Source of the DNA: Parafrankia discariae | GTDB lineage: Bacteria; Actinomycetota; Actinomycetes; Frankiales; Frankiaceae | Assembly (NCBI RefSeq): GCF_000373365.1 | Contig: NZ_KB891222.1 | Coordinates: 1 to 60,904 of the forward strand | Direction of reading: 5' to 3' | Length of the DNA: 60,904 nt | Shown here: positions 1 to 60,904 of the stretch, in pieces | Position numbering within the stretch: the first letter of the stretch is position 1 | Layout of the letters: each line of letters begins with the position of its first letter | Notes under the pieces: model-generated | Databases searched by the model: none | What the model was told of the DNA's origin: nothing | The model's input: the letters and a program-made list of their open reading frames with translations, nothing else | Position numbers and translations under genes: made by a program

Positions 1-1
1 C

Positions 2-700
2 GCCGACCCGAGTGCGATCCGGCGGCTCGCCTCGGGTCGGCGGCGCTACGGCAACCTCAAGGACGAGGCCGCCGACTTCATCCGGGAGGCGATCGTCTCC
101 CGCGCGCTACCCCCACGCAGCAAAATCGATCAGGACGAGGTCGCCGACGCGCTCGGGATCAGCCGCGCCCCGGTCCGCGAGGCCCTCATCGAACTCGCAC
201 AGAAAGGCTTCGTCGACGCCGTCCCCCGGCGCGGCGCGTTCGTCGCCGAGGTCACCGTCGAGGACATCGAGGACCACTACGAAGTTGTCGCCCTGGTCTC
301 CGGAATGACCACCCGACGCGCCGTGCGCACCCTCACCCCGACGCAGATCGAGGAACTCGCCCGACTGCACCGCGAGATCACCACCACCGGCGAGGAGACC
401 CGCCGCCGGAGCCTGGACCGCCGGTTCTTCCAGATCATCGCCACCGCCGGCAAATCACCACGCCTCGACGCGATCCTCGACTTCCTCGGCGGCGTCCTGC
501 AGGGCAGCTTCTACTACGACGCCCCCGCCTGGGAGAACAACGAGACGAAATACCGCGAACGACTACTGACCGAGATCCGGGCCGGCGACGTCACGGCGGC
601 GGCCCGCACCAGCGAGGAACACGTACGCTCCTGCGCCGCCGTCACCGTCGAACACCTACGCACCCGCGGCTACTGGACGACACCTCCGACCGCGCCCTGA
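2..700 (+). CDS. GntR-family (FadR-type) transcriptional regulator, 5' truncated by window edge
   Basis: The reading frame is open from the first bases to a TGA at 698-700, giving about 232 residues with no start inside the window. The N-terminal part has a winged helix typical of GntR proteins (a block reading DEVADALGISRAPVREALIEL near residue 41), followed by the wing segment PRRGAFVAEVT. The rest is an all-helical effector domain of the FCD type. Such proteins are usually repressors released by a small organic acid or related metabolite. The ligand cannot be read from the sequence. It lies just upstream of and convergent with the FAD/NAD(P) protein gene. A GntR-style palindrome at 3692-3707 may be one of its targets, but this is a guess. 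Confidence 0.85.
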   Translation, partial: ADPSAIRRLASGRRRYGNLKDEAADFIREAIVSRALPPRSKIDQDEVADALGISRAPVREALIELAQKGFVDAVPRRGAFVAEVTVEDIEDHYEVVALVSGMTTRRAVRTLTPTQIEELARLHREITTTGEETRRRSLDRRFFQIIATAGKSPRLDAILDFLGGVLQGSFYYDAPAWENNETKYRERLLTEIRAGDVTAAARTSEEHVRSCAAVTVEHLRTRGYWTTPPTAP

Positions 701-708
701 ACCACCGG

Positions 709-3384
709 TCAGTCGCCCGGTACCGAGGGCGCGGTCCGCTGGCCGGCGCGCAGCTGCGCGCGGCGGTGGACGTCGCGGGGGGAGCAGCGGCGCTCGAGGC
801 GGGTCCGGAGCAGCGCCTGGGCGATGTCGGGTCGGTTGGCCTGGATGGCGCAGTAGATCGTGGTGTCCTCGACGATCTCGCGCTGGGCGGCGCTGCCGCC
901 GAGCCGCTCGACGCCGGGCAGGGCGATCAGCGCGTCGGTGGCCCGGTCGGGATCACCGTGCAGGAGGTGCATCAGGGCGTCCGCCAGTGGCGCGACGGTG
1001 TCGGTGAACGCCGGGCTGCTCCGGGCGGCCGCCGAACGGCGTAGTTGCGCGAGTCGGCGGCAGTCCCCCGCGGCGGCGAGCGCGACCGCCGAGTGCAGCC
1101 CGACGAAGGGCGTCGGCGGATCGACGAGCAACGCGCCGGGGACGGTCGCCAGCACCGGCCCGAGCTCCACCGACGTCCAGGCACCGGCCGCGAAGCCGCG
1201 CCACAGCAGCGACGCCGAGTCGATCAGCGCCCGGACGCCGGAGACGGCCGGCGGCGAGAGCTGGGTCGAGAAACGTGCCTGGGCCGCGCTGTCGGCACCG
1301 AGTGCGAGCTCGTGCAGGGCCGCGTGCCAGGCGAAGTGCGCCCGGTGCGACGAGTCCGACCCGCAGGTCGAGATCCAGGCGTCCAACCAGGCCAGCCCGG
1401 CCTCGTGGTCGCCGGTCTCGTAGTGGACGTGGGTCTTCGCGTGGACGGCGTGGCCGGCGGTCGGTTCGACGGCCAGCGCCAGCGCGGCGAGTTCGGCCGC
1501 CTCGTCCCAGTTCTCCTGCTCCTGTCGGGTGAAGGCGAGCAGCCCCCGGTACCACCAGTCGTCGCGGTAGACGGCGGCCAGTCCCTCGACCAGGGCCCAG
1601 GCCTCGGCGGGGATCTCCGTCGCGCCGCTGAACGCGATCGTCGGCACGGCGATGCTGACGGCCAGGGCGTCTTCCGGGTAGGTGTGGATGTAGCTCAGCA
1701 GCGCCGCGGCCGAGGCCTCTCCCGGCTCGCGGATCCGGGCGGCGACCACCTCGACGAAACGCCGCTCACGCTCGTCGGCCCGGGCGGCGTGGCGTTGCGC
1801 GTTCCGCAGCGCCGTCTCCACGTCGACGTCGGCGCCCCACTCGGCACCGAGCAGCGCCAGCACCGCCTGCCCGAGGGCGAACTGGGGATCGGCCGCGACC
1901 GCCTCGGCCACCAGCGTCTCGGCTCCGGAGCGCACCCGCAGGATCCGGCCGAGCCCGGCGACATAGCGACCGGCCGCCTCCGGACTGGCGGTGAGGGGCA
2001 GACCGTAGGGATCGCGGACCCGTCGGACGACCCGTGGCCCGGGCAGGGCGGCCACGACGGCGCGGGCGAGCGCGGCCGCCTGGCCGCGGAGCTCGGGGAT
2101 GGCCGTGCTCTCCCACAGCTCCCCGCGCCGCAACGGCCCGATGGCCCAGATCGCCGGCCGGGGCCCGTCGGCCGCGACCAGCCGCCCGGATCCCTCGGTG
2201 GCGAAGCCCAGGTCCAGGCTGTCCGGGGTCGCCAGGCCGGCGGCGAGCAGGTTCATGACCAGGGGATCGTGGCTGGTCCGCACACCGCCGCCCGCACCGG
2301 TGCAGTTGACCACGGCCGCGGCGAGCACCTGGGTGCCGTCACTGAGCGAGACCTCGACGCCGGCCGCGGTCTCCCGGGCGTCGAGGACCCGCGCGGCGTG
2401 CACGACCAGCGATCCCTCGGCGCGGCGTTGCTCCAGCCAGGCGTGGACGGCGGGGTCGACGCGGTGCCGGACCTGGTCCCAGCGCCGCATCGTCGTGGCG
2501 ACGAAACGGGACCGGGCAGTGGTGTCCATGCGGGACCACAGCTCGGCCGTCACCGGGCGCAGTGAGTCCACGGCTCGCCGCCAGTCGCCACCGGCCGCGC
2601 GGATCTGGTCGAAGACCAGCCCGCGGGCCCGGGCGAGGCTCACCGGACCGTCGGGCAGTTCCGGGGCGGCGAGCGGCGGCGCCGGGTCCAGCGCGTGCGG
2701 CAGCGGGAGCAGCCCGTGGCGTGAGGCCACGTGCAGGCGCACCCCGGACCGGCTCCAGCGCTGGGCCATGTCGGCCATGGTCAGGCCCGAGCCGACGAGC
2801 AGCACGTCGCTGCCGGCCGGGACGCGCGGCTGGGAGTCCGCCCGCCACGGGTCACCGACGAACCGAGGCGACCGGGCCAGCGCCGGCGGAGCCCACGACG
2901 TCGTCGCGGCACCGTGGCCGAGCGCGAGAACGACACCGTCGACCGGATGGCTGGTCCCGTCGTCCAGTGTCAGCCGCAGCCGGCGGCCGTGCCGGCGGAC
3001 GTCCGTCGCGCGGGCGCGCACCCGCTCGCAGCGCACCCCGGGCGCGGCGCGCAGCGTCTCCTCCAGCGTGTGGCGGAGATAGTCGCCATAGAACTGCCGG
3101 GGCGCGAAACCACCGGGAGGGAAGTCGACCGCGACGTGCCGACGAAGCCAGCGCAGGAAGTGCTGCGGGTCGTCGTCGAAGGCGCTCATCTTCGCGGCCG
3201 GCACGTTGAGCCGGTGGCGTGGATCCCGGGTCAGATAGGCCAGGCCCGCACCGATGTCGTCCGGTTCGACGAGCAATATCGTGAACCTGCGGCCGGTAAC
3301 CGCCACGGACCTCGCCAGCTGGGTGGTGGCGAGGCAACCGCTGGCCCCACCACCCACCACCGCGACGACCACCGGCGCGCTCAT
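709..3384 (-). CDS. FAD/NAD(P)-binding oxidoreductase fused to a TTC38-like tetratricopeptide domain
   Basis: The protein is 891 residues if it starts at the ATG at 3384, which places the dinucleotide-binding motif (VVGGGASG) right at the N-terminus; an upstream in-frame start at 3522 would add 46 unlikely residues. Residues 1 to about 480 match the COG4529 / NAD_binding_9 type of FAD-NAD(P) protein, including a second glycine-rich segment (LLVGSGLTMADMA) and the closing 'AIGPLRRGELWESTAIPELR' stretch. Residues from about 500 to 880 are helical repeats resembling the TTC38 family (segments on daily activity such as YPEDALAVSIA, DDWWYRGLLAFTRQE, HFAWHAALHELALG). Each half is normally a separate protein in the cases I know, so the fusion is unusual. 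The substrate is unknown. Confidence 0.75.
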   Translation of the reverse strand: MSAPVVVAVVGGGASGCLATTQLARSVAVTGRRFTILLVEPDDIGAGLAYLTRDPRHRLNVPAAKMSAFDDDPQHFLRWLRRHVAVDFPPGGFAPRQFYGDYLRHTLEETLRAAPGVRCERVRARATDVRRHGRRLRLTLDDGTSHPVDGVVLALGHGAATTSWAPPALARSPRFVGDPWRADSQPRVPAGSDVLLVGSGLTMADMAQRWSRSGVRLHVASRHGLLPLPHALDPAPPLAAPELPDGPVSLARARGLVFDQIRAAGGDWRRAVDSLRPVTAELWSRMDTTARSRFVATTMRRWDQVRHRVDPAVHAWLEQRRAEGSLVVHAARVLDARETAAGVEVSLSDGTQVLAAAVVNCTGAGGGVRTSHDPLVMNLLAAGLATPDSLDLGFATEGSGRLVAADGPRPAIWAIGPLRRGELWESTAIPELRGQAAALARAVVAALPGPRVVRRVRDPYGLPLTASPEAAGRYVAGLGRILRVRSGAETLVAEAVAADPQFALGQAVLALLGAEWGADVDVETALRNAQRHAARADERERRFVEVVAARIREPGEASAAALLSYIHTYPEDALAVSIAVPTIAFSGATEIPAEAWALVEGLAAVYRDDWWYRGLLAFTRQEQENWDEAAELAALALAVEPTAGHAVHAKTHVHYETGDHEAGLAWLDAWISTCGSDSSHRAHFAWHAALHELALGADSAAQARFSTQLSPPAVSGVRALIDSASLLWRGFAAGAWTSVELGPVLATVPGALLVDPPTPFVGLHSAVALAAAGDCRRLAQLRRSAAARSSPAFTDTVAPLADALMHLLHGDPDRATDALIALPGVERLGGSAAQREIVEDTTIYCAIQANRPDIAQALLRTRLERRCSPRDVHRRAQLRAGQRTAPSVPGD

Positions 3385-4210
3385 CGGGACCGTCGACAGT
3401 GTGTGTGCGGACACCTGGACATAGGGAGATCTCCTTCGCCGTCCATTCCGGTCGATACCAGGGTAAGCCCGGGTGGGGTAGGCCATGGCCCGGATCGGCG
3501 GACCCTCTGCGGCACCTGCCACGCGCGGACCGGCTCTTCCTTTGTTACGTCATTACTACATCCCCTGATGTCTGACCGCGCGGAACCGTCCAAGCAGGGC
3601 AGACTTCCCGGAGGTGCGAGAAATAGTCAAGGGGTGAAATGTTGACACAGGAGGTCCAGGCGGGGCAGGCCACGGATCGTGGACCTCGAGACGCTTGTGT
3701 ACAAGCGCCTCACATCGACTTCAGGCGGACCGCCAGCGCGCTCTGTGCGTAGCCGTGCCGGTGCCGGGGTGGTAAGGCCGTCCTGATCGTCAGGGGTTCA
3801 CACCCCCACGTACTCGTACCGCGAGGACGGCTGGCCAGCGAAACCCGCACGGCGCCGAACTCCTCACTCTCCCATCCGGGCCAGCGGAGCGGAACGGTGC
3901 CGCCAGCGCTCCAGCGCCGGGTCGAGTCCCGCCGTGCCCGCGCGGTCTCTCCCGTTGACGCGGCGCTGACCTTCCGGACCTGACCGAGGCGCCCTCCAAC
4001 CCCGGCCCACTGCGACCGGATTTCGCGTGCCGTCATTCGGCGCGCCTTCAGCCGGGTCACGGACATCACCCGGGTCGTCAGTCCGACCTTTGTCGGCTGC
4101 GCGCTGCCATGCCTTTCCCGGTGGCCGCGGGCCGCGGGTCGTCCGTGCGGCCGGAAATGTGGCGATCGGTCGAGGCCGTCCGCGGTCCCATGTCGTCAGG
4201 AAGGAACTTG
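3385..4210. other. Intergenic region with no convincing gene
   Basis: About 0.8 kb separates the divergent FAD-TTC38 gene and the monooxygenase/solute-binding chimera. Short open frames on both strands have arginine-rich, low-complexity translations and no recognisable domain. The only clear structure is the 7-bp palindrome at 3692-3707. The chimera's ribosome-binding site (AGGAAGGA) lies at 4199-4206. Confidence 0.5.
3692..3707. promoter_or_regulatory. Palindrome CGCTTGT-GT-ACAAGCG, candidate GntR-type operator
   Basis: A perfect inverted repeat with 7-bp arms and a 2-bp centre contains the core TTGTGTACAA. This resembles operators bound by FadR/HutC-type GntR regulators, which often contain GT-N-AC half-sites. 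It lies between two divergent genes, about 310 bp from one start and 500 bp from the other. A GntR gene sits at the left edge of the window. Binding is inference. Confidence 0.4.
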
Positions 4211-6307
4211 ATGCTCGCCAAGAATGAGATCAGTCGCGGCTGGCGGGACGTCGAGACGGTGCGTTTCCCACGCGTCACGCCGCCGCGGGAGGTGGAGGTT
4301 CTGGTCGTCGGCGCCGGGCCGTCCGGCCTGGCCACCGCCCTGGAGCTGAACCATGACCGGGTCCAGGTCGCCGTTGTCGACGCCGCGACCTCGGCGTCGC
4401 TGGTCCGGGCCGGTGCGATGGGCCACTCGTCGCGGACCGTCGAGCTGTTCCGGCGGTGGGGGGTCTACGAGGCGATCCGGGCCGGCTGGACCTTTCCGCC
4501 CGAGTGGAACCACGGTGGCGGCCGGCTGCGTACCTCGCTCGTCGGGCACGATCTCCTCGACCCGCCCGGGCCGTCGTTTCGTAAGCGCCCGGGAAACGAC
4601 TTCTCGTTCGAGGACTCGATCCGACGGCCGCAGACGGTCCTCCAGCACGCCTTCCTGCGACGGCTCGCGGAGCGGGGCACGACGGTCGCGGGCGGCTGGC
4701 GGCTCCTCGGGTTCCATGAGGGCGAGGACACCGTCACGGCACTGCTGGAGGACGTCGACTCGGCCGAGCGTCGCGAGGTGCGCGCCCGCTACCTGGTGGG
4801 TGCCGACGGCGGAAGCAGCGACGTGCGCCGCCGCGGCAGCAGCGGCGGGTCCGGTACCGGCTCCGCCTCCGGAGGGGTGATCAACTGGGCCGGCACCTGG
4901 AGCGTGAGCACCTGGGACCCGGTGGTCGCCGGCGGTACCCGCAACACCCAGTACCTCGACCTCGTCTACGACTCGTTGACCCAGGTCGACTCCCAGGGCA
5001 ACGCGCATCCCCAACAGGCGCGGAGCTGGGAGTACAACACGACCGGTGACGCCGTCACCTTCCACCTGCGGCCCGGGCTCAAGTTCACCGACGGCACCCC
5101 GGTCAACGCCGAGGCCTGGCAGTACCAGATCAACCGGGCCAAGACCCAGAAGAACTCCCAGCTCGCCGGTGACCTGGACTCCGTCAGATCGATCGACGTG
5201 ATCGACGACCTGACCTTCCGGATCAATCTGACGCAGCCGGATCACCACATTCCCACGCTGTTCGGCGCGCGCGGCGCCGGTCTGCTCGCCAGCGAGACGG
5301 CCGCGAGGAACAACCCGCAGGCCCTGGCCACCACCGCCCCGGTCGGGTCGGGTCCGTTCAAGGTGGAGAGCCTGACCCCGGACGCGAGCGTCAGCCTGGT
5401 CAAGAACCCGGACTTCTGGGACGCCGAGAACATCCATGTCGACCGGATCGAGATCACGTTCAACAACGACCCGAACAGCGTCGTCCAGGGCATCAGGACC
5501 GGCACGTACAACTTCGCGATCGGCGACGTCGCCCAGATCGACCCGGCGAAGAAGGCCGGCCTGCAGGTCCTCGACGACTGGGGCTACGGCTACCAGGGCT
5601 ACTTCGTGCCGGTGAACCTCAACAAGGCGCCGTTCGACAACCCGAAGGTCGTGCAGGCGATCCACTACGCCGTCAACCGCGAGCAGTTCGTCGAGCAGGC
5701 CGCGTTCGGCCATGGTGAGGTGACCGCCGAGCCGTACCCGAGCTACTACCCGGCGTACGCGCAGGAGGCGAAGGACCTCCACCCCTACAACCCGGACAAG
5801 GCACGGCAGCTGCTGGCCGAGGCGGGCTACAACACCACGGACAGGCGCCTGTCGCTTCCCTTCGTGGTGTCGCAGCCGACACCCCCGGACGAGGTGCTGC
5901 AGTCCCAGTTCAAGGCGGTCGGTGTCGACCTGGACATCAAGGTCGATCCGAACTGGTCCACGTCGTTCTTCGCCAAGACGCTCGCCATCACCGACTACAG
6001 CTACGCGGGACGTGACTCGTTCGGGCAGACGCTCACCGCGAACTTCGGCGGCGGCCCGCTGAACCTCAGCGGCCCGTTCCAGTCGGCGGAGTTCAAGGCC
6101 GCGCTGGCAAAGGTGCGTGCGACACCGCTCGACTCGCCGGACCTGAAGAAGAACCTGGCGGCCGCGACGGTCGCGGGCCTCACCTCCAACCCGAACATCT
6201 ACACCTACGCGACCCCCCGGCCGTACATCCTGGCCACGGGCATCTCGCCGCTGCCGAAGCTGCCCGGGCAGATCTCGTTCAGGGGTGTCACGATCGGCTC
6301 CTCCTGA
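4211..6307 (+). CDS. In-frame chimera: truncated FAD monooxygenase N-terminus joined to a family-5 solute-binding protein
   Basis: The chosen ATG at 4211 follows a strong ribosome-binding site (AGGAAGGA, 4199-4206) and gives 698 residues. Residues 28-206 are the start of a PheA/TfdB-type flavin monooxygenase: GAGPSG at 34-39 and GADGG at 197-201. The rest of that enzyme (second FAD motif and substrate domain) is missing. From about residue 207 the protein continues as a Gly/Ser linker (RGSSGGSGTGSASGG) of the kind that follows the lipobox cysteine of solute-binding lipoproteins, and then as a full-length family-5 peptide/nickel-type binding protein (about 480 residues) ending at the usual C-terminus. 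The signal peptide and lipobox of the binding protein are gone. The likely origin is a deletion that joined two genes near 4826-4835. No permease genes lie beside it. The product is probably non-functional for transport, unless this is an assembly error. Confidence 0.8.
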   Translation: MLAKNEISRGWRDVETVRFPRVTPPREVEVLVVGAGPSGLATALELNHDRVQVAVVDAATSASLVRAGAMGHSSRTVELFRRWGVYEAIRAGWTFPPEWNHGGGRLRTSLVGHDLLDPPGPSFRKRPGNDFSFEDSIRRPQTVLQHAFLRRLAERGTTVAGGWRLLGFHEGEDTVTALLEDVDSAERREVRARYLVGADGGSSDVRRRGSSGGSGTGSASGGVINWAGTWSVSTWDPVVAGGTRNTQYLDLVYDSLTQVDSQGNAHPQQARSWEYNTTGDAVTFHLRPGLKFTDGTPVNAEAWQYQINRAKTQKNSQLAGDLDSVRSIDVIDDLTFRINLTQPDHHIPTLFGARGAGLLASETAARNNPQALATTAPVGSGPFKVESLTPDASVSLVKNPDFWDAENIHVDRIEITFNNDPNSVVQGIRTGTYNFAIGDVAQIDPAKKAGLQVLDDWGYGYQGYFVPVNLNKAPFDNPKVVQAIHYAVNREQFVEQAAFGHGEVTAEPYPSYYPAYAQEAKDLHPYNPDKARQLLAEAGYNTTDRRLSLPFVVSQPTPPDEVLQSQFKAVGVDLDIKVDPNWSTSFFAKTLAITDYSYAGRDSFGQTLTANFGGGPLNLSGPFQSAEFKAALAKVRATPLDSPDLKKNLAAATVAGLTSNPNIYTYATPRPYILATGISPLPKLPGQISFRGVTIGSS

Positions 6308-6330
6308 CGTTTCCGCCCGCGTGCCGACGC

Positions 6331-6361
6331 TCCGGCCGTGCCCTCGCCAGGCACGGCCGGA
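6331..6361. terminator. 12-bp perfect hairpin, terminator-like
   Basis: TCCGGCCGTGCC at 6331-6342 and its exact complement at 6350-6361 enclose a 7-base loop, starting 23 bp after the stop codon of the chimera gene. There is no T-run after it. It is a plausible actinobacterial I-shaped terminator or an mRNA-stability element ahead of the rhodanese gene. Confidence 0.55.
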
Positions 6362-6401
6362 ACACGGTCATGAGCCGACCGCGCAACCCGGAAGGACCAC
6401 G

Positions 6402-7988
6402 ATGACACCCCTGGAGATCTCGCCGGAACACGTGCGCGACCTGCTGCGCCGGCGCCAGGAGATCGCGCTCGTCGACGTGCGCGAGGAGGCGCTGTACGCG
6501 CAGGGACACCCGCTGTGGGCCGCGAACGTTCCGCTCTCACGCCTCGAGCTGGAGGTCTGGGAGCGCATCCCCCGGCGCGACACTCTCGTGGTCGTCTACG
6601 GCGACGCCGTCGCGCCGGCGCAGCGGGCCCACGAGGTCCTGGTCGAGCTCGGATACACCCAAGTGCGCCTCCTGCTGGGCGGCCTGGACGGGTGGACCGC
6701 GTCGGGCGGCGAGCTGTTCATCGACGTCAACACCCCGAGCAAGGCGTTCGGGGAACTGGTCGAATCGGTCCGGGGCACGCCGTCGGTCTCCGCTCCCGAG
6801 CTGCGGGCGCTGCTCGACGCGGGGAAGGACGTGGTGGTCGTCGACGCCCGCCGCCCCGACGAGTTCCACACGATGAGCATCCCGACGGCGACCAGCGTGC
6901 CCGGCGGGGAGCTGGTCCTGCGGATCCGCGAGCTGGCCGCCGACCCGGCGACCCAGGTGGTGGTCAACTGCGCCGGGCGCACCCGCAGCATCATCGGCGC
7001 CCAGTCGCTCATCAACTCCGGGCTGCCGAACCCGGTGGCGGCGTTGCGCAACGGCACGATCGGCTGGGTGCTCGCCGGCCAGGATCTGGACCACTCGGCC
7101 ACCGCGGCCGCGCCGGCCCGGGTCGAGCCGGCCCACCGTGAGGTCGCCCGGGCCGGCGCCCGGGCCGCCGCCGAACTGGCCGGCGTCCGCTTCGCCCCGG
7201 CCGCCGACCTGACGGGACCGCCCCCGCCCGGCCGGACGGTCTACCGCTTCGACGTGCGCTCGGCGGCCGAGTACGAGGCGGGTCACCTGCCGGGCTTCCG
7301 GCACGCGCCGGGCGGGCAGCTGGTTCAGGAGACCGACCACCACGCGCCGGTGCGCGGGGCCCGGATCGTGCTGGCCGACGACGACGGCGTCCGCGCGGCG
7401 ATGACCGGTTCCTGGCTGGCCCAGATGGGCTGGGAAACCTGGGTGGTGGCGGAGGTGGGCGCCGCCGGCCGGACCGAGCGGGGCTGGCCGGTCTCCCCGG
7501 CGCCGGCGCCGCCGGGTGTGCCGTCCGTCGCGCCCGGCGAGCTGGCGGGCTGGCTGGGGGAGCCTGCCGAGGGGACGGTGGTCGTCGACGTCGGAGCCGG
7601 TCGTGACTACGCCGCCGGGCACATCCCCGGCGCGTGGCACGCGAGCCGCTCCCGGCTGGCCGTCGCGCTGCGGCGCCTGCCGCCCGCGGACCGGCTCGTC
7701 CTCACCTCCGGCGACGGCCTGCTCGCGCGGTTCGCGACAGCCGACCTCGGCCGACTCACCGCGATCCCGGCCTACGCCCTCGCGGGCGGGACGGCGGGGT
7801 GGCGGGCCAGCGGGAGACCGGTCGAGACGGAGCCCGCGTGTTACACCGAGACACCGCTCGACCGCTACCGGCGTCCGTACGAGGGCACCGACAACGCCCG
7901 CTCGGCGATGGAGGCCTATCTCGAGTGGGAATACGGCCTGGTCGCGCAGCTCGACCGGGACGGCACCCACAACTTCCGGGTGAGCTGA
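6402..7988 (+). CDS. Four-domain rhodanese-like protein
   Basis: The ATG at 6402 is preceded by GGAAGGA and yields 528 residues. Four rhodanese-like domains follow one another: about residues 1-105, 125-230, 265-385 and 400-500. Only the second has the catalytic-loop cysteine (VVNCAGRTRS, Cys190); the equivalent loops of the others read VVYGDAVAPAQ, LADDDGVRAA and LTSGDGLLAR, so they are probably structural or regulatory. Each domain keeps the VDVR/VDAR-type strand and the GG-x-x-GW closing element. The C-terminal tail (LDRYRRPYEG, AYLEWEYGLV) is typical of multi-rhodanese proteins linked to sulfur metabolism. Its role is probably transfer of sulfane sulfur from an unknown donor. No sulfur gene is adjacent, so the pathway cannot be set from context. 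Confidence 0.8.
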   Translation: MTPLEISPEHVRDLLRRRQEIALVDVREEALYAQGHPLWAANVPLSRLELEVWERIPRRDTLVVVYGDAVAPAQRAHEVLVELGYTQVRLLLGGLDGWTASGGELFIDVNTPSKAFGELVESVRGTPSVSAPELRALLDAGKDVVVVDARRPDEFHTMSIPTATSVPGGELVLRIRELAADPATQVVVNCAGRTRSIIGAQSLINSGLPNPVAALRNGTIGWVLAGQDLDHSATAAAPARVEPAHREVARAGARAAAELAGVRFAPAADLTGPPPPGRTVYRFDVRSAAEYEAGHLPGFRHAPGGQLVQETDHHAPVRGARIVLADDDGVRAAMTGSWLAQMGWETWVVAEVGAAGRTERGWPVSPAPAPPGVPSVAPGELAGWLGEPAEGTVVVDVGAGRDYAAGHIPGAWHASRSRLAVALRRLPPADRLVLTSGDGLLARFATADLGRLTAIPAYALAGGTAGWRASGRPVETEPACYTETPLDRYRRPYEGTDNARSAMEAYLEWEYGLVAQLDRDGTHNFRVS

Positions 7989-8020
7989 CCCCGCTTTCCG
8001 GGCCCGCGGCGGCCGGATAC

Positions 8021-8044
8021 CCGGCCGGCGAGGTTTCCGGCCGG
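8021..8044. terminator. Candidate bidirectional terminator between convergent genes
   Basis: Two copies of CCGGCCGG (8021-8028 and 8037-8044), each self-complementary, can pair across an 8-base loop. The site lies between the convergent rhodanese and NTF2-like genes. There is no T-tract, so the call rests on position and stem only. Confidence 0.35.
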
Positions 8045-8083
8045 CGGAGTGCCGGGCCGACTGGGTCTCAGGTCGGCGGGGTG

Positions 8084-8500
8084 TCAGGCCGGCGGGGTGT
8101 AGCCACTGATCTCGTGCTCGGCGATGCGCCACACGCCGTCCGGCTCGCGCCGTTGGACCTGGCGGTGGTCGAACACGGACCGGGCGGAGAACGGCCCCTC
8201 GCCCTCCAGCGTGAACGCCGCCGCCGTGTACTCGACGACCGTGTGGTCGGCGTCGAGCGACCAGGCCCGCAGGTTCGTGATCAGGTGCCGACCGCGCAGC
8301 GGCGACATGCCACGCTCCATCACGGACCGGACGGCGTCCCTCCCGTGGGCCTGGAACACCGTCGCGTCCTCGGTGTACAGCGCCAGCGCGGCGTCGACGT
8401 CGCGGGCGTCGTACCGGCTGAACAGTTCGGCCACGAGCGCCTCGGCGGTGAGCCGCCGCGCGACCTCCGCACCGTCGGGGAGCACTCCTGGATCACGCAT
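8084..8500 (-). CDS. SnoaL/NTF2-like small protein
   Basis: The ATG at 8500 gives 138 residues, a usual length for this fold; an upstream in-frame start would add a non-conserved, cysteine-rich leader. The N-terminal helix (LVAELFSRYDARDVDAALALYTEDATVFQ) and the following strands (VFDHRQVQRREPDGVWRIAEHEI) are typical of the NTF2-like superfamily, in which members act as small isomerases, cyclases, dehydratases or ligand-binding proteins. No catalytic residues can be assigned with confidence. It sits downstream of, and on the same strand as, the solute-binding lipoprotein gene, with a gap of about 55 bp, so the two may be co-transcribed. Confidence 0.7.
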   Translation of the reverse strand: MRDPGVLPDGAEVARRLTAEALVAELFSRYDARDVDAALALYTEDATVFQAHGRDAVRSVMERGMSPLRGRHLITNLRAWSLDADHTVVEYTAAAFTLEGEGPFSARSVFDHRQVQRREPDGVWRIAEHEISGYTPPA

Positions 8501-8555
8501 ACGCTGGTTCCGCCCATCGTCGTCGGCGAGCGTTCGGCCTGTTGAGGCTACTCGG

Positions 8556-10121
8556 TCACCGCTGTATCCACAGTTTCTCGGGCAGCAGGGAACCGAGGCC
8601 GTACTGCGCGAGGCCGCCGACATTCCTGCTCGAGATGGCGCCGAGCGCCCCGCGCGCGATGAAGAACAACGGGGTCAGTGCGGTCAGCCGTTCCTGCACG
8701 GTGTCGTAGGCCGCCCTGCGTTCCTCTTCCGAGGTCGCGGTCCGGCCGGTCTGCAGCGCCTCGTTCAGCGCCGGGTCGTCGATGCCGGGCATGTTCGCCG
8801 CCGAGCCCCCGGCGAAGACCGTCGACAACCGGGGCTCGGGGTCCTGGAAGAGCGCGGACGTGATGACCGCGTCGAAGTCGAGTGTCCGGCGGAGCTGGAC
8901 GAACTCGGCGAGCTCAATCGTCCTGATCTGGACCTTGACGTTGTTGAAGGCGCTGAGCTGGGCCTGGATGTTCTCCGCGAGTGCCCTGTTCTCGCTGCTG
9001 GAGGAGCTGGTGAACGTGAAGGACAGCGGCTTTCCGTCGGCGGCCAGCTCGTCGAGGAGCCGTTGGGCGGTCGCCTTGTCCGTCCTGCGCAGCGGTTTTT
9101 CGGAGTAGAAGGGGGAGGCGTCGGTGAAAAGCGTGTCGGCCAGCCGCGCGGTTCCGTTGTAGGCCGCGAGGTTCAGTGCCTCCGGGTCGAGTGCCGCCGC
9201 GACCGCCTGACGCGCGCGGATGTCGTCGAACGGTGCCCGGCGCATGTTCAGCGCCGCGAAGACGCCGCCGTTGAGCTGCATGATGTTTGTCGGCAGGCCT
9301 GCCTTGGCTGCCTTGTCGAGGTTGATCCAGCTGGAGTCGATGGCCACGTCCGCGCCTCCGGTGAGCAGCGTGTTGTAGCGCTGGTTGCCGTCGAGCGCGG
9401 TGCGCAGGGTGAGGCGGTCGAGGTAGGGCCTGGGCGCGTCCCAGTACCGGGGGTTCCGGACGAGCCGGATGTCGGCCTGACGGGTCCAGCTCTCGAGGGT
9501 GAACGGTCCCGCGCCGATCGGCTTCGCGTCGAACGCCTGCTGGCCCTTCCGCAGGGCCGCGGGTGAGGCGATCCAGTTCATCGAGGAGGCGAGGACGGAC
9601 AGGGCGTACCTCGGCACGGGGGTGACCAGGGTGACCTTCAGCGTGACGTCGTCCACCACCTCGGACGATGCGATGGTCGCCGCCTCCGACCGGTGGGCCG
9701 AGCCGACGGCCGGGTCCTTGGTCCGGTCCCAGTTGAACTTCACGGCCTCGGCGTCCAGCGCGGTGCCGTCGGAGAAGACCAGGTTCGGCCGCAGCTTCAG
9801 GGTGAAGGTCCTGCCGTTGTCGGCCGTGGTGAACGACTCGGCCATCGAGTACCGGACCCTGTCCGCCGCGTCGTTGGTCATCAGGGTCCCGTACAGCGCA
9901 TTGCCCAGAAGCGCGCCGGACGCGTACGAGTTCCCGAGGACCGCCGGATCCAGGGTGCGCGGATCGCTCAGCGTGAGGATCCGTCCTTCACCGCCCGCCA
10001 CCGGCTCGCCCGAGGGCCCCGTGGACGTGGCGGGATCACCGCCACCGCCGCCGCAGGCCCCCAGCAGGAGCGCCGCGCAGCATGCGACAGCGGTGACGAG
10101 TAATCGCGTCCCACGAGTCAT
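8556..10121 (-). CDS. ABC transporter solute-binding lipoprotein, family 5 (peptide/nickel/opine type)
   Basis: From the ATG at 10121 the protein has 521 residues. A signal peptide (MTRGTRLLVTAVACCAALLL) ends in a lipobox LGAC, then a Gly-rich linker and the family-5 binding fold (SDPRTLDPA at the first lobe, KLRPNLVFSDGT, PIGAGPFTLESW, RNPRYWDAPRPYLDRL). It should be anchored outside the membrane and deliver a peptide-like or other small ligand to a permease. No permease or ATPase gene is next to it, so it is an orphan in this window. An alternative ATG lies 15 bp upstream. The same family supplies the C-terminal part of the chimera at 4211-6307, but the two are clearly different sequences. 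Confidence 0.9.
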   Translation of the reverse strand: MTRGTRLLVTAVACCAALLLGACGGGGGDPATSTGPSGEPVAGGEGRILTLSDPRTLDPAVLGNSYASGALLGNALYGTLMTNDAADRVRYSMAESFTTADNGRTFTLKLRPNLVFSDGTALDAEAVKFNWDRTKDPAVGSAHRSEAATIASSEVVDDVTLKVTLVTPVPRYALSVLASSMNWIASPAALRKGQQAFDAKPIGAGPFTLESWTRQADIRLVRNPRYWDAPRPYLDRLTLRTALDGNQRYNTLLTGGADVAIDSSWINLDKAAKAGLPTNIMQLNGGVFAALNMRRAPFDDIRARQAVAAALDPEALNLAAYNGTARLADTLFTDASPFYSEKPLRRTDKATAQRLLDELAADGKPLSFTFTSSSSSENRALAENIQAQLSAFNNVKVQIRTIELAEFVQLRRTLDFDAVITSALFQDPEPRLSTVFAGGSAANMPGIDDPALNEALQTGRTATSEEERRAAYDTVQERLTALTPLFFIARGALGAISSRNVGGLAQYGLGSLLPEKLWIQR

Positions 10122-10568
10122 CTTCCAACCCTTCACGGGAATCGGGGATCGGGTGAAGACGCGGCCGTGCCCGCCTGGATGCGCGGGCGATGCCGCCTCG
10201 ACACATCATCGGCGGCCGGGCCGTGGGCGTCTTTGCGCATTCGGTCAATTCTTTGCCCGTGGCAGCCAGTGTTGGGCCGACAGTTCGCGTGATGCGGGCC
10301 GTCCGCGTGCTCGGCTGGCCCCGCGGGTCTGGCTTTGTCGCCTCGCTCAGATATACGGCTCGACGCGGAGGGGTAATCCGGCCCCGGCCGCTGGCGACCG
10401 CCCCCTGGGACGGACCTGTCGGTGCGTACCCGGGCGATGGTGGCGACTCTGCCGCTGTAGGCGGTCATCGTCGTGCGGTGGTCACCCGGCCTTCCGCTAC
10501 GGTCGGGTCCGCGCCGCGGAGCACACGCGGAAGATCGTCTCCGATCTCGACGGAAGGGGAACCACCCC
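10122..10568. other. Divergent intergenic region without a gene
   Basis: This stretch separates the solute-binding lipoprotein gene from the aldo/keto reductase gene and must hold both promoters. I see no convincing -35/-10 pair, palindrome or conserved frame. The reductase ribosome-binding site (GAAGGGGA) is near 10552-10560. Confidence 0.4.
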
Positions 10569-11456
10569 ATGTCCACCGTGACACCCGTAACGCTGAACAA
10601 TGGGGTCGAGATGCCCGCGGTCGGCCTCGGTGTCTATCAGACCCCGCCGCAGGAGACCTCGTCTGCTGTCGCGGCGGCGCTGTCGGCCGGTTACCGGCAC
10701 ATCGACACCGCGGCGGTCTACGGCAACGAGCGGCAGGTCGGGGAGGCCGTCCTGAAGTCCGGTGTCGACCGGGCCGAGGTCTTCCTGGAGACCAAGATCT
10801 GGATCAGTGACTTCGGCTACGACCAGACCCTGCACGGCTTCGAGAAGGGCGCGGGCAAGCTCGGCGTCGACCGGATCGACCTGCTCCTTCTGCATCAGCC
10901 GCTGCCGTCGGATTTCGACCGGACGCTGGAGGCCTACCGTGCCCTGGAGACGCTGCTCGCCGACGGGAAGGTCCGTGCGATCGGGGTCAGCAACTTCATG
11001 GTCGAGCACCTCACCGCCCTGCTCGAGCGGGCGAGTGTCGTCCCCGCGGTGAACCAGATCGAGGTGCATCCCTACTTCGCCCAGCGCGCGGTGCAGGAGT
11101 TCGGTGCCGAGCACGGCATCCACACGCAGGCGTGGTCGCCGATCGGTGGGATCACCTTCTACCGTGACAGCGCCCACGACAGCACCCTGCGGGACCCGGT
11201 GATCGGCGAGATCGGGCAGGCGCACGGCCGGACGCCGGCCCAGGTGATGCTGCGCTGGCACCTGCAGCAGGGCCGGTCGACGATCCCGAAGTCGACACGG
11301 CCGGAGCGGATCGCGGAGAACTTCGACGTGTTCGACTTCGAGCTGACCGACCGGCAGCTCGCCGCGATCGACGGCCTCGACACCGACCGGCGCGGCGGCC
11401 CGGAGCCCGGTGACATCACCCTCGCGAACTTCGGCATGCCGATTCCCGAGGCCTGA
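10569..11456 (+). CDS. Aldo/keto reductase
   Basis: This 295-residue protein is a full-length (beta/alpha)8 aldo/keto reductase of the 2,5-diketo-gluconate reductase-like group. The catalytic tetrad is visible as Asp46 and Tyr51 (HIDTAAVYGNE), Lys76 (ETKIW) and His109 (LLLHQPLP). The NADPH-binding end (STIPKSTRPERIAEN) is intact. It would reduce aldehydes or ketones in the cytoplasm using NADPH; the physiological substrate cannot be read from sequence. The start at 10569 follows GAAGGGGAACCACCCC. It is monocistronic and convergent with the ATP-grasp operon. Confidence 0.93.
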   Translation: MSTVTPVTLNNGVEMPAVGLGVYQTPPQETSSAVAAALSAGYRHIDTAAVYGNERQVGEAVLKSGVDRAEVFLETKIWISDFGYDQTLHGFEKGAGKLGVDRIDLLLLHQPLPSDFDRTLEAYRALETLLADGKVRAIGVSNFMVEHLTALLERASVVPAVNQIEVHPYFAQRAVQEFGAEHGIHTQAWSPIGGITFYRDSAHDSTLRDPVIGEIGQAHGRTPAQVMLRWHLQQGRSTIPKSTRPERIAENFDVFDFELTDRQLAAIDGLDTDRRGGPEPGDITLANFGMPIPEA

Positions 11457-11484
11457 TCACCCCGTTCCGCCGGGGGAGACGCCC

Positions 11485-11499
11485 CAGCCCGCCGGGCTG
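11485..11499. terminator. Small GC hairpin between convergent genes
   Basis: CAGCCC and GGGCTG (11485-11490 and 11494-11499) can pair around a 3-base loop, 29 bp after the aldo/keto reductase stop. It may end transcription from one or both sides. Weak, with no T-run. Confidence 0.25.
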
Positions 11500-11600
11500 C
11501 CCGTCGTCGACGTCCGTCCAGCGGCCGACAGGACCCGCGCACCCGCGTGGCCGGCCGGCTCCCGCGCGACCACGGTCCGACGTGCGTGGCATGCGGTGGG

Positions 11601-12509
11601 TCAGCGGCTCGGTGTGCTGAGCCAGTCGACGATCGCGCGGGAGATGACACCGTCCGCGCGTTCGTCGTATCCCTCGAAGCACGGCATCGAGTTGGCCTCC
11701 AGGAAGTACCATTCCCCCGTCGCACGGTCGATCTTGAAATCGACGCCCAGGAACGGCACCCCGCAGAACTCGGTGAGGCGAGCGCATCCGTCGGCGACTT
11801 CTGGGGGCGGGGTCAGCGGCCGGTAGCCGTTGACGCCGCGGACTGTCCGGTAGTCGAGCACCGGCGAGTCGATGAGCTCACCGAACGACCGGTCGCCGAC
11901 CACGTGGATCCGTACGTCAGGACCGATGACGCGCTCCTGGAAGAGCACCGGCAGGCGCCTGATGCGTGGCAGGTCGGCCTCGTGACGCGGCTCGAGGACG
12001 GTCGCCCAGGTCTTGGTGGCGCTCGCGCCCTTGAAGATCGCGCCGTTGCGGCAGCCCCGGATGAACCGCGACGCCTCCACGGGATCGGAGGTGAGGCAGG
12101 TCTCCGGGATCCGCCAGCCACCGACCTCGCCGAGGGTGACCGCGTGCAGAACCTTGGTGAATCCTGACGCTTCGCGCAGCGGGGGGTTCATCACCTTGCC
12201 GGGGACCGCCTCCAATATTCGCGCTAAAGCCTCTGCCTGCCCGCCGGCGGCCGCGGCCAGTTCCGGGGTCGGTGCGGCCGCGGAGACGTCCATGAGGCGA
12301 CACCAGATTCCCGAGAAGTCACCGAGGCGGTGTTTCTCGCCGGACAGCGAGAGTTCGGTTTCGTCGGGGCCGTCCAACGGTACGCGGATACTGCCGCGCA
12401 TCGCCAGCGACGGCAGGTCGACGGACCGAAACGCGACCCGTGCCCGCCGGAGGGCCCGGACCCCGGCGGTGAAGGTCGGGTCGGCCGCCAGGCCGAGGCA
12501 CAGGATCAT
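11601..12509 (-). CDS. ATP-grasp ligase, candidate peptide-modifying (graspetide-like) enzyme
   Basis: The ATG at 12509 overlaps the stop of the upstream gene (ATGA), giving 302 residues. The order is a pre-ATP-grasp domain (residues 1-110), then the ATP-grasp fold. Expected ATP and Mg ligands are all present: Lys119 (FTKVL), Lys160 (AIFKG), the hinge LFQERV (189-194), the DVRIHV strand (198-203), Asp257 (GVDFK) and the terminal LEANSMP (270-276, Glu271 and Asn273). This layout matches RimK- and MvdC/MvdD-like ligases, which activate a side-chain carboxylate as an acyl-phosphate. It is the last gene of a four-gene coupled operon headed by a Ser/Thr/Glu-repeat peptide, so the likely reaction is ester or amide formation on that peptide's glutamates. 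The substrate link is inference. Confidence 0.85.
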   Translation of the reverse strand: MILCLGLAADPTFTAGVRALRRARVAFRSVDLPSLAMRGSIRVPLDGPDETELSLSGEKHRLGDFSGIWCRLMDVSAAAPTPELAAAAGGQAEALARILEAVPGKVMNPPLREASGFTKVLHAVTLGEVGGWRIPETCLTSDPVEASRFIRGCRNGAIFKGASATKTWATVLEPRHEADLPRIRRLPVLFQERVIGPDVRIHVVGDRSFGELIDSPVLDYRTVRGVNGYRPLTPPPEVADGCARLTEFCGVPFLGVDFKIDRATGEWYFLEANSMPCFEGYDERADGVISRAIVDWLSTPSR

Positions 12510-13285
12510 GAGGTGAGCCGATTCAGCAGCGCCGTGTAGACCCGCTCCTCGACAAGCGGGAACAGGCGGCGGTCGGGCCAGCACGACACGTCGAGCAGCC
12601 GAGTGACGCCGTCTTCCAGTTCCACCGTGAAATCGACGAAATCCATTCCGCTCCGCCGAAGCCAGGAGATGACGGGGGCCACCCGGTCAGCCAGGTCCGG
12701 GTCGAGACGATCCCCGGTCGTGCTCACATCGAACGCGGTGGATCCGGCAAGGACGACCCGGCGGGTACGGCTCGGGTCGCTGTCGCCGATCTGCACGACG
12801 TCGAACCTGCTCCGAGGAGCATCGGGATCCACCATCGCCCAGCTGGGCAGGCGGTACATCGTGGTTCCGGGTGCGGATCCCGCATTGAGGATCACCGTGC
12901 GCGGCGGGGCGACGGCACCGTACCTTGCGAGCTCCAGCGGATCCAGGCGCGGGAAGAACCCCCGAGCGGACGGTCTGTTCACGACAGGCCCGGGCCACAG
13001 CGCGACCGCCGACCAGAAGGCCGCGTACCTCTCGGCGGAGACGAAGGCCCGCTGCGTGTCCGGCTCGTGACCCCAGTCGCCCAGCCCCCGGGTCAGTACC
13101 CCGCTGACCTCCACCTCGTCGATCGTGATCCGCGTGCGGCAGACGCGATCCCGGGTCACGCGCACCGTGATTCCCACCCGACCGAACTCGGCCGCCACCA
13201 CTGTCGGCACGCCGCCACGGTTCGCGAAATCGGCGAACCGGCCGGCGGTGTCGTCCGTGTCCGGGGCGATGACCAGGAGAGTCAT
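12506..13285 (-). CDS. Degenerate ATP-grasp-like protein, partner of the adjacent ligase
   Basis: The ATG at 13285 overlaps the stop of the preceding small gene (ATGA); the product is 259 residues and its own stop overlaps the ligase start. It parallels the ligase in layout: an N-terminal domain, a VVNRP segment (101-105, compare VMNPP), a PPRTVIL segment (compare IPETCLT) and a C-terminal GMDFVDFTVELEDG...LLDVSCWP block (213-237, compare VPFLGVDF...FLEANSMP). The Glu and Asn of the ATP-grasp terminus are replaced by Asp and Ser, the basic nucleotide-binding lysines are not evident, and the central domain is shortened. It is probably a non-catalytic binding partner or peptide-recognition subunit. 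The relationship to ATP-grasp is my reading by eye and needs a profile or structure comparison. Confidence 0.65.
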   Translation of the reverse strand: MTLLVIAPDTDDTAGRFADFANRGGVPTVVAAEFGRVGITVRVTRDRVCRTRITIDEVEVSGVLTRGLGDWGHEPDTQRAFVSAERYAAFWSAVALWPGPVVNRPSARGFFPRLDPLELARYGAVAPPRTVILNAGSAPGTTMYRLPSWAMVDPDAPRSRFDVVQIGDSDPSRTRRVVLAGSTAFDVSTTGDRLDPDLADRVAPVISWLRRSGMDFVDFTVELEDGVTRLLDVSCWPDRRLFPLVEERVYTALLNRLTS

Positions 13286-13443
13286 GGCCCCGGGACATCC
13301 AGGGAAAACAGGGCCTCGGCGACCTGCCAAGCCGTCCGCGCAAGGTCCGCGACGGCCGCCGGCCTGGCCTCGGCGGGGATGAACGGCAGTTCCTCGTCGG
13401 AGCCGATCTCGTCCGCCGGCGATTCCCGAGAAGCCGGGTCCAT
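13282..13443 (-). CDS. Small acidic protein (53 aa) in the ATP-grasp operon
   Basis: The ATG at 13443 follows GGAAG by 7 bases and lies 13 bp after the peptide gene's stop. The stop overlaps the next gene's ATG. The N-terminal half is acidic and proline-rich (ESPADEIGSDEELPFIPAEA), and the C-terminal half is predicted helical (AVADLARTAWQVAEALFSLDV). I do not recognise a family. Its position suggests a leader-binding chaperone or a second small substrate of the ligase. The four-base overlap with the gene after it is the main evidence that it is translated. Confidence 0.6.
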   Translation of the reverse strand: MDPASRESPADEIGSDEELPFIPAEARPAAVADLARTAWQVAEALFSLDVPGP

Positions 13444-13456
13444 GACGGTCTTCCGG

Positions 13457-13705
13457 TCAGCGTGGACCGCGAAGCAGACCCACCGGCCGCTCCATCGTCT
13501 CCTTGCGTTCCGTGGTCTCGCTGCTTTCGCTGCTCTCGGTGCTTTCCGAACGTTCGGAGGTCTCGCTGCCCTCAGTGCCCTCAGTGCCCTCGGAGCCCAT
13601 CCTGGAAACCTCGGTGAATCCGCTTCGCGACGACAGGCCACGATATTCCGCGGCGAGTGTCCGGATCTGGGCGGGAAAGTCCGAGGATGATGATCTTCCG
13701 GCCAT
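13457..13705 (-). CDS. Candidate modified-peptide precursor with an x-[S/T]-E triplet array
   Basis: The ATG at 13705 has GAGAGGA upstream and starts 34 bases after the predicted transcription start. The product is 82 residues. Residues 1-36 would be the leader. Residues 37-66 are ten uninterrupted triplets of the form x-Ser/Thr-Glu (GSE GTE GTE GSE TSE RSE, then STE SSE SSE TTE), followed by two degenerate ones, RKE and TME (67-72), and a short tail RPVGLLRGPR. Ser/Thr hydroxyls next to Glu carboxylates at fixed spacing are what an omega-ester-forming ATP-grasp enzyme needs, and such a ligase is encoded three genes downstream. The array is partly mirrored in 9-base DNA repeats (13571-13597), so slippage may have expanded it. 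An upstream in-frame start at 13774 would fall inside the -35 box and is unlikely. Function is inferred from context. Confidence 0.7.
   Translation of the reverse strand: MAGRSSSSDFPAQIRTLAAEYRGLSSRSGFTEVSRMGSEGTEGTEGSETSERSESTESSESSETTERKETMERPVGLLRGPR
13571..13597. repeat. 9-bp tandem repeats inside the peptide gene
   Basis: CTCAGTGCC occurs twice in tandem (13571-13579, 13580-13588), followed by CTCGGAGCC. On the coding strand these specify successive x-[S/T]-E triplets. They show how the array could grow or shrink in whole codons. Confidence 0.7.
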
Positions 13706-13745
13706 GGCGTCCTCTCGGGGTCCGCGCTCTCTACCTGTGACTTCG

Positions 13746-13774
13746 ATATAACATCCGTACGTTGGCCTCGTCAA
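13746..13774 (-). promoter_or_regulatory. Sigma-70-like promoter of the peptide/ATP-grasp operon
   Basis: On the minus strand, TTGACG (13774-13769) is followed after exactly 17 bases by TTATAT (13751-13746). Transcription would begin near 13739 and leave a leader of about 34 bases to the ATG at 13705. This is the best promoter match I see in the window and it supports the chosen start. Confidence 0.6.
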
Positions 13775-13880
13775 CGAGGTTTCGGTCGATTATGCGCGAG
13801 TGCGCGCGGGTGATGTAGAGCTGTACGCGCCCTCGGAATGCAACAACCCTCGTCGAAGGCTCCGGTGGTCGCGTACCGGG

Positions 13881-16571
13881 TCAGCCGAGACCGAGCTCGT
13901 CGGCGCGCAGGGCCACCGCCCGGCGGGTCGGCAGGTCCAGTTTGGTGAGGATGGCGGAGACGTGATGGTCGGCGGTCTTCACCGAGATGTAGAGGCGGGT
14001 GGCGATCTCGGCGTTGGTCAGCCCTCGGGCGACCAGCCTGGCCACGTCGAGCTGACGGTTCGTCAGGCCCGCCGGGTTCGCCCGGGTGCTCTCGCGGGGC
14101 CGCCTGGGAAGCTGGGTGATGCCGTCGCGGCGCAGGGCCGCCCGCTGCCGGTCGGCGGTGCCGGTGGCGCCGAGCTGGTCCAGCAGCTCCACGCCGTGTG
14201 CCCGCTGGCCGGGGTCGGGGGAGTCGCACAGCGCCATCGCCTCGGCGAAGGGCTCACCGGTACGACGCCACCACGACGCGGCCTCGTCGTGATCGCCCGT
14301 GAGACTGAGCCGGAACGGCGGCGCCACCTCGTCGGGCCAGCGGCTCAGCAGCCCGAGCCGGGCCAGCCAGACCGCGAGGTCGCCGGCGGCCCAGGCCGTC
14401 CCGGCGATCCCCGTCGCGCCGGCTGTGCCGGCAGTACCGGCAGTACCGGTGGCCGTGCCGGCCGGGCTGGCGGGCGACCCGGTCTCGGTGATCGCGGCGG
14501 CCGCGCGGGTGACCCGGGCGTCGGGCACCTCGGTGAGCCACATCCGTTCGGCCAGCGCGGAGAGCACCGCCAGCCGGCGCAGCGGCTCGTCGAGGTGTTC
14601 GGCGAGGTCCCAGGCGGTGTCCAGGGCGGCCAGTGCGGCGGCGGCCGGGACGTCCGCGCCCCGGCGCAGCGGCACCAGAGCGGTGACGAGCAGTGGCCAC
14701 AGCGTCGCGAGCGGCATGCCGCGATCCTCGATCACCTGCTCCGCGTCCTCGACCGCCGCGCTCCACCGGCCGCGGGCGAAGTGCAGCCGCGCGCGCACGG
14801 CGGTCTGCCAGTGCCGGCAGATCGGGATGTCGCGCTCGACGGTGAACGGCAGGGACTCGTCGAGGACGCGCTGGCCCTCGTGGTAGCGCCGCTGCTCCAC
14901 GTCGAGGTTGGCGAGGCTGGAGTAGCCCGTCGACGCGAGCTCGTCCCAGCCGTGGGCGCGGGCCCGCTCGATGTCGTCGGCCAGCGGGATCCGCGCGTCG
15001 GTGTCCCCGGCCAGCAGGGCGGCGGAGGTCCGCAGGATGCGCCCGCGCTGGGCCAGCTCCGCTTGGCCGTGGCGCTCCGCGGCGTCGATCGCGCCGTCGA
15101 GGTAGCGCCGGGCCAGGGTCACGTCGCCGCGCATGTAGGCGAGGTAGCCCCGGGTCGTCTGGGCGCGGGCGTGGGACTGCTCCAGCTCCGGCCCGGCCGA
15201 GAGTGCGGCGGCGCGCCCGGCGTGTGCCTCCGCCTGCCGGCGCCGGCCGTTGTAGTACTCGAACACGGCGCAGGTGTCGTACGCCGCCGCGAGTCCAGCC
15301 TGGTCGCCGGCCTGCTGCCAGAGTGGGAACGTCGCGCTCACGGTGGCGATCGCCTCCCTGAGGCGGCTGGTCATGTACTGCTCGACCGCGAGCCTGTGGA
15401 GCAGGTCGGCCCGGTCGAGCGCGGGCGCCGTCGCGAGGTGCTCCAGCGCCGTCTCGAAGAACGCCGCCGCGTCGCTGTGGGAACCGGCCTGGATCGCCTG
15501 GCGGGCGGCGGCCGTCGCGTACTCGGCCGCCCGGGCCCCGTCGTGGGCCGCGACCGCGTGGTGGGTGAGGAGGGCGGGATCGCGCGGCTCGATCCGCTCC
15601 AGCGCGGCCAGCAGTCGAGCGTGCAGCCGGGGGGCGCCGCCCGGTGGGATCGTGCTCTCGACGGCCTGGCGCGCGAGCTCGTGCCGGAAGACCAGACCGC
15701 CGCGGGCCCGGGTGAGCAGGCCGGTCGTGTCGAGACGGCGCAACGTGGGCAGGTCGACGCCGAGCGCGGGCAGCACCCGGTCGTCGAGCCGGTCCGGCGC
15801 GGTCGCCACCATCTGGAGCACCTCGACGTCGTCCGGCGTGACGTCGGCGGTGCGGGCGAGCACGGCGTCGCGGACCGAGGTCGGCAGCGGGCGGTCGGGC
15901 TCCTTGGCGATCTCGGTGACGAAGAACGGGTTCCCACCGGTCAGTTCGTGCACGCGACTCGGGTCCAGCCGGGTGCCCCCGACGACGGCGCGGACGGCGT
16001 CGCGGGACAACGGCCGCAGGTCGAGGGTCCGCAGCGCGGCCAGCCGGGCGAAGTCGCCGAGCAGCGGGCGGGCCGAGTGGCCCGGACCGATCTCGTCGTC
16101 CCGGTAGCTCACGAGCAGCGCCAGCGGCATCGCCTCGACCCGGCGCGCGAGGAAACGCAGCACTTCGACCGAGGCGGCGTCGACCCAGTGCAGGTCCTCG
16201 ACCACCAGGACCGTCGTCTCGCCGCGCAGCGCTTCGTAGATCCGCTCGCAGACGCCGGCGAGTGCCAGTTCCGCGCCGCGGTCGCCGGCCTCCTCACCTC
16301 TGACCCCGTCCGCACCGGGCAGCAGCGGTCCCAGGCCGCCGGCCACGGCGATGTCGCGGAACGGGCCGAGCGGCCGGGGCGTCAGGAGCGGGTCGCAGCC
16401 GCCGAGGAGGAGACGCGGGCCGGTCGCGGCCGCGCGGGCCGCCGCGAGGAGGGTCGACTTGCCCGCGCCCGGCTCCCCGGTGACCGCGATGCCCGACCCC
16501 TGCCCGGCCGCCGCCCGGTCGATCGCCGCGCGGACGACGGCGACCTCGCGGTCCCGTTCGAGGAGATCCAC
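13881..16571 (-). CDS. Large ATP-binding LuxR-family regulator (LAL type)
   Basis: There is no ATG near the expected N-terminus; a GTG at 16571 starts the first conserved segment (VDLLERDREVAVVRAAIDRA) and gives 896 residues. The N-terminal AAA/STAND-type ATPase has a Walker A (GEPGAGKST, 32-40) and a Walker B with the DLHWVD signature. The middle is a long TPR-like helical region, and the C-terminus is a LuxR helix-turn-helix (LTNRQLDVARLVARGLTNAE, then IATRLYISVKTADHH). Such proteins activate transcription on binding an inducer and ATP. A Gly-Thr-Ala low-complexity run is coded around 14395-14470. A DUF4242 gene lies just upstream on the same strand, a pairing I recall from other actinobacteria. 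Confidence 0.88.
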   Translation of the reverse strand: MDLLERDREVAVVRAAIDRAAAGQGSGIAVTGEPGAGKSTLLAAARAAATGPRLLLGGCDPLLTPRPLGPFRDIAVAGGLGPLLPGADGVRGEEAGDRGAELALAGVCERIYEALRGETTVLVVEDLHWVDAASVEVLRFLARRVEAMPLALLVSYRDDEIGPGHSARPLLGDFARLAALRTLDLRPLSRDAVRAVVGGTRLDPSRVHELTGGNPFFVTEIAKEPDRPLPTSVRDAVLARTADVTPDDVEVLQMVATAPDRLDDRVLPALGVDLPTLRRLDTTGLLTRARGGLVFRHELARQAVESTIPPGGAPRLHARLLAALERIEPRDPALLTHHAVAAHDGARAAEYATAAARQAIQAGSHSDAAAFFETALEHLATAPALDRADLLHRLAVEQYMTSRLREAIATVSATFPLWQQAGDQAGLAAAYDTCAVFEYYNGRRRQAEAHAGRAAALSAGPELEQSHARAQTTRGYLAYMRGDVTLARRYLDGAIDAAERHGQAELAQRGRILRTSAALLAGDTDARIPLADDIERARAHGWDELASTGYSSLANLDVEQRRYHEGQRVLDESLPFTVERDIPICRHWQTAVRARLHFARGRWSAAVEDAEQVIEDRGMPLATLWPLLVTALVPLRRGADVPAAAALAALDTAWDLAEHLDEPLRRLAVLSALAERMWLTEVPDARVTRAAAAITETGSPASPAGTATGTAGTAGTAGATGIAGTAWAAGDLAVWLARLGLLSRWPDEVAPPFRLSLTGDHDEAASWWRRTGEPFAEAMALCDSPDPGQRAHGVELLDQLGATGTADRQRAALRRDGITQLPRRPRESTRANPAGLTNRQLDVARLVARGLTNAEIATRLYISVKTADHHVSAILTKLDLPTRRAVALRADELGLG

Positions 16572-16659
16572 GTGTTCAGGGTAGAGGCGGGCGGTCGGGC
16601 GCCGAGGTGAAAGGCTCGAGCGCCCCGCCCGAGTGTCGGCCCCGTCATCGGGGCCGCGG

Positions 16660-16947
16660 TCACCGCGCCGTCGCGGCCGCGGCGCTCTGCGGGCCGAACT
16701 CGTTCGAGACGGCCGAGACGTTGTTGGCCGGGAAGCCGCCGCGACGGGCGTGCTCGAGGATGGTCTCCGCGTCCTCCGCCTCGTGCACGCAGTAGATCTT
16801 GTCGTCGGTGACGTAGCTGTTGACCCAGGTGTAGGGCACCCCCAGCGACGCGACGGCCTCGTTGGAGGTCCGCGCGATCTCGGCCAGCTCCTCCTGGCTG
16901 AGGTTTCCGGCACCGGGAATCTCGCGCTCGATGACAAAGCGAGGCAT
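16660..16947 (-). CDS. DUF4242 (nickel-binding-like) small protein
   Basis: A 95-residue protein with ribosome-binding site AAAGGAG before its ATG. The sequence (MPRFVIEREIPGAGNLS, IYCVHEAEDAETILEHARRGG) is the DUF4242 ferredoxin-like fold; this family is named nickel-binding in some databases, though its biological role is not settled. It is on the same strand and upstream of the LuxR/AAA regulator, with an 88-bp gap, so the two may form an operon. Confidence 0.8.
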   Translation of the reverse strand: MPRFVIEREIPGAGNLSQEELAEIARTSNEAVASLGVPYTWVNSYVTDDKIYCVHEAEDAETILEHARRGGFPANNVSAVSNEFGPQSAAAATAR

Positions 16948-17117
16948 GGTCCGCTCCTTTCGTTCCGACGGCCTGCTGCCGTCCGGTGTGTCTCCACTCT
17001 CGGCGCGGCGGGGCGTCTCGACATCGGGAGCGACTCCCCATGTTCGCGGTCCGGGTACCCAGACGCCGGCTCCGCCGGACCAGGCCTAACCAGGCCGCTG
17101 GCGGAAACCCTGTGGGT

Positions 17118-17582
17118 ATGCAGCACATCGTTGTCGGGGTCGACACCCGGGAAGCAGCCCCCGCCGCCCTGGTCCGGGCGGCTGACCTCGCGCGGCGGCT
17201 GGGTGCGGAACTCGACGTCGTCCATGTCCAGCCCCTCAGCCGTGAGGAGATCGGCGTGGTGGTCTCCACGGTGCCCGGGCGGTACCTGTCCGCGCGGTTC
17301 CTCCGGGCTGACCAGGCTGCCCGGACCAGGGAGGTCCGTGCGCTGGCGGAACGGACACTGGCGGGCGGTGCCCTCCCCTGGCGGTTGCACGTCCTGGCCG
17401 GGGATCCCGCGGCGCACCTGCTTGCCGTGGCCGACAGCGTCGACGCCTACGCGATCGTCATCGGTACCCGACACGGCGGTGGGGTCGTCCTGGAGCGGCT
17501 GCTGACCGGCTCGGTCTCCCATCGGGTGGTCAACTGGGCGAAGCGACCCGTTCTGGTCGTCCCGACAGACCTGGACGACTAG
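17118..17582 (+). CDS. Universal stress protein (UspA family)
   Basis: The 154-residue product has the UspA fold: N-terminal strand HIVVGVD, and the ATP-binding motif G-x2-G-x9-G-S near the C-terminus (GTRHGGGVVLERLLTGSVS), followed by KRPVLVVP. It is therefore likely the ATP-binding type. The ATG at 17118 was chosen because the conserved strand begins directly after it; a GTG two codons upstream is possible. It is divergent from the DUF4242 gene. Confidence 0.9.
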   Translation: MQHIVVGVDTREAAPAALVRAADLARRLGAELDVVHVQPLSREEIGVVVSTVPGRYLSARFLRADQAARTREVRALAERTLAGGALPWRLHVLAGDPAAHLLAVADSVDAYAIVIGTRHGGGVVLERLLTGSVSHRVVNWAKRPVLVVPTDLDD

Positions 17583-17609
17583 CCCGCGGATCGGTCCAGT
17601 CGTCGAGGC

Positions 17610-18377
17610 TCAGTGGCCGGACATGCCCCCGTCCACGGCGAGTGTCGCCCCGGTGATGTACGAGGCGGCCGGACTCGCCAGGAACACCACCGCCGCGTCG
17701 AGCTCGTGCTGTTCCCCCAGGCGGCCGAGCGGGCTGGTGCTGGTGATGAACCTCATCAGCCCGTCCTGCGGGACCTGCGCGGTCATCTCGCTGACGAAGT
17801 ATCCCGGGGCGATCGCGTTGACCCGGATTCCCCGGCGGCCGGACCACTGCTGCGACAGGTCCCGGGTGAGGCCGATCAGCCCGGCCTTGCTGGCCGCGTA
17901 GGCGGCCTGCGGGGCGTAGGACTTGACGAGTCCGAGGACACTCGCGATGTTGACGATGCTCGAGCCCGGTTCCATCACCCGGGCGCAGGCCTGGGCCGCC
18001 CAGTAGGCGCCGTTCAGGTTGACGTCGATGACCTGGCGGAACTCCCCGGGCTGTTCCCGCAGGGCGGGCACCGCGCTGCCGGCACCGGCGTTGTTGACCA
18101 GGATGTCGAGTCGGCCGAACTCGGTGATCGCGGCCCGCGCGAGCGCGGTGCACTGGTCCGGGTCGCTGACGTCGGTGGCGACCGTCAGCACCCGCCGCCC
18201 GGTGGTCCGGACGCTGTCCGCCACGTCCTGGAGGCGGTCGGCGCGGCGGGCGGCGAGCACGACGTCCGCGCCGGCCTGGGCGAGCGCGTGCGCGAACCCG
18301 GTGCCGAGGCCCGAACTGGCGCCGGTCACGACCGCCACCCTGCCGTCGAGCCGGAACAGGTCGAGAACGTTGGTCAT
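17610..18377 (-). CDS. Short-chain dehydrogenase/reductase
   Basis: The ATG at 18377 overlaps the stop of the phosphotransferase gene (ATGA), giving 255 residues. Classical SDR features are present: TGASSGLG cofactor loop (18-25), NNAG, and a catalytic Ser then Y-x3-K (NIAS...YAASK), with the usual terminus ITGATLAVDGG. It would oxidise or reduce a hydroxy/keto group with NAD(P). It is the third gene of a coupled operon (acyl-CoA dehydrogenase, phosphotransferase, SDR), so its substrate is probably a CoA ester formed by the other two. Confidence 0.92.
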   Translation of the reverse strand: MTNVLDLFRLDGRVAVVTGASSGLGTGFAHALAQAGADVVLAARRADRLQDVADSVRTTGRRVLTVATDVSDPDQCTALARAAITEFGRLDILVNNAGAGSAVPALREQPGEFRQVIDVNLNGAYWAAQACARVMEPGSSIVNIASVLGLVKSYAPQAAYAASKAGLIGLTRDLSQQWSGRRGIRVNAIAPGYFVSEMTAQVPQDGLMRFITSTSPLGRLGEQHELDAAVVFLASPAASYITGATLAVDGGMSGH

Positions 18378-19405
18378 GCCGACTGCGGGCTTCCGCTCAG
18401 GGCCCGCAGCCCGGCCGCGGCGAGCGGTGCCGTCGCCTCGCCCACGGTGTCGAACCCGGGGCCGCGCGTCACGCCCTGCTGGAACCGGTGGTGGATGCCC
18501 TCCGCGATGACCGCGATCTTGAAGTAGCCGAGTCCGAGGTAGAACGGGAAATTGCTCAGGTCCCGGCCGGTGACCTCGGCGTAGCGGTCGACCAGCGCGC
18601 TCGCCGCGGGCATCCGGGGGCTGGTCGACGCCGCCGACCCGCCCAGCACCGCGGCGAAGGCCGGGTGCGAGTACGCGATGTGGACACCCAGGTCCGCCAG
18701 CGGATCGCCCAGCGCGGCCATCTCCCAGTCGATGAGCGCCCGTACCTGGGCCGGATCGTCCGGCGCCAGGATGACGTTGTCGATGCGGAAGTCGCCGTGC
18801 ACGATGGACGCGCCGCTCTCCGCGGGGGGGTCGGTGGCGAGCCTGGTGTGCAGGGCGTCGACGTCGGGCAGGTCGCGGGTGCGGACCCGCTGCCACTGGT
18901 CGTTCCACCGCCGTATCTGGCGGGCCAGATACCCCTGCGGGCGGCCGAAGGCGCCCAGGCCGACCGTTTCGGGTGTGACGGCGTGCAACCGTGCCAGCAC
19001 GTCGATCAGTGCGTGGGCGCAACGGTCGACGTCCACCTGGGACAGCGCCCGCAGATCGTCCTCGGTGCGCAGGACCGGGCCGGCGACGTGCTCGACGACG
19101 GAGAAGGGCACCCCCAGCGGTCCGCTCTCGCTGCTGGTGACGGCGCGCGGCACCGGCACGTCCGACCCGGACAGCGCGGACACCACCCGGTACTCGCGCA
19201 GGACGTCGTGCGCCGACGGCGTGAGCCCGCCCAGCGGCGGGCGGCGCAGCACCCAGCGGGTCTGCCCGTCGGTGAGCAGATAGGTCAGGTTCGACCGGCC
19301 GCCCGTGATCAGCGTCGCGTCCAGCGCGCCCCGGAAACCGGGCACCTGCTCGGCGAAGAAGTGCTCCAGGGCGGGCAGGTCCAGTCCTTCGACGGCGGTG
19401 CTCAC
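18374..19405 (-). CDS. Aminoglycoside-phosphotransferase-like kinase (ACAD10/11- and LvaA-like)
   Basis: A GTG at 19405 overlapping the upstream stop (GTGA) gives 343 residues. The kinase motifs are intact: a nucleotide-binding start (GGRSNLTYLL), the catalytic loop HGDFRIDN and the metal-binding IDWE. This subgroup is found next to or fused with acyl-CoA dehydrogenases; in mammalian ACAD10/11 and bacterial levulinate (lva) pathways the kinase phosphorylates a 4-hydroxyacyl-CoA. Its overlap with a dehydrogenase gene here supports that kind of role. An antibiotic-resistance role is unlikely given the neighbours. Confidence 0.88.
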   Translation of the reverse strand: MSTAVEGLDLPALEHFFAEQVPGFRGALDATLITGGRSNLTYLLTDGQTRWVLRRPPLGGLTPSAHDVLREYRVVSALSGSDVPVPRAVTSSESGPLGVPFSVVEHVAGPVLRTEDDLRALSQVDVDRCAHALIDVLARLHAVTPETVGLGAFGRPQGYLARQIRRWNDQWQRVRTRDLPDVDALHTRLATDPPAESGASIVHGDFRIDNVILAPDDPAQVRALIDWEMAALGDPLADLGVHIAYSHPAFAAVLGGSAASTSPRMPAASALVDRYAEVTGRDLSNFPFYLGLGYFKIAVIAEGIHHRFQQGVTRGPGFDTVGEATAPLAAAGLRALSGSPQSA

Positions 19406-20595
19406 CGGCCACCCGCCGCGCTGTGCCGCTTCAGTGTCCGCCGGGCGATCGCCCAGCGATGCGTCTCGGACGGCCCGTCGTAGATCCGGAAGGGGCGTAC
19501 CTCGCGCAGGAACCGGCCCAGCGGGATGTCGCCGGACACCCCGAGCGCGCCGCAGATCTGCAGGGACCGGTCCACCACCCGCCACACCGCCTCGGCGCAG
19601 AACGTCTTGCCGATCGACGTGGCCTGCGAGGCCGAGCGGCCCTGGTCGAGTTCCCAGCACGCCTGCAGGATCAGGCCCCGCGCGGCGGCGATGTCGATCT
19701 CGCTGTCGGCGATCATCTGCTGCACCATGCCCAGTTCGCCCAGCCGTGAGCCGAACAGCTCACGCTCGGCGGCCCGGCGGACCGCGATGTCCTGGGCGTG
19801 CCGCGCGATGCCCAGCCAGCGCATGCAGTGCGTCATCCGGGCCGGGCCGAGCCGGACCTGCGCATGACGGAAGCCCTCGTCGACCGCACCGAGCACCGCG
19901 TCGTCCGGCACCTCGCAGTCCTCGAAGAGCAGCTCGATGTGGCCGCCGAACAGGCTCTCGTCGAGGGTGTCGATGTGGCGCACCTGCTTCAGGCCGGGGT
20001 TGTCCGCATCGACGAAGAACATCGTCGCGTCGCCGGGGTCGCCCGGACGGCCGGAGGTGCGGGCCATGCAGATCGTGAACGCCGCGCCGTCCGCGCCGGT
20101 GATGAACCACTTGCGCCCGTTGATCCGCCAGCCGCCGTCGATCCGTTCGGCGCGGGTGGTCAGGGCCCGGGGGTCCGACCCGGCGCCGGGGGCCGGCTCC
20201 GTCATCGCGAAGCAGGACCTGACCTCACCGGCCGCGAGTGGCCGCAGGTAGCGCTCCTTCTGCTGTTCGGACGCGACCGCTTCCAGCAGGTGCATGTTGC
20301 CCTCGTCGGGGGCGGCGATGTTGAGCGCCAGCGGGCCGAACAGGGCGTAGCCGGCCTCCTCGAAGACGGCGGCGCGGCCGCGCATGTCCAGGCCGTGACC
20401 GCCGTACCCGGTACCGACATGGGGCGCGAACAGGCCCGCCGTGCGGGCGGCGTCCTGCAGTTCCCGGCGCACCGCCTCGGTGGGGGTGGCGGCCCCATGC
20501 CGCTCCTCGACCGGGAGCACCACCTCGCGCACGAACCGCGCCGTGCGTCGGGCCAGGTCGGCCACGGCCGGTTCGGGGCTCAGATCAACGGCCAT
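19402..20595 (-). CDS. Acyl-CoA dehydrogenase, ACAD10/11-like
   Basis: The ATG at 20595 has a clear AGGAGG upstream and gives 397 residues, a normal length for the family. The FAD/substrate segments (CFAMTEPAPGAGSDP, WFITGADGA) and C-terminal helices are intact. The C-terminal signature reads IYDGPSETHR, as in the ACAD10/11 group, rather than the YEGT of short- and medium-chain enzymes. It heads a coupled operon with a kinase and an SDR. A palindrome 25-40 bp upstream of the start may be the operator of the divergent TetR protein. Confidence 0.9.
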   Translation of the reverse strand: MAVDLSPEPAVADLARRTARFVREVVLPVEERHGAATPTEAVRRELQDAARTAGLFAPHVGTGYGGHGLDMRGRAAVFEEAGYALFGPLALNIAAPDEGNMHLLEAVASEQQKERYLRPLAAGEVRSCFAMTEPAPGAGSDPRALTTRAERIDGGWRINGRKWFITGADGAAFTICMARTSGRPGDPGDATMFFVDADNPGLKQVRHIDTLDESLFGGHIELLFEDCEVPDDAVLGAVDEGFRHAQVRLGPARMTHCMRWLGIARHAQDIAVRRAAERELFGSRLGELGMVQQMIADSEIDIAAARGLILQACWELDQGRSASQATSIGKTFCAEAVWRVVDRSLQICGALGVSGDIPLGRFLREVRPFRIYDGPSETHRWAIARRTLKRHSAAGGR

Positions 20596-20619
20596 CGGAC
20601 CTCCTGCGGCAGTCATGTG

Positions 20620-20635
20620 GCTAATGGGTGTTAGC
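20620..20635. promoter_or_regulatory. Palindrome GCTAA-N6-TTAGC, candidate TetR operator
   Basis: An inverted repeat with 5-bp arms sits 25 bp upstream of the acyl-CoA dehydrogenase start, in the space shared with the divergent TetR gene. Binding here would block the dehydrogenase operon. A related element lies at 20709-20726. The match is short, so it is a candidate only. Confidence 0.45.
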
Positions 20636-20708
20636 TGAACACTAGTCACACCTTTGCACTGTCCGCAAGCAGGTTGGTTATGATGGAGGCAAGTGCTGGC
20701 AGTCGACC

Positions 20709-20726
20709 AGCTACCACTCGTTAGCT
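20709..20726. promoter_or_regulatory. Second inverted repeat AGCTA-N8-TAGCT, candidate autoregulatory site
   Basis: It shares the TAGCT half-site with the palindrome at 20620-20635 and ends 13 bp before the TetR GTG start. Two sites in one divergent promoter region would fit joint control of the TetR gene and the acyl-CoA dehydrogenase operon. The repeat is short. Confidence 0.35.
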
Positions 20727-20739
20727 ACTGTGGGGGAAC

Positions 20740-21351
20740 GTGGCCCAGGCTCGCTCGGCCCAGGCCGGCCCGGGGCAGGCCCGCTCGGCGCGGTCGGCGG
20801 AGATCCGCACGGCCGCTCTCGACCTGTTCACGCGGCTCGGCTACGAGGCCACCACGATGGCCGACATCGGTGCCGCCGTGGGCATGCGCGGGCCGAGTCT
20901 GTACAAGCACGTGGCGTCCAAGCAGGACGTGCTCGCGCAGATCATGACCGGCACCATGGAGGCTCTGCTGGCGGCGCACCGGTCAGCCGTCGCCACCACC
21001 GCGGACCCGCTCGAGCGGCTGCGTCGCGCCACCGAGGCGCACGTGCGCTACCACGCGCGGCATCGCCGGGAGGCGTTCGTCGGCAACCGCGAGATCCGCA
21101 GTCTCGTCCAGCCGCACCGCGACCAGGTGCTGGGCCTGCGCGCGCGGTACGAGCGGTGTTTCCGTGACCTGATCGAGGCCGGGGCGCGCGCGGGGCTGTT
21201 CGAGGTGGCGTCCGCGCGGCTGGCCTCGTACGCCATCCTGGATCTGGGGATGGGCGTCGCCGTCTGGTTCCGCGATGACGGTGAGTTGACGGAGGATGCC
21301 GTCGTCTGGCAGTACAGCCAGTTCGCGCTGCGGATCGTGGGGGCGGGTTAG
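20740..21351 (+). CDS. TetR-family transcriptional regulator
   Basis: A GTG start at 20740 gives 203 residues. The N-terminal helix-turn-helix is typical (EIRTAALDLFTRLGYEATTM, then ADIGAAVGMRGPSLYKHVASK), followed by a TetR_C ligand domain. It is divergent from the acyl-CoA dehydrogenase operon with palindromes in between, so it most likely represses that operon until an acyl-CoA-type inducer is present. It converges on the next TetR gene, and their stop codons overlap. Confidence 0.9.
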   Translation: MAQARSAQAGPGQARSARSAEIRTAALDLFTRLGYEATTMADIGAAVGMRGPSLYKHVASKQDVLAQIMTGTMEALLAAHRSAVATTADPLERLRRATEAHVRYHARHRREAFVGNREIRSLVQPHRDQVLGLRARYERCFRDLIEAGARAGLFEVASARLASYAILDLGMGVAVWFRDDGELTEDAVVWQYSQFALRIVGAG

Positions 21352-22025
21352 GCGTCCCCGAGCGGCGGATTTCCTCTCACCGGCAGGCCGAGAGATCTCT
21401 CCCAGATCTTGTTGGCCGTGTCGATCAGTGTCTCCCGGTCGTAGTCGAGTCCTTCATAGGACCAGGCCATGACCATGCGTTCGACCATGAAGGTCAGCGC
21501 GTGCGCGGTGTAGCGCGGGTCCAGGTCGGTGTAGGCCAGCCCGGCCGCCTGCCACCCGGTGATCGCCCGGGTCGCGCGGCCCTGGAAGTGCTCGGCCACC
21601 TCGTACCACTGGGCCTTCAGCCGCTCGTCGTCGTCGCGGGCCTGGTACACCGCGCGTAGCACGCCGGCATTCCGCTGGAAGGCCTCGACGTAGACCCGGT
21701 TCACCTCCTCGATGCGGCGTACCGGGTCGAGCTGGCCGCTGACATGGCCGGGCGCCGGCGCGGTCAGCTCGGCGGACACGTCCTTCATCACCTCGTGCAG
21801 GAGATCGTGCTTCGAGCGGTAGTAGTTGTAAAGCGTGCCCGAGGCCACCTTCGCCTCAGCGCTGATGTCGGAGAGGCGGGAATTGTAGAAGCCGTCACGT
21901 TCGAAAACAACCCGGGCCGCTTCGACGAGACGCCGCGGCGTGGTCTCGCGACGCGGGTCGTTCCGTGTACGGCGTGGGCTTTCCCCGTTCTTCGCCTGAT
22001 TCCGACCAGCGGCAGGCGTCGGCAT
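21348..22025 (-). CDS. TetR-family transcriptional regulator
   Basis: The ATG at 22025 follows GATGAGG by 7 bases and gives 225 residues; a TTG two codons upstream is an alternative. The helix-turn-helix is clear (LSDISAEAKVASGTLYNYYR), with a C-terminal domain of the KstR2/FadR-like type. It lies upstream of and divergent from the ABC-importer operon and is the obvious candidate regulator of the catabolic island to its right. Its stop overlaps that of the convergent TetR gene. Confidence 0.88.
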   Translation of the reverse strand: MPTPAAGRNQAKNGESPRRTRNDPRRETTPRRLVEAARVVFERDGFYNSRLSDISAEAKVASGTLYNYYRSKHDLLHEVMKDVSAELTAPAPGHVSGQLDPVRRIEEVNRVYVEAFQRNAGVLRAVYQARDDDERLKAQWYEVAEHFQGRATRAITGWQAAGLAYTDLDPRYTAHALTFMVERMVMAWSYEGLDYDRETLIDTANKIWERSLGLPVRGNPPLGDA

Positions 22026-22269
22026 AGCCAAACCTCATCTCCTCCGATTCACGGGCGCGGCGCCGGCGTGCGGCGGCCCCCACCGCACCCTCCAGCGATG
22101 GTACGGAGCCAACCTCGCGGGCCGCCGACCTCCCGATGCCACGCGGGGCCGCGCCGGGCCCCGGTCTCTCCCGCACCCGCCTCGACGCCGAGTCCCGCGG
22201 GCCGCGTCGCCCGCAGCCACGCCGCTACACCCGTGCCGCCTCGTCCGCGTCGGGCGGCAAAAGAAGAGG

Positions 22270-22298
22270 TTGACGTCATCCTCATCTATGGCTAACTT
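22270..22298 (+). promoter_or_regulatory. Candidate promoter of the ABC-importer operon
   Basis: TTGACG (22270-22275) and TAACTT (22293-22298) are separated by 17 bases, about 90 bp before the binding-protein start. An 8-bp palindrome TGACGTCA (22271-22278) overlaps the -35 box and could be a regulator contact. The rest of the region between the TetR gene and this promoter shows nothing convincing. Confidence 0.5.
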
Positions 22299-22384
22299 CC
22301 TCGCCAGTGGCGAGGCCGCGCACCCGAGCCCGAGGGACGTGACGCGGCCGGGCCAGCAGCCCGGAATCGAGAAGCGGGGGACCC

Positions 22385-23623
22385 ATGCGGTTACCAGGGA
22401 AGCGGTCGTGCGTCAGCGTCGGTCTGGGCCTTGTCCTCGCGGCGACGACCGCCTGCGGGAACGACTCAGGTGAGACGGCTGGCGAGGTCACCGCGACCGG
22501 CGCGCCGATCAAGGTGGGCTTTTTCAAGCCGGCGGCGGGAGTGGGCTCCCTGCCCGGCGCGATCGCAGGAATGGAAGGCGCCGTCGCGTACGTCAACAGC
22601 GAGCTGCACGGGGTCAACGGCCGTCCGATCGAGGTCGAGGACTGCTCGGTCGACGGCACGCCGGAGACCACGATCTCGTGCGCCAACAAGTTCGTGCAGG
22701 ACGGCGTCGTCGCGGCGTTCGACGGCTTCAACTACAGTTCGAGCGCCGGCATCGACACCCTCGTCGCCGCGAAGATTCCGCTGGTCGGCCAGATTCCTTT
22801 CGACCAGACGACCGGAAGCAAGGCGGAGGGTCGCGTGTTCTTCGCGGCACCGCAGGCGTCGTTCCTCATAGGCGCGCTCCAGGGATTCAAGTCCGAGGGA
22901 ATGAGCTCGGTCACCCTGGCCCTGCAGGACACCCCGTCCGGGCACAACACGGTGGACAACCAGCTCAAGCCGCTGTCCGCCGCCCTGGGACTCAAGGCGA
23001 CCGGGATCTACTTCTCGCCGACCAATCCGAACTTCAGCGCGGTCGCCTCCACCGTCGCGTCGACCAGTCCCGACGTCGCCGGACTCGTCGCGTCACCGAA
23101 CGAGTCGGTCTGCGTCCAGCTGGTGAAGAACCTGCGGTCGACGGGTTACAAGGGCGCGGTCTTCCTCGCCGCGTGCACGGCCTTCATCAAGGCGGCCCCC
23201 GAGTCGGCGCCGGGCGCGACGATGTACTCCTCGGGGTGGCTGCCGGGGTCGGAGAAGAACGCCCCGGCCGAGGTCGGACAGCAGATGGAACTGGCGACGA
23301 GGTACATCGACGAGGCGGGCGGGCCGGCCGACTACTACGCCTACGGCCAGTTCGCGACCCTGGTGGACTTCGCCAGGGGACTGGCGACCGCGGCACCGGC
23401 CGACGATCTCACCGGGGCGAGTGTGCTGACCACGCTCAAGTCGCTGAAGGACTTCCCGACCTTCCTCGGCCCCAAGGTCACCTGCGGCAAGGCGACAACT
23501 CCGAACTGCACCACCCAGATGCTCCTGTTCTCCGTCCAGCCGGATCTGACGCTCAAGCCGGTGGGCGGCGACTGGATAACTCCGGCGCCGCAGATTCTTT
23601 CCACGATTCCGGGTGCCAGCTGA
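22385..23623 (+). CDS. ABC transporter substrate-binding lipoprotein, branched-chain amino acid type
   Basis: The 412-residue product begins with a signal peptide and a lipobox-like TTAC before Gly-Asn (cysteine near residue 24), then a type-1 periplasmic-binding fold (PIKVGFFKPAAGVGS, GVNGRPIEVEDCSVDG, VVAAFDG). This Leu/Ile/Val-type family also carries aromatic and aliphatic carboxylates, amides and other compounds. The fused permease and two ATPases follow directly, completing an importer. Four cysteines in the second half may form disulfides outside the cell. Confidence 0.9.
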   Translation: MRLPGKRSCVSVGLGLVLAATTACGNDSGETAGEVTATGAPIKVGFFKPAAGVGSLPGAIAGMEGAVAYVNSELHGVNGRPIEVEDCSVDGTPETTISCANKFVQDGVVAAFDGFNYSSSAGIDTLVAAKIPLVGQIPFDQTTGSKAEGRVFFAAPQASFLIGALQGFKSEGMSSVTLALQDTPSGHNTVDNQLKPLSAALGLKATGIYFSPTNPNFSAVASTVASTSPDVAGLVASPNESVCVQLVKNLRSTGYKGAVFLAACTAFIKAAPESAPGATMYSSGWLPGSEKNAPAEVGQQMELATRYIDEAGGPADYYAYGQFATLVDFARGLATAAPADDLTGASVLTTLKSLKDFPTFLGPKVTCGKATTPNCTTQMLLFSVQPDLTLKPVGGDWITPAPQILSTIPGAS

Positions 23624-23702
23624 GCGGAAGGAGCGAGACGTCCGCGCCACATTGTGTGGCGCGGACGTCGACCGCGCCGATGATCATTTTGACGTCGTCT
23701 CC

Positions 23703-25763
23703 ATGAGCGAAATCCTGCAGTTCGCCATTCTCGGGTTCTCGACCGGCGCCGTCTACGCGGTGCTGGGGTCCGCCCTGGTCAGCGTGCACGTCGCCACCGG
23801 GATCATCAACTTCGCGCAGGGCTCGCTCGCGCTGTGGGGCGTGTGGCAGACGGCCGCGCTGCGGGCCAACGGCACGCTGGTGCTGCCGGTCGGGAGCATC
23901 AGGCTCCAGGACGGGCCGACCGCCGTGCTGCCCGCCGTCCTCATCGGTGCGGTCAGCTGCCTGATCTGGGCGGTCCTCGCGCAGCTGCTGGTGTTCCGCC
24001 CGCTGCGCCGGTCGCCGGTCCTCGGCCAGGTGGTCGCCTCGGTGGGGGTCATGCTGTTCCTGCAGGCGCTGGTGACCCTCAGGTTCGACCACGACACCCT
24101 GGGGCTCGACCCGACCGCGCTGATTCCGCTGCCGGTCCTGCCGTCCGGCACCGTCACGCTCGCCGGGAGCGTCGTCGCGGTGAGCAACCTGATTCTCGCC
24201 GGCATCGCGATCGTGATCGCCGCGGCCCTGTGGGCCTACTTCCGGTTCACCGGAATCGGCATCGCGACCCGGGCCGGGGCCGAGGACGAGCGCGCGCTGC
24301 GCCTCATGGGCTACTCACCCGACCGGCTCGCGACGCTGGTGTGGGGCGCGACCGGACTGTTCTCGGGACTGATCGTGATCCTCGCCGCCCCGGCCATCGG
24401 CGGCCTGGACCCGACGAGCTACATGTTCTACGTCGTCCCCGCGCTTTCCGTCGCCCTCGTCGGCCGGCTCACCTCGGTCGGGACCGCCTGCGCGGCGGGG
24501 CTGGCACTCGGCTCCCTCCAGCAGGTCCTGCTGTTCCTCAGCACCAAGACCTGGTGGCCTTCCTGGGCACAGGCCGGTGTCGGCGACGCCGTTCCGTTCG
24601 TCATCGTCGTGGTGGCCCTCTTCGCGCTCGGCCGGAGCATTCCGGAGCGTGGCGGTCCCGACCAAAGGCGGCTTCCCCGGGTGTCGGTGCCGCGGCTGCG
24701 CCCGCTCCCGACGGCGGGGGCCGTCGCCGTCGCCGCGCTCGTCATCGCGCTCACCTCCGGGACGTGGCGGTTCAGCCTGGTGATGTCGACGATCCTGGCG
24801 CTGATCTCGGTCTCGGTGGTGCTGCTCACCGGGTATCTCGGCCAGATCTCCCTGGCCACGATGGCCTTCGCCGGAGCCGCCGGGTTCGCGCTGTCGAAAC
24901 TGACGACGGGCGCGGGTGTGCCGTTCCCGCTCTCACTGCTGTTCGCGGCGCTCGTCGCCACCGCCCTCGGAGTCGTCGTCGGTGTTCCCGCGCTGCGGAT
25001 CCGCGGTGCCCAGCTCGCCGTCGCCACGATCGCGGCGGCCCTGGCCATCGAGGGCTTCGTCTTCAACAATCCGGTGCTGACGCCGTATTCGGGAGCCCTG
25101 ATCCGGGACCCGTCGCTGTTCGGTTTCTCGCTGGCGGTCCGCCAGGGGACGGACGTCATCACCCTGCGGTTCTCCTACCTGGTGCTGACGATCGTGGTGC
25201 TGCTGTTGCTCGCGGTGGCCCGGCTCCTGCGCGGCGGCACCGGCCGGGCGTTCCTCGCGGTGCGGTCCAACGAGCGCGCGGCGGCGGCCGCCGGAGTGAA
25301 CGTGGCCGCCACCAAGCTGCTCGGTTTCGCGCTCGCCTCCTTTCTCGCCGGTGTCGGTGGTGGCCTCATCGGCTACAGCCGCGGGCAGCTGTCCGCGGCG
25401 TCGTTCACGGTGCTGGTCGGGCTCACCGTTCTGGCGATGACGTACGTCGGCGGGATCACCAGCATTTCCGGTGCCGTCGTCGCGGGGCTGCTGGGACCGC
25501 TCGGCGTCCTCTATCTGCTGCTGACCCAGACCCTCGACCTCAGCAGGTACTACACCCTCATCGCCGCGCTCGGCATGCTGGTCCGCGCCGTCGTCTTCCC
25601 GCCCTACGGGGGACCCGTCCAGGAGTGGTTCGCCGCCCGGCGCACCCGGTGGGCACCCGTCCCCGTCCCGGTTCCCGGCTCCGGGTCCGGCTCCGTCCCG
25701 GTCTCCGACGCGGCGGCGGACGTGGCGCCGCGCAGAGCAGTGAGGTCCGTCGATGCCCACTGA
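23703..25763 (+). CDS. LivH-LivM fused branched-chain-type ABC permease
   Basis: From the ATG at 23703 the protein has 686 residues. Residues 1-310 are the LivH-type half (MSEILQFAILGFSTGAVYAV, ATGIINFAQGS) and residues 335-650 the LivM-type half (LTGYLGQISLATMAFAGAAG, RAAAAAGVNVAATKLLGFAL). The two are separate genes in the standard operon. A Pro/Gly/Ser-rich tail closes the protein. It forms the membrane channel for the binding protein at 22385; its stop overlaps the next gene by 11 bp. A start upstream at 23613 would add a hydrophilic leader before the first membrane helix and is unlikely. Confidence 0.92.
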   Translation: MSEILQFAILGFSTGAVYAVLGSALVSVHVATGIINFAQGSLALWGVWQTAALRANGTLVLPVGSIRLQDGPTAVLPAVLIGAVSCLIWAVLAQLLVFRPLRRSPVLGQVVASVGVMLFLQALVTLRFDHDTLGLDPTALIPLPVLPSGTVTLAGSVVAVSNLILAGIAIVIAAALWAYFRFTGIGIATRAGAEDERALRLMGYSPDRLATLVWGATGLFSGLIVILAAPAIGGLDPTSYMFYVVPALSVALVGRLTSVGTACAAGLALGSLQQVLLFLSTKTWWPSWAQAGVGDAVPFVIVVVALFALGRSIPERGGPDQRRLPRVSVPRLRPLPTAGAVAVAALVIALTSGTWRFSLVMSTILALISVSVVLLTGYLGQISLATMAFAGAAGFALSKLTTGAGVPFPLSLLFAALVATALGVVVGVPALRIRGAQLAVATIAAALAIEGFVFNNPVLTPYSGALIRDPSLFGFSLAVRQGTDVITLRFSYLVLTIVVLLLLAVARLLRGGTGRAFLAVRSNERAAAAAGVNVAATKLLGFALASFLAGVGGGLIGYSRGQLSAASFTVLVGLTVLAMTYVGGITSISGAVVAGLLGPLGVLYLLLTQTLDLSRYYTLIAALGMLVRAVVFPPYGGPVQEWFAARRTRWAPVPVPVPGSGSGSVPVSDAAADVAPRRAVRSVDAH

Positions 25764-26526
25764 AGAACACAGCCCGCGGGTTCCGCTCCTCGCCGCCGGG
25801 GGCGTGTCGGTCCGTTACGGCGGGGTGCGGGCCAACGACGACGTCACCCTCACGGTCGACCAGGGCGAGATCGTCGGTCTCATCGGCCCGAACGGGGCCG
25901 GCAAGACGACCTTCGTCGACGCGGTCACCGGCTTCACGCGCTGTTCGGGAACCGTCGAGCTCGGCGGCACCAGCCTCGACGGTGCCACCGCGCACCGGCG
26001 CCGCCACGCGGGTCTCGCCCGTACCTGGCAGGCCGGCGAGCTCTTCGGTGACCTCACCGTGGCCGAGAACCTGCTCGTCGCCGCCGAGCGCTCCGGAGTC
26101 CGCCGCGCGCTCGCCGACGTGTTCGGCCGGCGCCGGGCACCGGACCAGGCGGTGCGGTCGGCACTGGAGCTGGTCGGGATGTCGGCCCTGGCGGAGCGCC
26201 GGCCCGGCCACCTCACGCTGGGCCAGCAGAAGCTGGTCGGCGTGGCCCGCGCGCTGGTCGGCTCGACCCGGGTGCTCCTGCTGGACGAGCCGGCGGCGGG
26301 TCTCGACACCGACGAGAGCGCGGCGTTCGGCGGCGAGCTCCGGCGGCTTTCCGGGACCGGTCTCGGCGTGCTGCTCATCGACCACGACATGACCCTCGTC
26401 CTGGACGTCTGCGACCGCGTGTACGTCCTGGACTTCGGCCGGATCATCGCGACGGGAACGCCCGCGGAGGTCAGCGCCGACGAGCGTGTCGTGGCCGCCT
26501 ACCTCGGCAGTCAGGTGGCCCCATGA
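25753..26526 (+). CDS. ABC transporter ATPase, LivG type
   Basis: A 257-residue ATPase with Walker A (GPNGAGKTT), Walker B (VLLLDEPAAGLD) and the LivG-type insert. The signature motif reads LTLGQQKLVG instead of LSGGQ, a common variation in LivG-like subunits. It pairs with the LivF-type ATPase downstream to energise the fused permease. It overlaps the permease gene and ends in an ATGA overlap with the next ATPase gene. Confidence 0.93.
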   Translation: MPTEEHSPRVPLLAAGGVSVRYGGVRANDDVTLTVDQGEIVGLIGPNGAGKTTFVDAVTGFTRCSGTVELGGTSLDGATAHRRRHAGLARTWQAGELFGDLTVAENLLVAAERSGVRRALADVFGRRRAPDQAVRSALELVGMSALAERRPGHLTLGQQKLVGVARALVGSTRVLLLDEPAAGLDTDESAAFGGELRRLSGTGLGVLLIDHDMTLVLDVCDRVYVLDFGRIIATGTPAEVSADERVVAAYLGSQVAP

Positions 26527-27293
26527 GCACGCCGTCGACAACGCCAGCAACGACACCGACGCCGACAACGCCGACAACGCCCCAGACGGTACCGGCGGCA
26601 CCGGCGGCCGCCCTGGCGGTCGAGGGCCTCAGCGCCGGCTACCGCGGCGTGCCCGCCGTCCGCGACGTCACCCTGCGGGTCGCCGCGGGAAGGATCCTCG
26701 CGCTGCTCGGCCCCAACGGCGCCGGCAAGACGACGACCCTGCTGGCCGCCGCCGGTCTGCTGACTCCGCTGGCCGGCACGGTCACCGCGCTCGGGAAGCC
26801 AGTCACCGGCCGGGTGGAGCGCACCGCGCGCGCCGGCGTCAGCCTGATTCCCGACGACCGGGGGCTGTTCCACCGCCTCACGGTGGCGGAGAACCTGCGG
26901 CTCGCCGGATCGCGCGGCGGCCTCGAGCCGATCCTCGCGCGGTTCCCCCAGCTCCGGGGGCTGCTGGCCCGGCGCTGTGGCCTGCTGTCGGGCGGCGAGC
27001 AGCAGACGCTGGCGATCGCGAAGACGCTGCTGCGAAAGCCCCGCGTCCTGTTGATCGACGAGCTGAGCATGGGTCTGTCGCCCATCGCGGTCCAGGGGAT
27101 CCTGCCCACGCTGCGCCAGCTCGCCGACGAGACGGACGTGGCGATCGTGCTGGTGGAACAGCACATCGACCAGGCGCTGTCGATCGCCGACGAGGCGGTG
27201 GTCCTCCATCACGGCCGGGTCGCGCTGAGCGGACCGGCCGGCGCGCTGCGCGAGGACCGGGAGCGGATCCGGCGCGCCTACTTCGGCCGCTGA
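26523..27293 (+). CDS. ABC transporter ATPase, LivF type
   Basis: A 256-residue ATPase with Walker A (GPNGAGKTT), signature LLSGGEQQTLAIAKTLL and Walker B (VLLIDELSMGL). The first 23 residues are a Thr/Pro-rich low-complexity leader coded by ACAACGCC-like DNA repeats; a later start is possible but no Met or Val with a better ribosome site is seen. It is the last gene of the importer and is translationally coupled to the LivG-type gene. Confidence 0.93.
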   Translation: MSTPSTTPATTPTPTTPTTPQTVPAAPAAALAVEGLSAGYRGVPAVRDVTLRVAAGRILALLGPNGAGKTTTLLAAAGLLTPLAGTVTALGKPVTGRVERTARAGVSLIPDDRGLFHRLTVAENLRLAGSRGGLEPILARFPQLRGLLARRCGLLSGGEQQTLAIAKTLLRKPRVLLIDELSMGLSPIAVQGILPTLRQLADETDVAIVLVEQHIDQALSIADEAVVLHHGRVALSGPAGALREDRERIRRAYFGR

Positions 27294-27393
27294 CCCCGGA
27301 CAGAGCTGACCTGACCCGACCTTTGATCAGTACCGACCCGACCTGTTCCGACCCGGTCCGACACGACATCGTCGGCCAGAACCCTGGGGAGTG

Positions 27394-29355
27394 ATGGTGA
27401 CCCTCGGAGCCAGGCAACGCGCGGCGCTCGCCGCCATCTGCGACACCTTCGCTCCCGGCGACGGCGCGGCCGTCCCCCCGGCCAGCGTGCTCGGGGCGGT
27501 CGACGTCGCCGCGGCGCTGGCGGCGGGCCTGCCCCGGGCCGCCGACCGCAGAAGGCTCTCGACGCTGCTCGCGCTGTGGGACACCCGGCTCGCGGGCCTG
27601 GCCCTGGGCACGGGGCCGCGGCGGTTCTCGGCACTCGACGCCGCCACCCGGGAAGCCGCGCTCCTGCGGCTGGGGGAGTCGTCGTCGGAACGCGGGCGGG
27701 TGATGTTCCAGGCGCTGCGCGGCCTGGCCCTGTCGTCGTACTTCCTCGCCCCCGGGCCGACCGGATCGTCACCGGTCTGGGCGGCGATCGGCTACCCGGG
27801 CCCGCCGGGTCCGCGGGCCGACGCCTCCCGCCCGCCGCTGGCGCCCCTCGACCCGACCTCCGGCACCACGTTCGACTGCGACGTCGTGGTCGTCGGCTCG
27901 GGCGCGGGCGGTGGCACCGCGGCCGGGGTGCTCGCCGGTGCCGGTCTCGACGTCGTCGTCCTGGAACGGGGCGGCTACTACGACGACGCGGACTTCGACG
28001 GCGGTGAACTGTCGGGCCTGAGCCGGTTGTACGCCCGCGGGCCGACCGTGACCGCGGAGGGGCAGGTCGCCCTGGTCGCCGGCTCCTGCCTGGGCGGGGG
28101 AACGGTCGTCAACTGGACCACCTCCCTGCGGACGCCGCCGCGGGTCCGGGAGGAGTGGGCGGCCCTCGGGGCGAAACAGTTCGACCAGCCGGAGTTCTCC
28201 GACGCGCTGGACGCGGTGTCCCGTCGGCTCGCGGTCAACAGCGCGCACAGCGTCCCCTCCGCCCGCGACGCGGTGCTGGAGCGCGGGCTCGACGCGCTCG
28301 GCTGGCACGTCGACGCGTTGCCGCGCAACGTCACCGGCTGCGACACGGGCGTCGAGTGCGGGCGGTGCGGGAGCGGCTGCCGGCTCGGCGCCAAGCAGTC
28401 GGTCACGAAGACCTGGCTCGCGGACGCGGCGGCGCACGGAGCCCGCCTCGTCGTGCACGTCGACGTGCGCCGGATCGACGTGCGGGCCGGCCGCGCCCTC
28501 GGCGTCCAGGGCAGCACCCGCGGCGGCCACCGGGTGACGGTGCGGGCCCGCGCGGTCGTCGTCGCCGCCGGGGCGATCGAGACACCGGCGCTGTTGCGCC
28601 GCTCGGGCCTGGCCAACCCCAACATCGGCCGCTACCTGCGCCTGCATCCGGCGACCGCCGTCTGGGGTGTGTACGACGAGCCGATCCGGCCCTGGGAGGG
28701 CGGCCCGCAGACCCGCTACTCCGCCGAGCACAGCGATCTCGACGGCTCCGGCCACGGAGTGATCTACGAGACGGGCCCGGGGAACCCGGCCGCGCTCCAG
28801 GGCTTCCTGAACTGGCGGGGCGCGGCCGCGCACCTCGCCGGGATGCGGGACCTCGCGCACACCGCGGGCGTCGGCGTCATCACCCGGGACCGCGACTGCG
28901 GCGAGGTCCGGGTCGGCCGGGACGGCGAGCCGATCCCGCGCTACCGGCTCTCCGAGCACGACGCCGCGCACCTGGGGGCGGGCGTCGAGGGCGCGGCCCG
29001 GATCATCGAGGCGGCCGGCGCGCGCCGGATCTACTCCGCGCACCAGTCCGGACCGTCGTACGAGCCGGGGAGGCGCGGGTCCCACGAGGACTTCGTCGCG
29101 GCCTGCCGTTCCGCCGGGTACGGCCCCGGCCGGTGCGCCATCGCCGCGCTGCACATCATGGGCACGGCGCGGATGGGCGACTCCCCGGACACGAGCGCGA
29201 CGGATCCGGACGGCGCCACCTGGGACCTGCCGAACGTGGTGGTCGCGGACGGCTCCTGCTTCCCCACCTCGCCGGGGGTCAATCCGATGATCTCGATCGA
29301 GGCGACGGCGTACATGAACGCCCAGCGCCTGGCCGCCCGCCTCGCCGTCTCGTGA
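27394..29355 (+). CDS. GMC-family FAD alcohol oxidase (long-chain alcohol oxidase-like)
   Basis: From the ATG at 27394 (GGGGA upstream) the protein has 653 residues. An N-terminal helical extension of about 150 residues, as in long-chain alcohol oxidases, precedes the FAD-binding site (VVVGSGAGGGTAAGVLAGAG). The family's second motif (GSCLGGGTVVNW) and the C-terminal GMC block (HIMGTARMGDSP, VVADGSCFPTSPGVNPM) are intact. It would oxidise a primary or cyclic alcohol to an aldehyde or ketone. A Cys-rich segment (CDTGVECGRCGSGC) could hold an iron-sulfur cluster or disulfides and is worth noting. Between the importer and the acyl-CoA ligase, it likely acts early in the pathway. Confidence 0.88.
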   Translation: MVTLGARQRAALAAICDTFAPGDGAAVPPASVLGAVDVAAALAAGLPRAADRRRLSTLLALWDTRLAGLALGTGPRRFSALDAATREAALLRLGESSSERGRVMFQALRGLALSSYFLAPGPTGSSPVWAAIGYPGPPGPRADASRPPLAPLDPTSGTTFDCDVVVVGSGAGGGTAAGVLAGAGLDVVVLERGGYYDDADFDGGELSGLSRLYARGPTVTAEGQVALVAGSCLGGGTVVNWTTSLRTPPRVREEWAALGAKQFDQPEFSDALDAVSRRLAVNSAHSVPSARDAVLERGLDALGWHVDALPRNVTGCDTGVECGRCGSGCRLGAKQSVTKTWLADAAAHGARLVVHVDVRRIDVRAGRALGVQGSTRGGHRVTVRARAVVVAAGAIETPALLRRSGLANPNIGRYLRLHPATAVWGVYDEPIRPWEGGPQTRYSAEHSDLDGSGHGVIYETGPGNPAALQGFLNWRGAAAHLAGMRDLAHTAGVGVITRDRDCGEVRVGRDGEPIPRYRLSEHDAAHLGAGVEGAARIIEAAGARRIYSAHQSGPSYEPGRRGSHEDFVAACRSAGYGPGRCAIAALHIMGTARMGDSPDTSATDPDGATWDLPNVVVADGSCFPTSPGVNPMISIEATAYMNAQRLAARLAVS

Positions 29356-29433
29356 GCACAGCGCTCGTGGCCCCCGGCGGGGGCTCCCCGGACACCGCCA
29401 GACCCGACCGGTCGATCCACGGAGGAACCTGAG

Positions 29434-31290
29434 ATGCCCGACATCCTCGAAGAGCGCTTATCGGTCGAAGCCGAGATCGAAGGCCTGACGCTGGTCGGCG
29501 TGCTCGACCGTACGGCGCGGGAGCACGGCGACGCACCCGCCTACTCCGACCGCCACACCGCCGACGGCACCGGCTGGCGGACCGCCACCTGGGCCGAGGT
29601 CCGCGCCCGCGCCCGCGAGCTGGCCGCGGGCTTCCTGACCGTCGGCCTGGAGCCCGGCGACGTGGTGGCGATCATGTGTTCCAACCGGATCGAGCACGTG
29701 GTGGCGGATCTCGCCGTGGTGCTCGCCGGCGGCGTCCCCGTCTCGGTCTACAACACGTTCTCCCCCGAGCAGGTCGCCTACGTGGCCGGGCACGCCGCCC
29801 CGCGGATCGTGGTCCTGGAGACCGACAACCATGTGCTGCGCTGGTCCCGGGTGCTCTCGGAGCGCCCGGAGATCAGGCGCATCGTGGTCCTCGACGCCGC
29901 CCCGGTCGCCGACGGACGGACCGTCGCGTGGTCGGAGCTGGTGGCCGACGGCGCGGCCGCCCTGCCCCGGCACCGGGACGCCCTCGCCGCCCGGGCCGGG
30001 GCTGTCCGGCCCGACGACCCGATCACGATCCTGTACACGTCGGGCACGACCGGCGCGCCCAAGGGGGTCGTGCTCACCCACCGCAACATCTGGTACGAGG
30101 CGGTCGCCTCGGCCCGGACCGCCCACCTGACCGGTGCGGGCGTCTCCGTGTCGTACCTGCCGTTCGCGCACATCGCCGAACGGATCCTCGGCCTGTACCT
30201 TCCCCAGCTGCAGGGCGGGCACGTCCATCTCATCGACGATCCGTCCCAGCTGGCCGCCGTCCTGCGCGAGGTGCGGCCCACCCGGTTCTTCGGCGTCCCG
30301 CGGGTGTGGGAGAAGATCCGCGGGGGTGTCGCCGCGAAGCTCGCGGCCGAGCCCGACGAGGCCCGACGGTCGGCCGTGGAGCAGGCGCTCGCCGTCGGGC
30401 TGTCCTACGTCGAGTCGACGCAGACCGGCCGGACGACCGCGCCGGAGCTGCGGGCCCGGTTCACCGCGGTGGACGGCGCGGTCCTGCGGCCGCTGCGGGC
30501 CGCCCTCGGCCTCGACCGGGTCGAGTGGGCCGCGACCGCCGCCGCGCCGATGCCCGTCGACATCACCCGGTTCCTGGCCGGGCTGGGCCTGAGCGTCTAC
30601 GACGTGTACGGCATGACCGAGACGACGTCGGCGGCGACGGCCTGCGGGCCCGACTCCTTCCGCCTCGGCACGGTCGGCCGGCCCCATCCCGGCATCGAGC
30701 TCCGGCTGGCCGAGGACGGGGAGATCCTGGTGCGCGGCCCGATCACGACACCCGGCTACCACAAGGCCCCCGCGGCCACCGCCGGGCTGCTCGACGGCGG
30801 CGGCTGGGTGCACACCGGCGACCTGGGCGAGGTCGACGAGGACGGATTCCTCCGGGTGGTCGACCGCAAGACGGAGATCATCATCACCTCGTCGGGCAAG
30901 AACATCGCTCCGTCGAACATCGAGAACGGGCTGATGGAGAGCCCGTTGATCGGGCACGCCATGGTGGTCGGCGACGGCCGTCCGTATGTCGTCGCGCTGC
31001 TCACCCTCGACGGGGAGGCCGCGCCGGTCGTGGCCGCGCGGCTCGGGGTCGAGGCCGCCACCCTGGCCGAGCTCGCGGAACACCCGACGATCCAGGCTGC
31101 CGTCGCCGAGGCCGTCGAGGCGGCCAACGCGCGGGTCTCCCGGCCCGAGCAGGTGAAGGCCTTCGAGCTGCTCCCCCGGGAGTGGACGGTTGGAGGCGGG
31201 GAACTCACGCCCACCCTGAAGCTCAGACGCCGCGTCGTGGCCGGCAAGTACGCCGACGCCGTCGACCGACTCTACGGAGGGCCCGCATGA
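29434..31290 (+). CDS. AMP-forming long-chain acyl-CoA ligase (FadD15-like)
   Basis: A 618-residue adenylate-forming enzyme with GGAGG before its ATG. Motifs: A3 (ILYTSGTTGAPKGVVLTH), A5 (VYGMTETTS), the TGDLGE motif and the C-terminal lysine region (GELTPTLKLRR). It activates a carboxylic acid as its CoA thioester, feeding the beta-oxidation genes downstream. The chain length and type of acid cannot be read. It overlaps the DUF4334 gene by ATGA. Confidence 0.93.
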   Translation: MPDILEERLSVEAEIEGLTLVGVLDRTAREHGDAPAYSDRHTADGTGWRTATWAEVRARARELAAGFLTVGLEPGDVVAIMCSNRIEHVVADLAVVLAGGVPVSVYNTFSPEQVAYVAGHAAPRIVVLETDNHVLRWSRVLSERPEIRRIVVLDAAPVADGRTVAWSELVADGAAALPRHRDALAARAGAVRPDDPITILYTSGTTGAPKGVVLTHRNIWYEAVASARTAHLTGAGVSVSYLPFAHIAERILGLYLPQLQGGHVHLIDDPSQLAAVLREVRPTRFFGVPRVWEKIRGGVAAKLAAEPDEARRSAVEQALAVGLSYVESTQTGRTTAPELRARFTAVDGAVLRPLRAALGLDRVEWAATAAAPMPVDITRFLAGLGLSVYDVYGMTETTSAATACGPDSFRLGTVGRPHPGIELRLAEDGEILVRGPITTPGYHKAPAATAGLLDGGGWVHTGDLGEVDEDGFLRVVDRKTEIIITSSGKNIAPSNIENGLMESPLIGHAMVVGDGRPYVVALLTLDGEAAPVVAARLGVEAATLAELAEHPTIQAAVAEAVEAANARVSRPEQVKAFELLPREWTVGGGELTPTLKLRRRVVAGKYADAVDRLYGGPA

Positions 31291-31796
31291 GCGTTGGAGC
31301 CGGCGATCCGCGACCCACGGCGGGTGTCCTCCCCGCCGCCGCCGAAACCTGGACGGCGCTGCGGGAGTCCGGTGGGCCGCTGCCGACCGCGGAGCTGGAC
31401 GCCCTGTGGGCGCGGCTCGCGCCGGTCGAGGCGCGCGACCTGCTCGGCCTGTGGCGCGGTTTCGCGTTCCCCACCGGACATCGCCTCGAACGGGTGCTGG
31501 CCCGCAGCCGCTGGTACGGCAAACGGTTCGTGGCGCTCGACGACGTGCAGCCGCTGGTGTGTGCCGGGGAGAACGGCGAGCTGTTCTCCGACGTGAAAGC
31601 CGGTCGGGGCGAGGCGAGCCTGTGGAACGTCGAGTTCCGAGGCGAGGTCACCGCGACGATGGTCTACGACGGGATGCCGGTTCTCGACCATTTCAAAAGA
31701 GTCGACGACCACACAGTGATGGGCATCATGAACGGCAGGCCCGGCGTGGTTCTGGACGACGGGAAGCATTTCTACTTCGGGCTGGAACGTGCGTGA
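31287..31796 (+). CDS. GXWXG/DUF4334 protein
   Basis: The ATG at 31287 overlaps the ligase stop (ATGA); the product has 169 residues. The N-terminal GXWXG motif is seen as GLWRG, and the DUF4334 half follows (SRWYGKRF, ending in KHFYFGLER). These proteins have no settled function; their presence next to acyl-CoA metabolism suggests a ligand-binding or accessory role for the pathway. Confidence 0.8.
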   Translation: MSVGAGDPRPTAGVLPAAAETWTALRESGGPLPTAELDALWARLAPVEARDLLGLWRGFAFPTGHRLERVLARSRWYGKRFVALDDVQPLVCAGENGELFSDVKAGRGEASLWNVEFRGEVTATMVYDGMPVLDHFKRVDDHTVMGIMNGRPGVVLDDGKHFYFGLERA

Positions 31797-31873
31797 ACCG
31801 CGCAGTCCGCCCGGTGGCGCCGGCCGGAAATCCTGATCTCACCGCGACCAGCGAACGCTGAACGGAGAACCTG

Positions 31874-33037
31874 ATGAGCGGCGTTTACCCGACCCGTCGC
31901 CCCCTTTACGACGACGAGCACGAGCAGTTCCGGGCGACGGTGCGCGCCTTTGTCGACAAGTTCGCCAGGCCCAACGCCGAGCGCTGGAGTGCCGCGGGGA
32001 AGGTGGACCGGTGGCTGTTCGAGGAGGCCGCGAACGCGGGCGTCCTCGGCTTCGCCATTCCGGAGGAGCACGGGGGAGGGGGCACCCGGGACTTCCGCTT
32101 CAACGCGATCGTCGCCGAGGAGCTGGGCCGCAACCCGGTCTCCGACGGCATGGCCGGGGTCGGCCTCTCCAACGACATCGTCATTCCCTACTTCACCGAC
32201 CTGGCCGACGACGGGCAGAAGGCACGCTGGCTGCCCGGGATCGCGCGGGGCGAGCTGATCGTCGCGGTCGCCATGACCGAGCCGGGCACCGGCAGCGACC
32301 TCGCCGGCATCCGGACCAGCGCGGTCCGCGACGGTGACCACTACGTCGTCAACGGCAGCAAGGTCTTCATCTCGAACGGACAGAACGCCGACCTCGTCGT
32401 CACGGCGGTGCGGACCGGCGAGGACCCGCACAAGGGCCTGAGCCTGCTGGTCGTCGAGGCCGACTCGGCCGGGTTCGGCCGCGGCCGCAACCTGGAGAAG
32501 ATCGGCCTGCACGCCCAGGACACCAGCGAGCTGTTCTTCGACGACGTGCGGGTGCCGGCCGCGAACCTGCTCGGCCCGGAGGGCTCCGGTTTCACCGGGC
32601 TGATGCGCAATCTGCCGCAGGAACGGCTCTCGATCGCCGCCGGTGCCATCGCGTCGACCGAGGGCGTGCTCGAGCGCACCCTCGCCTACGTGACGGAACG
32701 CCAGGCGTTCGGGAAACCGATCGGATCGTTTCAGAACACCCGATTCGAGCTGGCCGAAATGGTCACCGCCGCCCGGGTCAGCCGGGTCTACATCGACGAT
32801 CTGGTCGCCCGGCACTCGCGGGGGGAGGTGACGGCGGCCGAGGCCGCCGCGGCCAAGTTCTGGACCACCGAGCAGCTGGTCGACATCGTCGGCCGCTGCC
32901 TTCAGCTGCACGGCGGCTACGGCTACATGCTCGAATACCGCATCGCGCAGGACTATCTCGACTCGCGCATCACCACCATCTACGGAGGAACGACGGAGAT
33001 CATGAAGGAGATCGTCGGACGTGACCTCGGACTGTGA
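31874..33037 (+). CDS. Acyl-CoA dehydrogenase (LCAD/isovaleryl-CoA dehydrogenase-like)
   Basis: A full-length 387-residue flavoenzyme. The FAD segment ([14 protein letters not shown]) and the terminal segment (QLHGGYGYM) are intact. The C-terminal position that carries the catalytic glutamate in medium-chain enzymes (YEGT) is glycine here (IYGGTTEIM). Long-chain and isovaleryl-CoA dehydrogenases have the same glycine and use a glutamate earlier in the chain, so activity is expected, likely on long or branched acyl-CoAs. It performs the first oxidation of the beta-oxidation set that follows. Confidence 0.93.
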
Positions 33038-33068
33038 CCCGGACGACCACCCTGAGAAAGGAATCCCA

Positions 33069-34277
33069 GTGTCCGAGGTGTTTGTCTATGACGCCGTTCG
33101 CACGCCGCGCGGAAAGAACCGCGGCGGGGCGCTGCACGGCACCAAGCCGGTCGATCTCGTGGTGGGCCTGATCCACGCGTTGCGGAAGCGTAACCCCGGT
33201 CTGGACCCCGACGAGATCGACGACATCGTCCTCGGTGTCGTCTCCCCGGTCGGTGAGCAGGGCGGCGACATCGCGCGCACCGCGGCGATGGTCGCCGGGC
33301 TGCCCGACACCGTCGCCGGGGTGCAGGTCAACCGCTTCTGCGCCTCGGGGCTGGAAGCGGTCAACCTGGCGGCGCAGAAGGTCGGCTCCGGCTTCGAGAG
33401 CCTGGTGCTGGCCGGCGGGGTCGAGTCGATGTCCCGGGTGCCGATCGGTTCCGACGGCGGGCCCTACGCGAACGACCCGACCACGGCCTACGACACCTAC
33501 TTCGTCCCGCAGGGCATCGGCGCCGACCTCATCGCCACGCTGGAGGGCTTCTCCCGCGAGGACGTCGACGCCTTCGCCGCCCGCTCCCAGGAACGGGCCG
33601 ACACCGCCTGGCGCGAGGGACGGTTCGCCAGGTCGATCGTCCCGGTCACCGACCTGAACGGGGTGACCGTGCTGGACACCGACGAGCATCGCCGGCCCGG
33701 CACCACGGTCGAGTCCCTCGGCAGGCTGGCGCCGTCCTTCGCCGGCATCGGCGAGCTGGCCGGCTTCGACGCGGTCGCCCTGCAGAAGTACCACCACCTC
33801 GAGGGGATCGAGCACGTCCATCACGCGGGCAACAGCTCGGGCATCGTCGACGGCGCGTCCCTCGTGGTCATCGGCGACGCCGCGGTGGGCGAGCGGCTGG
33901 GCCTCACCCCGCGGGCCCGGGTCGTCGCGACCGCCGTCACCGGCGCGGACCCGACGATCATGCTGACCGGGCCCACGCTGGCCACGGAGAAGGCTCTCGC
34001 CAGGGCCGGCCTCACGATCGACGACATCGACCTGTTCGAGCTCAACGAGGCCTTCGCCGCCGTCGTCCTGAAGTGGCAGCGCGATCTCAAGGTCCCCGCG
34101 GAGAAGGTCAACGTGAACGGCGGGGCGATCGCGCTCGGGCACCCGCTCGGCGCCACCGGCGCCATGATCCTCGGCACCGTGCTCGACGAGCTCGAGCGCA
34201 CCGGCGGCCGCCGTGGCCTGGCGACGCTGTGCGTCGGCGCCGGCATGGGCATCGCGACCATCGTCGAGCGCGTCTAG
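33069..34277 (+). CDS. Acetyl-CoA acyltransferase (thiolase)
   Basis: The GTG at 33069 is preceded by GAAAGGA and starts the conserved sequence ([16 protein letters not shown]); 402 residues. Catalytic residues are visible: Cys91 (NRFCASG), the histidine of GHPLGATGA and the C-terminal cysteine of CVGAGMG. It cleaves 3-ketoacyl-CoA to acetyl-CoA plus a shortened acyl-CoA, the last step of the cycle. It pairs with the multifunctional FadB-like protein next to it. Confidence 0.94.
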
Positions 34278-34286
34278 GAGGCCCGG

Positions 34287-37432
<3,146 letters not shown>

Positions 37433-37521
37433 CCGTGCCCGCCTGTGCCCGAGCACGCCTGACCGGCGGCGACCGCGCGCGGATCACCGCGCGCCCGACC
37501 AACAGAGAGAAGATCCCGCTG

Positions 37522-38622
37522 ATGCGCGCCGCGGTGCTTCGGGAGGCTGGCCACCTCGGGGTCGAGGAGATCGACGTACCCGTCCCCGGGCCGGGTGAGG
37601 TCCGGGTCCGGCTGCGGGCCACCGGTGTCTGCCACACGGACCGGACCATCGTCGAGGGCAAGGTGCCCGTTCCGCTGCCGATGGTGCTCGGGCACGAGGG
37701 CGCCGGGGTCGTCGACGCCGTCGGCGGGGGAGTCACCGATCTCACCGTCGGTGATCATGTCGTCCTGACGATCACGCCGGGCTGCGGGATGTGCCGGCAG
37801 TGCCAGCTCGGCGCGTTCGCGCTGTGCGCGGTCGCCGCGCCGCACCTGCTCGACGGCCGGCTGTCGAACGGGCAGCGGCGGCTCACCAGGGGCGCCGAGC
37901 GGCTCAACCACTTCGCCATGCAGTCGTCGTTCGCCGAGTACGCGGTCGTCGAACGCCGGGTCGCGGTGCGGGTGCCCGACGACGTGCCGTTCGACGTCGC
38001 CTGCCTCACCGCCTGCGGCGTCTCGACCGGCTTCGGCGCGGCGGTCCTCCGGGCCGGGGTCGGCTTCGGCGAGACGGTCCTGGTCATCGGGGTCGGCGGC
38101 GTGGGCCTGGCCGCCGTGCTGGGCGCGGTGACGGTCGGCGCCGGCCGGGTGGTCGTGGCCGACCGCAGCGCGGCGGCCTGCCAGCTCGCCGCGGACCTCG
38201 GCGCCACGGACACCATCGTGGTGGACGGAGACGGAGCCGGCGGCGGCGGCCTGGCCGCGCGGGTCCGCGCGCTGACGGGCGGCGGCGTCGACGTTGCGAT
38301 CGACGCCGTCGGCACGGCGGGCACCGTCGCGGCGGCGTTCACCGCGCTGCGCGGCGGCGGGCGCGCGGTGGTGGTCGGTGTCGCCGACGCCCGGGCGAAG
38401 GTCTCGATCCCGCTCTACCACCTGATCGACCAGCGGGTGCTCACCGGCAGTACGAACGGCAACATCCGCCCGCACGTCGACATCCCGCGAATCCTCGACC
38501 TCTACCGGGCCGGCCGGCTGCCCCTCGACCGACTCGTCACCCGGCGCCACCCGCTGGAAAACATCGGGCGGGCGATGGCCGAACTCGGCGTGCGGCCGGG
38601 GCGGGCGGTCATCACGTTCTGA
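37522..38622 (+). CDS. Zinc-dependent alcohol dehydrogenase (MDR family)
   Basis: From the ATG at 37522 the product has 366 residues. Catalytic-zinc ligands (GVCHTDRTI, GHEGAG), the four structural-zinc cysteines (CGMCRQCQLGAFALC) and the NAD-binding loop (GVGGVGLAAVLG) are all present. It would oxidise a primary alcohol to an aldehyde or the reverse, providing substrate for the aldehyde dehydrogenase downstream. Confidence 0.93.
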   Translation: MRAAVLREAGHLGVEEIDVPVPGPGEVRVRLRATGVCHTDRTIVEGKVPVPLPMVLGHEGAGVVDAVGGGVTDLTVGDHVVLTITPGCGMCRQCQLGAFALCAVAAPHLLDGRLSNGQRRLTRGAERLNHFAMQSSFAEYAVVERRVAVRVPDDVPFDVACLTACGVSTGFGAAVLRAGVGFGETVLVIGVGGVGLAAVLGAVTVGAGRVVVADRSAAACQLAADLGATDTIVVDGDGAGGGGLAARVRALTGGGVDVAIDAVGTAGTVAAAFTALRGGGRAVVVGVADARAKVSIPLYHLIDQRVLTGSTNGNIRPHVDIPRILDLYRAGRLPLDRLVTRRHPLENIGRAMAELGVRPGRAVITF

Positions 38623-38744
38623 GAACCACCCGGCCGGAAGTGCCCGGCCACACCGGCGCGGCCGGCGCGATCGCCTGATCGTCGACGCCGCGCGGGCCGG
38701 TGGGTCCCCCCGGTGATGCCCTTCCGTGCCGACCAAATGACTTG

Positions 38745-38769
38745 TATCATATCGGATACCAAATATATG
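38745..38769. promoter_or_regulatory. Palindrome GTATC-N6-GATAC with adjacent CAAATATATG, candidate GntR operator/promoter
   Basis: An AT-rich island in GC-rich DNA, 25-50 bp upstream of the aldehyde dehydrogenase start. GTATC (38744-38748) and GATAC (38755-38759) form an inverted repeat, and CAAATATATG at 38760-38769 recurs exactly upstream of the GntR gene at 41158-41167. A shared box ahead of the regulator and a likely target fits operator function. Confidence 0.5.
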
Positions 38770-38792
38770 TGATGTCAGATCCTGGGGGTTCG

Positions 38793-40283
38793 ATGGCCAC
38801 CGCGGCCGATCATTTAGCCGTCCTGGTGACGCACGACCCGGCCACCGGAGCGGACACCGCCTCCTACCCGGTAGCGGACGGGACCGCCGTACGCGCGGCT
38901 GTCGACATCGCCCGCGACGCCGGCGACTGGTGGGGTTCCATCGGCTGGAAACAGCGCCGCCGGTACCTGTCGGCGCTGCGCCTGACCATGGCGCGCGAGG
39001 TCGACACCCTGGCCGGGATCATCCGGGCCGAGACGGGCAAGCCCCTCGACGACGCCGTCCTCGAGGTCATGCTCGCCGTCGAGCACCTGGACTGGGCCGC
39101 CCGCAACGCCCGCCGTGTCCTGCGTCCGCGCCGGGTCCGCGTGGGCCTGCTCGCCGTCAATCAGCGGGCCATTCTCGAATACGCCCCGCTAGGCGTCGTC
39201 GGAGTGATCGGCCCGTGGAACTATCCCCTGTACACGCCGATGGGCTCGATCTCGCACGCCCTGGCGGCGGGCAACGCGGTGGTCTTCAAGCCCAGCGAGT
39301 ACACCCCGGGCGTGGGACGCTGGCTCGCCGAGGCCTGGGCCGGGCTGCTGCCCGCGCGGCCGGTGCTGCAGGTCGTCATCGGGTCCGGTGAGACCGGCGC
39401 CGCGCTGTGCGAGGCGGGCGTCGACAAGATCGCCTTCACCGGCTCCACGGCCACCGGCCGCCGGGTCATGGCCACCTGCGCCCGCACCCTGACCCCGGTG
39501 GTGATCGAGGCGGGCGGCAAGGACGCGCTGATCGTCGCCGCCGACGCCGACCTCGACGCCGCCGCGAAGGCGGCGGTGTTCGGGGGGATGGGCAACGCCG
39601 GTCAGACGTGCGCCGGAGTCGAGCGGGTCCTCGTCGTCGACACCGTGTTCGACGACTTCGTCTCCCGGGTCAGCGCCCTCGCCGCCCGGCTGCGGCCCGG
39701 TGACGGGGAGGGCGCCCACTACGGGCCGATCGTGCTGCCCGGCCAGGTGAAGATCATCCGTTCGCATGTCGAGGACGCGCTGGGGCGCGGGGCGCGGGCC
39801 GTGGTCGGCGGGGTGGAGTCGGTCCGTCCGCCCTTCGTGGATCCGGTGGTGCTCGTCGACGTGCCCTCCGACAGCCTGGCGGTGCGCGCGGAGACGTTCG
39901 GGCCGACGCTGGTCATCGACCGGGTGGCGGACGTCGACGAGGCGGTCCGCCGGGCGAACGACTCCCCGTTCGGCCTCGCCGCCTCGGTGTTCACCCGTGA
40001 CCGGGCGTACGGGATCGAGGTGGCGCGCCGGCTGCGCACCGGCGCCGCCTCCGTCAACAGCGTGCTCGGGTTCGCCTCGGTCCCGGCACTGCCCTTCGGG
40101 GGTGTCGGCGACTCCGGCTTCGGCCGGGTCCACGGCGCCGACGGCCTGCGGGAGTTCAGCCGGCCGAAAGCGATCACCAGTACCCGCTTCGCCAGCCCGG
40201 TGGACCTGATGACCCTGGAACGCTCACCGAAGGCCGTGCCGACCGCTCGGCGTCTGTTCCGGTTACGGCATGCCCGCCGGTGA
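38793..40283 (+). CDS. Aldehyde dehydrogenase
   Basis: The ATG at 38793, seven codons after another in-frame ATG, is preceded by a GGGGG ribosome site and gives 496 residues. NAD-ALDH motifs: VGVIGPWNYPLY, FTGSTATGRRV, the catalytic glutamate in VIEAGGKDA, and the catalytic cysteine in NAGQTCAGVER. It oxidises an aldehyde to the acid, which the acyl-CoA ligase in this island could activate. It is convergent with the GntR gene. Confidence 0.93.
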   Translation: MATAADHLAVLVTHDPATGADTASYPVADGTAVRAAVDIARDAGDWWGSIGWKQRRRYLSALRLTMAREVDTLAGIIRAETGKPLDDAVLEVMLAVEHLDWAARNARRVLRPRRVRVGLLAVNQRAILEYAPLGVVGVIGPWNYPLYTPMGSISHALAAGNAVVFKPSEYTPGVGRWLAEAWAGLLPARPVLQVVIGSGETGAALCEAGVDKIAFTGSTATGRRVMATCARTLTPVVIEAGGKDALIVAADADLDAAAKAAVFGGMGNAGQTCAGVERVLVVDTVFDDFVSRVSALAARLRPGDGEGAHYGPIVLPGQVKIIRSHVEDALGRGARAVVGGVESVRPPFVDPVVLVDVPSDSLAVRAETFGPTLVIDRVADVDEAVRRANDSPFGLAASVFTRDRAYGIEVARRLRTGAASVNSVLGFASVPALPFGGVGDSGFGRVHGADGLREFSRPKAITSTRFASPVDLMTLERSPKAVPTARRLFRLRHARR

Positions 40284-40311
40284 ACGGGCGGCGGGCCACC
40301 CCACCCGAAGC

Positions 40312-40327
40312 GGCGGCCACGGCCGCC
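40312..40327. terminator. GC-rich hairpin between convergent aldehyde dehydrogenase and GntR genes
   Basis: GGCGGCC (40312-40318) and GGCCGCC (40321-40327) are complementary; the usable stem is about 5 bp with a 6-base loop. It may act as a bidirectional terminator. Weak evidence, no T-run. Confidence 0.25.
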
Positions 40328-40347
40328 CCCTCGGCGGGGCGGTCCGC

Positions 40348-41064
40348 TCAGCCCGGCGGCGGCGCGGCCGGTCGCCACATCCCGAGCTTCGCCAGGTGGG
40401 CGATGAGCCGGTCGGCGCCGTCGGTGAAGTGGCGCACCGTGACCGCGCGGGCCTCGTCGGCGTCCCTGTTCTCCAGCGCGGTCAGCAGTGCGTCGTGGCG
40501 GCCGAGCATGTCCGAGCACCACGCCTGGTCCGCGGAGTAGAAGCGGGCCGGTGTGTAGCGGTTGGCGGTGTGCAGGAACCAGGACAGTTTGCGGGCCTGG
40601 GCCAGCCGGTTGATGATCCGGTGGAACTCGAACTCGAGCTTTTCGATCTTGTCGACGGCCTCGGTCCGCACCGCGTCGCGCACGGCCTCCTGGATGTCGC
40701 GCAGCTGCGTGAGGTGCTGGGGCTCGATCACGGCGGTCGCCCGCGCGGCGAGCTCGCCCGCGATGTCACCCTGCAGGCTGAACAGATCGCGCACGTCCTG
40801 CTGGGAGAGCGGGGAGACGACGTAGCCACGGCGGGGCTCAAGCTCGACCATGTCCTCGCTGCGCAGCCGGACCAGCGCCTCGCGCACGGGCGTGACGCTC
40901 ACGCCGAGCTCGCGGGCGACGTCGTCGAGCCGGATGTACTCGCCCGGCCAGATCTGCCCCGACATGATGAGGTCGCGCAGGTGGGCGGCGACCTCGTCGG
41001 CGAGCTGGGGTGCTCGTGGCAGGGGGGTGCCGCGGGCCCGTCGCGCTCCGGCTGGCCTGGTCAT
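40348..41064 (-). CDS. GntR-family (FadR-type, FCD domain) regulator
   Basis: The ATG at 41064 with AGGAAGGG upstream gives 238 residues; a longer in-frame start at 41160 lacks a ribosome site. The N-terminal winged helix is clear (LDDVARELGVSVTPVREALV, PRRGYVVSPLS), followed by an FCD domain with its metal/ligand histidines (EFHRIINRL, GRHDALL, VRHF). It likely represses the aldehyde dehydrogenase gene, with which it shares the CAAATATATG box, and perhaps its own gene. Confidence 0.88.
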   Translation of the reverse strand: MTRPAGARRARGTPLPRAPQLADEVAAHLRDLIMSGQIWPGEYIRLDDVARELGVSVTPVREALVRLRSEDMVELEPRRGYVVSPLSQQDVRDLFSLQGDIAGELAARATAVIEPQHLTQLRDIQEAVRDAVRTEAVDKIEKLEFEFHRIINRLAQARKLSWFLHTANRYTPARFYSADQAWCSDMLGRHDALLTALENRDADEARAVTVRHFTDGADRLIAHLAKLGMWRPAAPPPG

Positions 41065-41157
41065 GCTCCGCCCTTCCTGGTCGCCCGCCGAGACCGGTCC
41101 GAGCGTCCGATCGCGTCGGCCGCCGATCCGGCGAGGGTCGTGATCACTGTCACCGAT

Positions 41158-41167
41158 CAAATATATG
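41158..41167. promoter_or_regulatory. CAAATATATG box upstream of the GntR gene
   Basis: An exact copy of the 10-bp box at 38760-38769 lies about 95 bp upstream of the GntR start. In DNA this GC-rich an exact AT-rich 10-mer at two functionally linked promoters is unlikely by chance. It may be part of an operator or a -10 element. Confidence 0.45.
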
Positions 41168-41226
41168 AGAACCGGGGTGGTCTGCTCGCTCGTCGCGTCG
41201 GGTCACGTGGCGATCCCCCGGGGCCG

Positions 41227-41287
41227 GCCGGTGGTGAATCGCCGGGCGACGGCGACCCGAACGGCTGGACGAGGTGAGTTGAATGTT
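41227..41287. repeat. 61-bp direct repeat, copy A (upstream of the Lcp-like gene)
   Basis: This segment matches 42876-42936 at constant offset (1,649 bp) with only scattered single-base differences; shared blocks include GAATCGCCGGGCGACGG and TGAATGTT. Both copies lie upstream of a DUF2236 oxygenase gene. It looks like a duplicated regulatory or mobile repeat rather than coding DNA. Confidence 0.6.
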
Positions 41288-41366
41288 TGCCGCCGCGACG
41301 GTTTCATGTGCCGGATCATCGGGTCTTATTAGGTTCCGGGGTGGCTGCAATCGGCGCGGGCAAAAA

Positions 41367-41395
41367 TTGCCGAAAATAAGAGACTTGTTTATTGT
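41367..41395 (+). promoter_or_regulatory. Candidate promoter of the Lcp-like gene
   Basis: TTGCCG (41367-41372) and TATTGT (41390-41395) are 17 bases apart within an AT-richer stretch (about 41360-41425). It would leave a leader of about 125 bases before the ATG at 41526. The rest of the 460-bp gap between the GntR and Lcp-like genes holds the two boxes above and repeat copy A, and no gene. Confidence 0.4.
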
Positions 41396-41525
41396 CGGGC
41401 ACATGGATACTCTGATATCCGTCGCCACTCGTCGAGTGAGTGCACCCCTCCTCCGTCGGCGTATGCGCCGATGTTCCGCAACAGGACGTCTTCAGTGCCG
41501 TTGCCCTCGGGAAGCAGGTAGGTAA

Positions 41526-42734
41526 ATGAGTAATCTCAACAGGAGAGGCGTCATTTCCTTAGGCGCCGCGCTCGGCCTGGTCGGCATCGCCGACGTGGTT
41601 CCGGCCTGGAGTGCTCCGGGCTGGACGTCCGTCGCTGGCGCTGGTACGGGCGCCGACCCCCAGTGGGTCTGGGACGACACCATCGACCGGGCGATGGCCT
41701 CCGTCCTCGACAACGGCCAGGTGCCTGCGGTCAACGCGGCCATCGGTCCCTGGGTCAACAACAACCATCCCCTGCCGACTGGTCTGCCGGCGGACGTCAC
41801 CGCTTTCCTGCAGCAGTCCAACAAGTTGCCGTCGTGGGCCGACGTAAGCCAGCTGCGTCGCGCGGCCGACTTCAACCGGCGCAAGGACACCTATCTGTTC
41901 ATGCTGTATGGACTGGGCAGCGGAATCATGAGCACGGTTATCCCGCGCGAGGCCAGGTCGGTGTACTGGTCGAAGGGCGGCGCCGACATGCAGGACCGTG
42001 CGGCGAAGACCTTCGCCTTCGGCTACGACCTGAGCCAGTTGAACGCCTTCGAGCCGAACGGGCAGTTCATCGTAACCGCTAACAAGACGCGGATGGTGCA
42101 CGCCGCGGTCCGTCATCTCCTGCCGCAGCTGCCGCAGTGGAAGTCGGGGGCGACCGAGACGATCCCGATCAGCAACGGCGACATCCTCGTCACCTTCCAC
42201 AGCCTGGGGACGTTCGTGCATTCCAAGCTGAAGGAATGGAAGATCCCGATGTCGACCGCCGATGAGAACGCCTTCCTCCACAGCTGGCAGGTCGCCATCT
42301 CGTTGCTCGGCGTGAAGGACGAGTTCATTCCCAAGACGTGGGCCGACGCGCACGCCCAGTCGGCCCAGGTGCTCTCACCGATCCTGCTGCCCACCACCGA
42401 GGGCAAGGCGCTCGCCGAGGTCCTGCTCGGGCTCGTCTCGCAGGTCGACCTGGGTGTCACGCGCGGCTTCCTCAACGAGTTCACCCGCTACGTGCTCGGC
42501 GACACGGTCGCCAACTGGCTCGGGCTGCCACGTGACCTGGCCTCGGCCGCGATCATCAAGGTCGGCTGGCCGGCGTACATCCTGTTCCGGGAGGGGCTGC
42601 TCCCGCTCATGCCGGTCAACTTCTACCTCTTCGACCAGTTGATCCGGGCGGTGGCCATGGCGTTCCTGAACGGGGGCACCTCGACCCAGACCACGCCCAT
42701 CCAGATCCCCGACATCAACCGCCCCGCGGCCTGA
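41526..42734 (+). CDS. Latex-clearing-protein-like rubber oxygenase (DUF2236), Tat-exported
   Basis: The 402-residue product begins with a twin-arginine signal (NRRGVISLGAALGLVG) and an Ala-rich cleavage region, so it is probably secreted folded. The core matches Lcp-type b-heme dioxygenases: Arg158, Lys161 and Thr162 (DRAAKT) and His192 (MVHAAVRHLL) have the same spacing as Arg164, Lys167, Thr168 and the heme ligand His198 of Streptomyces K30 Lcp as I recall them. Lcp cleaves poly(cis-1,4-isoprene) outside the cell to aldehyde-ketone oligomers. The nearby aldehyde dehydrogenase and beta-oxidation genes could use such products. The GXWXG and importer genes also fit, but the link is inferred. 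Confidence 0.85.
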   Translation: MSNLNRRGVISLGAALGLVGIADVVPAWSAPGWTSVAGAGTGADPQWVWDDTIDRAMASVLDNGQVPAVNAAIGPWVNNNHPLPTGLPADVTAFLQQSNKLPSWADVSQLRRAADFNRRKDTYLFMLYGLGSGIMSTVIPREARSVYWSKGGADMQDRAAKTFAFGYDLSQLNAFEPNGQFIVTANKTRMVHAAVRHLLPQLPQWKSGATETIPISNGDILVTFHSLGTFVHSKLKEWKIPMSTADENAFLHSWQVAISLLGVKDEFIPKTWADAHAQSAQVLSPILLPTTEGKALAEVLLGLVSQVDLGVTRGFLNEFTRYVLGDTVANWLGLPRDLASAAIIKVGWPAYILFREGLLPLMPVNFYLFDQLIRAVAMAFLNGGTSTQTTPIQIPDINRPAA

Positions 42735-42759
42735 CGCCCTTCGCTCGGCGCACGTCGGA

Positions 42760-42787
42760 TGCCCTGCGGCGCGAGGCCCGCAGGGCA
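42760..42787. terminator. 10-bp perfect hairpin after the Lcp-like gene
   Basis: TGCCCTGCGG (42760-42769) and CCGCAGGGCA (42778-42787) pair exactly across an 8-base loop, 26 bp after the stop codon. This is a good candidate for an I-shaped terminator separating the two oxygenase genes. Confidence 0.55.
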
Positions 42788-42875
42788 CCTGATGACGACC
42801 GCGTCGCCCCGCGCGGCGGGGCGACGCGTCGCTCGTGTCGTGTCGTGGCGTGGCGCGTCCGAACTGATGGGATCA

Positions 42876-42936
42876 GCCGGTGGGGAATCGCCGGGCGACG
42901 GTGATCCGAACGACGGGACGAGCTGGGCTGAATGTT
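42876..42936. repeat. 61-bp direct repeat, copy B (spans the start of the MpaB-like gene)
   Basis: Partner of the copy at 41227-41287. It ends over the ATG of the MpaB-like oxygenase at 42932, while copy A has an ATG at the same place (41283) leading into a short unrelated frame. The element may therefore carry translation-start or regulatory signals. Confidence 0.6.
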
Positions 42937-43837
42937 CACCGACCGGGACAGATGGACGCGCCGGATCCTGGAACTGGATCCGGTGGCCGATCACCACGAG
43001 ATCTACCGGATCTCCGCGGGGTACGAGTTCCCGTGGGACTACCGCCGGGCACTCGAGTTCGCGCTGTTCCGGACCTACTGCGTCCCGACGATCTCGGCGC
43101 TGCTGGAGGCGACGGGTGAGTTCCGGGAGCGGCCGCAGAAGCGTTACGACGACACCGCCCTGCTGATGGGGGAGCTCACCGCCGTCGGTTACGACTCCCC
43201 ACGCGGCCGCGAGGCGCTGCGGGTCGTCAACCGACTGCACGGACGCTACGCCATCGACAACGACGACCTGCGTTACGTGCTCACCACCTTCATCTACGAG
43301 CCGATCGACTGGATCAACGCCCACGGCTGGCGCCGGCTGACCGATCACGAGAGCATCGCCGCGTTCCGGTTCTACCGGGAGATCGGGCTGCGGATGGGTA
43401 TCCGCGACATTCCCGCCGACTTCGACGTCTTTCACGCCTTCAAACGTGAGTACGAGCGGGAGAACTTCCGGTTCGCCGAGAGCAACCGCAGGATCGGGAC
43501 GTACACGACCGAGATGCTCGCCGGCTGGTTCCCGGCCCGGCTGCGTCCGGTGGTGCGGGTCGGGGTGCGGTCGCTGCTCGACGAGACCATGCTGAGCGCC
43601 TTCGGCTTCGACCCGGCGCCGGCCTGGGTGTGCCGGGCCGCGACGGGTTCGCTGCGGGCCCGTTCCGCCGTGATCCGGCGGCTTCCGCCGCGGCGGCGCA
43701 TCAAGTTCGCCTGGGATCCCAGGACCCGCACCTACCCCGGCTATCCGGAGGGATACCAGCCGCGGGACCTCGGTGCCCCGCCCCCGCCCGAGGCCCTCGA
43801 CGAGAAATGGCGGAACCGACCGCTTTCGAGCGGATAG
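42932..43837 (+). CDS. DUF2236 / MpaB-like oxygenase
   Basis: A 301-residue protein of the MpaB/DUF2236 type: FEFPWDYRRALEF-like start (YEFPWDYRRALEFALFRTYC), the conserved RVVNRLHGRYAIDNDDLRYVL block with its likely heme-linked histidine, and FIYEPIDWIN. There is no signal peptide, so unlike the preceding Lcp-like protein it should be cytoplasmic. The family includes ER-bound MpaB, which cleaves farnesyl chains, and bacterial members of unknown substrate. Two different DUF2236 proteins side by side suggest work on an isoprenoid substrate. Confidence 0.82.
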   Translation: MFTDRDRWTRRILELDPVADHHEIYRISAGYEFPWDYRRALEFALFRTYCVPTISALLEATGEFRERPQKRYDDTALLMGELTAVGYDSPRGREALRVVNRLHGRYAIDNDDLRYVLTTFIYEPIDWINAHGWRRLTDHESIAAFRFYREIGLRMGIRDIPADFDVFHAFKREYERENFRFAESNRRIGTYTTEMLAGWFPARLRPVVRVGVRSLLDETMLSAFGFDPAPAWVCRAATGSLRARSAVIRRLPPRRRIKFAWDPRTRTYPGYPEGYQPRDLGAPPPPEALDEKWRNRPLSSG

Positions 43838-43856
43838 CGCGGGGGAGGCACCCGGA

Positions 43857-47420
<3,564 letters not shown>

Positions 47421-47426
<6 letters not shown>

Positions 47427-47445
47427 GCAGCCAGACTGCATGGGG
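47421..47445. promoter_or_regulatory. Perfect inverted repeat over the nifJ start codons
   Basis: CCCCATGCAG (47421-47430) and CTGCATGGGG (47436-47445) are exact reverse complements 5 bases apart. Each arm contains one of the two possible ATG start codons. In mRNA it would form a 10-bp hairpin hiding the start; in DNA it could be an operator. No good ribosome-binding site is seen near either ATG. Confidence 0.6.
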
Positions 47446-47596
47446 CGGAGCCGAAGCGGTGAAGCACGTCGTCCCGTAGGCCCGGGACGTAAATCACGGC
47501 CACCCGACTGCCGAATGTCATCAGCGGTCGGGTGATCCGCGCGGCGTCGGCGTGGTGCCGTCGTGGTGCGACCAGCGGTCAGCCTGGACCGGTGTT

Positions 47597-47938
47597 TCAG
47601 TGCGCCTTGTCGAATGCCTCGACGATGTTCGACGCGATACGGCCCCGGTCGCTCACCGTGTAGCCGTTGCTGCGGGCCCACTCGCGGATGTCGGCGGTGC
47701 GGTCGGTTCCCGCGGGACGCGCCGAGCCGGTGCGCGGGCCGCGCCGCCCGCCGCTCGAACGGGCACCGGACCGGCGGCCCGCCGAAACGAACGCGGCCAG
47801 GGACTCCCGCAGTTTCGTGGCGTTCGTCTCGGACAGGTCGATCTCGTAGTGGGCGCCGTCCAGCCCGAACCGGACGGTCTCGTCAGCTGTCTCCCCGCTG
47901 AGGTCGTCGATCAGCGAGACGATGGTCTTCTGCGCCAT
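47597..47938 (-). CDS. lsr2: Lsr2-family nucleoid-associated protein
   Basis: A 113-residue protein with GGGGAA before its ATG. The N-terminal dimerisation half (MAQKTIVSLIDDLSGETADE) and the C-terminal DNA-binding half (DIREWARSNGYTVSDRGRIA) are complete, including the RGR AT-hook-like triplet at 98-100. Lsr2 silences AT-rich, often foreign DNA in actinobacteria. The gene lies upstream of, and on the same strand as, nifJ, about 150 bp away. Confidence 0.95.
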   Translation of the reverse strand: MAQKTIVSLIDDLSGETADETVRFGLDGAHYEIDLSETNATKLRESLAAFVSAGRRSGARSSGGRRGPRTGSARPAGTDRTADIREWARSNGYTVSDRGRIASNIVEAFDKAH

Positions 47939-47956
47939 GGATATTCCCCGTTCATA

Positions 47957-47979
47957 CTCGCGGACCGTGTATCCGCGAG
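47957..47979. promoter_or_regulatory. 8-bp inverted repeat in the lsr2 leader
   Basis: CTCGCGGA (47957-47964) and TCCGCGAG (47972-47979) pair across 7 bases, 19-41 bp upstream of the lsr2 ATG. It could be a leader hairpin controlling translation or an operator. Confidence 0.4.
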
Positions 47980-49550
47980 GTATTCGTACCGTATCGCGTG
48001 ACCGTCCGGACGTGGTCGCCGCGGCCACCGGTATTGGCCGGACATGACTGGAAGGCTTACCCATAGGGGCACTACATCCGGCTTGTGGCCCACCCTTGGG
48101 TGACCCCACGGGGCAATTTCCTGCCACTCGTGCCGCTCTTGCCGCCCTCGCGACCGGCTCTTCGTCCCGGTGGACATGTCGGCACGGGCGGGACCCCGGG
48201 TGGGCGAGAAGTCCGCCCGGCGGTGAGTTCTGCCCGGCCGGCGAGGGCCGATGGCGCTGCGCCCGTGTCTGAGAGTGCCGTTCATGTCGCGGATACCGTC
48301 CCGTGGTCCGGGGATGGTCCTGATGCTTTTCGCCCTCGACGTCCGTTGTCGGGCGCTGTGCGCACGGATGGAGAAGTGTGGCCGGCGGCAGCGCCCACGA
48401 TGCCGGGACGCCTCGCCCTACTTCCCGACAACTCCGACCGGGCTTCGCCGACAGCCTCGCCGGCACGGGCGCCAGGCTGACGGTCGCGATCGAGGCGGGC
48501 GAGGAGAACACCGGATCGGTGTGATCGGAATCCTCGTCGACGGGACGCGGCAGGCCTGGAAAGCCTGGGCGAGGCTGCTCGATCTGTCGCTGGTGGGCGC
48601 GATCGAGGGTGGGGCCCAGGGGGCGGGCCGCTCAAGCCGTGGACCAGCGGGAACGGCGCATCGCACCCGCTCTGGATAGGCGGCCAGCACAAGAGGTCCA
48701 CTCAGTTCGCCCGGAACATCTGGACATCGGCCAGCGACGGCTCCGATCATCTCGGGGATGGTTCCGACCGTGCCGGGGACTGCGCCCGTGACAGCGCCCC
48801 CGATATCGAGCTCGGTATCGCCGAGGTACGACGCGATGAGCGTCGTCGGGCAGACCGACTTCCTCCCCGCCGCCGGGAGATGTGTGGCCGTGAGGATGTG
48901 TGGCCGGTGAGTGAGTCCCGGCTGTCCCTCAGCCGCCACGGTTCCGCGGCGCCGGGCCGGGAGGCCCGGTAGGGCGAGGTGCCTGGCTGTGCCTCGTGGC
49001 GGTGGCGAGCGCCAACCCCACCGCACAGACCCTTTCCGGGGTTATGCCGTTACGCTTGATTCGGCGCCGCCAGCAGGCGCGCCTCACCCCGGATCGGTTC
49101 GCCGCCGCGTCCTGTCGAGCTGGGTGGGGGAGTCCGTCCTGCTCGACTGTGGTCGTGTACAGGACATCGGCCGCGAAGTGCTCCACTTCGATGGATATAG
49201 CACGGCAATGTGGAGCGATGTTCCCGAAGTCGGCGAGTGCCACGCGCCGGTGCGCCGCGCGCTGGGCCTGCCTCCCGCACTACAACCCCCTGGCCTAACC
49301 TCGCCGGCTCGAAACCTGCCGGTGTCGGAGTTCGCCGGGTTCCGGTTACCTGCCGCGCCGGTCGGCTTCGGGGAACGCCGGTCAGTAGCCGGGCGGCGCG
49401 TCTACGATCCGTTGATCCAGGCGCTTTCGCCGCGCGGTCTGCTCGGTTACACCGACAGCTCTGTGCTGCGAGTCAAGCGGTGACCAGGCGCCGGGTGGGT
49501 CGTGCTCCGGGCGGCCCGGAGGCTGTTGTTCACCTGGAAGGACCGCGTCG
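47980..49550. other. 1.6-kb region without a convincing gene
   Basis: Between lsr2 and the diiron monooxygenase operon every open frame has a low-complexity, Arg/Pro/Ser-rich translation, and none shows a domain I recognise. A short stretch near 48430-48650 reads like protein-coding sequence broken by frameshifts (for example IGVIGILVDGTRQAWKAWAR on the plus strand), so it may hold decayed gene pieces. A frame at about 48911-49483 (190 residues) is possible but unsupported. The monooxygenase promoter should lie near the right end; I see no clear sigma-70 or sigma-54 element. Confidence 0.45.
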
Positions 49551-51041
49551 ATGCTGCTGAATCGTGACGATTGGTACGACACTTCGCGTGACCTCGAATG
49601 GACCCTGTCCTACGTCGATCCCGAGGTGGCTTTCCCGGCCCGCTGGTCGGGTGCCCAGGGCATCCCGGCCGAGGCCTGGCAGGCGTGGGATGAGCCGTTC
49701 CGGGTCTCCTACCGTGACTATGTCCGGATCCAGCGGGAGAAGGAGGCCGGTGTCAGGGCGGTCAGCGACACGCTGCTCCGGTCCGGCACCTACGAAAAGC
49801 TCGACCCGGCGCACGTCGCCGCCTCCCAGCTGCACATGGGCACCACCTGCATGGTGGAGAACATGGCGGTCACGATGCAGAGTCGCTTCTGTCGGTTCGC
49901 GCCCACACCCCGGTGGCGCAACCTCGGCGTCTTCGGCATGCTCGACGAGACCCGCCATACCCAGCTCGACCTGCGCTTCGCCCACGACCTGCTCCGGCAC
50001 GACCCGCGGTTCGACTGGGCGCAGAAGGCGTTTCACACCAACGAGTGGGGCGTGCTGGCGGTCAAGAACTTCTTCGACGACACGATGCTCAACGCGGACT
50101 GCGTCGAGGCGGCGCTCGCGACCAGCCTGACCGTGGAACACAGGTTCACCAACATCCAGTTCGTCGCCCTGGCCGCCGACGCGATGGCGGCCGGTGACAT
50201 CAACTGGTCGAACCTGCTGTCCTCGATCCAGACCGACGAGGCCCGGCACGCGCAGCAGGGCTTCCCGACGCTGGCCGTGCTCATGGAGCACGACCCCGAG
50301 CGGGCCCAGCGGGCACTCGACGTGGCCTTCTGGCGGTCGACCAGGCTGTTCCAGACCCTGACCGGCCCGGCGATGGACTACTACACGCCACTCGACCAGC
50401 GAAAGATGTCATTCCGGGAGTTCATGCTCGAGTGGGTCGTGAACCATCACGAGCGGATTCTCGAGGACTACGGCCTCAAGAAACCCTGGTACTGGGACGA
50501 CTTCCTGCACTCGCTGGAGAACGGCCATCACGCCATGCACATCGGGACGTGGTTCTGGCGGCCGACGCTGTTCTGGAAACCCAACGCCGGGGTCTCGAAG
50601 GACGAACGGGCGTGGCTGAACGAGAAGTACCCCACCTGGGAGGAGAACTGGGGCGTTCTGTGGGACGAGATCATCAGGAACGTCAACGAGAACGCGATCG
50701 AAAAGACGCTGCCGGAGACCCTGCCCTCGCTGTGCAACCTGACCCAGCTGCCGCTCGGCTCCGCCTCCTCCCGACATGATCTGGCCCCGCACCAGCTGGT
50801 CTACCAGGGGCGTCTTTACCATTTCGACCACGCGGTCTCGCAGTGGTGCTTCGAGCAGGACCCGGAACGGTACGCCGGGCACCAGAACATCATCGACCGG
50901 TTCATCGACGGCCAGATCCTGCCGCCCGACCTCACCGGCGGGCTGGCGTACATGGGGATCACCCCCGAGGTCATGGGCGAGGACGTCTACCACTACTCCT
51001 GGGCGAAGGATTACGCCGAAGCCGACGCCGAAGTCGACTGA
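49551..51041 (+). CDS. Diiron monooxygenase hydroxylase alpha subunit (toluene-4-monooxygenase TmoA-like)
   Basis: A 496-residue product with GGAAGGA before its ATG. All six iron ligands are present and nearly co-numbered with TmoA: Glu103 (MVENMAV), Glu133 and His136 (DETRH), Glu196 (TVEHRF), Glu230 and His233 (DEARH). The four-protein context (gamma-like, Rieske, effector, beta) matches the tmoABCDE order, so this is a group-2-type aromatic or alkene monooxygenase rather than a methane or propane enzyme. It should activate O2 to hydroxylate a hydrophobic substrate. The beta subunit gene is broken, which puts activity in doubt. Confidence 0.92.
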   Translation: MLLNRDDWYDTSRDLEWTLSYVDPEVAFPARWSGAQGIPAEAWQAWDEPFRVSYRDYVRIQREKEAGVRAVSDTLLRSGTYEKLDPAHVAASQLHMGTTCMVENMAVTMQSRFCRFAPTPRWRNLGVFGMLDETRHTQLDLRFAHDLLRHDPRFDWAQKAFHTNEWGVLAVKNFFDDTMLNADCVEAALATSLTVEHRFTNIQFVALAADAMAAGDINWSNLLSSIQTDEARHAQQGFPTLAVLMEHDPERAQRALDVAFWRSTRLFQTLTGPAMDYYTPLDQRKMSFREFMLEWVVNHHERILEDYGLKKPWYWDDFLHSLENGHHAMHIGTWFWRPTLFWKPNAGVSKDERAWLNEKYPTWEENWGVLWDEIIRNVNENAIEKTLPETLPSLCNLTQLPLGSASSRHDLAPHQLVYQGRLYHFDHAVSQWCFEQDPERYAGHQNIIDRFIDGQILPPDLTGGLAYMGITPEVMGEDVYHYSWAKDYAEADAEVD

Positions 51042-51140
51042 CCTGGTTTCCCGCGCCAGGCAGGGAGGGCCGGTGAAAGAGGACCGGTGAGAGGCGCGCC
51101 AGGAAGCCAGCCGTCCGCCAGAATTCGAAGGAGAGTCCGC

Positions 51141-51515
51141 ATGGCACCGTTCCCGATCACCGGCCGGTTCGTCGGCGACTTCGTCCCGCATCTCGTCGCC
51201 GTCGACACCGAGGACACCGTGGCCGAGGTGGCCAGGAAGGTGGCGGTGCACAGCGTCGGGCGTCGCGTCGCCCGGCCCGCCGGCGAGCCCGGCTACGAGG
51301 TGCTGCTCGACGACCGGGTCCTCGACCCGGCCCTGACCTTCGGTCAGGTTCTCGCCGAGCACGGGTTCCCGCCCCTGCGGTGGTTCGACGTACGGTTCCG
51401 CGCGGAGCCGGACCGCACGACCGCCGGGCCCGACCGCACGACCGCCGGACCGGCGCTCCCGGCCGCCGGGCCCGACCTCCCCGGTGCCGTCCCGGGGCGG
51501 CCCGCCGATGCCTGA
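51141..51515 (+). CDS. Diiron monooxygenase gamma subunit (TmoB-like) with a C-terminal extension
   Basis: The ATG at 51141 follows GAAGGAGAG and gives 124 residues. Residues 1-82 match TmoB (FPITGRFVGDFVPHLVAVDT, VARKVAVHSVGRRVA, LRWFDVRF). The remaining 40 residues are a Pro/Ala-rich low-complexity tail with a repeat (DRTTAGPDRTTAGP), absent from the 84-residue TmoB I know. The last 8 bp overlap the ferredoxin gene. Confidence 0.82.
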   Translation: MAPFPITGRFVGDFVPHLVAVDTEDTVAEVARKVAVHSVGRRVARPAGEPGYEVLLDDRVLDPALTFGQVLAEHGFPPLRWFDVRFRAEPDRTTAGPDRTTAGPALPAAGPDLPGAVPGRPADA

Positions 51516-51861
51516 GCCGGACGACGGCTTCGTCGACCTGGTCGAGGCCGAAAGCCTCTGGGACGGCGAGATGGAGGCGTTCGACGTCGGTCCCGACGAG
51601 GTGCTGCTGCTCAAGGTCGACGGAGGGATCCGGGCCTACGACGGCACCTGCCCGCACCAGGGTGTCTCCCTCGTGGAGGGCGAGCTGGAGAACGGCGTGC
51701 TGACCTGCCGCGCCCACGAGTGGCAGTTCGACGCGCGCACCGGTGCGGGCCTCAACCCCAGGGACAACCACCTGACCCGGCACGACGTGCGGATCGACGG
51801 GGCCGGCGTGGTCCAGGTCCGGCTCTGCTCCCGGGCCCGCCACGCCACGCAGCCGTCCTGA
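51508..51861 (+). CDS. Rieske-type ferredoxin (TmoC-like)
   Basis: A 117-residue soluble Rieske protein. The [2Fe-2S] ligands are Cys48/His50 (TCPHQG) and Cys67/His70 (TCRAHEW), with the right spacing for the family. It carries electrons from a reductase to the hydroxylase. It overlaps the gamma-subunit gene by 8 bp, indicating coupled translation. No reductase gene is found after the operon. Confidence 0.92.
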   Translation: MPEPDDGFVDLVEAESLWDGEMEAFDVGPDEVLLLKVDGGIRAYDGTCPHQGVSLVEGELENGVLTCRAHEWQFDARTGAGLNPRDNHLTRHDVRIDGAGVVQVRLCSRARHATQPS

Positions 51862-51923
51862 CCGTCCCAGCCGTTCGGCGGTCCCGGCCGCCCCAGCCGT
51901 CCCTGCGACAGATTGGCCCGTAG

Positions 51924-52253
51924 ATGGCGATACTCGTGATGACGCCCGACGCCGAAGCCTCGGAGGATCTCGTCGGCCCGGTGATCCGGGCCGGCAACCT
52001 CGCCGAGGCGGTCATCGAGGCGGTCGCCCTCGACAATCCCGACTCCGACGTCCTCGTCCTCGACCGGGACGACTACGTCCGCGTCCACACGCTCGGGACG
52101 TGTCGCCTGACCCAGGCCAGCCTCCAGGCGTGTCTCGGTCAGCCCTGCCGGCTCGTCGAACTCGAGATCGACATGCCGTCGTTCCGGGGCAGGCTGCGGA
52201 CCCGGGACGACGAGTACCTGTGGTTCTACCGTCAGCGCGGCGCCGGTTCCTGA
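51924..52253 (+). CDS. Monooxygenase coupling/effector protein (TmoD/MmoB-like)
   Basis: A 109-residue protein without cofactor motifs, matching the effector family in size and position. Typical elements are VGPVIRAGNLAEAVIEAVAL and LDRDDYVRVHT, and an ending DEYLWFY. Such proteins bind the hydroxylase near the diiron site and tune its reaction with O2. It lies between the ferredoxin and beta-subunit genes, as in tmo operons. Confidence 0.88.
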   Translation: MAILVMTPDAEASEDLVGPVIRAGNLAEAVIEAVALDNPDSDVLVLDRDDYVRVHTLGTCRLTQASLQACLGQPCRLVELEIDMPSFRGRLRTRDDEYLWFYRQRGAGS

Positions 52254-52263
52254 GGAGATCACC

Positions 52264-53308
52264 ATGGCGAGAGCCAAAGCCACCCCGCGGTCGCGGCAGC
52301 GCGCTCTGCGGACCTGGAGCGCCTTCGGGAACCTCGGCCGGCGGCCGACCGAATACGAGATCCTGACGCACGGCCTCAACCACACCACCGGACCCGTGCC
52401 GCTGGAGCTGGGCCCGGACGTCCACGGCAACGTCTGGCTGCGCGAGCACCGGGACACGACGAAGCTCCGCTGCGCGGACTGGAACGCCTTCCGTGACCCG
52501 GACACGATGACCTACGGCAGGTACGTCAGCCGGCAGGACGACCAGGAGACCTATGTCGAGGGCCTGCTGGAGCGGTTCGACCGGGAGGACCACGACGCGC
52601 GGTTGCCGCCCGCGGCCGTCTCGCTGCTGCGGCGGGCCCTGACCCCGAGCCGCTATCTGGCGCACGGCCAGCAGATGCTCTCCGCCTACCAGCAGCTACG
52701 TCGCGAACTGCGCCGCGTTCCAGACGGCGGACCAGCTGCGCCGGGTGCAGCTCACCGCGTACCGCACGACCCAGCTGCGGGCGGCCCACGGGGAGGCCGG
52801 CTTCGCGACGGGGGAACGTCAGGACTGGGAGGGCACCGCGGACTGGCAGCCGATCCGCCGCGCGGTCGAGCTCGCCCTCGTGGAGTTCGACTGGGACCGC
52901 GCCTTCGTCGTCGCCAACCTGGTCGTGAAACCGGTCGCCGACCTGCTGACGCTCAGCGAGCTCAGCACCCAGTGCGCCGAGAGCGGCGCCAGGCTGGACG
53001 CGCTGATCCTGGAGAACCTGTGGACCGACAGCGAGCGCGGCCAACGCTGGACGGCCGCGCTGACCCGGTTCCTGCTCGCCGACGAGGCCAACCGGGCGGT
53101 GCTGCGGGACTACCTGGACGAGTTCACCCCGCTGGGCGAGGCCATGGCCGACTCCGGGGGCCGGCTGCTGGCCACCGGCAGTGGACGCACGGCCGCGGGC
53201 ATCTCGGCGGCCGTGCGCGCCCGATGGGCAGGTTTCCTCGACGACGCCGGCCTGACCACCACCGGCGGACTGTCCTCGGGGCAGCCGGATGGGTCGGGCG
53301 GTGCCTGA
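52264..53308 (+). pseudogene. Diiron monooxygenase hydroxylase beta subunit (TmoE-like), frameshifted
   Basis: The gene starts with MARAKATPRSRQRALRTWSA and reads as TmoE through SRYLAHGQQMLSAYQQ (about residue 144), then leaves frame. The homologous continuation (SSYVANCAAFQTADQLRRVQ, then TAYRTTQLRA) lies in the +1 frame from 52691 and runs to a normal C-terminus at 53308. The switch is within 52687-52697. Family members have several more residues between these two blocks, so a deletion of roughly 11 bp is more likely than a one-base insertion. The original frame would read on to 53397 as a meaningless tail. Either the beta subunit is lost or this is a sequencing error. Confidence 0.85.
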
Positions 53309-53340
53309 TCGCCGTGACCGTAGTTCTGCTGCTCCTGGAT

Positions 53341-55032
53341 TCACACGTAAGCCTTCAGGTCGAAGATGAATTCCTCGCTCATGAGGTGGCTAAGTGACGC
53401 CTCGGCCAGCATCCGGTCGCCGAGTACGATGTGAGGATCTTCCGTGGAGCCTGGGAGATGCTGTTCCAGGAAACGTGCGAGTGCGTCTGCGGTGGTAACG
53501 CTGCACGGCAGATAGAAAGGGAATTCTACCGTCTCCAGGCGAAAAGCGAAAAGTGCGCACGGATTCCCGCGTTCATCCGTTACGGAGGCGCTGACATAGG
53601 AGACGTGTATGTTTTCCGACCGCCATATCATGAAGTTCTCGAACGGGGACAGGTCCAGCAGGCCGGAGACTCCTGTCCGGCGTAGTACCGGATACCATCT
53701 CCTGCGCCAGTCTCGGTCGGCGAGACTGGCCATCGAGATGTTTGTCAGTGTTCGCACGTTCTTTTTCTGCCGATCGATGAGTTCCCGGGCCTGTGCCGGG
53801 TCGTCCAGCGCGACGAGAGCTATTCCGTCCGGGTCGAGGTGACGCGCGTTCACGGTGCGGACGGTAACTATGTTGCGACTCCCGAGGTGACGGATGGCGG
53901 CTTGGTCGTCGTCGCTGAAGCCGAACTGGTCCAGGAGACGGAAAGCGGGGCGTACAGCCAGAAAGAGATGACTCAGGTCGCCGGGCCCCGAGGCGAGCCA
54001 CGCGTGGTCCGCGGGTGACAGGTCACCGTACCGCCGTAGGATCGCTGGACGGGGCCGGTCCCGGATCTGTAAGCGTTCCTGACCGAAAACGGGATAGACA
54101 AGGTTCTCGGTCGGCATGTCGTCGGTGGCCGGCCGGAAGGCTCCCGCGACCTCGGGCGCGTACGCTTCCAGTGTTGCTACAGCCGGCGCGGTGAGCTCCT
54201 GGTGGCCGTCGTAGGAGAGCGACGGGGAGCCGACGGCCGCCAGCATGTCGGAGAACCAGGCATAGAGCCGTTCGATGATGCGGGCCCATTCGCGTTCGTG
54301 ATCCGGGGCGAAGGTCTCTTCTCGTAGTCCCGGATCTGTCGCGGCCGAAACCAGGAGATCCCAGCCCGACAGTCCGGACATGCGTTCGTCCAGTTCGGCC
54401 AGCAGATGGCCTCGCCGTGTGGATTCCACCCGCTCCCGCAACACCGCCATGCGCAGATCCGGCGCGTACCCGGCGTCGTTGGCCAGGGGCGGCGGATTCC
54501 GGAAGCCCCGTTCGAGCAGCGGCGCCAGCACGCCACTCTGCATGCTGCATCGCGCCGCGGCGTCGAGGGCGAACTCCTTGAGCCGGCTGTGGTCTGCGAC
54601 GGGAAGTATGTCGCTGGCCTTCAGATACCAGGCCCGATACCGTGGATACCCGGCGAGGAGCTGCATGTCCCCGCCGCCCACGAGCCAGAGACTCTGGAAG
54701 GTCGCATATCCCTCGTGGGTGTCTCGGCAGGCTCGGACGAGCTGTTGCAGCGCGGCGCGGTGCTCGGCGGGCCGGGCGTGGGTGAGCGCTCCGTAGAGGT
54801 AAAGCGCGACGCCGAAGGCTGTGCAGTCGTTGAGTCCCACGTGCAACGACTCATGGGCGGTGAGCATCCGGCCGGCCGCGGAATCTGCGAGCACACCGTT
54901 GTGGGCGATGAGGAAGGCGTCGTAGTTGTTGAACGCGCCGCGCCCGGTTCCGCTCGCACCGCGCAGCGTGAGCTGCAGCAGGTGGTCATCCGAAATGGAA
55001 TCCGCTCCTGCCGTTCTTCCGTTCCGCCTCAC
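53341..55032 (-). CDS. HExxH-motif protein, putative peptide/protein-modifying (copy 2 of the locus)
   Basis: A GTG at 55032 overlaps the stop of the TIR gene (GTGA) and gives 563 residues. The N-terminal part holds HESLH (60-64) followed by VGLNDCTAFGVAL, a metal-dependent hydrolase-type motif. The rest is a long region with a second half resembling that of the paralogue at 58345-60063 (for example DWRRRWYPVLRRTG...LLDLSPFENF compared with SWRARWLPALSRIGA...LLDTGLDTFA). I relate both to the HEXXH-domain peptide-modification proteins of actinobacterial FxsA/FxsB-type systems (TIGR04267, from memory). The real reaction is unknown. Being last in a coupled operon with a TIR-NTPase points to a shared signalling or defence role. 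Confidence 0.72.
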   Translation of the reverse strand: MRRNGRTAGADSISDDHLLQLTLRGASGTGRGAFNNYDAFLIAHNGVLADSAAGRMLTAHESLHVGLNDCTAFGVALYLYGALTHARPAEHRAALQQLVRACRDTHEGYATFQSLWLVGGGDMQLLAGYPRYRAWYLKASDILPVADHSRLKEFALDAAARCSMQSGVLAPLLERGFRNPPPLANDAGYAPDLRMAVLRERVESTRRGHLLAELDERMSGLSGWDLLVSAATDPGLREETFAPDHEREWARIIERLYAWFSDMLAAVGSPSLSYDGHQELTAPAVATLEAYAPEVAGAFRPATDDMPTENLVYPVFGQERLQIRDRPRPAILRRYGDLSPADHAWLASGPGDLSHLFLAVRPAFRLLDQFGFSDDDQAAIRHLGSRNIVTVRTVNARHLDPDGIALVALDDPAQARELIDRQKKNVRTLTNISMASLADRDWRRRWYPVLRRTGVSGLLDLSPFENFMIWRSENIHVSYVSASVTDERGNPCALFAFRLETVEFPFYLPCSVTTADALARFLEQHLPGSTEDPHIVLGDRMLAEASLSHLMSEEFIFDLKAYV

Positions 55033-58000
55033 CCGGGCGCCCCTGCCGGGCGCCCGCCACCGGCGGCGGGTCCACCGGGACGCCGATCCGCCGGGCTCAG
55101 GGGGAACCAGGCACCCGGTTCCGCCACGCCGCGCAGGTGTGTGAGGAGGTCGGCGAAATCCTCCTCGTTGGTCCGTGCGCGGAGGCGGTCTGGAAGCATC
55201 CCGTGACAGGAGCCCGGATCGCCCTCACGATACGGGGGCCGGAGGCAGGCGTGCAGGGCGTACCCGCCCGTCACCGTGCTCCGCGCCTCGATGTCCACGA
55301 GCTCGCCGACCAGGCGCCACACCCAGCGGACCGACACCCCGACGCCCAGCCGCTCGACCATCAGGACCGCGGCGAGCGCGTTCATCAGCTCGGGCCGGGT
55401 GGCCACCCGGGACAGGTCTAGACACCACTCGCCAGGACGCATCTTCAGTTCTTCCGGATCAGCGTCGCCGTCTTCGTCCCACACCGGGACGCAGCCGTCG
55501 ATGACCGTGTCGAGGAACTGGCCCTGGCAGCTGCCGTCACCGCCGACCAGGTCGTAAAGCACGGCCACATCCGCCGCGGTGAGCTGGCCCTCCACGGCGT
55601 GGGCCTCGGAGTGAGCCTGCGTCGACGAGCCGGGGTCAGCCGGGAGCACTGCCGATGTGCTCGCGAGCGGGGCCAGCTCCGGTAAAAACCCATCGGGCCG
55701 TGTCGAGGCCAGCCGGCGCAGTACGGCGACGGCTTCGGACCTCGCCGCCTCGTCGTCGGCGGAGAGACGGTGGTGAGGCAGGAGGGCGGCCTGCGCGGCG
55801 AGTGCCCCGGCCAGGGCGGGCAGGTGCCGGTCCGGACGGCGGGGTGCCAGGTCCCGAAAGATCTTCGTCGCCCGCGCGTACGCGGCGAGCGCCTCGCTGT
55901 ATAGCCCCTGCGCCGACAGGCAGCCGCCATAGGTCACCAGAGACAGCCCCAGATAGGACTGATATCGATTGGGCTGGTCAGCGGCCACGGCCTCGAACAT
56001 TTTCGTGGACTTCTCGGCCGCCTGGAGTGCATAGGCGGACTGACCGGCGCGACGCAGCCGAACAGCCAGGTCGTTGAGCGCCCCGGCGAGGCCCGGGGCC
56101 GCGTTGTCGATCCGGACGAGCCGGCGCCAGGCGTCGACCGCCGACCTGGCGTCCTCGAGTGCCTCCTTGTGCCGGCCCAGATCACCGAGCACGCTGGCGC
56201 GGGTGCGCGCGGCCTCGGCGTAGGCGCGGTCGGAGACGCGCGGATCCTTGTCGGGCTGGTCGTGGCACAGCTGCACCGCCTCGGTCGCGGGTCCGAGTGC
56301 CCGGTATGGATCGCCGGCGCGCGCCAGCCCGGACGCCTGGCGCCGGAGCAACTCGGCCCGTGCTGTCGGGGCCATGGATGTTCCTGCCGGGCCCGCGCGG
56401 AGTTCGTCCTCGATGAGGCGTAGTGACAGAGCGGCCAAAGCCACGGTGGAGTCCGGGAGTACCTGTAGCGCGGCTCGCCGCGTGGTGTCGTCGACGTCCA
56501 CGGCTACCGTCTCCAGCACGCGGACGAACGGGGTGGGGTCAAGCAGACCGTGCGCCGTGTCGATCCCGAGCGGGAAGCATCTCGTCAGGTCAGCTCGGAC
56601 CATCACCTCGAGAATGCCGCTGAGGGCCGGCTCGCGGCTGCTGCCGTGGCCGAGCACCGCGAGTGCCCGCTGGAGCTGCCGGTCCGTGCGGGTTGCGATG
56701 ATCGACGTCACGGTCTCGGTGGACAGAGGGCCGGTCATCGCGAGGTGGTGTTCGGCCAGTGGGGCCGGGCGCAGAGGCTCGAGGCCCGTGGGTCCGCCAT
56801 ACAGGAGGAACAGCCAGGTGACGTACCGCCGTACGACGTCTTCGGGATGATCGCGGAAGGTTGGAAGGCCCGCCAGCAGGCGCGTCGCCTCCTGCTCGTC
56901 GTCCGCGCCGAACAGGGCGGCGGCAGTGACGACCTGATCGAGTCTGGCACGGTGTGGATCGGGAAGCGGGAACTCGGTCGCGGTGTCCGTCCAGTAGCGG
57001 CGTTCATGATGCAGCAGCCTGGCCACCGGGCTCGGTCCGCTTCGCCGCGCGCCAGCCGGACTCGCCGCGTGGGGCGTGCGGGTGACGGTGGCTTCGCCGT
57101 CAGGAGCACGGCTGTCGGGGACGCTGCTGTCGAGTACCTGGGCGAGGGCCGCGACGTGTATGTCCAGGAGACGTTCGTACCTCCAGGAGCCCAGGTCGGC
57201 CGGCGGGTCGGGAAGCGGGTCGGAGGCTTTCCCCGGCGGGGCGAGCCGACGGGCGAACTCGAACCTGGCCCGGGTGAACTCCCGCTCGCGGCGGGAGCAG
57301 GACAGCTCGTGGCGTGACAGGCGCTGTTCGGTCATGGCCGCGAACAGCGCGCTGACCGTGTCGTCCCGATCCGCGCACAGTTTGTCCAGCAAGGCACCCG
57401 GTGAACGGGCCGTCAACAGCAACCGAGTCCTCGTGGACGCCGGGCGTCGCCACACGAGCTCTCTGGCCAGCATCAGCGTCCGTGGGACCAGCACATCCGC
57501 CGGGTCGACCACGATCAGCAGCGGGACGTCGATCTCCAAGGCCCGAGCCATGGCCCCCGGTGGGGCATCCTCCGCCAACAGCCAGGCCATCCAGCCGGCC
57601 TTCCAGAGCCGGTGGCACGTCTCCCTCGCCAGGCGCGTCTTGCCGAGGCCAGCCGCCCCGGTCAGGAGCCTGGCGGCAAGCGGTGGCTCCTCGTGCGCCC
57701 ACGCCTCGAGGGCTTCGCGCTCGCCGTCCTGCTCCTCGAAGGGGACGGCGCCGTACTCCGGGCGAAGCAGGGCACTGGGCAGATGGGACCTGACCAATGG
57801 GGGCGGTACGAGTACGGGTGAGCTCAGCGCCCGGCTGGCGGCGAGCACCGGAGCCTGCCGCAGGACCGCTCGGACGACGGACGCCGCGTCGGTATCGATG
57901 CTCCGGCGCCGGATGCCGGTCCGCTGTGGCCGCCGCAGGTCGACGATGTCCGGTGGCAGTTCGGCTCGCGCTGGCATCGCCGTCCCATCGACAAGTACGG

Positions 58001-58358
58001 GGATCACCACCACCCGGCGCGTCAGCGCGATGGCGATCTCCCGCCGCACCCAGTCGCCGTCCTCCCACGGACTTTCCGGGAGCCAGTCCGGGCCGATCAC
58101 GGCCAGTAGGACCTCGCACGAACGGAGTGCCGCCAGCGCCTCCTCGTCGAACCGGTCACCAGGCTGGACCGATCGGCGTGACCTGAACACCGCCGCCGCG
58201 CCGAAAGCGCCCGCGAGCAGTTCGTCGAGATAGGCCGCTGTGTAGACGCCGGCGGTGTCCTTCGAGCGGTAGCTGATGAACACGTGCGGACCCGTCGATC
58301 CCGGTGCGCGACGTGTCGGCGCAGGTGCGGACCCGGGGGGTCCGTCAGACGTGGTCAC
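55029..58358 (-). CDS. TIR - NTPase (STAND-like) - TPR protein
   Basis: A GTG at 58358 with GGAGG about 10 bases upstream gives 1,109 residues; an ATG at 58394 without a ribosome site would add 12. Residues 24-150 are a TIR domain (HVFISYRSKD, then WVRREIAIAL, where Glu107 matches the catalytic NADase glutamate of SARM1-like TIRs). Residues 205-450 form a P-loop NTPase with Walker A (TGAAGLGKT, 233-241) and Walker B (LLIVVDPADVL, 280-290). Helical/TPR repeats follow, about 610-830 (for example LGRHKEALEDARSAVDAWRR). A conserved C-terminal domain of unknown type ends the protein (about 880-1090). This layout fits STAND sensors that trigger NAD depletion on infection, and also the TPR/TIR proteins of FxSxx-COOH systems. 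It overlaps both neighbouring HExxH genes. Confidence 0.82.
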   Translation of the reverse strand: MTTSDGPPGSAPAPTRRAPGSTGPHVFISYRSKDTAGVYTAAYLDELLAGAFGAAAVFRSRRSVQPGDRFDEEALAALRSCEVLLAVIGPDWLPESPWEDGDWVRREIAIALTRRVVVIPVLVDGTAMPARAELPPDIVDLRRPQRTGIRRRSIDTDAASVVRAVLRQAPVLAASRALSSPVLVPPPLVRSHLPSALLRPEYGAVPFEEQDGEREALEAWAHEEPPLAARLLTGAAGLGKTRLARETCHRLWKAGWMAWLLAEDAPPGAMARALEIDVPLLIVVDPADVLVPRTLMLARELVWRRPASTRTRLLLTARSPGALLDKLCADRDDTVSALFAAMTEQRLSRHELSCSRREREFTRARFEFARRLAPPGKASDPLPDPPADLGSWRYERLLDIHVAALAQVLDSSVPDSRAPDGEATVTRTPHAASPAGARRSGPSPVARLLHHERRYWTDTATEFPLPDPHRARLDQVVTAAALFGADDEQEATRLLAGLPTFRDHPEDVVRRYVTWLFLLYGGPTGLEPLRPAPLAEHHLAMTGPLSTETVTSIIATRTDRQLQRALAVLGHGSSREPALSGILEVMVRADLTRCFPLGIDTAHGLLDPTPFVRVLETVAVDVDDTTRRAALQVLPDSTVALAALSLRLIEDELRAGPAGTSMAPTARAELLRRQASGLARAGDPYRALGPATEAVQLCHDQPDKDPRVSDRAYAEAARTRASVLGDLGRHKEALEDARSAVDAWRRLVRIDNAAPGLAGALNDLAVRLRRAGQSAYALQAAEKSTKMFEAVAADQPNRYQSYLGLSLVTYGGCLSAQGLYSEALAAYARATKIFRDLAPRRPDRHLPALAGALAAQAALLPHHRLSADDEAARSEAVAVLRRLASTRPDGFLPELAPLASTSAVLPADPGSSTQAHSEAHAVEGQLTAADVAVLYDLVGGDGSCQGQFLDTVIDGCVPVWDEDGDADPEELKMRPGEWCLDLSRVATRPELMNALAAVLMVERLGVGVSVRWVWRLVGELVDIEARSTVTGGYALHACLRPPYREGDPGSCHGMLPDRLRARTNEEDFADLLTHLRGVAEPGAWFPLSPADRRPGGPAAGGGRPAGAPG

Positions 58359-60063
58359 GGGGCGACTGCCTCCGCCGCGTCGGTGGGCGGGCATCAGCCA
58401 GCGCGGCGAGATCGAAGAACGCCTCGGTCGCGAGCAGGTGGATGAGGACCACCTGCAACGGCCCGACAGCCGCGGACCAGTCGGCGCCGGTCATCCGCAG
58501 GTCGACGTCGCGCATGGCGGCCAGCTGGGAGGTGAGCAGCTCGACACCCAGGTCATCGGCGACGGCGAGCCATACGGTGGGTTCGCCCGCGAGCGCCAGC
58601 GCGAGTCCTCGCCAGGTCGCCTCCGGCCCGGGAAGATCCAGGTACAGGCCGTGCAGGACGGCGCCCGGGGCACTCCAGCCCCTGGCGAACGTGTCCAGGC
58701 CGGTGTCCAGCAGGATGGTCAGCGCACCGATCCGGCTCAGCGCGGGCAGCCAGCGGGCCCGCCAGGACTCGTCGAGCAGGCAGCTTGAAGTGATCGAGGA
58801 AATCACCGGTCCGCGTCCGCCCCACTGCTCGACAAGACGCTGCAGCACCGTCGGTGACGGGAGCCGGATGTGCCACACGGTGTCGCGTTCCTCACCGGAG
58901 CCGTCGTCGGCGACGGACCGGATCCAGACGGTGGGTCCTGCTCCGTGGGCGTTGAGGCGTTCTCGGTCGGAGTCGCCGAGGTCGTATCCGTCGTGTACGC
59001 GCCGGGGCAGGCGGCAGCTGACGACCAGGGTGGGGGTGCCCGCGATCCGGCAGGTCGCGTCCACGACCCGGACCACCTCGTCCACCTCGACGTCGGTGCC
59101 GATGGCCAGTAGCCGGGCCGGCCGGGGGCCGCCGGCAACCCAGTGCCGCCCCTGGCGGCTGATCGCGGCGAGCATCACTGCGTCGTTCACTCCGGAGCTG
59201 CCCGGTGGCATCGCCGCCAGGTCGAAGCCGGTGTCGCGGGACCGCACGAGTGCCGTGAGCTCCGCCACCTGCTCGAGATGATCGTTCGGGGGAACGACTG
59301 TGGCGCCGGCGTCGCGGAGGCGGTCGGCGAGCCCGTCGAACACGGTGCGCTCCCACAGCGCCCATTCCGCGTCGAAGTCGAGGGGCGAGCCCGGCCGGTC
59401 CTCGCCGTCCGCGGCGAGCGCGTCGGGGCCGAACCTGTCGGTGACCGCGCGGTCCGCGGCCTTCGCCAGGCTCCCGAGCCCGAACCGGGACTCGTCGCGC
59501 AGGACACGCGCCCAACGGCCTTCGGGGATGTCGATCTGGCGAAGCAGCGCCAGGTCGACGTCCCCGTCCGGCCAGGCGTTGATGAGCCGGTCGAGCACCG
59601 GTGTCTGCATGCACACCAGGGCCAGCGCGGTCAGGGCGAGCGCCCGCCGGTGCGGCCCGCCGGTCTCTGCGACGACGCCGGCCGCAGTATCCCGATAGTG
59701 CCGGTACGCGGGGAAGGGCGGGAGGGCGTCCACGACGTCAGGGTGGCGTATCCGGACGATGTCGGTGCTCATGAACGTGGCGAAACATTCGTGCGGGGTC
59801 CCGCAGGCGTCGACCAGCGAGCGCAGCACCGACCGACGCCACGGCGGAACGCGGATCGCGAAGTGCATGGCTGCACCCCACGCCGTCTCGTCGTTCAGGA
59901 TGGCGTGCTGTGCCTCGTGGACGTGCACCAGGCGGTCAATGGCCGTGTCGCCCCGGGCGAGCCGCAGGTCGAAGCCGCCGGGAAGGTAGTAGCCCGCGCT
60001 TTCCGAACGGTCGGCGAAAAACATGTGGGCCAGATGTTCGTCGTCCCACGCCTCACGGGTCAC
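58345..60063 (-). CDS. HExxH-motif protein, putative peptide/protein-modifying (copy 1 of the locus)
   Basis: A GTG at 60063 gives 572 residues and places HEAQH at 49-53, close to the 60-64 of the partner at 53341; an ATG at 60216 would add a low-complexity, Arg/Gln-rich leader. The motif is followed by AILNDETAWGAAMH, parallel to VGLNDCTAFGVAL in the partner, so the two are paralogues despite low overall identity. The middle and C-terminal parts have no recognised domain. It is the first gene of the operon and its end overlaps the TIR gene. The upstream AT-rich gap (60064-60225) shows no clear promoter. Confidence 0.7.
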   Translation of the reverse strand: MTREAWDDEHLAHMFFADRSESAGYYLPGGFDLRLARGDTAIDRLVHVHEAQHAILNDETAWGAAMHFAIRVPPWRRSVLRSLVDACGTPHECFATFMSTDIVRIRHPDVVDALPPFPAYRHYRDTAAGVVAETGGPHRRALALTALALVCMQTPVLDRLINAWPDGDVDLALLRQIDIPEGRWARVLRDESRFGLGSLAKAADRAVTDRFGPDALAADGEDRPGSPLDFDAEWALWERTVFDGLADRLRDAGATVVPPNDHLEQVAELTALVRSRDTGFDLAAMPPGSSGVNDAVMLAAISRQGRHWVAGGPRPARLLAIGTDVEVDEVVRVVDATCRIAGTPTLVVSCRLPRRVHDGYDLGDSDRERLNAHGAGPTVWIRSVADDGSGEERDTVWHIRLPSPTVLQRLVEQWGGRGPVISSITSSCLLDESWRARWLPALSRIGALTILLDTGLDTFARGWSAPGAVLHGLYLDLPGPEATWRGLALALAGEPTVWLAVADDLGVELLTSQLAAMRDVDLRMTGADWSAAVGPLQVVLIHLLATEAFFDLAALADARPPTRRRQSPRDHV

Positions 60064-60225
60064 GCCACGATGGTGCCTGTCCTGGGCCGGTCTGCCCAGC
60101 GGTTTCGGCCATTTCGTGTCGGCGCGGCCGGCCTGTTGTGCTGTCGGGGAGGTTCTGCCGCCGTGCTGCGCGGACGACGGTCCGGTTCCGCCGCGCTTCA
60201 GCAAGGATGGCCTCATCTGATGGAT

Positions 60226-60655
60226 TCAAATATTTTCTGTACTAGTGGAAGTTGACTCGTGTAATTTTCGCTCAGTTCGCAGAGTCTCCGGATGATGAGC
60301 ACCGAGGACGCGCCGGCGCCGCTCGAGCGTGTCACTCCAGAGCACCCGGGCCTCGTCTCGTTTACCCAGCGCGTGGGCGTCCCGGGCCAGGTTGTGGGCG
60401 ACATGAAGAGCCATCGGATGGTCGGAGCCGAGCGCTCGGGCAAGCCTGCGCAGGGTGTCCCCGTGTACCTGATGGGCAGTCGTCACCTCACCCAGGCGAT
60501 ACAGATCGAGCCCGAGGCTGTTCGCCACCCGGAGGGTGCTCGGGTGATCGGGTCCGAGTACCCGCCGGGACCGGTATAGCGTCTCCTCGTGTAGTTCCCG
60601 TGCTGCCCGGTAAAGGCTGTTTCGTAACCCGGATGCCGGGCCTCGGGGCTGCCTG
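60226..60655 (-). pseudogene. 3' remnant of a tetratricopeptide-repeat protein
   Basis: The frame ending at TGA 60226-60228 reads upstream through several TPR units (LYRAARELHEETLYRSRRVL, GPDHPSTLRVANSLGLDLYR, ALGSDHPMALHVAHNLARD) in the style of NB-ARC/TPR proteins. Before about 60655 the TPR pattern fails and a transposase gene begins on the other strand at 60671. The 5' part of the gene is therefore missing here, probably because of an insertion. An internal GTG at 60528 could still start a 100-residue fragment. Confidence 0.7.
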
Positions 60656-60670
60656 GTAGATCATGTTGGG

Positions 60671-60904
60671 GTGCAGGTCATCTCCGCCGCCGACCCTCAG
60701 TGGATCTTCCCGTTCACCGGGTTGAAGCCGACCCAGTTCCGCCGACTGGTCCGTCTCGTCGCCCAGCGCGGCGGGGACCGGATCGCCGACGGGCGGCCGG
60801 GACGGCCGTGGGCGTTGCCTCTGCCGGACCGGGTGCTGCTGGTCGCGGCCTACTGGCGCACGAACCTGACCCTGCGCCAGATCGCCCCCGCTGTTCGGGG
60901 TGTC
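60671..60904 (+). mobile_element. IS transposase, N-terminal part (cut by window end)
   Basis: A GTG at 60671 opens a frame that is still open at the last base (78 codons). The translation (SAADPQWIFPFTGLKPTQFR, RPGRPWALPLPDRVLLVAAY, NLTLRQIAPAVRGV) is the helix-turn-helix start of an IS5/IS4-like DDE transposase of a kind common in actinomycetes, including Frankia. The catalytic domain lies outside the window. The left end of the element is probably between 60640 and 60671; I could not identify the terminal repeat. Confidence 0.8.

Follow-up and report, generated by a model that had tools for sequence, protein, structure and literature searches.

A putative graspetide-type modification operon pairing an ATP-grasp ligase with a degenerate ATP-grasp protein in Parafrankia discariae

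Introduction

Among the closest described systems is plesiocin, the repeats of which (TTxxxxEE) are of another type than the triplets of the locus described here. A repeat-type core is common to both (PMC13097080), and the plesiocin synthetase PsnB (PDB 7drm-7drp) was the best structural match of the ligase described below and shares an aligned D-(F/Y)-R stretch with it; PsnB differs in that the sections of that paper on it mention no degenerate ATP-grasp companion. The rosaritide synthetase MirB needs a co-encoded, PpiC/SurA-like partner, MirC (PMC13097080). The present locus likewise encodes a synthetase together with a putative partner, the model of which matches ATP-grasp structures instead of PpiC/SurA-like ones. 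Corallotide is made from a large repeat substrate by Lys-Asp isopeptides at i, i+4 across Lys-xxx-Asp (PMC13097080), a spacing that is also offered by each run of Lys-Asp-x (KDx) triplets in loci related to ours; corallotide is unlike the present locus in being confined to Corallococcus, in its oxygenase and beta-lactamase genes and in its widely separated repeats without triplets.

In a survey of ATP-grasp proteins, branches 7 and 8 were reported to have ATP-grasp genes that adjoin genes for peptidases from unrelated families and for which no precursors were found; branch 8 also has an ATP-grasp protein described as catalytically inactive and as shortened to its two N-terminal domains (PMC8939145). 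The present locus, which may or may not belong to branch 8, holds an ATP-grasp protein without the metal site that in the window is of full length relative to PruB, and peptidases were seen in related loci only. Graspetide groups 34 and 35 are described as having long, repeat-containing precursors, accompanied in group 34 by proteins that match no HMM (PMC13097080), and the family reported here may be identical with them. No description of triplet substrates with paired ATP-grasp proteins was found in the titles and abstract openings searched, to which this statement is limited.

Results and Discussion

Gene organisation

The window, i.e., the whole stretch of DNA analysed (60,904 nucleotides of contig NZ_KB891222.1 of Parafrankia discariae), contains four minus-strand open reading frames (ORFs) at 11601-13705 for a repeat peptide, a small protein and two ATP-grasp proteins, one degenerate and one an intact ligase (Table 1). 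All four had been named in a preliminary description of this DNA and were confirmed, as were the four-base overlaps that join the last three genes (small protein/partner at 13282-13285, partner/ligase at 12506-12509); the gap between the peptide and small protein genes is 13 bases. A promoter had also been placed ahead of the operon, but a sigma-70 scan of 11400-13900 returned none. By eye, an imperfect TTGACG-18 bp-TATATC is present at 13745-13774, and nothing better. No protease or exporter gene is visible in the four-gene unit.

Table 1. Features of the four-gene unit (positions in the window).
Feature	Position	Strand	Remarks
Precursor-like peptide P0004, 82 aa	13457..13705	-	conserved F10, P11, R15 ahead of repeats; found in 9/9 (Ser/Thr)-Glu-x (SEx) loci
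Repeat region, putative core	13487..13594	-	twelve triplets
Small protein P0001, 53 aa; proposed recognition peptide in trans	13282..13443	-	
FIPAEARP motif of small protein	13360..13383	-	recurs in repeat-bearing protein of relatives
Degenerate ATP-grasp partner P0002, 259 aa	12506..13285	-	
ATP-grasp ligase P0003, graspetide synthetase lineage (by sequence and model), 302 aa	11601..12509	-	

The value of pS exceeded that of pN in every gene compared (window against the related loci L002, L004 and L006, and L002 against L004; for the small protein, window against L002 only). When window ORFs of at least 100 aa within 5001-21000 were compared with the other SEx loci, all those with relatives among the matches listed lay, on either strand, within 11347-13789.

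Repeat peptide

Glu occupies position 2 of all twelve window triplets and Ser/Thr position 1 of ten, the remaining two residues being Lys and Met. All nine SEx loci keep the period, each over 11 to 16 triplets; in these 119 triplets, Glu was found at position 2 in 119 and Ser/Thr at position 1 in 111. The window peptide holds 11 consecutive [STKR][DE]x triplets, which was equalled in none of 100,000 shuffles of the whole peptide; when only the repeat segment was shuffled, again 100,000 times, none equalled it either and the best result was 8. Codons inside the repeat are varied, and short 9-bp tandem stretches are present too. A chance repeat or a non-coding frame was ruled out by the shuffles, the codon variation and the excess of pS over pN. 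The locus offers what is looked for in a graspetide, a linked precursor in which donor residues (Ser/Thr/Lys) and acceptor residues (Asp/Glu) are both present. The peptide matches no NCBIfam precursor model, and searches of Pfam and NCBIfam put no name on either the peptide or the small protein (one chance match, XopF1, E 0.54). The graspetide leader motif is given as Phhx(1,2)h (PMC8939145); by eye, PFIPA of the separate small protein fits it and DFPAQIR of the peptide does not.

ATP-grasp ligase

The best family match of the ligase was NCBIfam TIGR04187 (GRASP_SAV_5884; E 7.2e-25; 87.8 bits, under the curated cut-off of 350), followed by MvdD, whereas the RimK model TIGR00768 scored 17.6 bits and did not reach its cut-off of 143.4; PF08443 gave no match in the organism's own genome at E 0.001. 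By sequence, the ligase profile ranked PruB of Streptomyces coelicolor (PDB 9bou; E 3.6e-21) first and PsnB second, and these together with CdnC, AMdnB, MdnC and MdnB stood ahead of LysX-type enzymes. By structure, the ligase model agreed best with PsnB (Z 23.5 over 286 residues, 22% identity), with RimK and LysX structures not far below (Z 20.4). Residues K119, K160, R200, D257, E271 and N273 are conserved in 42 of 42 relatives. A D-F-R stretch is described as critical in graspetide synthetases (PMC13097080); located here from the PsnB alignment, it reads D-Y-R in the window, and its D219 and R221 are kept in 41 of 42. The earlier assignment of a graspetide-type ligase with its catalytic residues is thereby upheld, and sequence and model together place the enzyme, in all likelihood, in the MvdC/MvdD/TIGR04187 lineage of graspetide synthetases.

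Degenerate partner

Structure prediction and comparison gave the partner an ATP-grasp fold, best matched by PruB (Z 14.6), with which the window model aligns end to end and without truncation. The partner profile was matched to the ligase profile by hhalign in global mode (probability 99.5, E 4.6e-22), and an unrelated protein was ruled out on the strength of this match and the predicted structure. The Glu-x-Asn metal site is absent from 42 of 42 partners. In a tree of 52 ligases, the partner gene lies directly upstream of the ligase gene in all 42 members of one clade and in none of the 10 outside it. The degenerate ATP-grasp protein noted before shares the fold of the ligase. The partner frame is broken in two of the nine SEx loci (L003 and L005), where the partner may be dispensable or the records may contain errors; both are counted among the 42 and contributed fragments to the partner profile. 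The partner had no plasmid match.

Small protein and RP motif

An F(I/V)...RP(D) motif was found in 33 of the 42 partner loci and in none of the 10 others; for the window, this control covered ligase-strand ORFs up to 8 kb away. In 22 related loci the motif is part of the ORF that bears the repeats (24 less L007 and L047, which belong to the ligase clade and have no such repeats), the nine KDx loci are without it, and in the window it is carried by the small protein as a gene of its own, followed by a conserved helix-like part. In the window and in L002-L005, the small protein is read in the +1 frame relative to the peptide. A programmed frameshift that fuses the two was considered and set aside, as their relative frame differs in L006.

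Distribution

A search for homologous four-gene sets, as had been proposed, yielded eight further loci (seven in Amycolatopsis, one in Streptomyces), and homologues of the peptide, the absence of which would have spoken against the earlier proposal, accompany the ligase in all nine loci of the closest ligase clade. Of 80 genomes of Amycolatopsis, the same ones, at least seven in number, hold the peptide, the partner and the ligase; counts from the genome searches are lower bounds, with 5, 6, 29, 32 or up to 70 candidates scored per genome depending on the search. Seventeen of 28 further places were included, the 11 others having E values of 7.7e-23 to 7.9e-21. Against plasmids, the ligase gave 24 records, all with less than 80% query coverage. 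Of four records examined, two were tgmA loci with a single ATP-grasp gene, one carried no annotation and one was an alphaproteobacterial locus. Actinobacterial loci of the tgmA/tgmB type resemble the window in having a short precursor ahead of the ATP-grasp gene, but the two annotated tgmA loci differ from it in that this gene is single.

A related ligase clade has K-(D/E)-x peptides in nine of nine loci, in the same order and period as SEx. A six-frame scan of the 52 loci gave 20 runs of at least six triplets, every one on the ligase strand and upstream of the ligase. Other related loci encode larger proteins with segments rich in Lys-Asp/Glu and the F(I/V)...RP(D) motif; these proteins include M6 and trypsin-like peptidases, and their repeats are not strictly three-periodic.

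Proposed mechanism and alternatives

From the gene set and its conservation, the folds, the intact and lost active sites, the repeat period, the co-occurrence and the common motif, we infer that the locus is probably a pseudoenzyme-paired, graspetide-type modification operon that staples donor-acceptor repeats. Using ATP, the ligase would activate Glu side chains in the repeat peptide and join them as esters to Ser/Thr hydroxyls along the triplet run, giving a series of side-chain rings. The ring register, S/T(i) to E(i+4), is a guess modelled on the Lys-xxx-Asp amide of corallotide. The degenerate partner would bind the ligase, the substrate or both and present the substrate while performing no ATP chemistry itself, and the 53-aa protein would act as a recognition element that in relatives is part of the repeat protein itself. 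If donor and acceptor are joined, SEx and KDx repeats are expected to keep the same order and period, as was found. Of the graspetide-like operon first proposed, the ligase type, the degenerate partner and the repeat substrate have thus gained support, and the promoter has not.

The pair might instead attach an outside amine (an amino acid, a polyamine or another peptide) to repeat Glu/Asp carboxylates in the manner of RimK, LysX or ArgX, the repeats serving as a multi-site carrier or tag. The closeness of the RimK and LysX folds to that of PsnB in Z score and the weak RimK-family match are in keeping with this, and acidic repeats would supply many sites, but graspetide synthetases rank first by sequence and by structure, and such a ligase would have no need of the nucleophile that stands beside each acid (Ser/Thr in the SEx loci, Lys in the related clade). 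We regard this explanation as improbable, and the "peptide-tag ligase" of the preliminary description is the less likely of its two suggestions. Crosslinking between molecules, by which repeat segments of different chains are joined or a repeat protein is anchored to another cell component, would make sense for the larger proteins of relatives, including peptidases, and donors and acceptors are both dense; since the closest characterised enzymes form rings within one chain (PMC13097080) and the short SEx and KDx peptides resemble RiPP precursors, we consider it likewise improbable.

It is compatible with crosslinking, though doubtful, that the 53-aa protein serves otherwise, as a second substrate or as a small subunit within the enzyme complex, the repeat peptide carrying its own leader. 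The conserved residues ahead of the repeats and the helix-like part after the motif would suit such a role; the F(I/V)...RP motif within the repeat-bearing ORF of the 22 related loci speaks for recognition.

Wider family

Extended to its relatives, the stapling proposal becomes tentative: a general bacterial system may exist in which an obligate pair of active and dead ATP-grasp proteins staples (donor-acceptor-x)n segments of whole proteins by way of the F(I/V)...RP(D) address motif, this motif being present in cis in peptidases and further proteins or, as in the window, on a separate peptide, and the products being esters (Ser/Thr-Glu) or isopeptides (Lys-Asp/Glu). Were this so, the peptidases would themselves be the "missing precursors" of the ATP-grasp loci linked to them, which would answer why peptidases adjoin ATP-grasp genes that seem to lack a precursor, a question left open in PMC8939145. 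The clade, all 42 sampled loci of which have a pseudoenzyme beside the graspetide-synthetase lineage, also presents a testable case of such pairing and of a putative recognition peptide, possibly separated to become a gene of its own. Donor-acceptor pairs of ester type and amide type would occur within one repeat format, and stapling of such simple triplets would serve peptide engineering. Lys-Asp/Glu substrates, larger repeat-bearing proteins and the common RP(D) motif extend the family beyond what had been described for this DNA.

Organisation of the four-gene cluster

The gene order set out in the preliminary description, with overlaps in the last three genes, was recovered: all four ORFs were found on the minus strand, the small-protein, partner and ligase genes are joined by four-base overlaps, and 13 bases lie between the peptide gene and the small-protein gene. 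A promoter had also been claimed before the peptide gene; none was detected by a promoter scan of the cluster region.

Features of the cluster, its flanks and related loci (L numbers denote loci in other genomes or records)
Locus	Feature	Position	Strand	Remark
Window	Repeat peptide, 82 aa	13457-13705	-	ORF
Window	Small protein, 53 aa	13282-13443	-	ORF
Window	Partner, 259 aa	12506-13285	-	ORF
Window	Ligase, 302 aa	11601-12509	-	ORF
Window	Upstream flank	13881-17522	-	ORF resembling a large LuxR-type regulator (by eye), on the strand of the cluster
Window	Downstream flank	10473-11456	+	Convergent ORF resembling an aldo-keto reductase (by eye)
L003	Partner gene	4304-5001		Frame shift
L005	Partner gene	4252-5001		In-frame stop; record titled complete genome
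L047	Galactose-oxidase-like protein	4735-6855		F..RPE motif without donor-acceptor repeat; upstream of the ATP-grasp pair
L041	Pentapeptide-repeat-like ORF (by eye)	upstream of 9563-9934		Before the KE-rich peptide

The ligase and its partner

The ligase belongs to the lineage of graspetide synthetases. Its best NCBIfam match was TIGR04187 (87.8 bits, below the cut-off of 350), followed by MvdD, and its profile placed PruB, PsnB, CdnC, AMdnB, MdnC and MdnB ahead of LysX-type enzymes in the PDB. The AlphaFold2 model (mean pLDDT 76.5) matched PsnB (Z 23.5), CdnC (22.9), MdnC (22.7) and PruB (22.2); RimK and LysX scored only a little lower (20.4), which counts against a crosslinking function. Residues K119, K160, R200, D257, E271 and N273 are conserved in 42/42 relatives, D219 and R221 in 41/42.

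The partner is a dead ATP-grasp protein. Neither Pfam nor NCBIfam yielded a match up to E 1, and a PDB sequence search gave nothing better than E 1.6. The partner model (mean pLDDT 75.6, with a weak stretch at about residues 131-170) scored Z 14.6 against PruB (235 residues), 13.7 against MdnB, 13.6 against human ITPK1 and 13.5 against PsnB, with graspetide ligases filling the first Foldseek rows, and the partner and ligase profiles aligned over 243 columns (probability 99.5). None of 42 partners retains the ligase's Glu-x-Asn pair, and in the nine partner columns around the place of K119 lysine is outside the four commonest residues.

Triplet repeats of the peptides

Residues 38-73 of the peptide form twelve triplets, with Glu at place 2 in all twelve and Ser/Thr at place 1 in ten. 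Shuffling the whole peptide 100,000 times, and the repeat segment alone as often, never yielded a run of 11 consecutive [STKR][DE]x triplets as in the native sequence. Across the nine loci with such (Ser/Thr)-Glu-x peptides (SEx, window included) the run is 11 to 16 triplets long; among the 119 triplets place 1 is Ser/Thr in 111 and Lys in 8, and place 2 is always Glu. In L038-L040, L042, L044, L053, L107, L109 and L110, the region upstream of the pair encodes a peptide with a run of 13 to 20 Lys-(Asp/Glu)-x triplets (KDx); 152 of their 154 triplets have Lys at place 1, and place 2 is Asp (130) or Glu (24). Donor-acceptor order and period are thus common to both formats, whereas donor and acceptor identity differ.

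Ligase tree and substrate types

Fifty-two loci were picked by ligase similarity: the window, L002-L007, L038-L054 (17 of 28 further candidate places) and L087-L114 (14 each from searches of Amycolatopsis and Streptomyces). In a maximum-likelihood tree of the ligases, a branch with support 100/100 splits 42 loci from 10; by iterated partner profile, a partner lies directly upstream of the ligase in 42/42 on one side and 0/10 on the other. The 42 include L003 and L005, whose broken frames entered the profile as fragments. [KST][DE] dipeptides cluster densely in an upstream ORF at 40 of the 42; among 500 shuffles per locus, none was as dense in 38 loci, one in L043 and four in L101. No such cluster was seen in the upstream ORFs of L007 and L047.

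Substrate types were assigned from the upstream genes before the tree was drawn, by likeness except for seven proteins searched against Pfam, and each falls on one side of a tree branch. They comprise SEx peptides (nine loci), K(D/E)x peptides (nine, with L053 in the genus of the window and L039, L040, L042 and L044 in its family), KE-rich short peptides (two) and larger proteins that are M6-peptidase-like (seven), trypsin/Nal1-like (four), coil-like (six) or unnamed (three); L047, with a galactose-oxidase-like protein without repeats, and L007 each stand alone. Pfam returned M6 for the L091 and L103 proteins, Nal1 C-terminal above and Trypsin_2 below cut-off for L097, galactose-oxidase-like domains for L047, only a sub-threshold low-complexity match for L090, and no match for L108 and L043. 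The peptidase-like proteins directly upstream of the pair (L091, L096, L102-L106; L094, L097, L098, L112) carry Lys-Asp/Glu-rich segments and an RPD motif.

Shared motif and the small protein

In ORFs whose ends lie 500-2600 bases upstream of the ligase (109,310 residues), the pattern F(I/V/L)x(2-5)RP(D/E/A/P/S) has 34 matches, compared with 19 in 1,051,314 residues elsewhere (control for the window: ligase-strand ORFs within 8 kb). The motif was found in 33/42 partner loci versus 0/10 loci without partner; the only partner loci lacking it are the nine of KDx type. Twenty-two loci (24 less the repeat-less L007 and L047) have it inside the repeat-bearing ORF: in 19 of these it starts 75-147 residues beyond the point where the densest 45-residue window begins, in L041 and L101 it precedes that window, and L111 has a first match before the repeats and a second after. 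Since in the nine SEx loci, as in L007, a separate small protein carries it, we infer that the 53-residue protein is a detached recognition peptide. The graspetide synthetase ThfB is described as still working with its leader moved to the C-terminus (PMC13003496).

Conservation and spread

A genome-contig scan with the ligase as query gave six loci, which were searched by tblastn with all four proteins. The complete set is present in L002-L005 (Amycolatopsis) and L006 (Streptomyces sp. NRRL S-87); L007, which comes from an Actinomycetota genome assembled from a metagenome, encodes the small protein, the partner and the ligase, with no peptide match better than E 0.61. Three further Amycolatopsis loci (L087-L089) bring the complete set to nine, window counted. 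The peptide profile matches at least 7 of 80 Amycolatopsis genomes, and the same seven carry a close ligase and a close partner (E 9.4e-74 or lower); the close partner has one internal stop in genome G100 and is in two pieces in genome G098. A ligase of this type occurs in at least one of 392 Streptomyces genomes, and the window's partner in one of 97 related genomes, its own. In pairwise gene comparisons (window with L002, L004 and L006, and L002 with L004; for the small protein, window with L002) pS exceeds pN. Among window ORFs of at least 100 aa at 5001-21000, those with relatives in other SEx loci are confined to the cluster, which suggests that the four genes moved by transfer as one unit.

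Proposed crosslinking and published systems

The graspetide-like operon of the preliminary description largely stands as to graspetide-type ligase, dead partner and repeat peptide, and was too narrow, a wider family extending beyond it. A shared order and period with switched donor and acceptor is what side-chain crosslinking would predict: Ser/Thr-Glu esters in SEx peptides and Lys-Asp/Glu isopeptides in KDx peptides. The links might form a ladder between neighbouring triplets, i to i+4, a guess made because neighbouring triplets of both runs offer the spacing of the corallotide link, given as Lys(i)-Asp(i+4) in the part of PMC13097080 consulted. A bolder reading, in which the pair acts as a stapling system on repeat segments within whole proteins, is possible, though less likely than not. 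Against the crosslinking reading count two clade loci without repeats, nine without the motif and a broken partner gene in two of nine SEx loci; the repeats of the larger proteins, rich in dipeptides yet not strictly three-periodic; and the coil-like group, in which acid-donor order is almost as frequent as donor-acceptor order.

The portions consulted of PMC13097080 report graspetides that depend on a PpiC/SurA-like partner protein, and list long repeat precursors for groups 34 and 35; the paired triplet-repeat family may be among such catalogued groups. Those of PMC8939145 describe two ATP-grasp branches, 7 and 8, that have unrelated peptidases but no precursor; an inactive truncated ATP-grasp protein is present in branch 8. 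New relative to these portions of the literature are the triplet substrates, a full-length dead partner in every clade locus, a motif that larger proteins share with a separately encoded small protein, and the suggestion that peptidases serve as substrates.

On Candidatus Megaera polyxenophila plasmid pPCS109 (L118), an annotated glutathione synthase gene matches the ligase at E 1e-14, with two small ORFs before it and two isopenicillin N synthase-like dioxygenase genes after; this is possibly a graspetide locus on a Rickettsiales plasmid.
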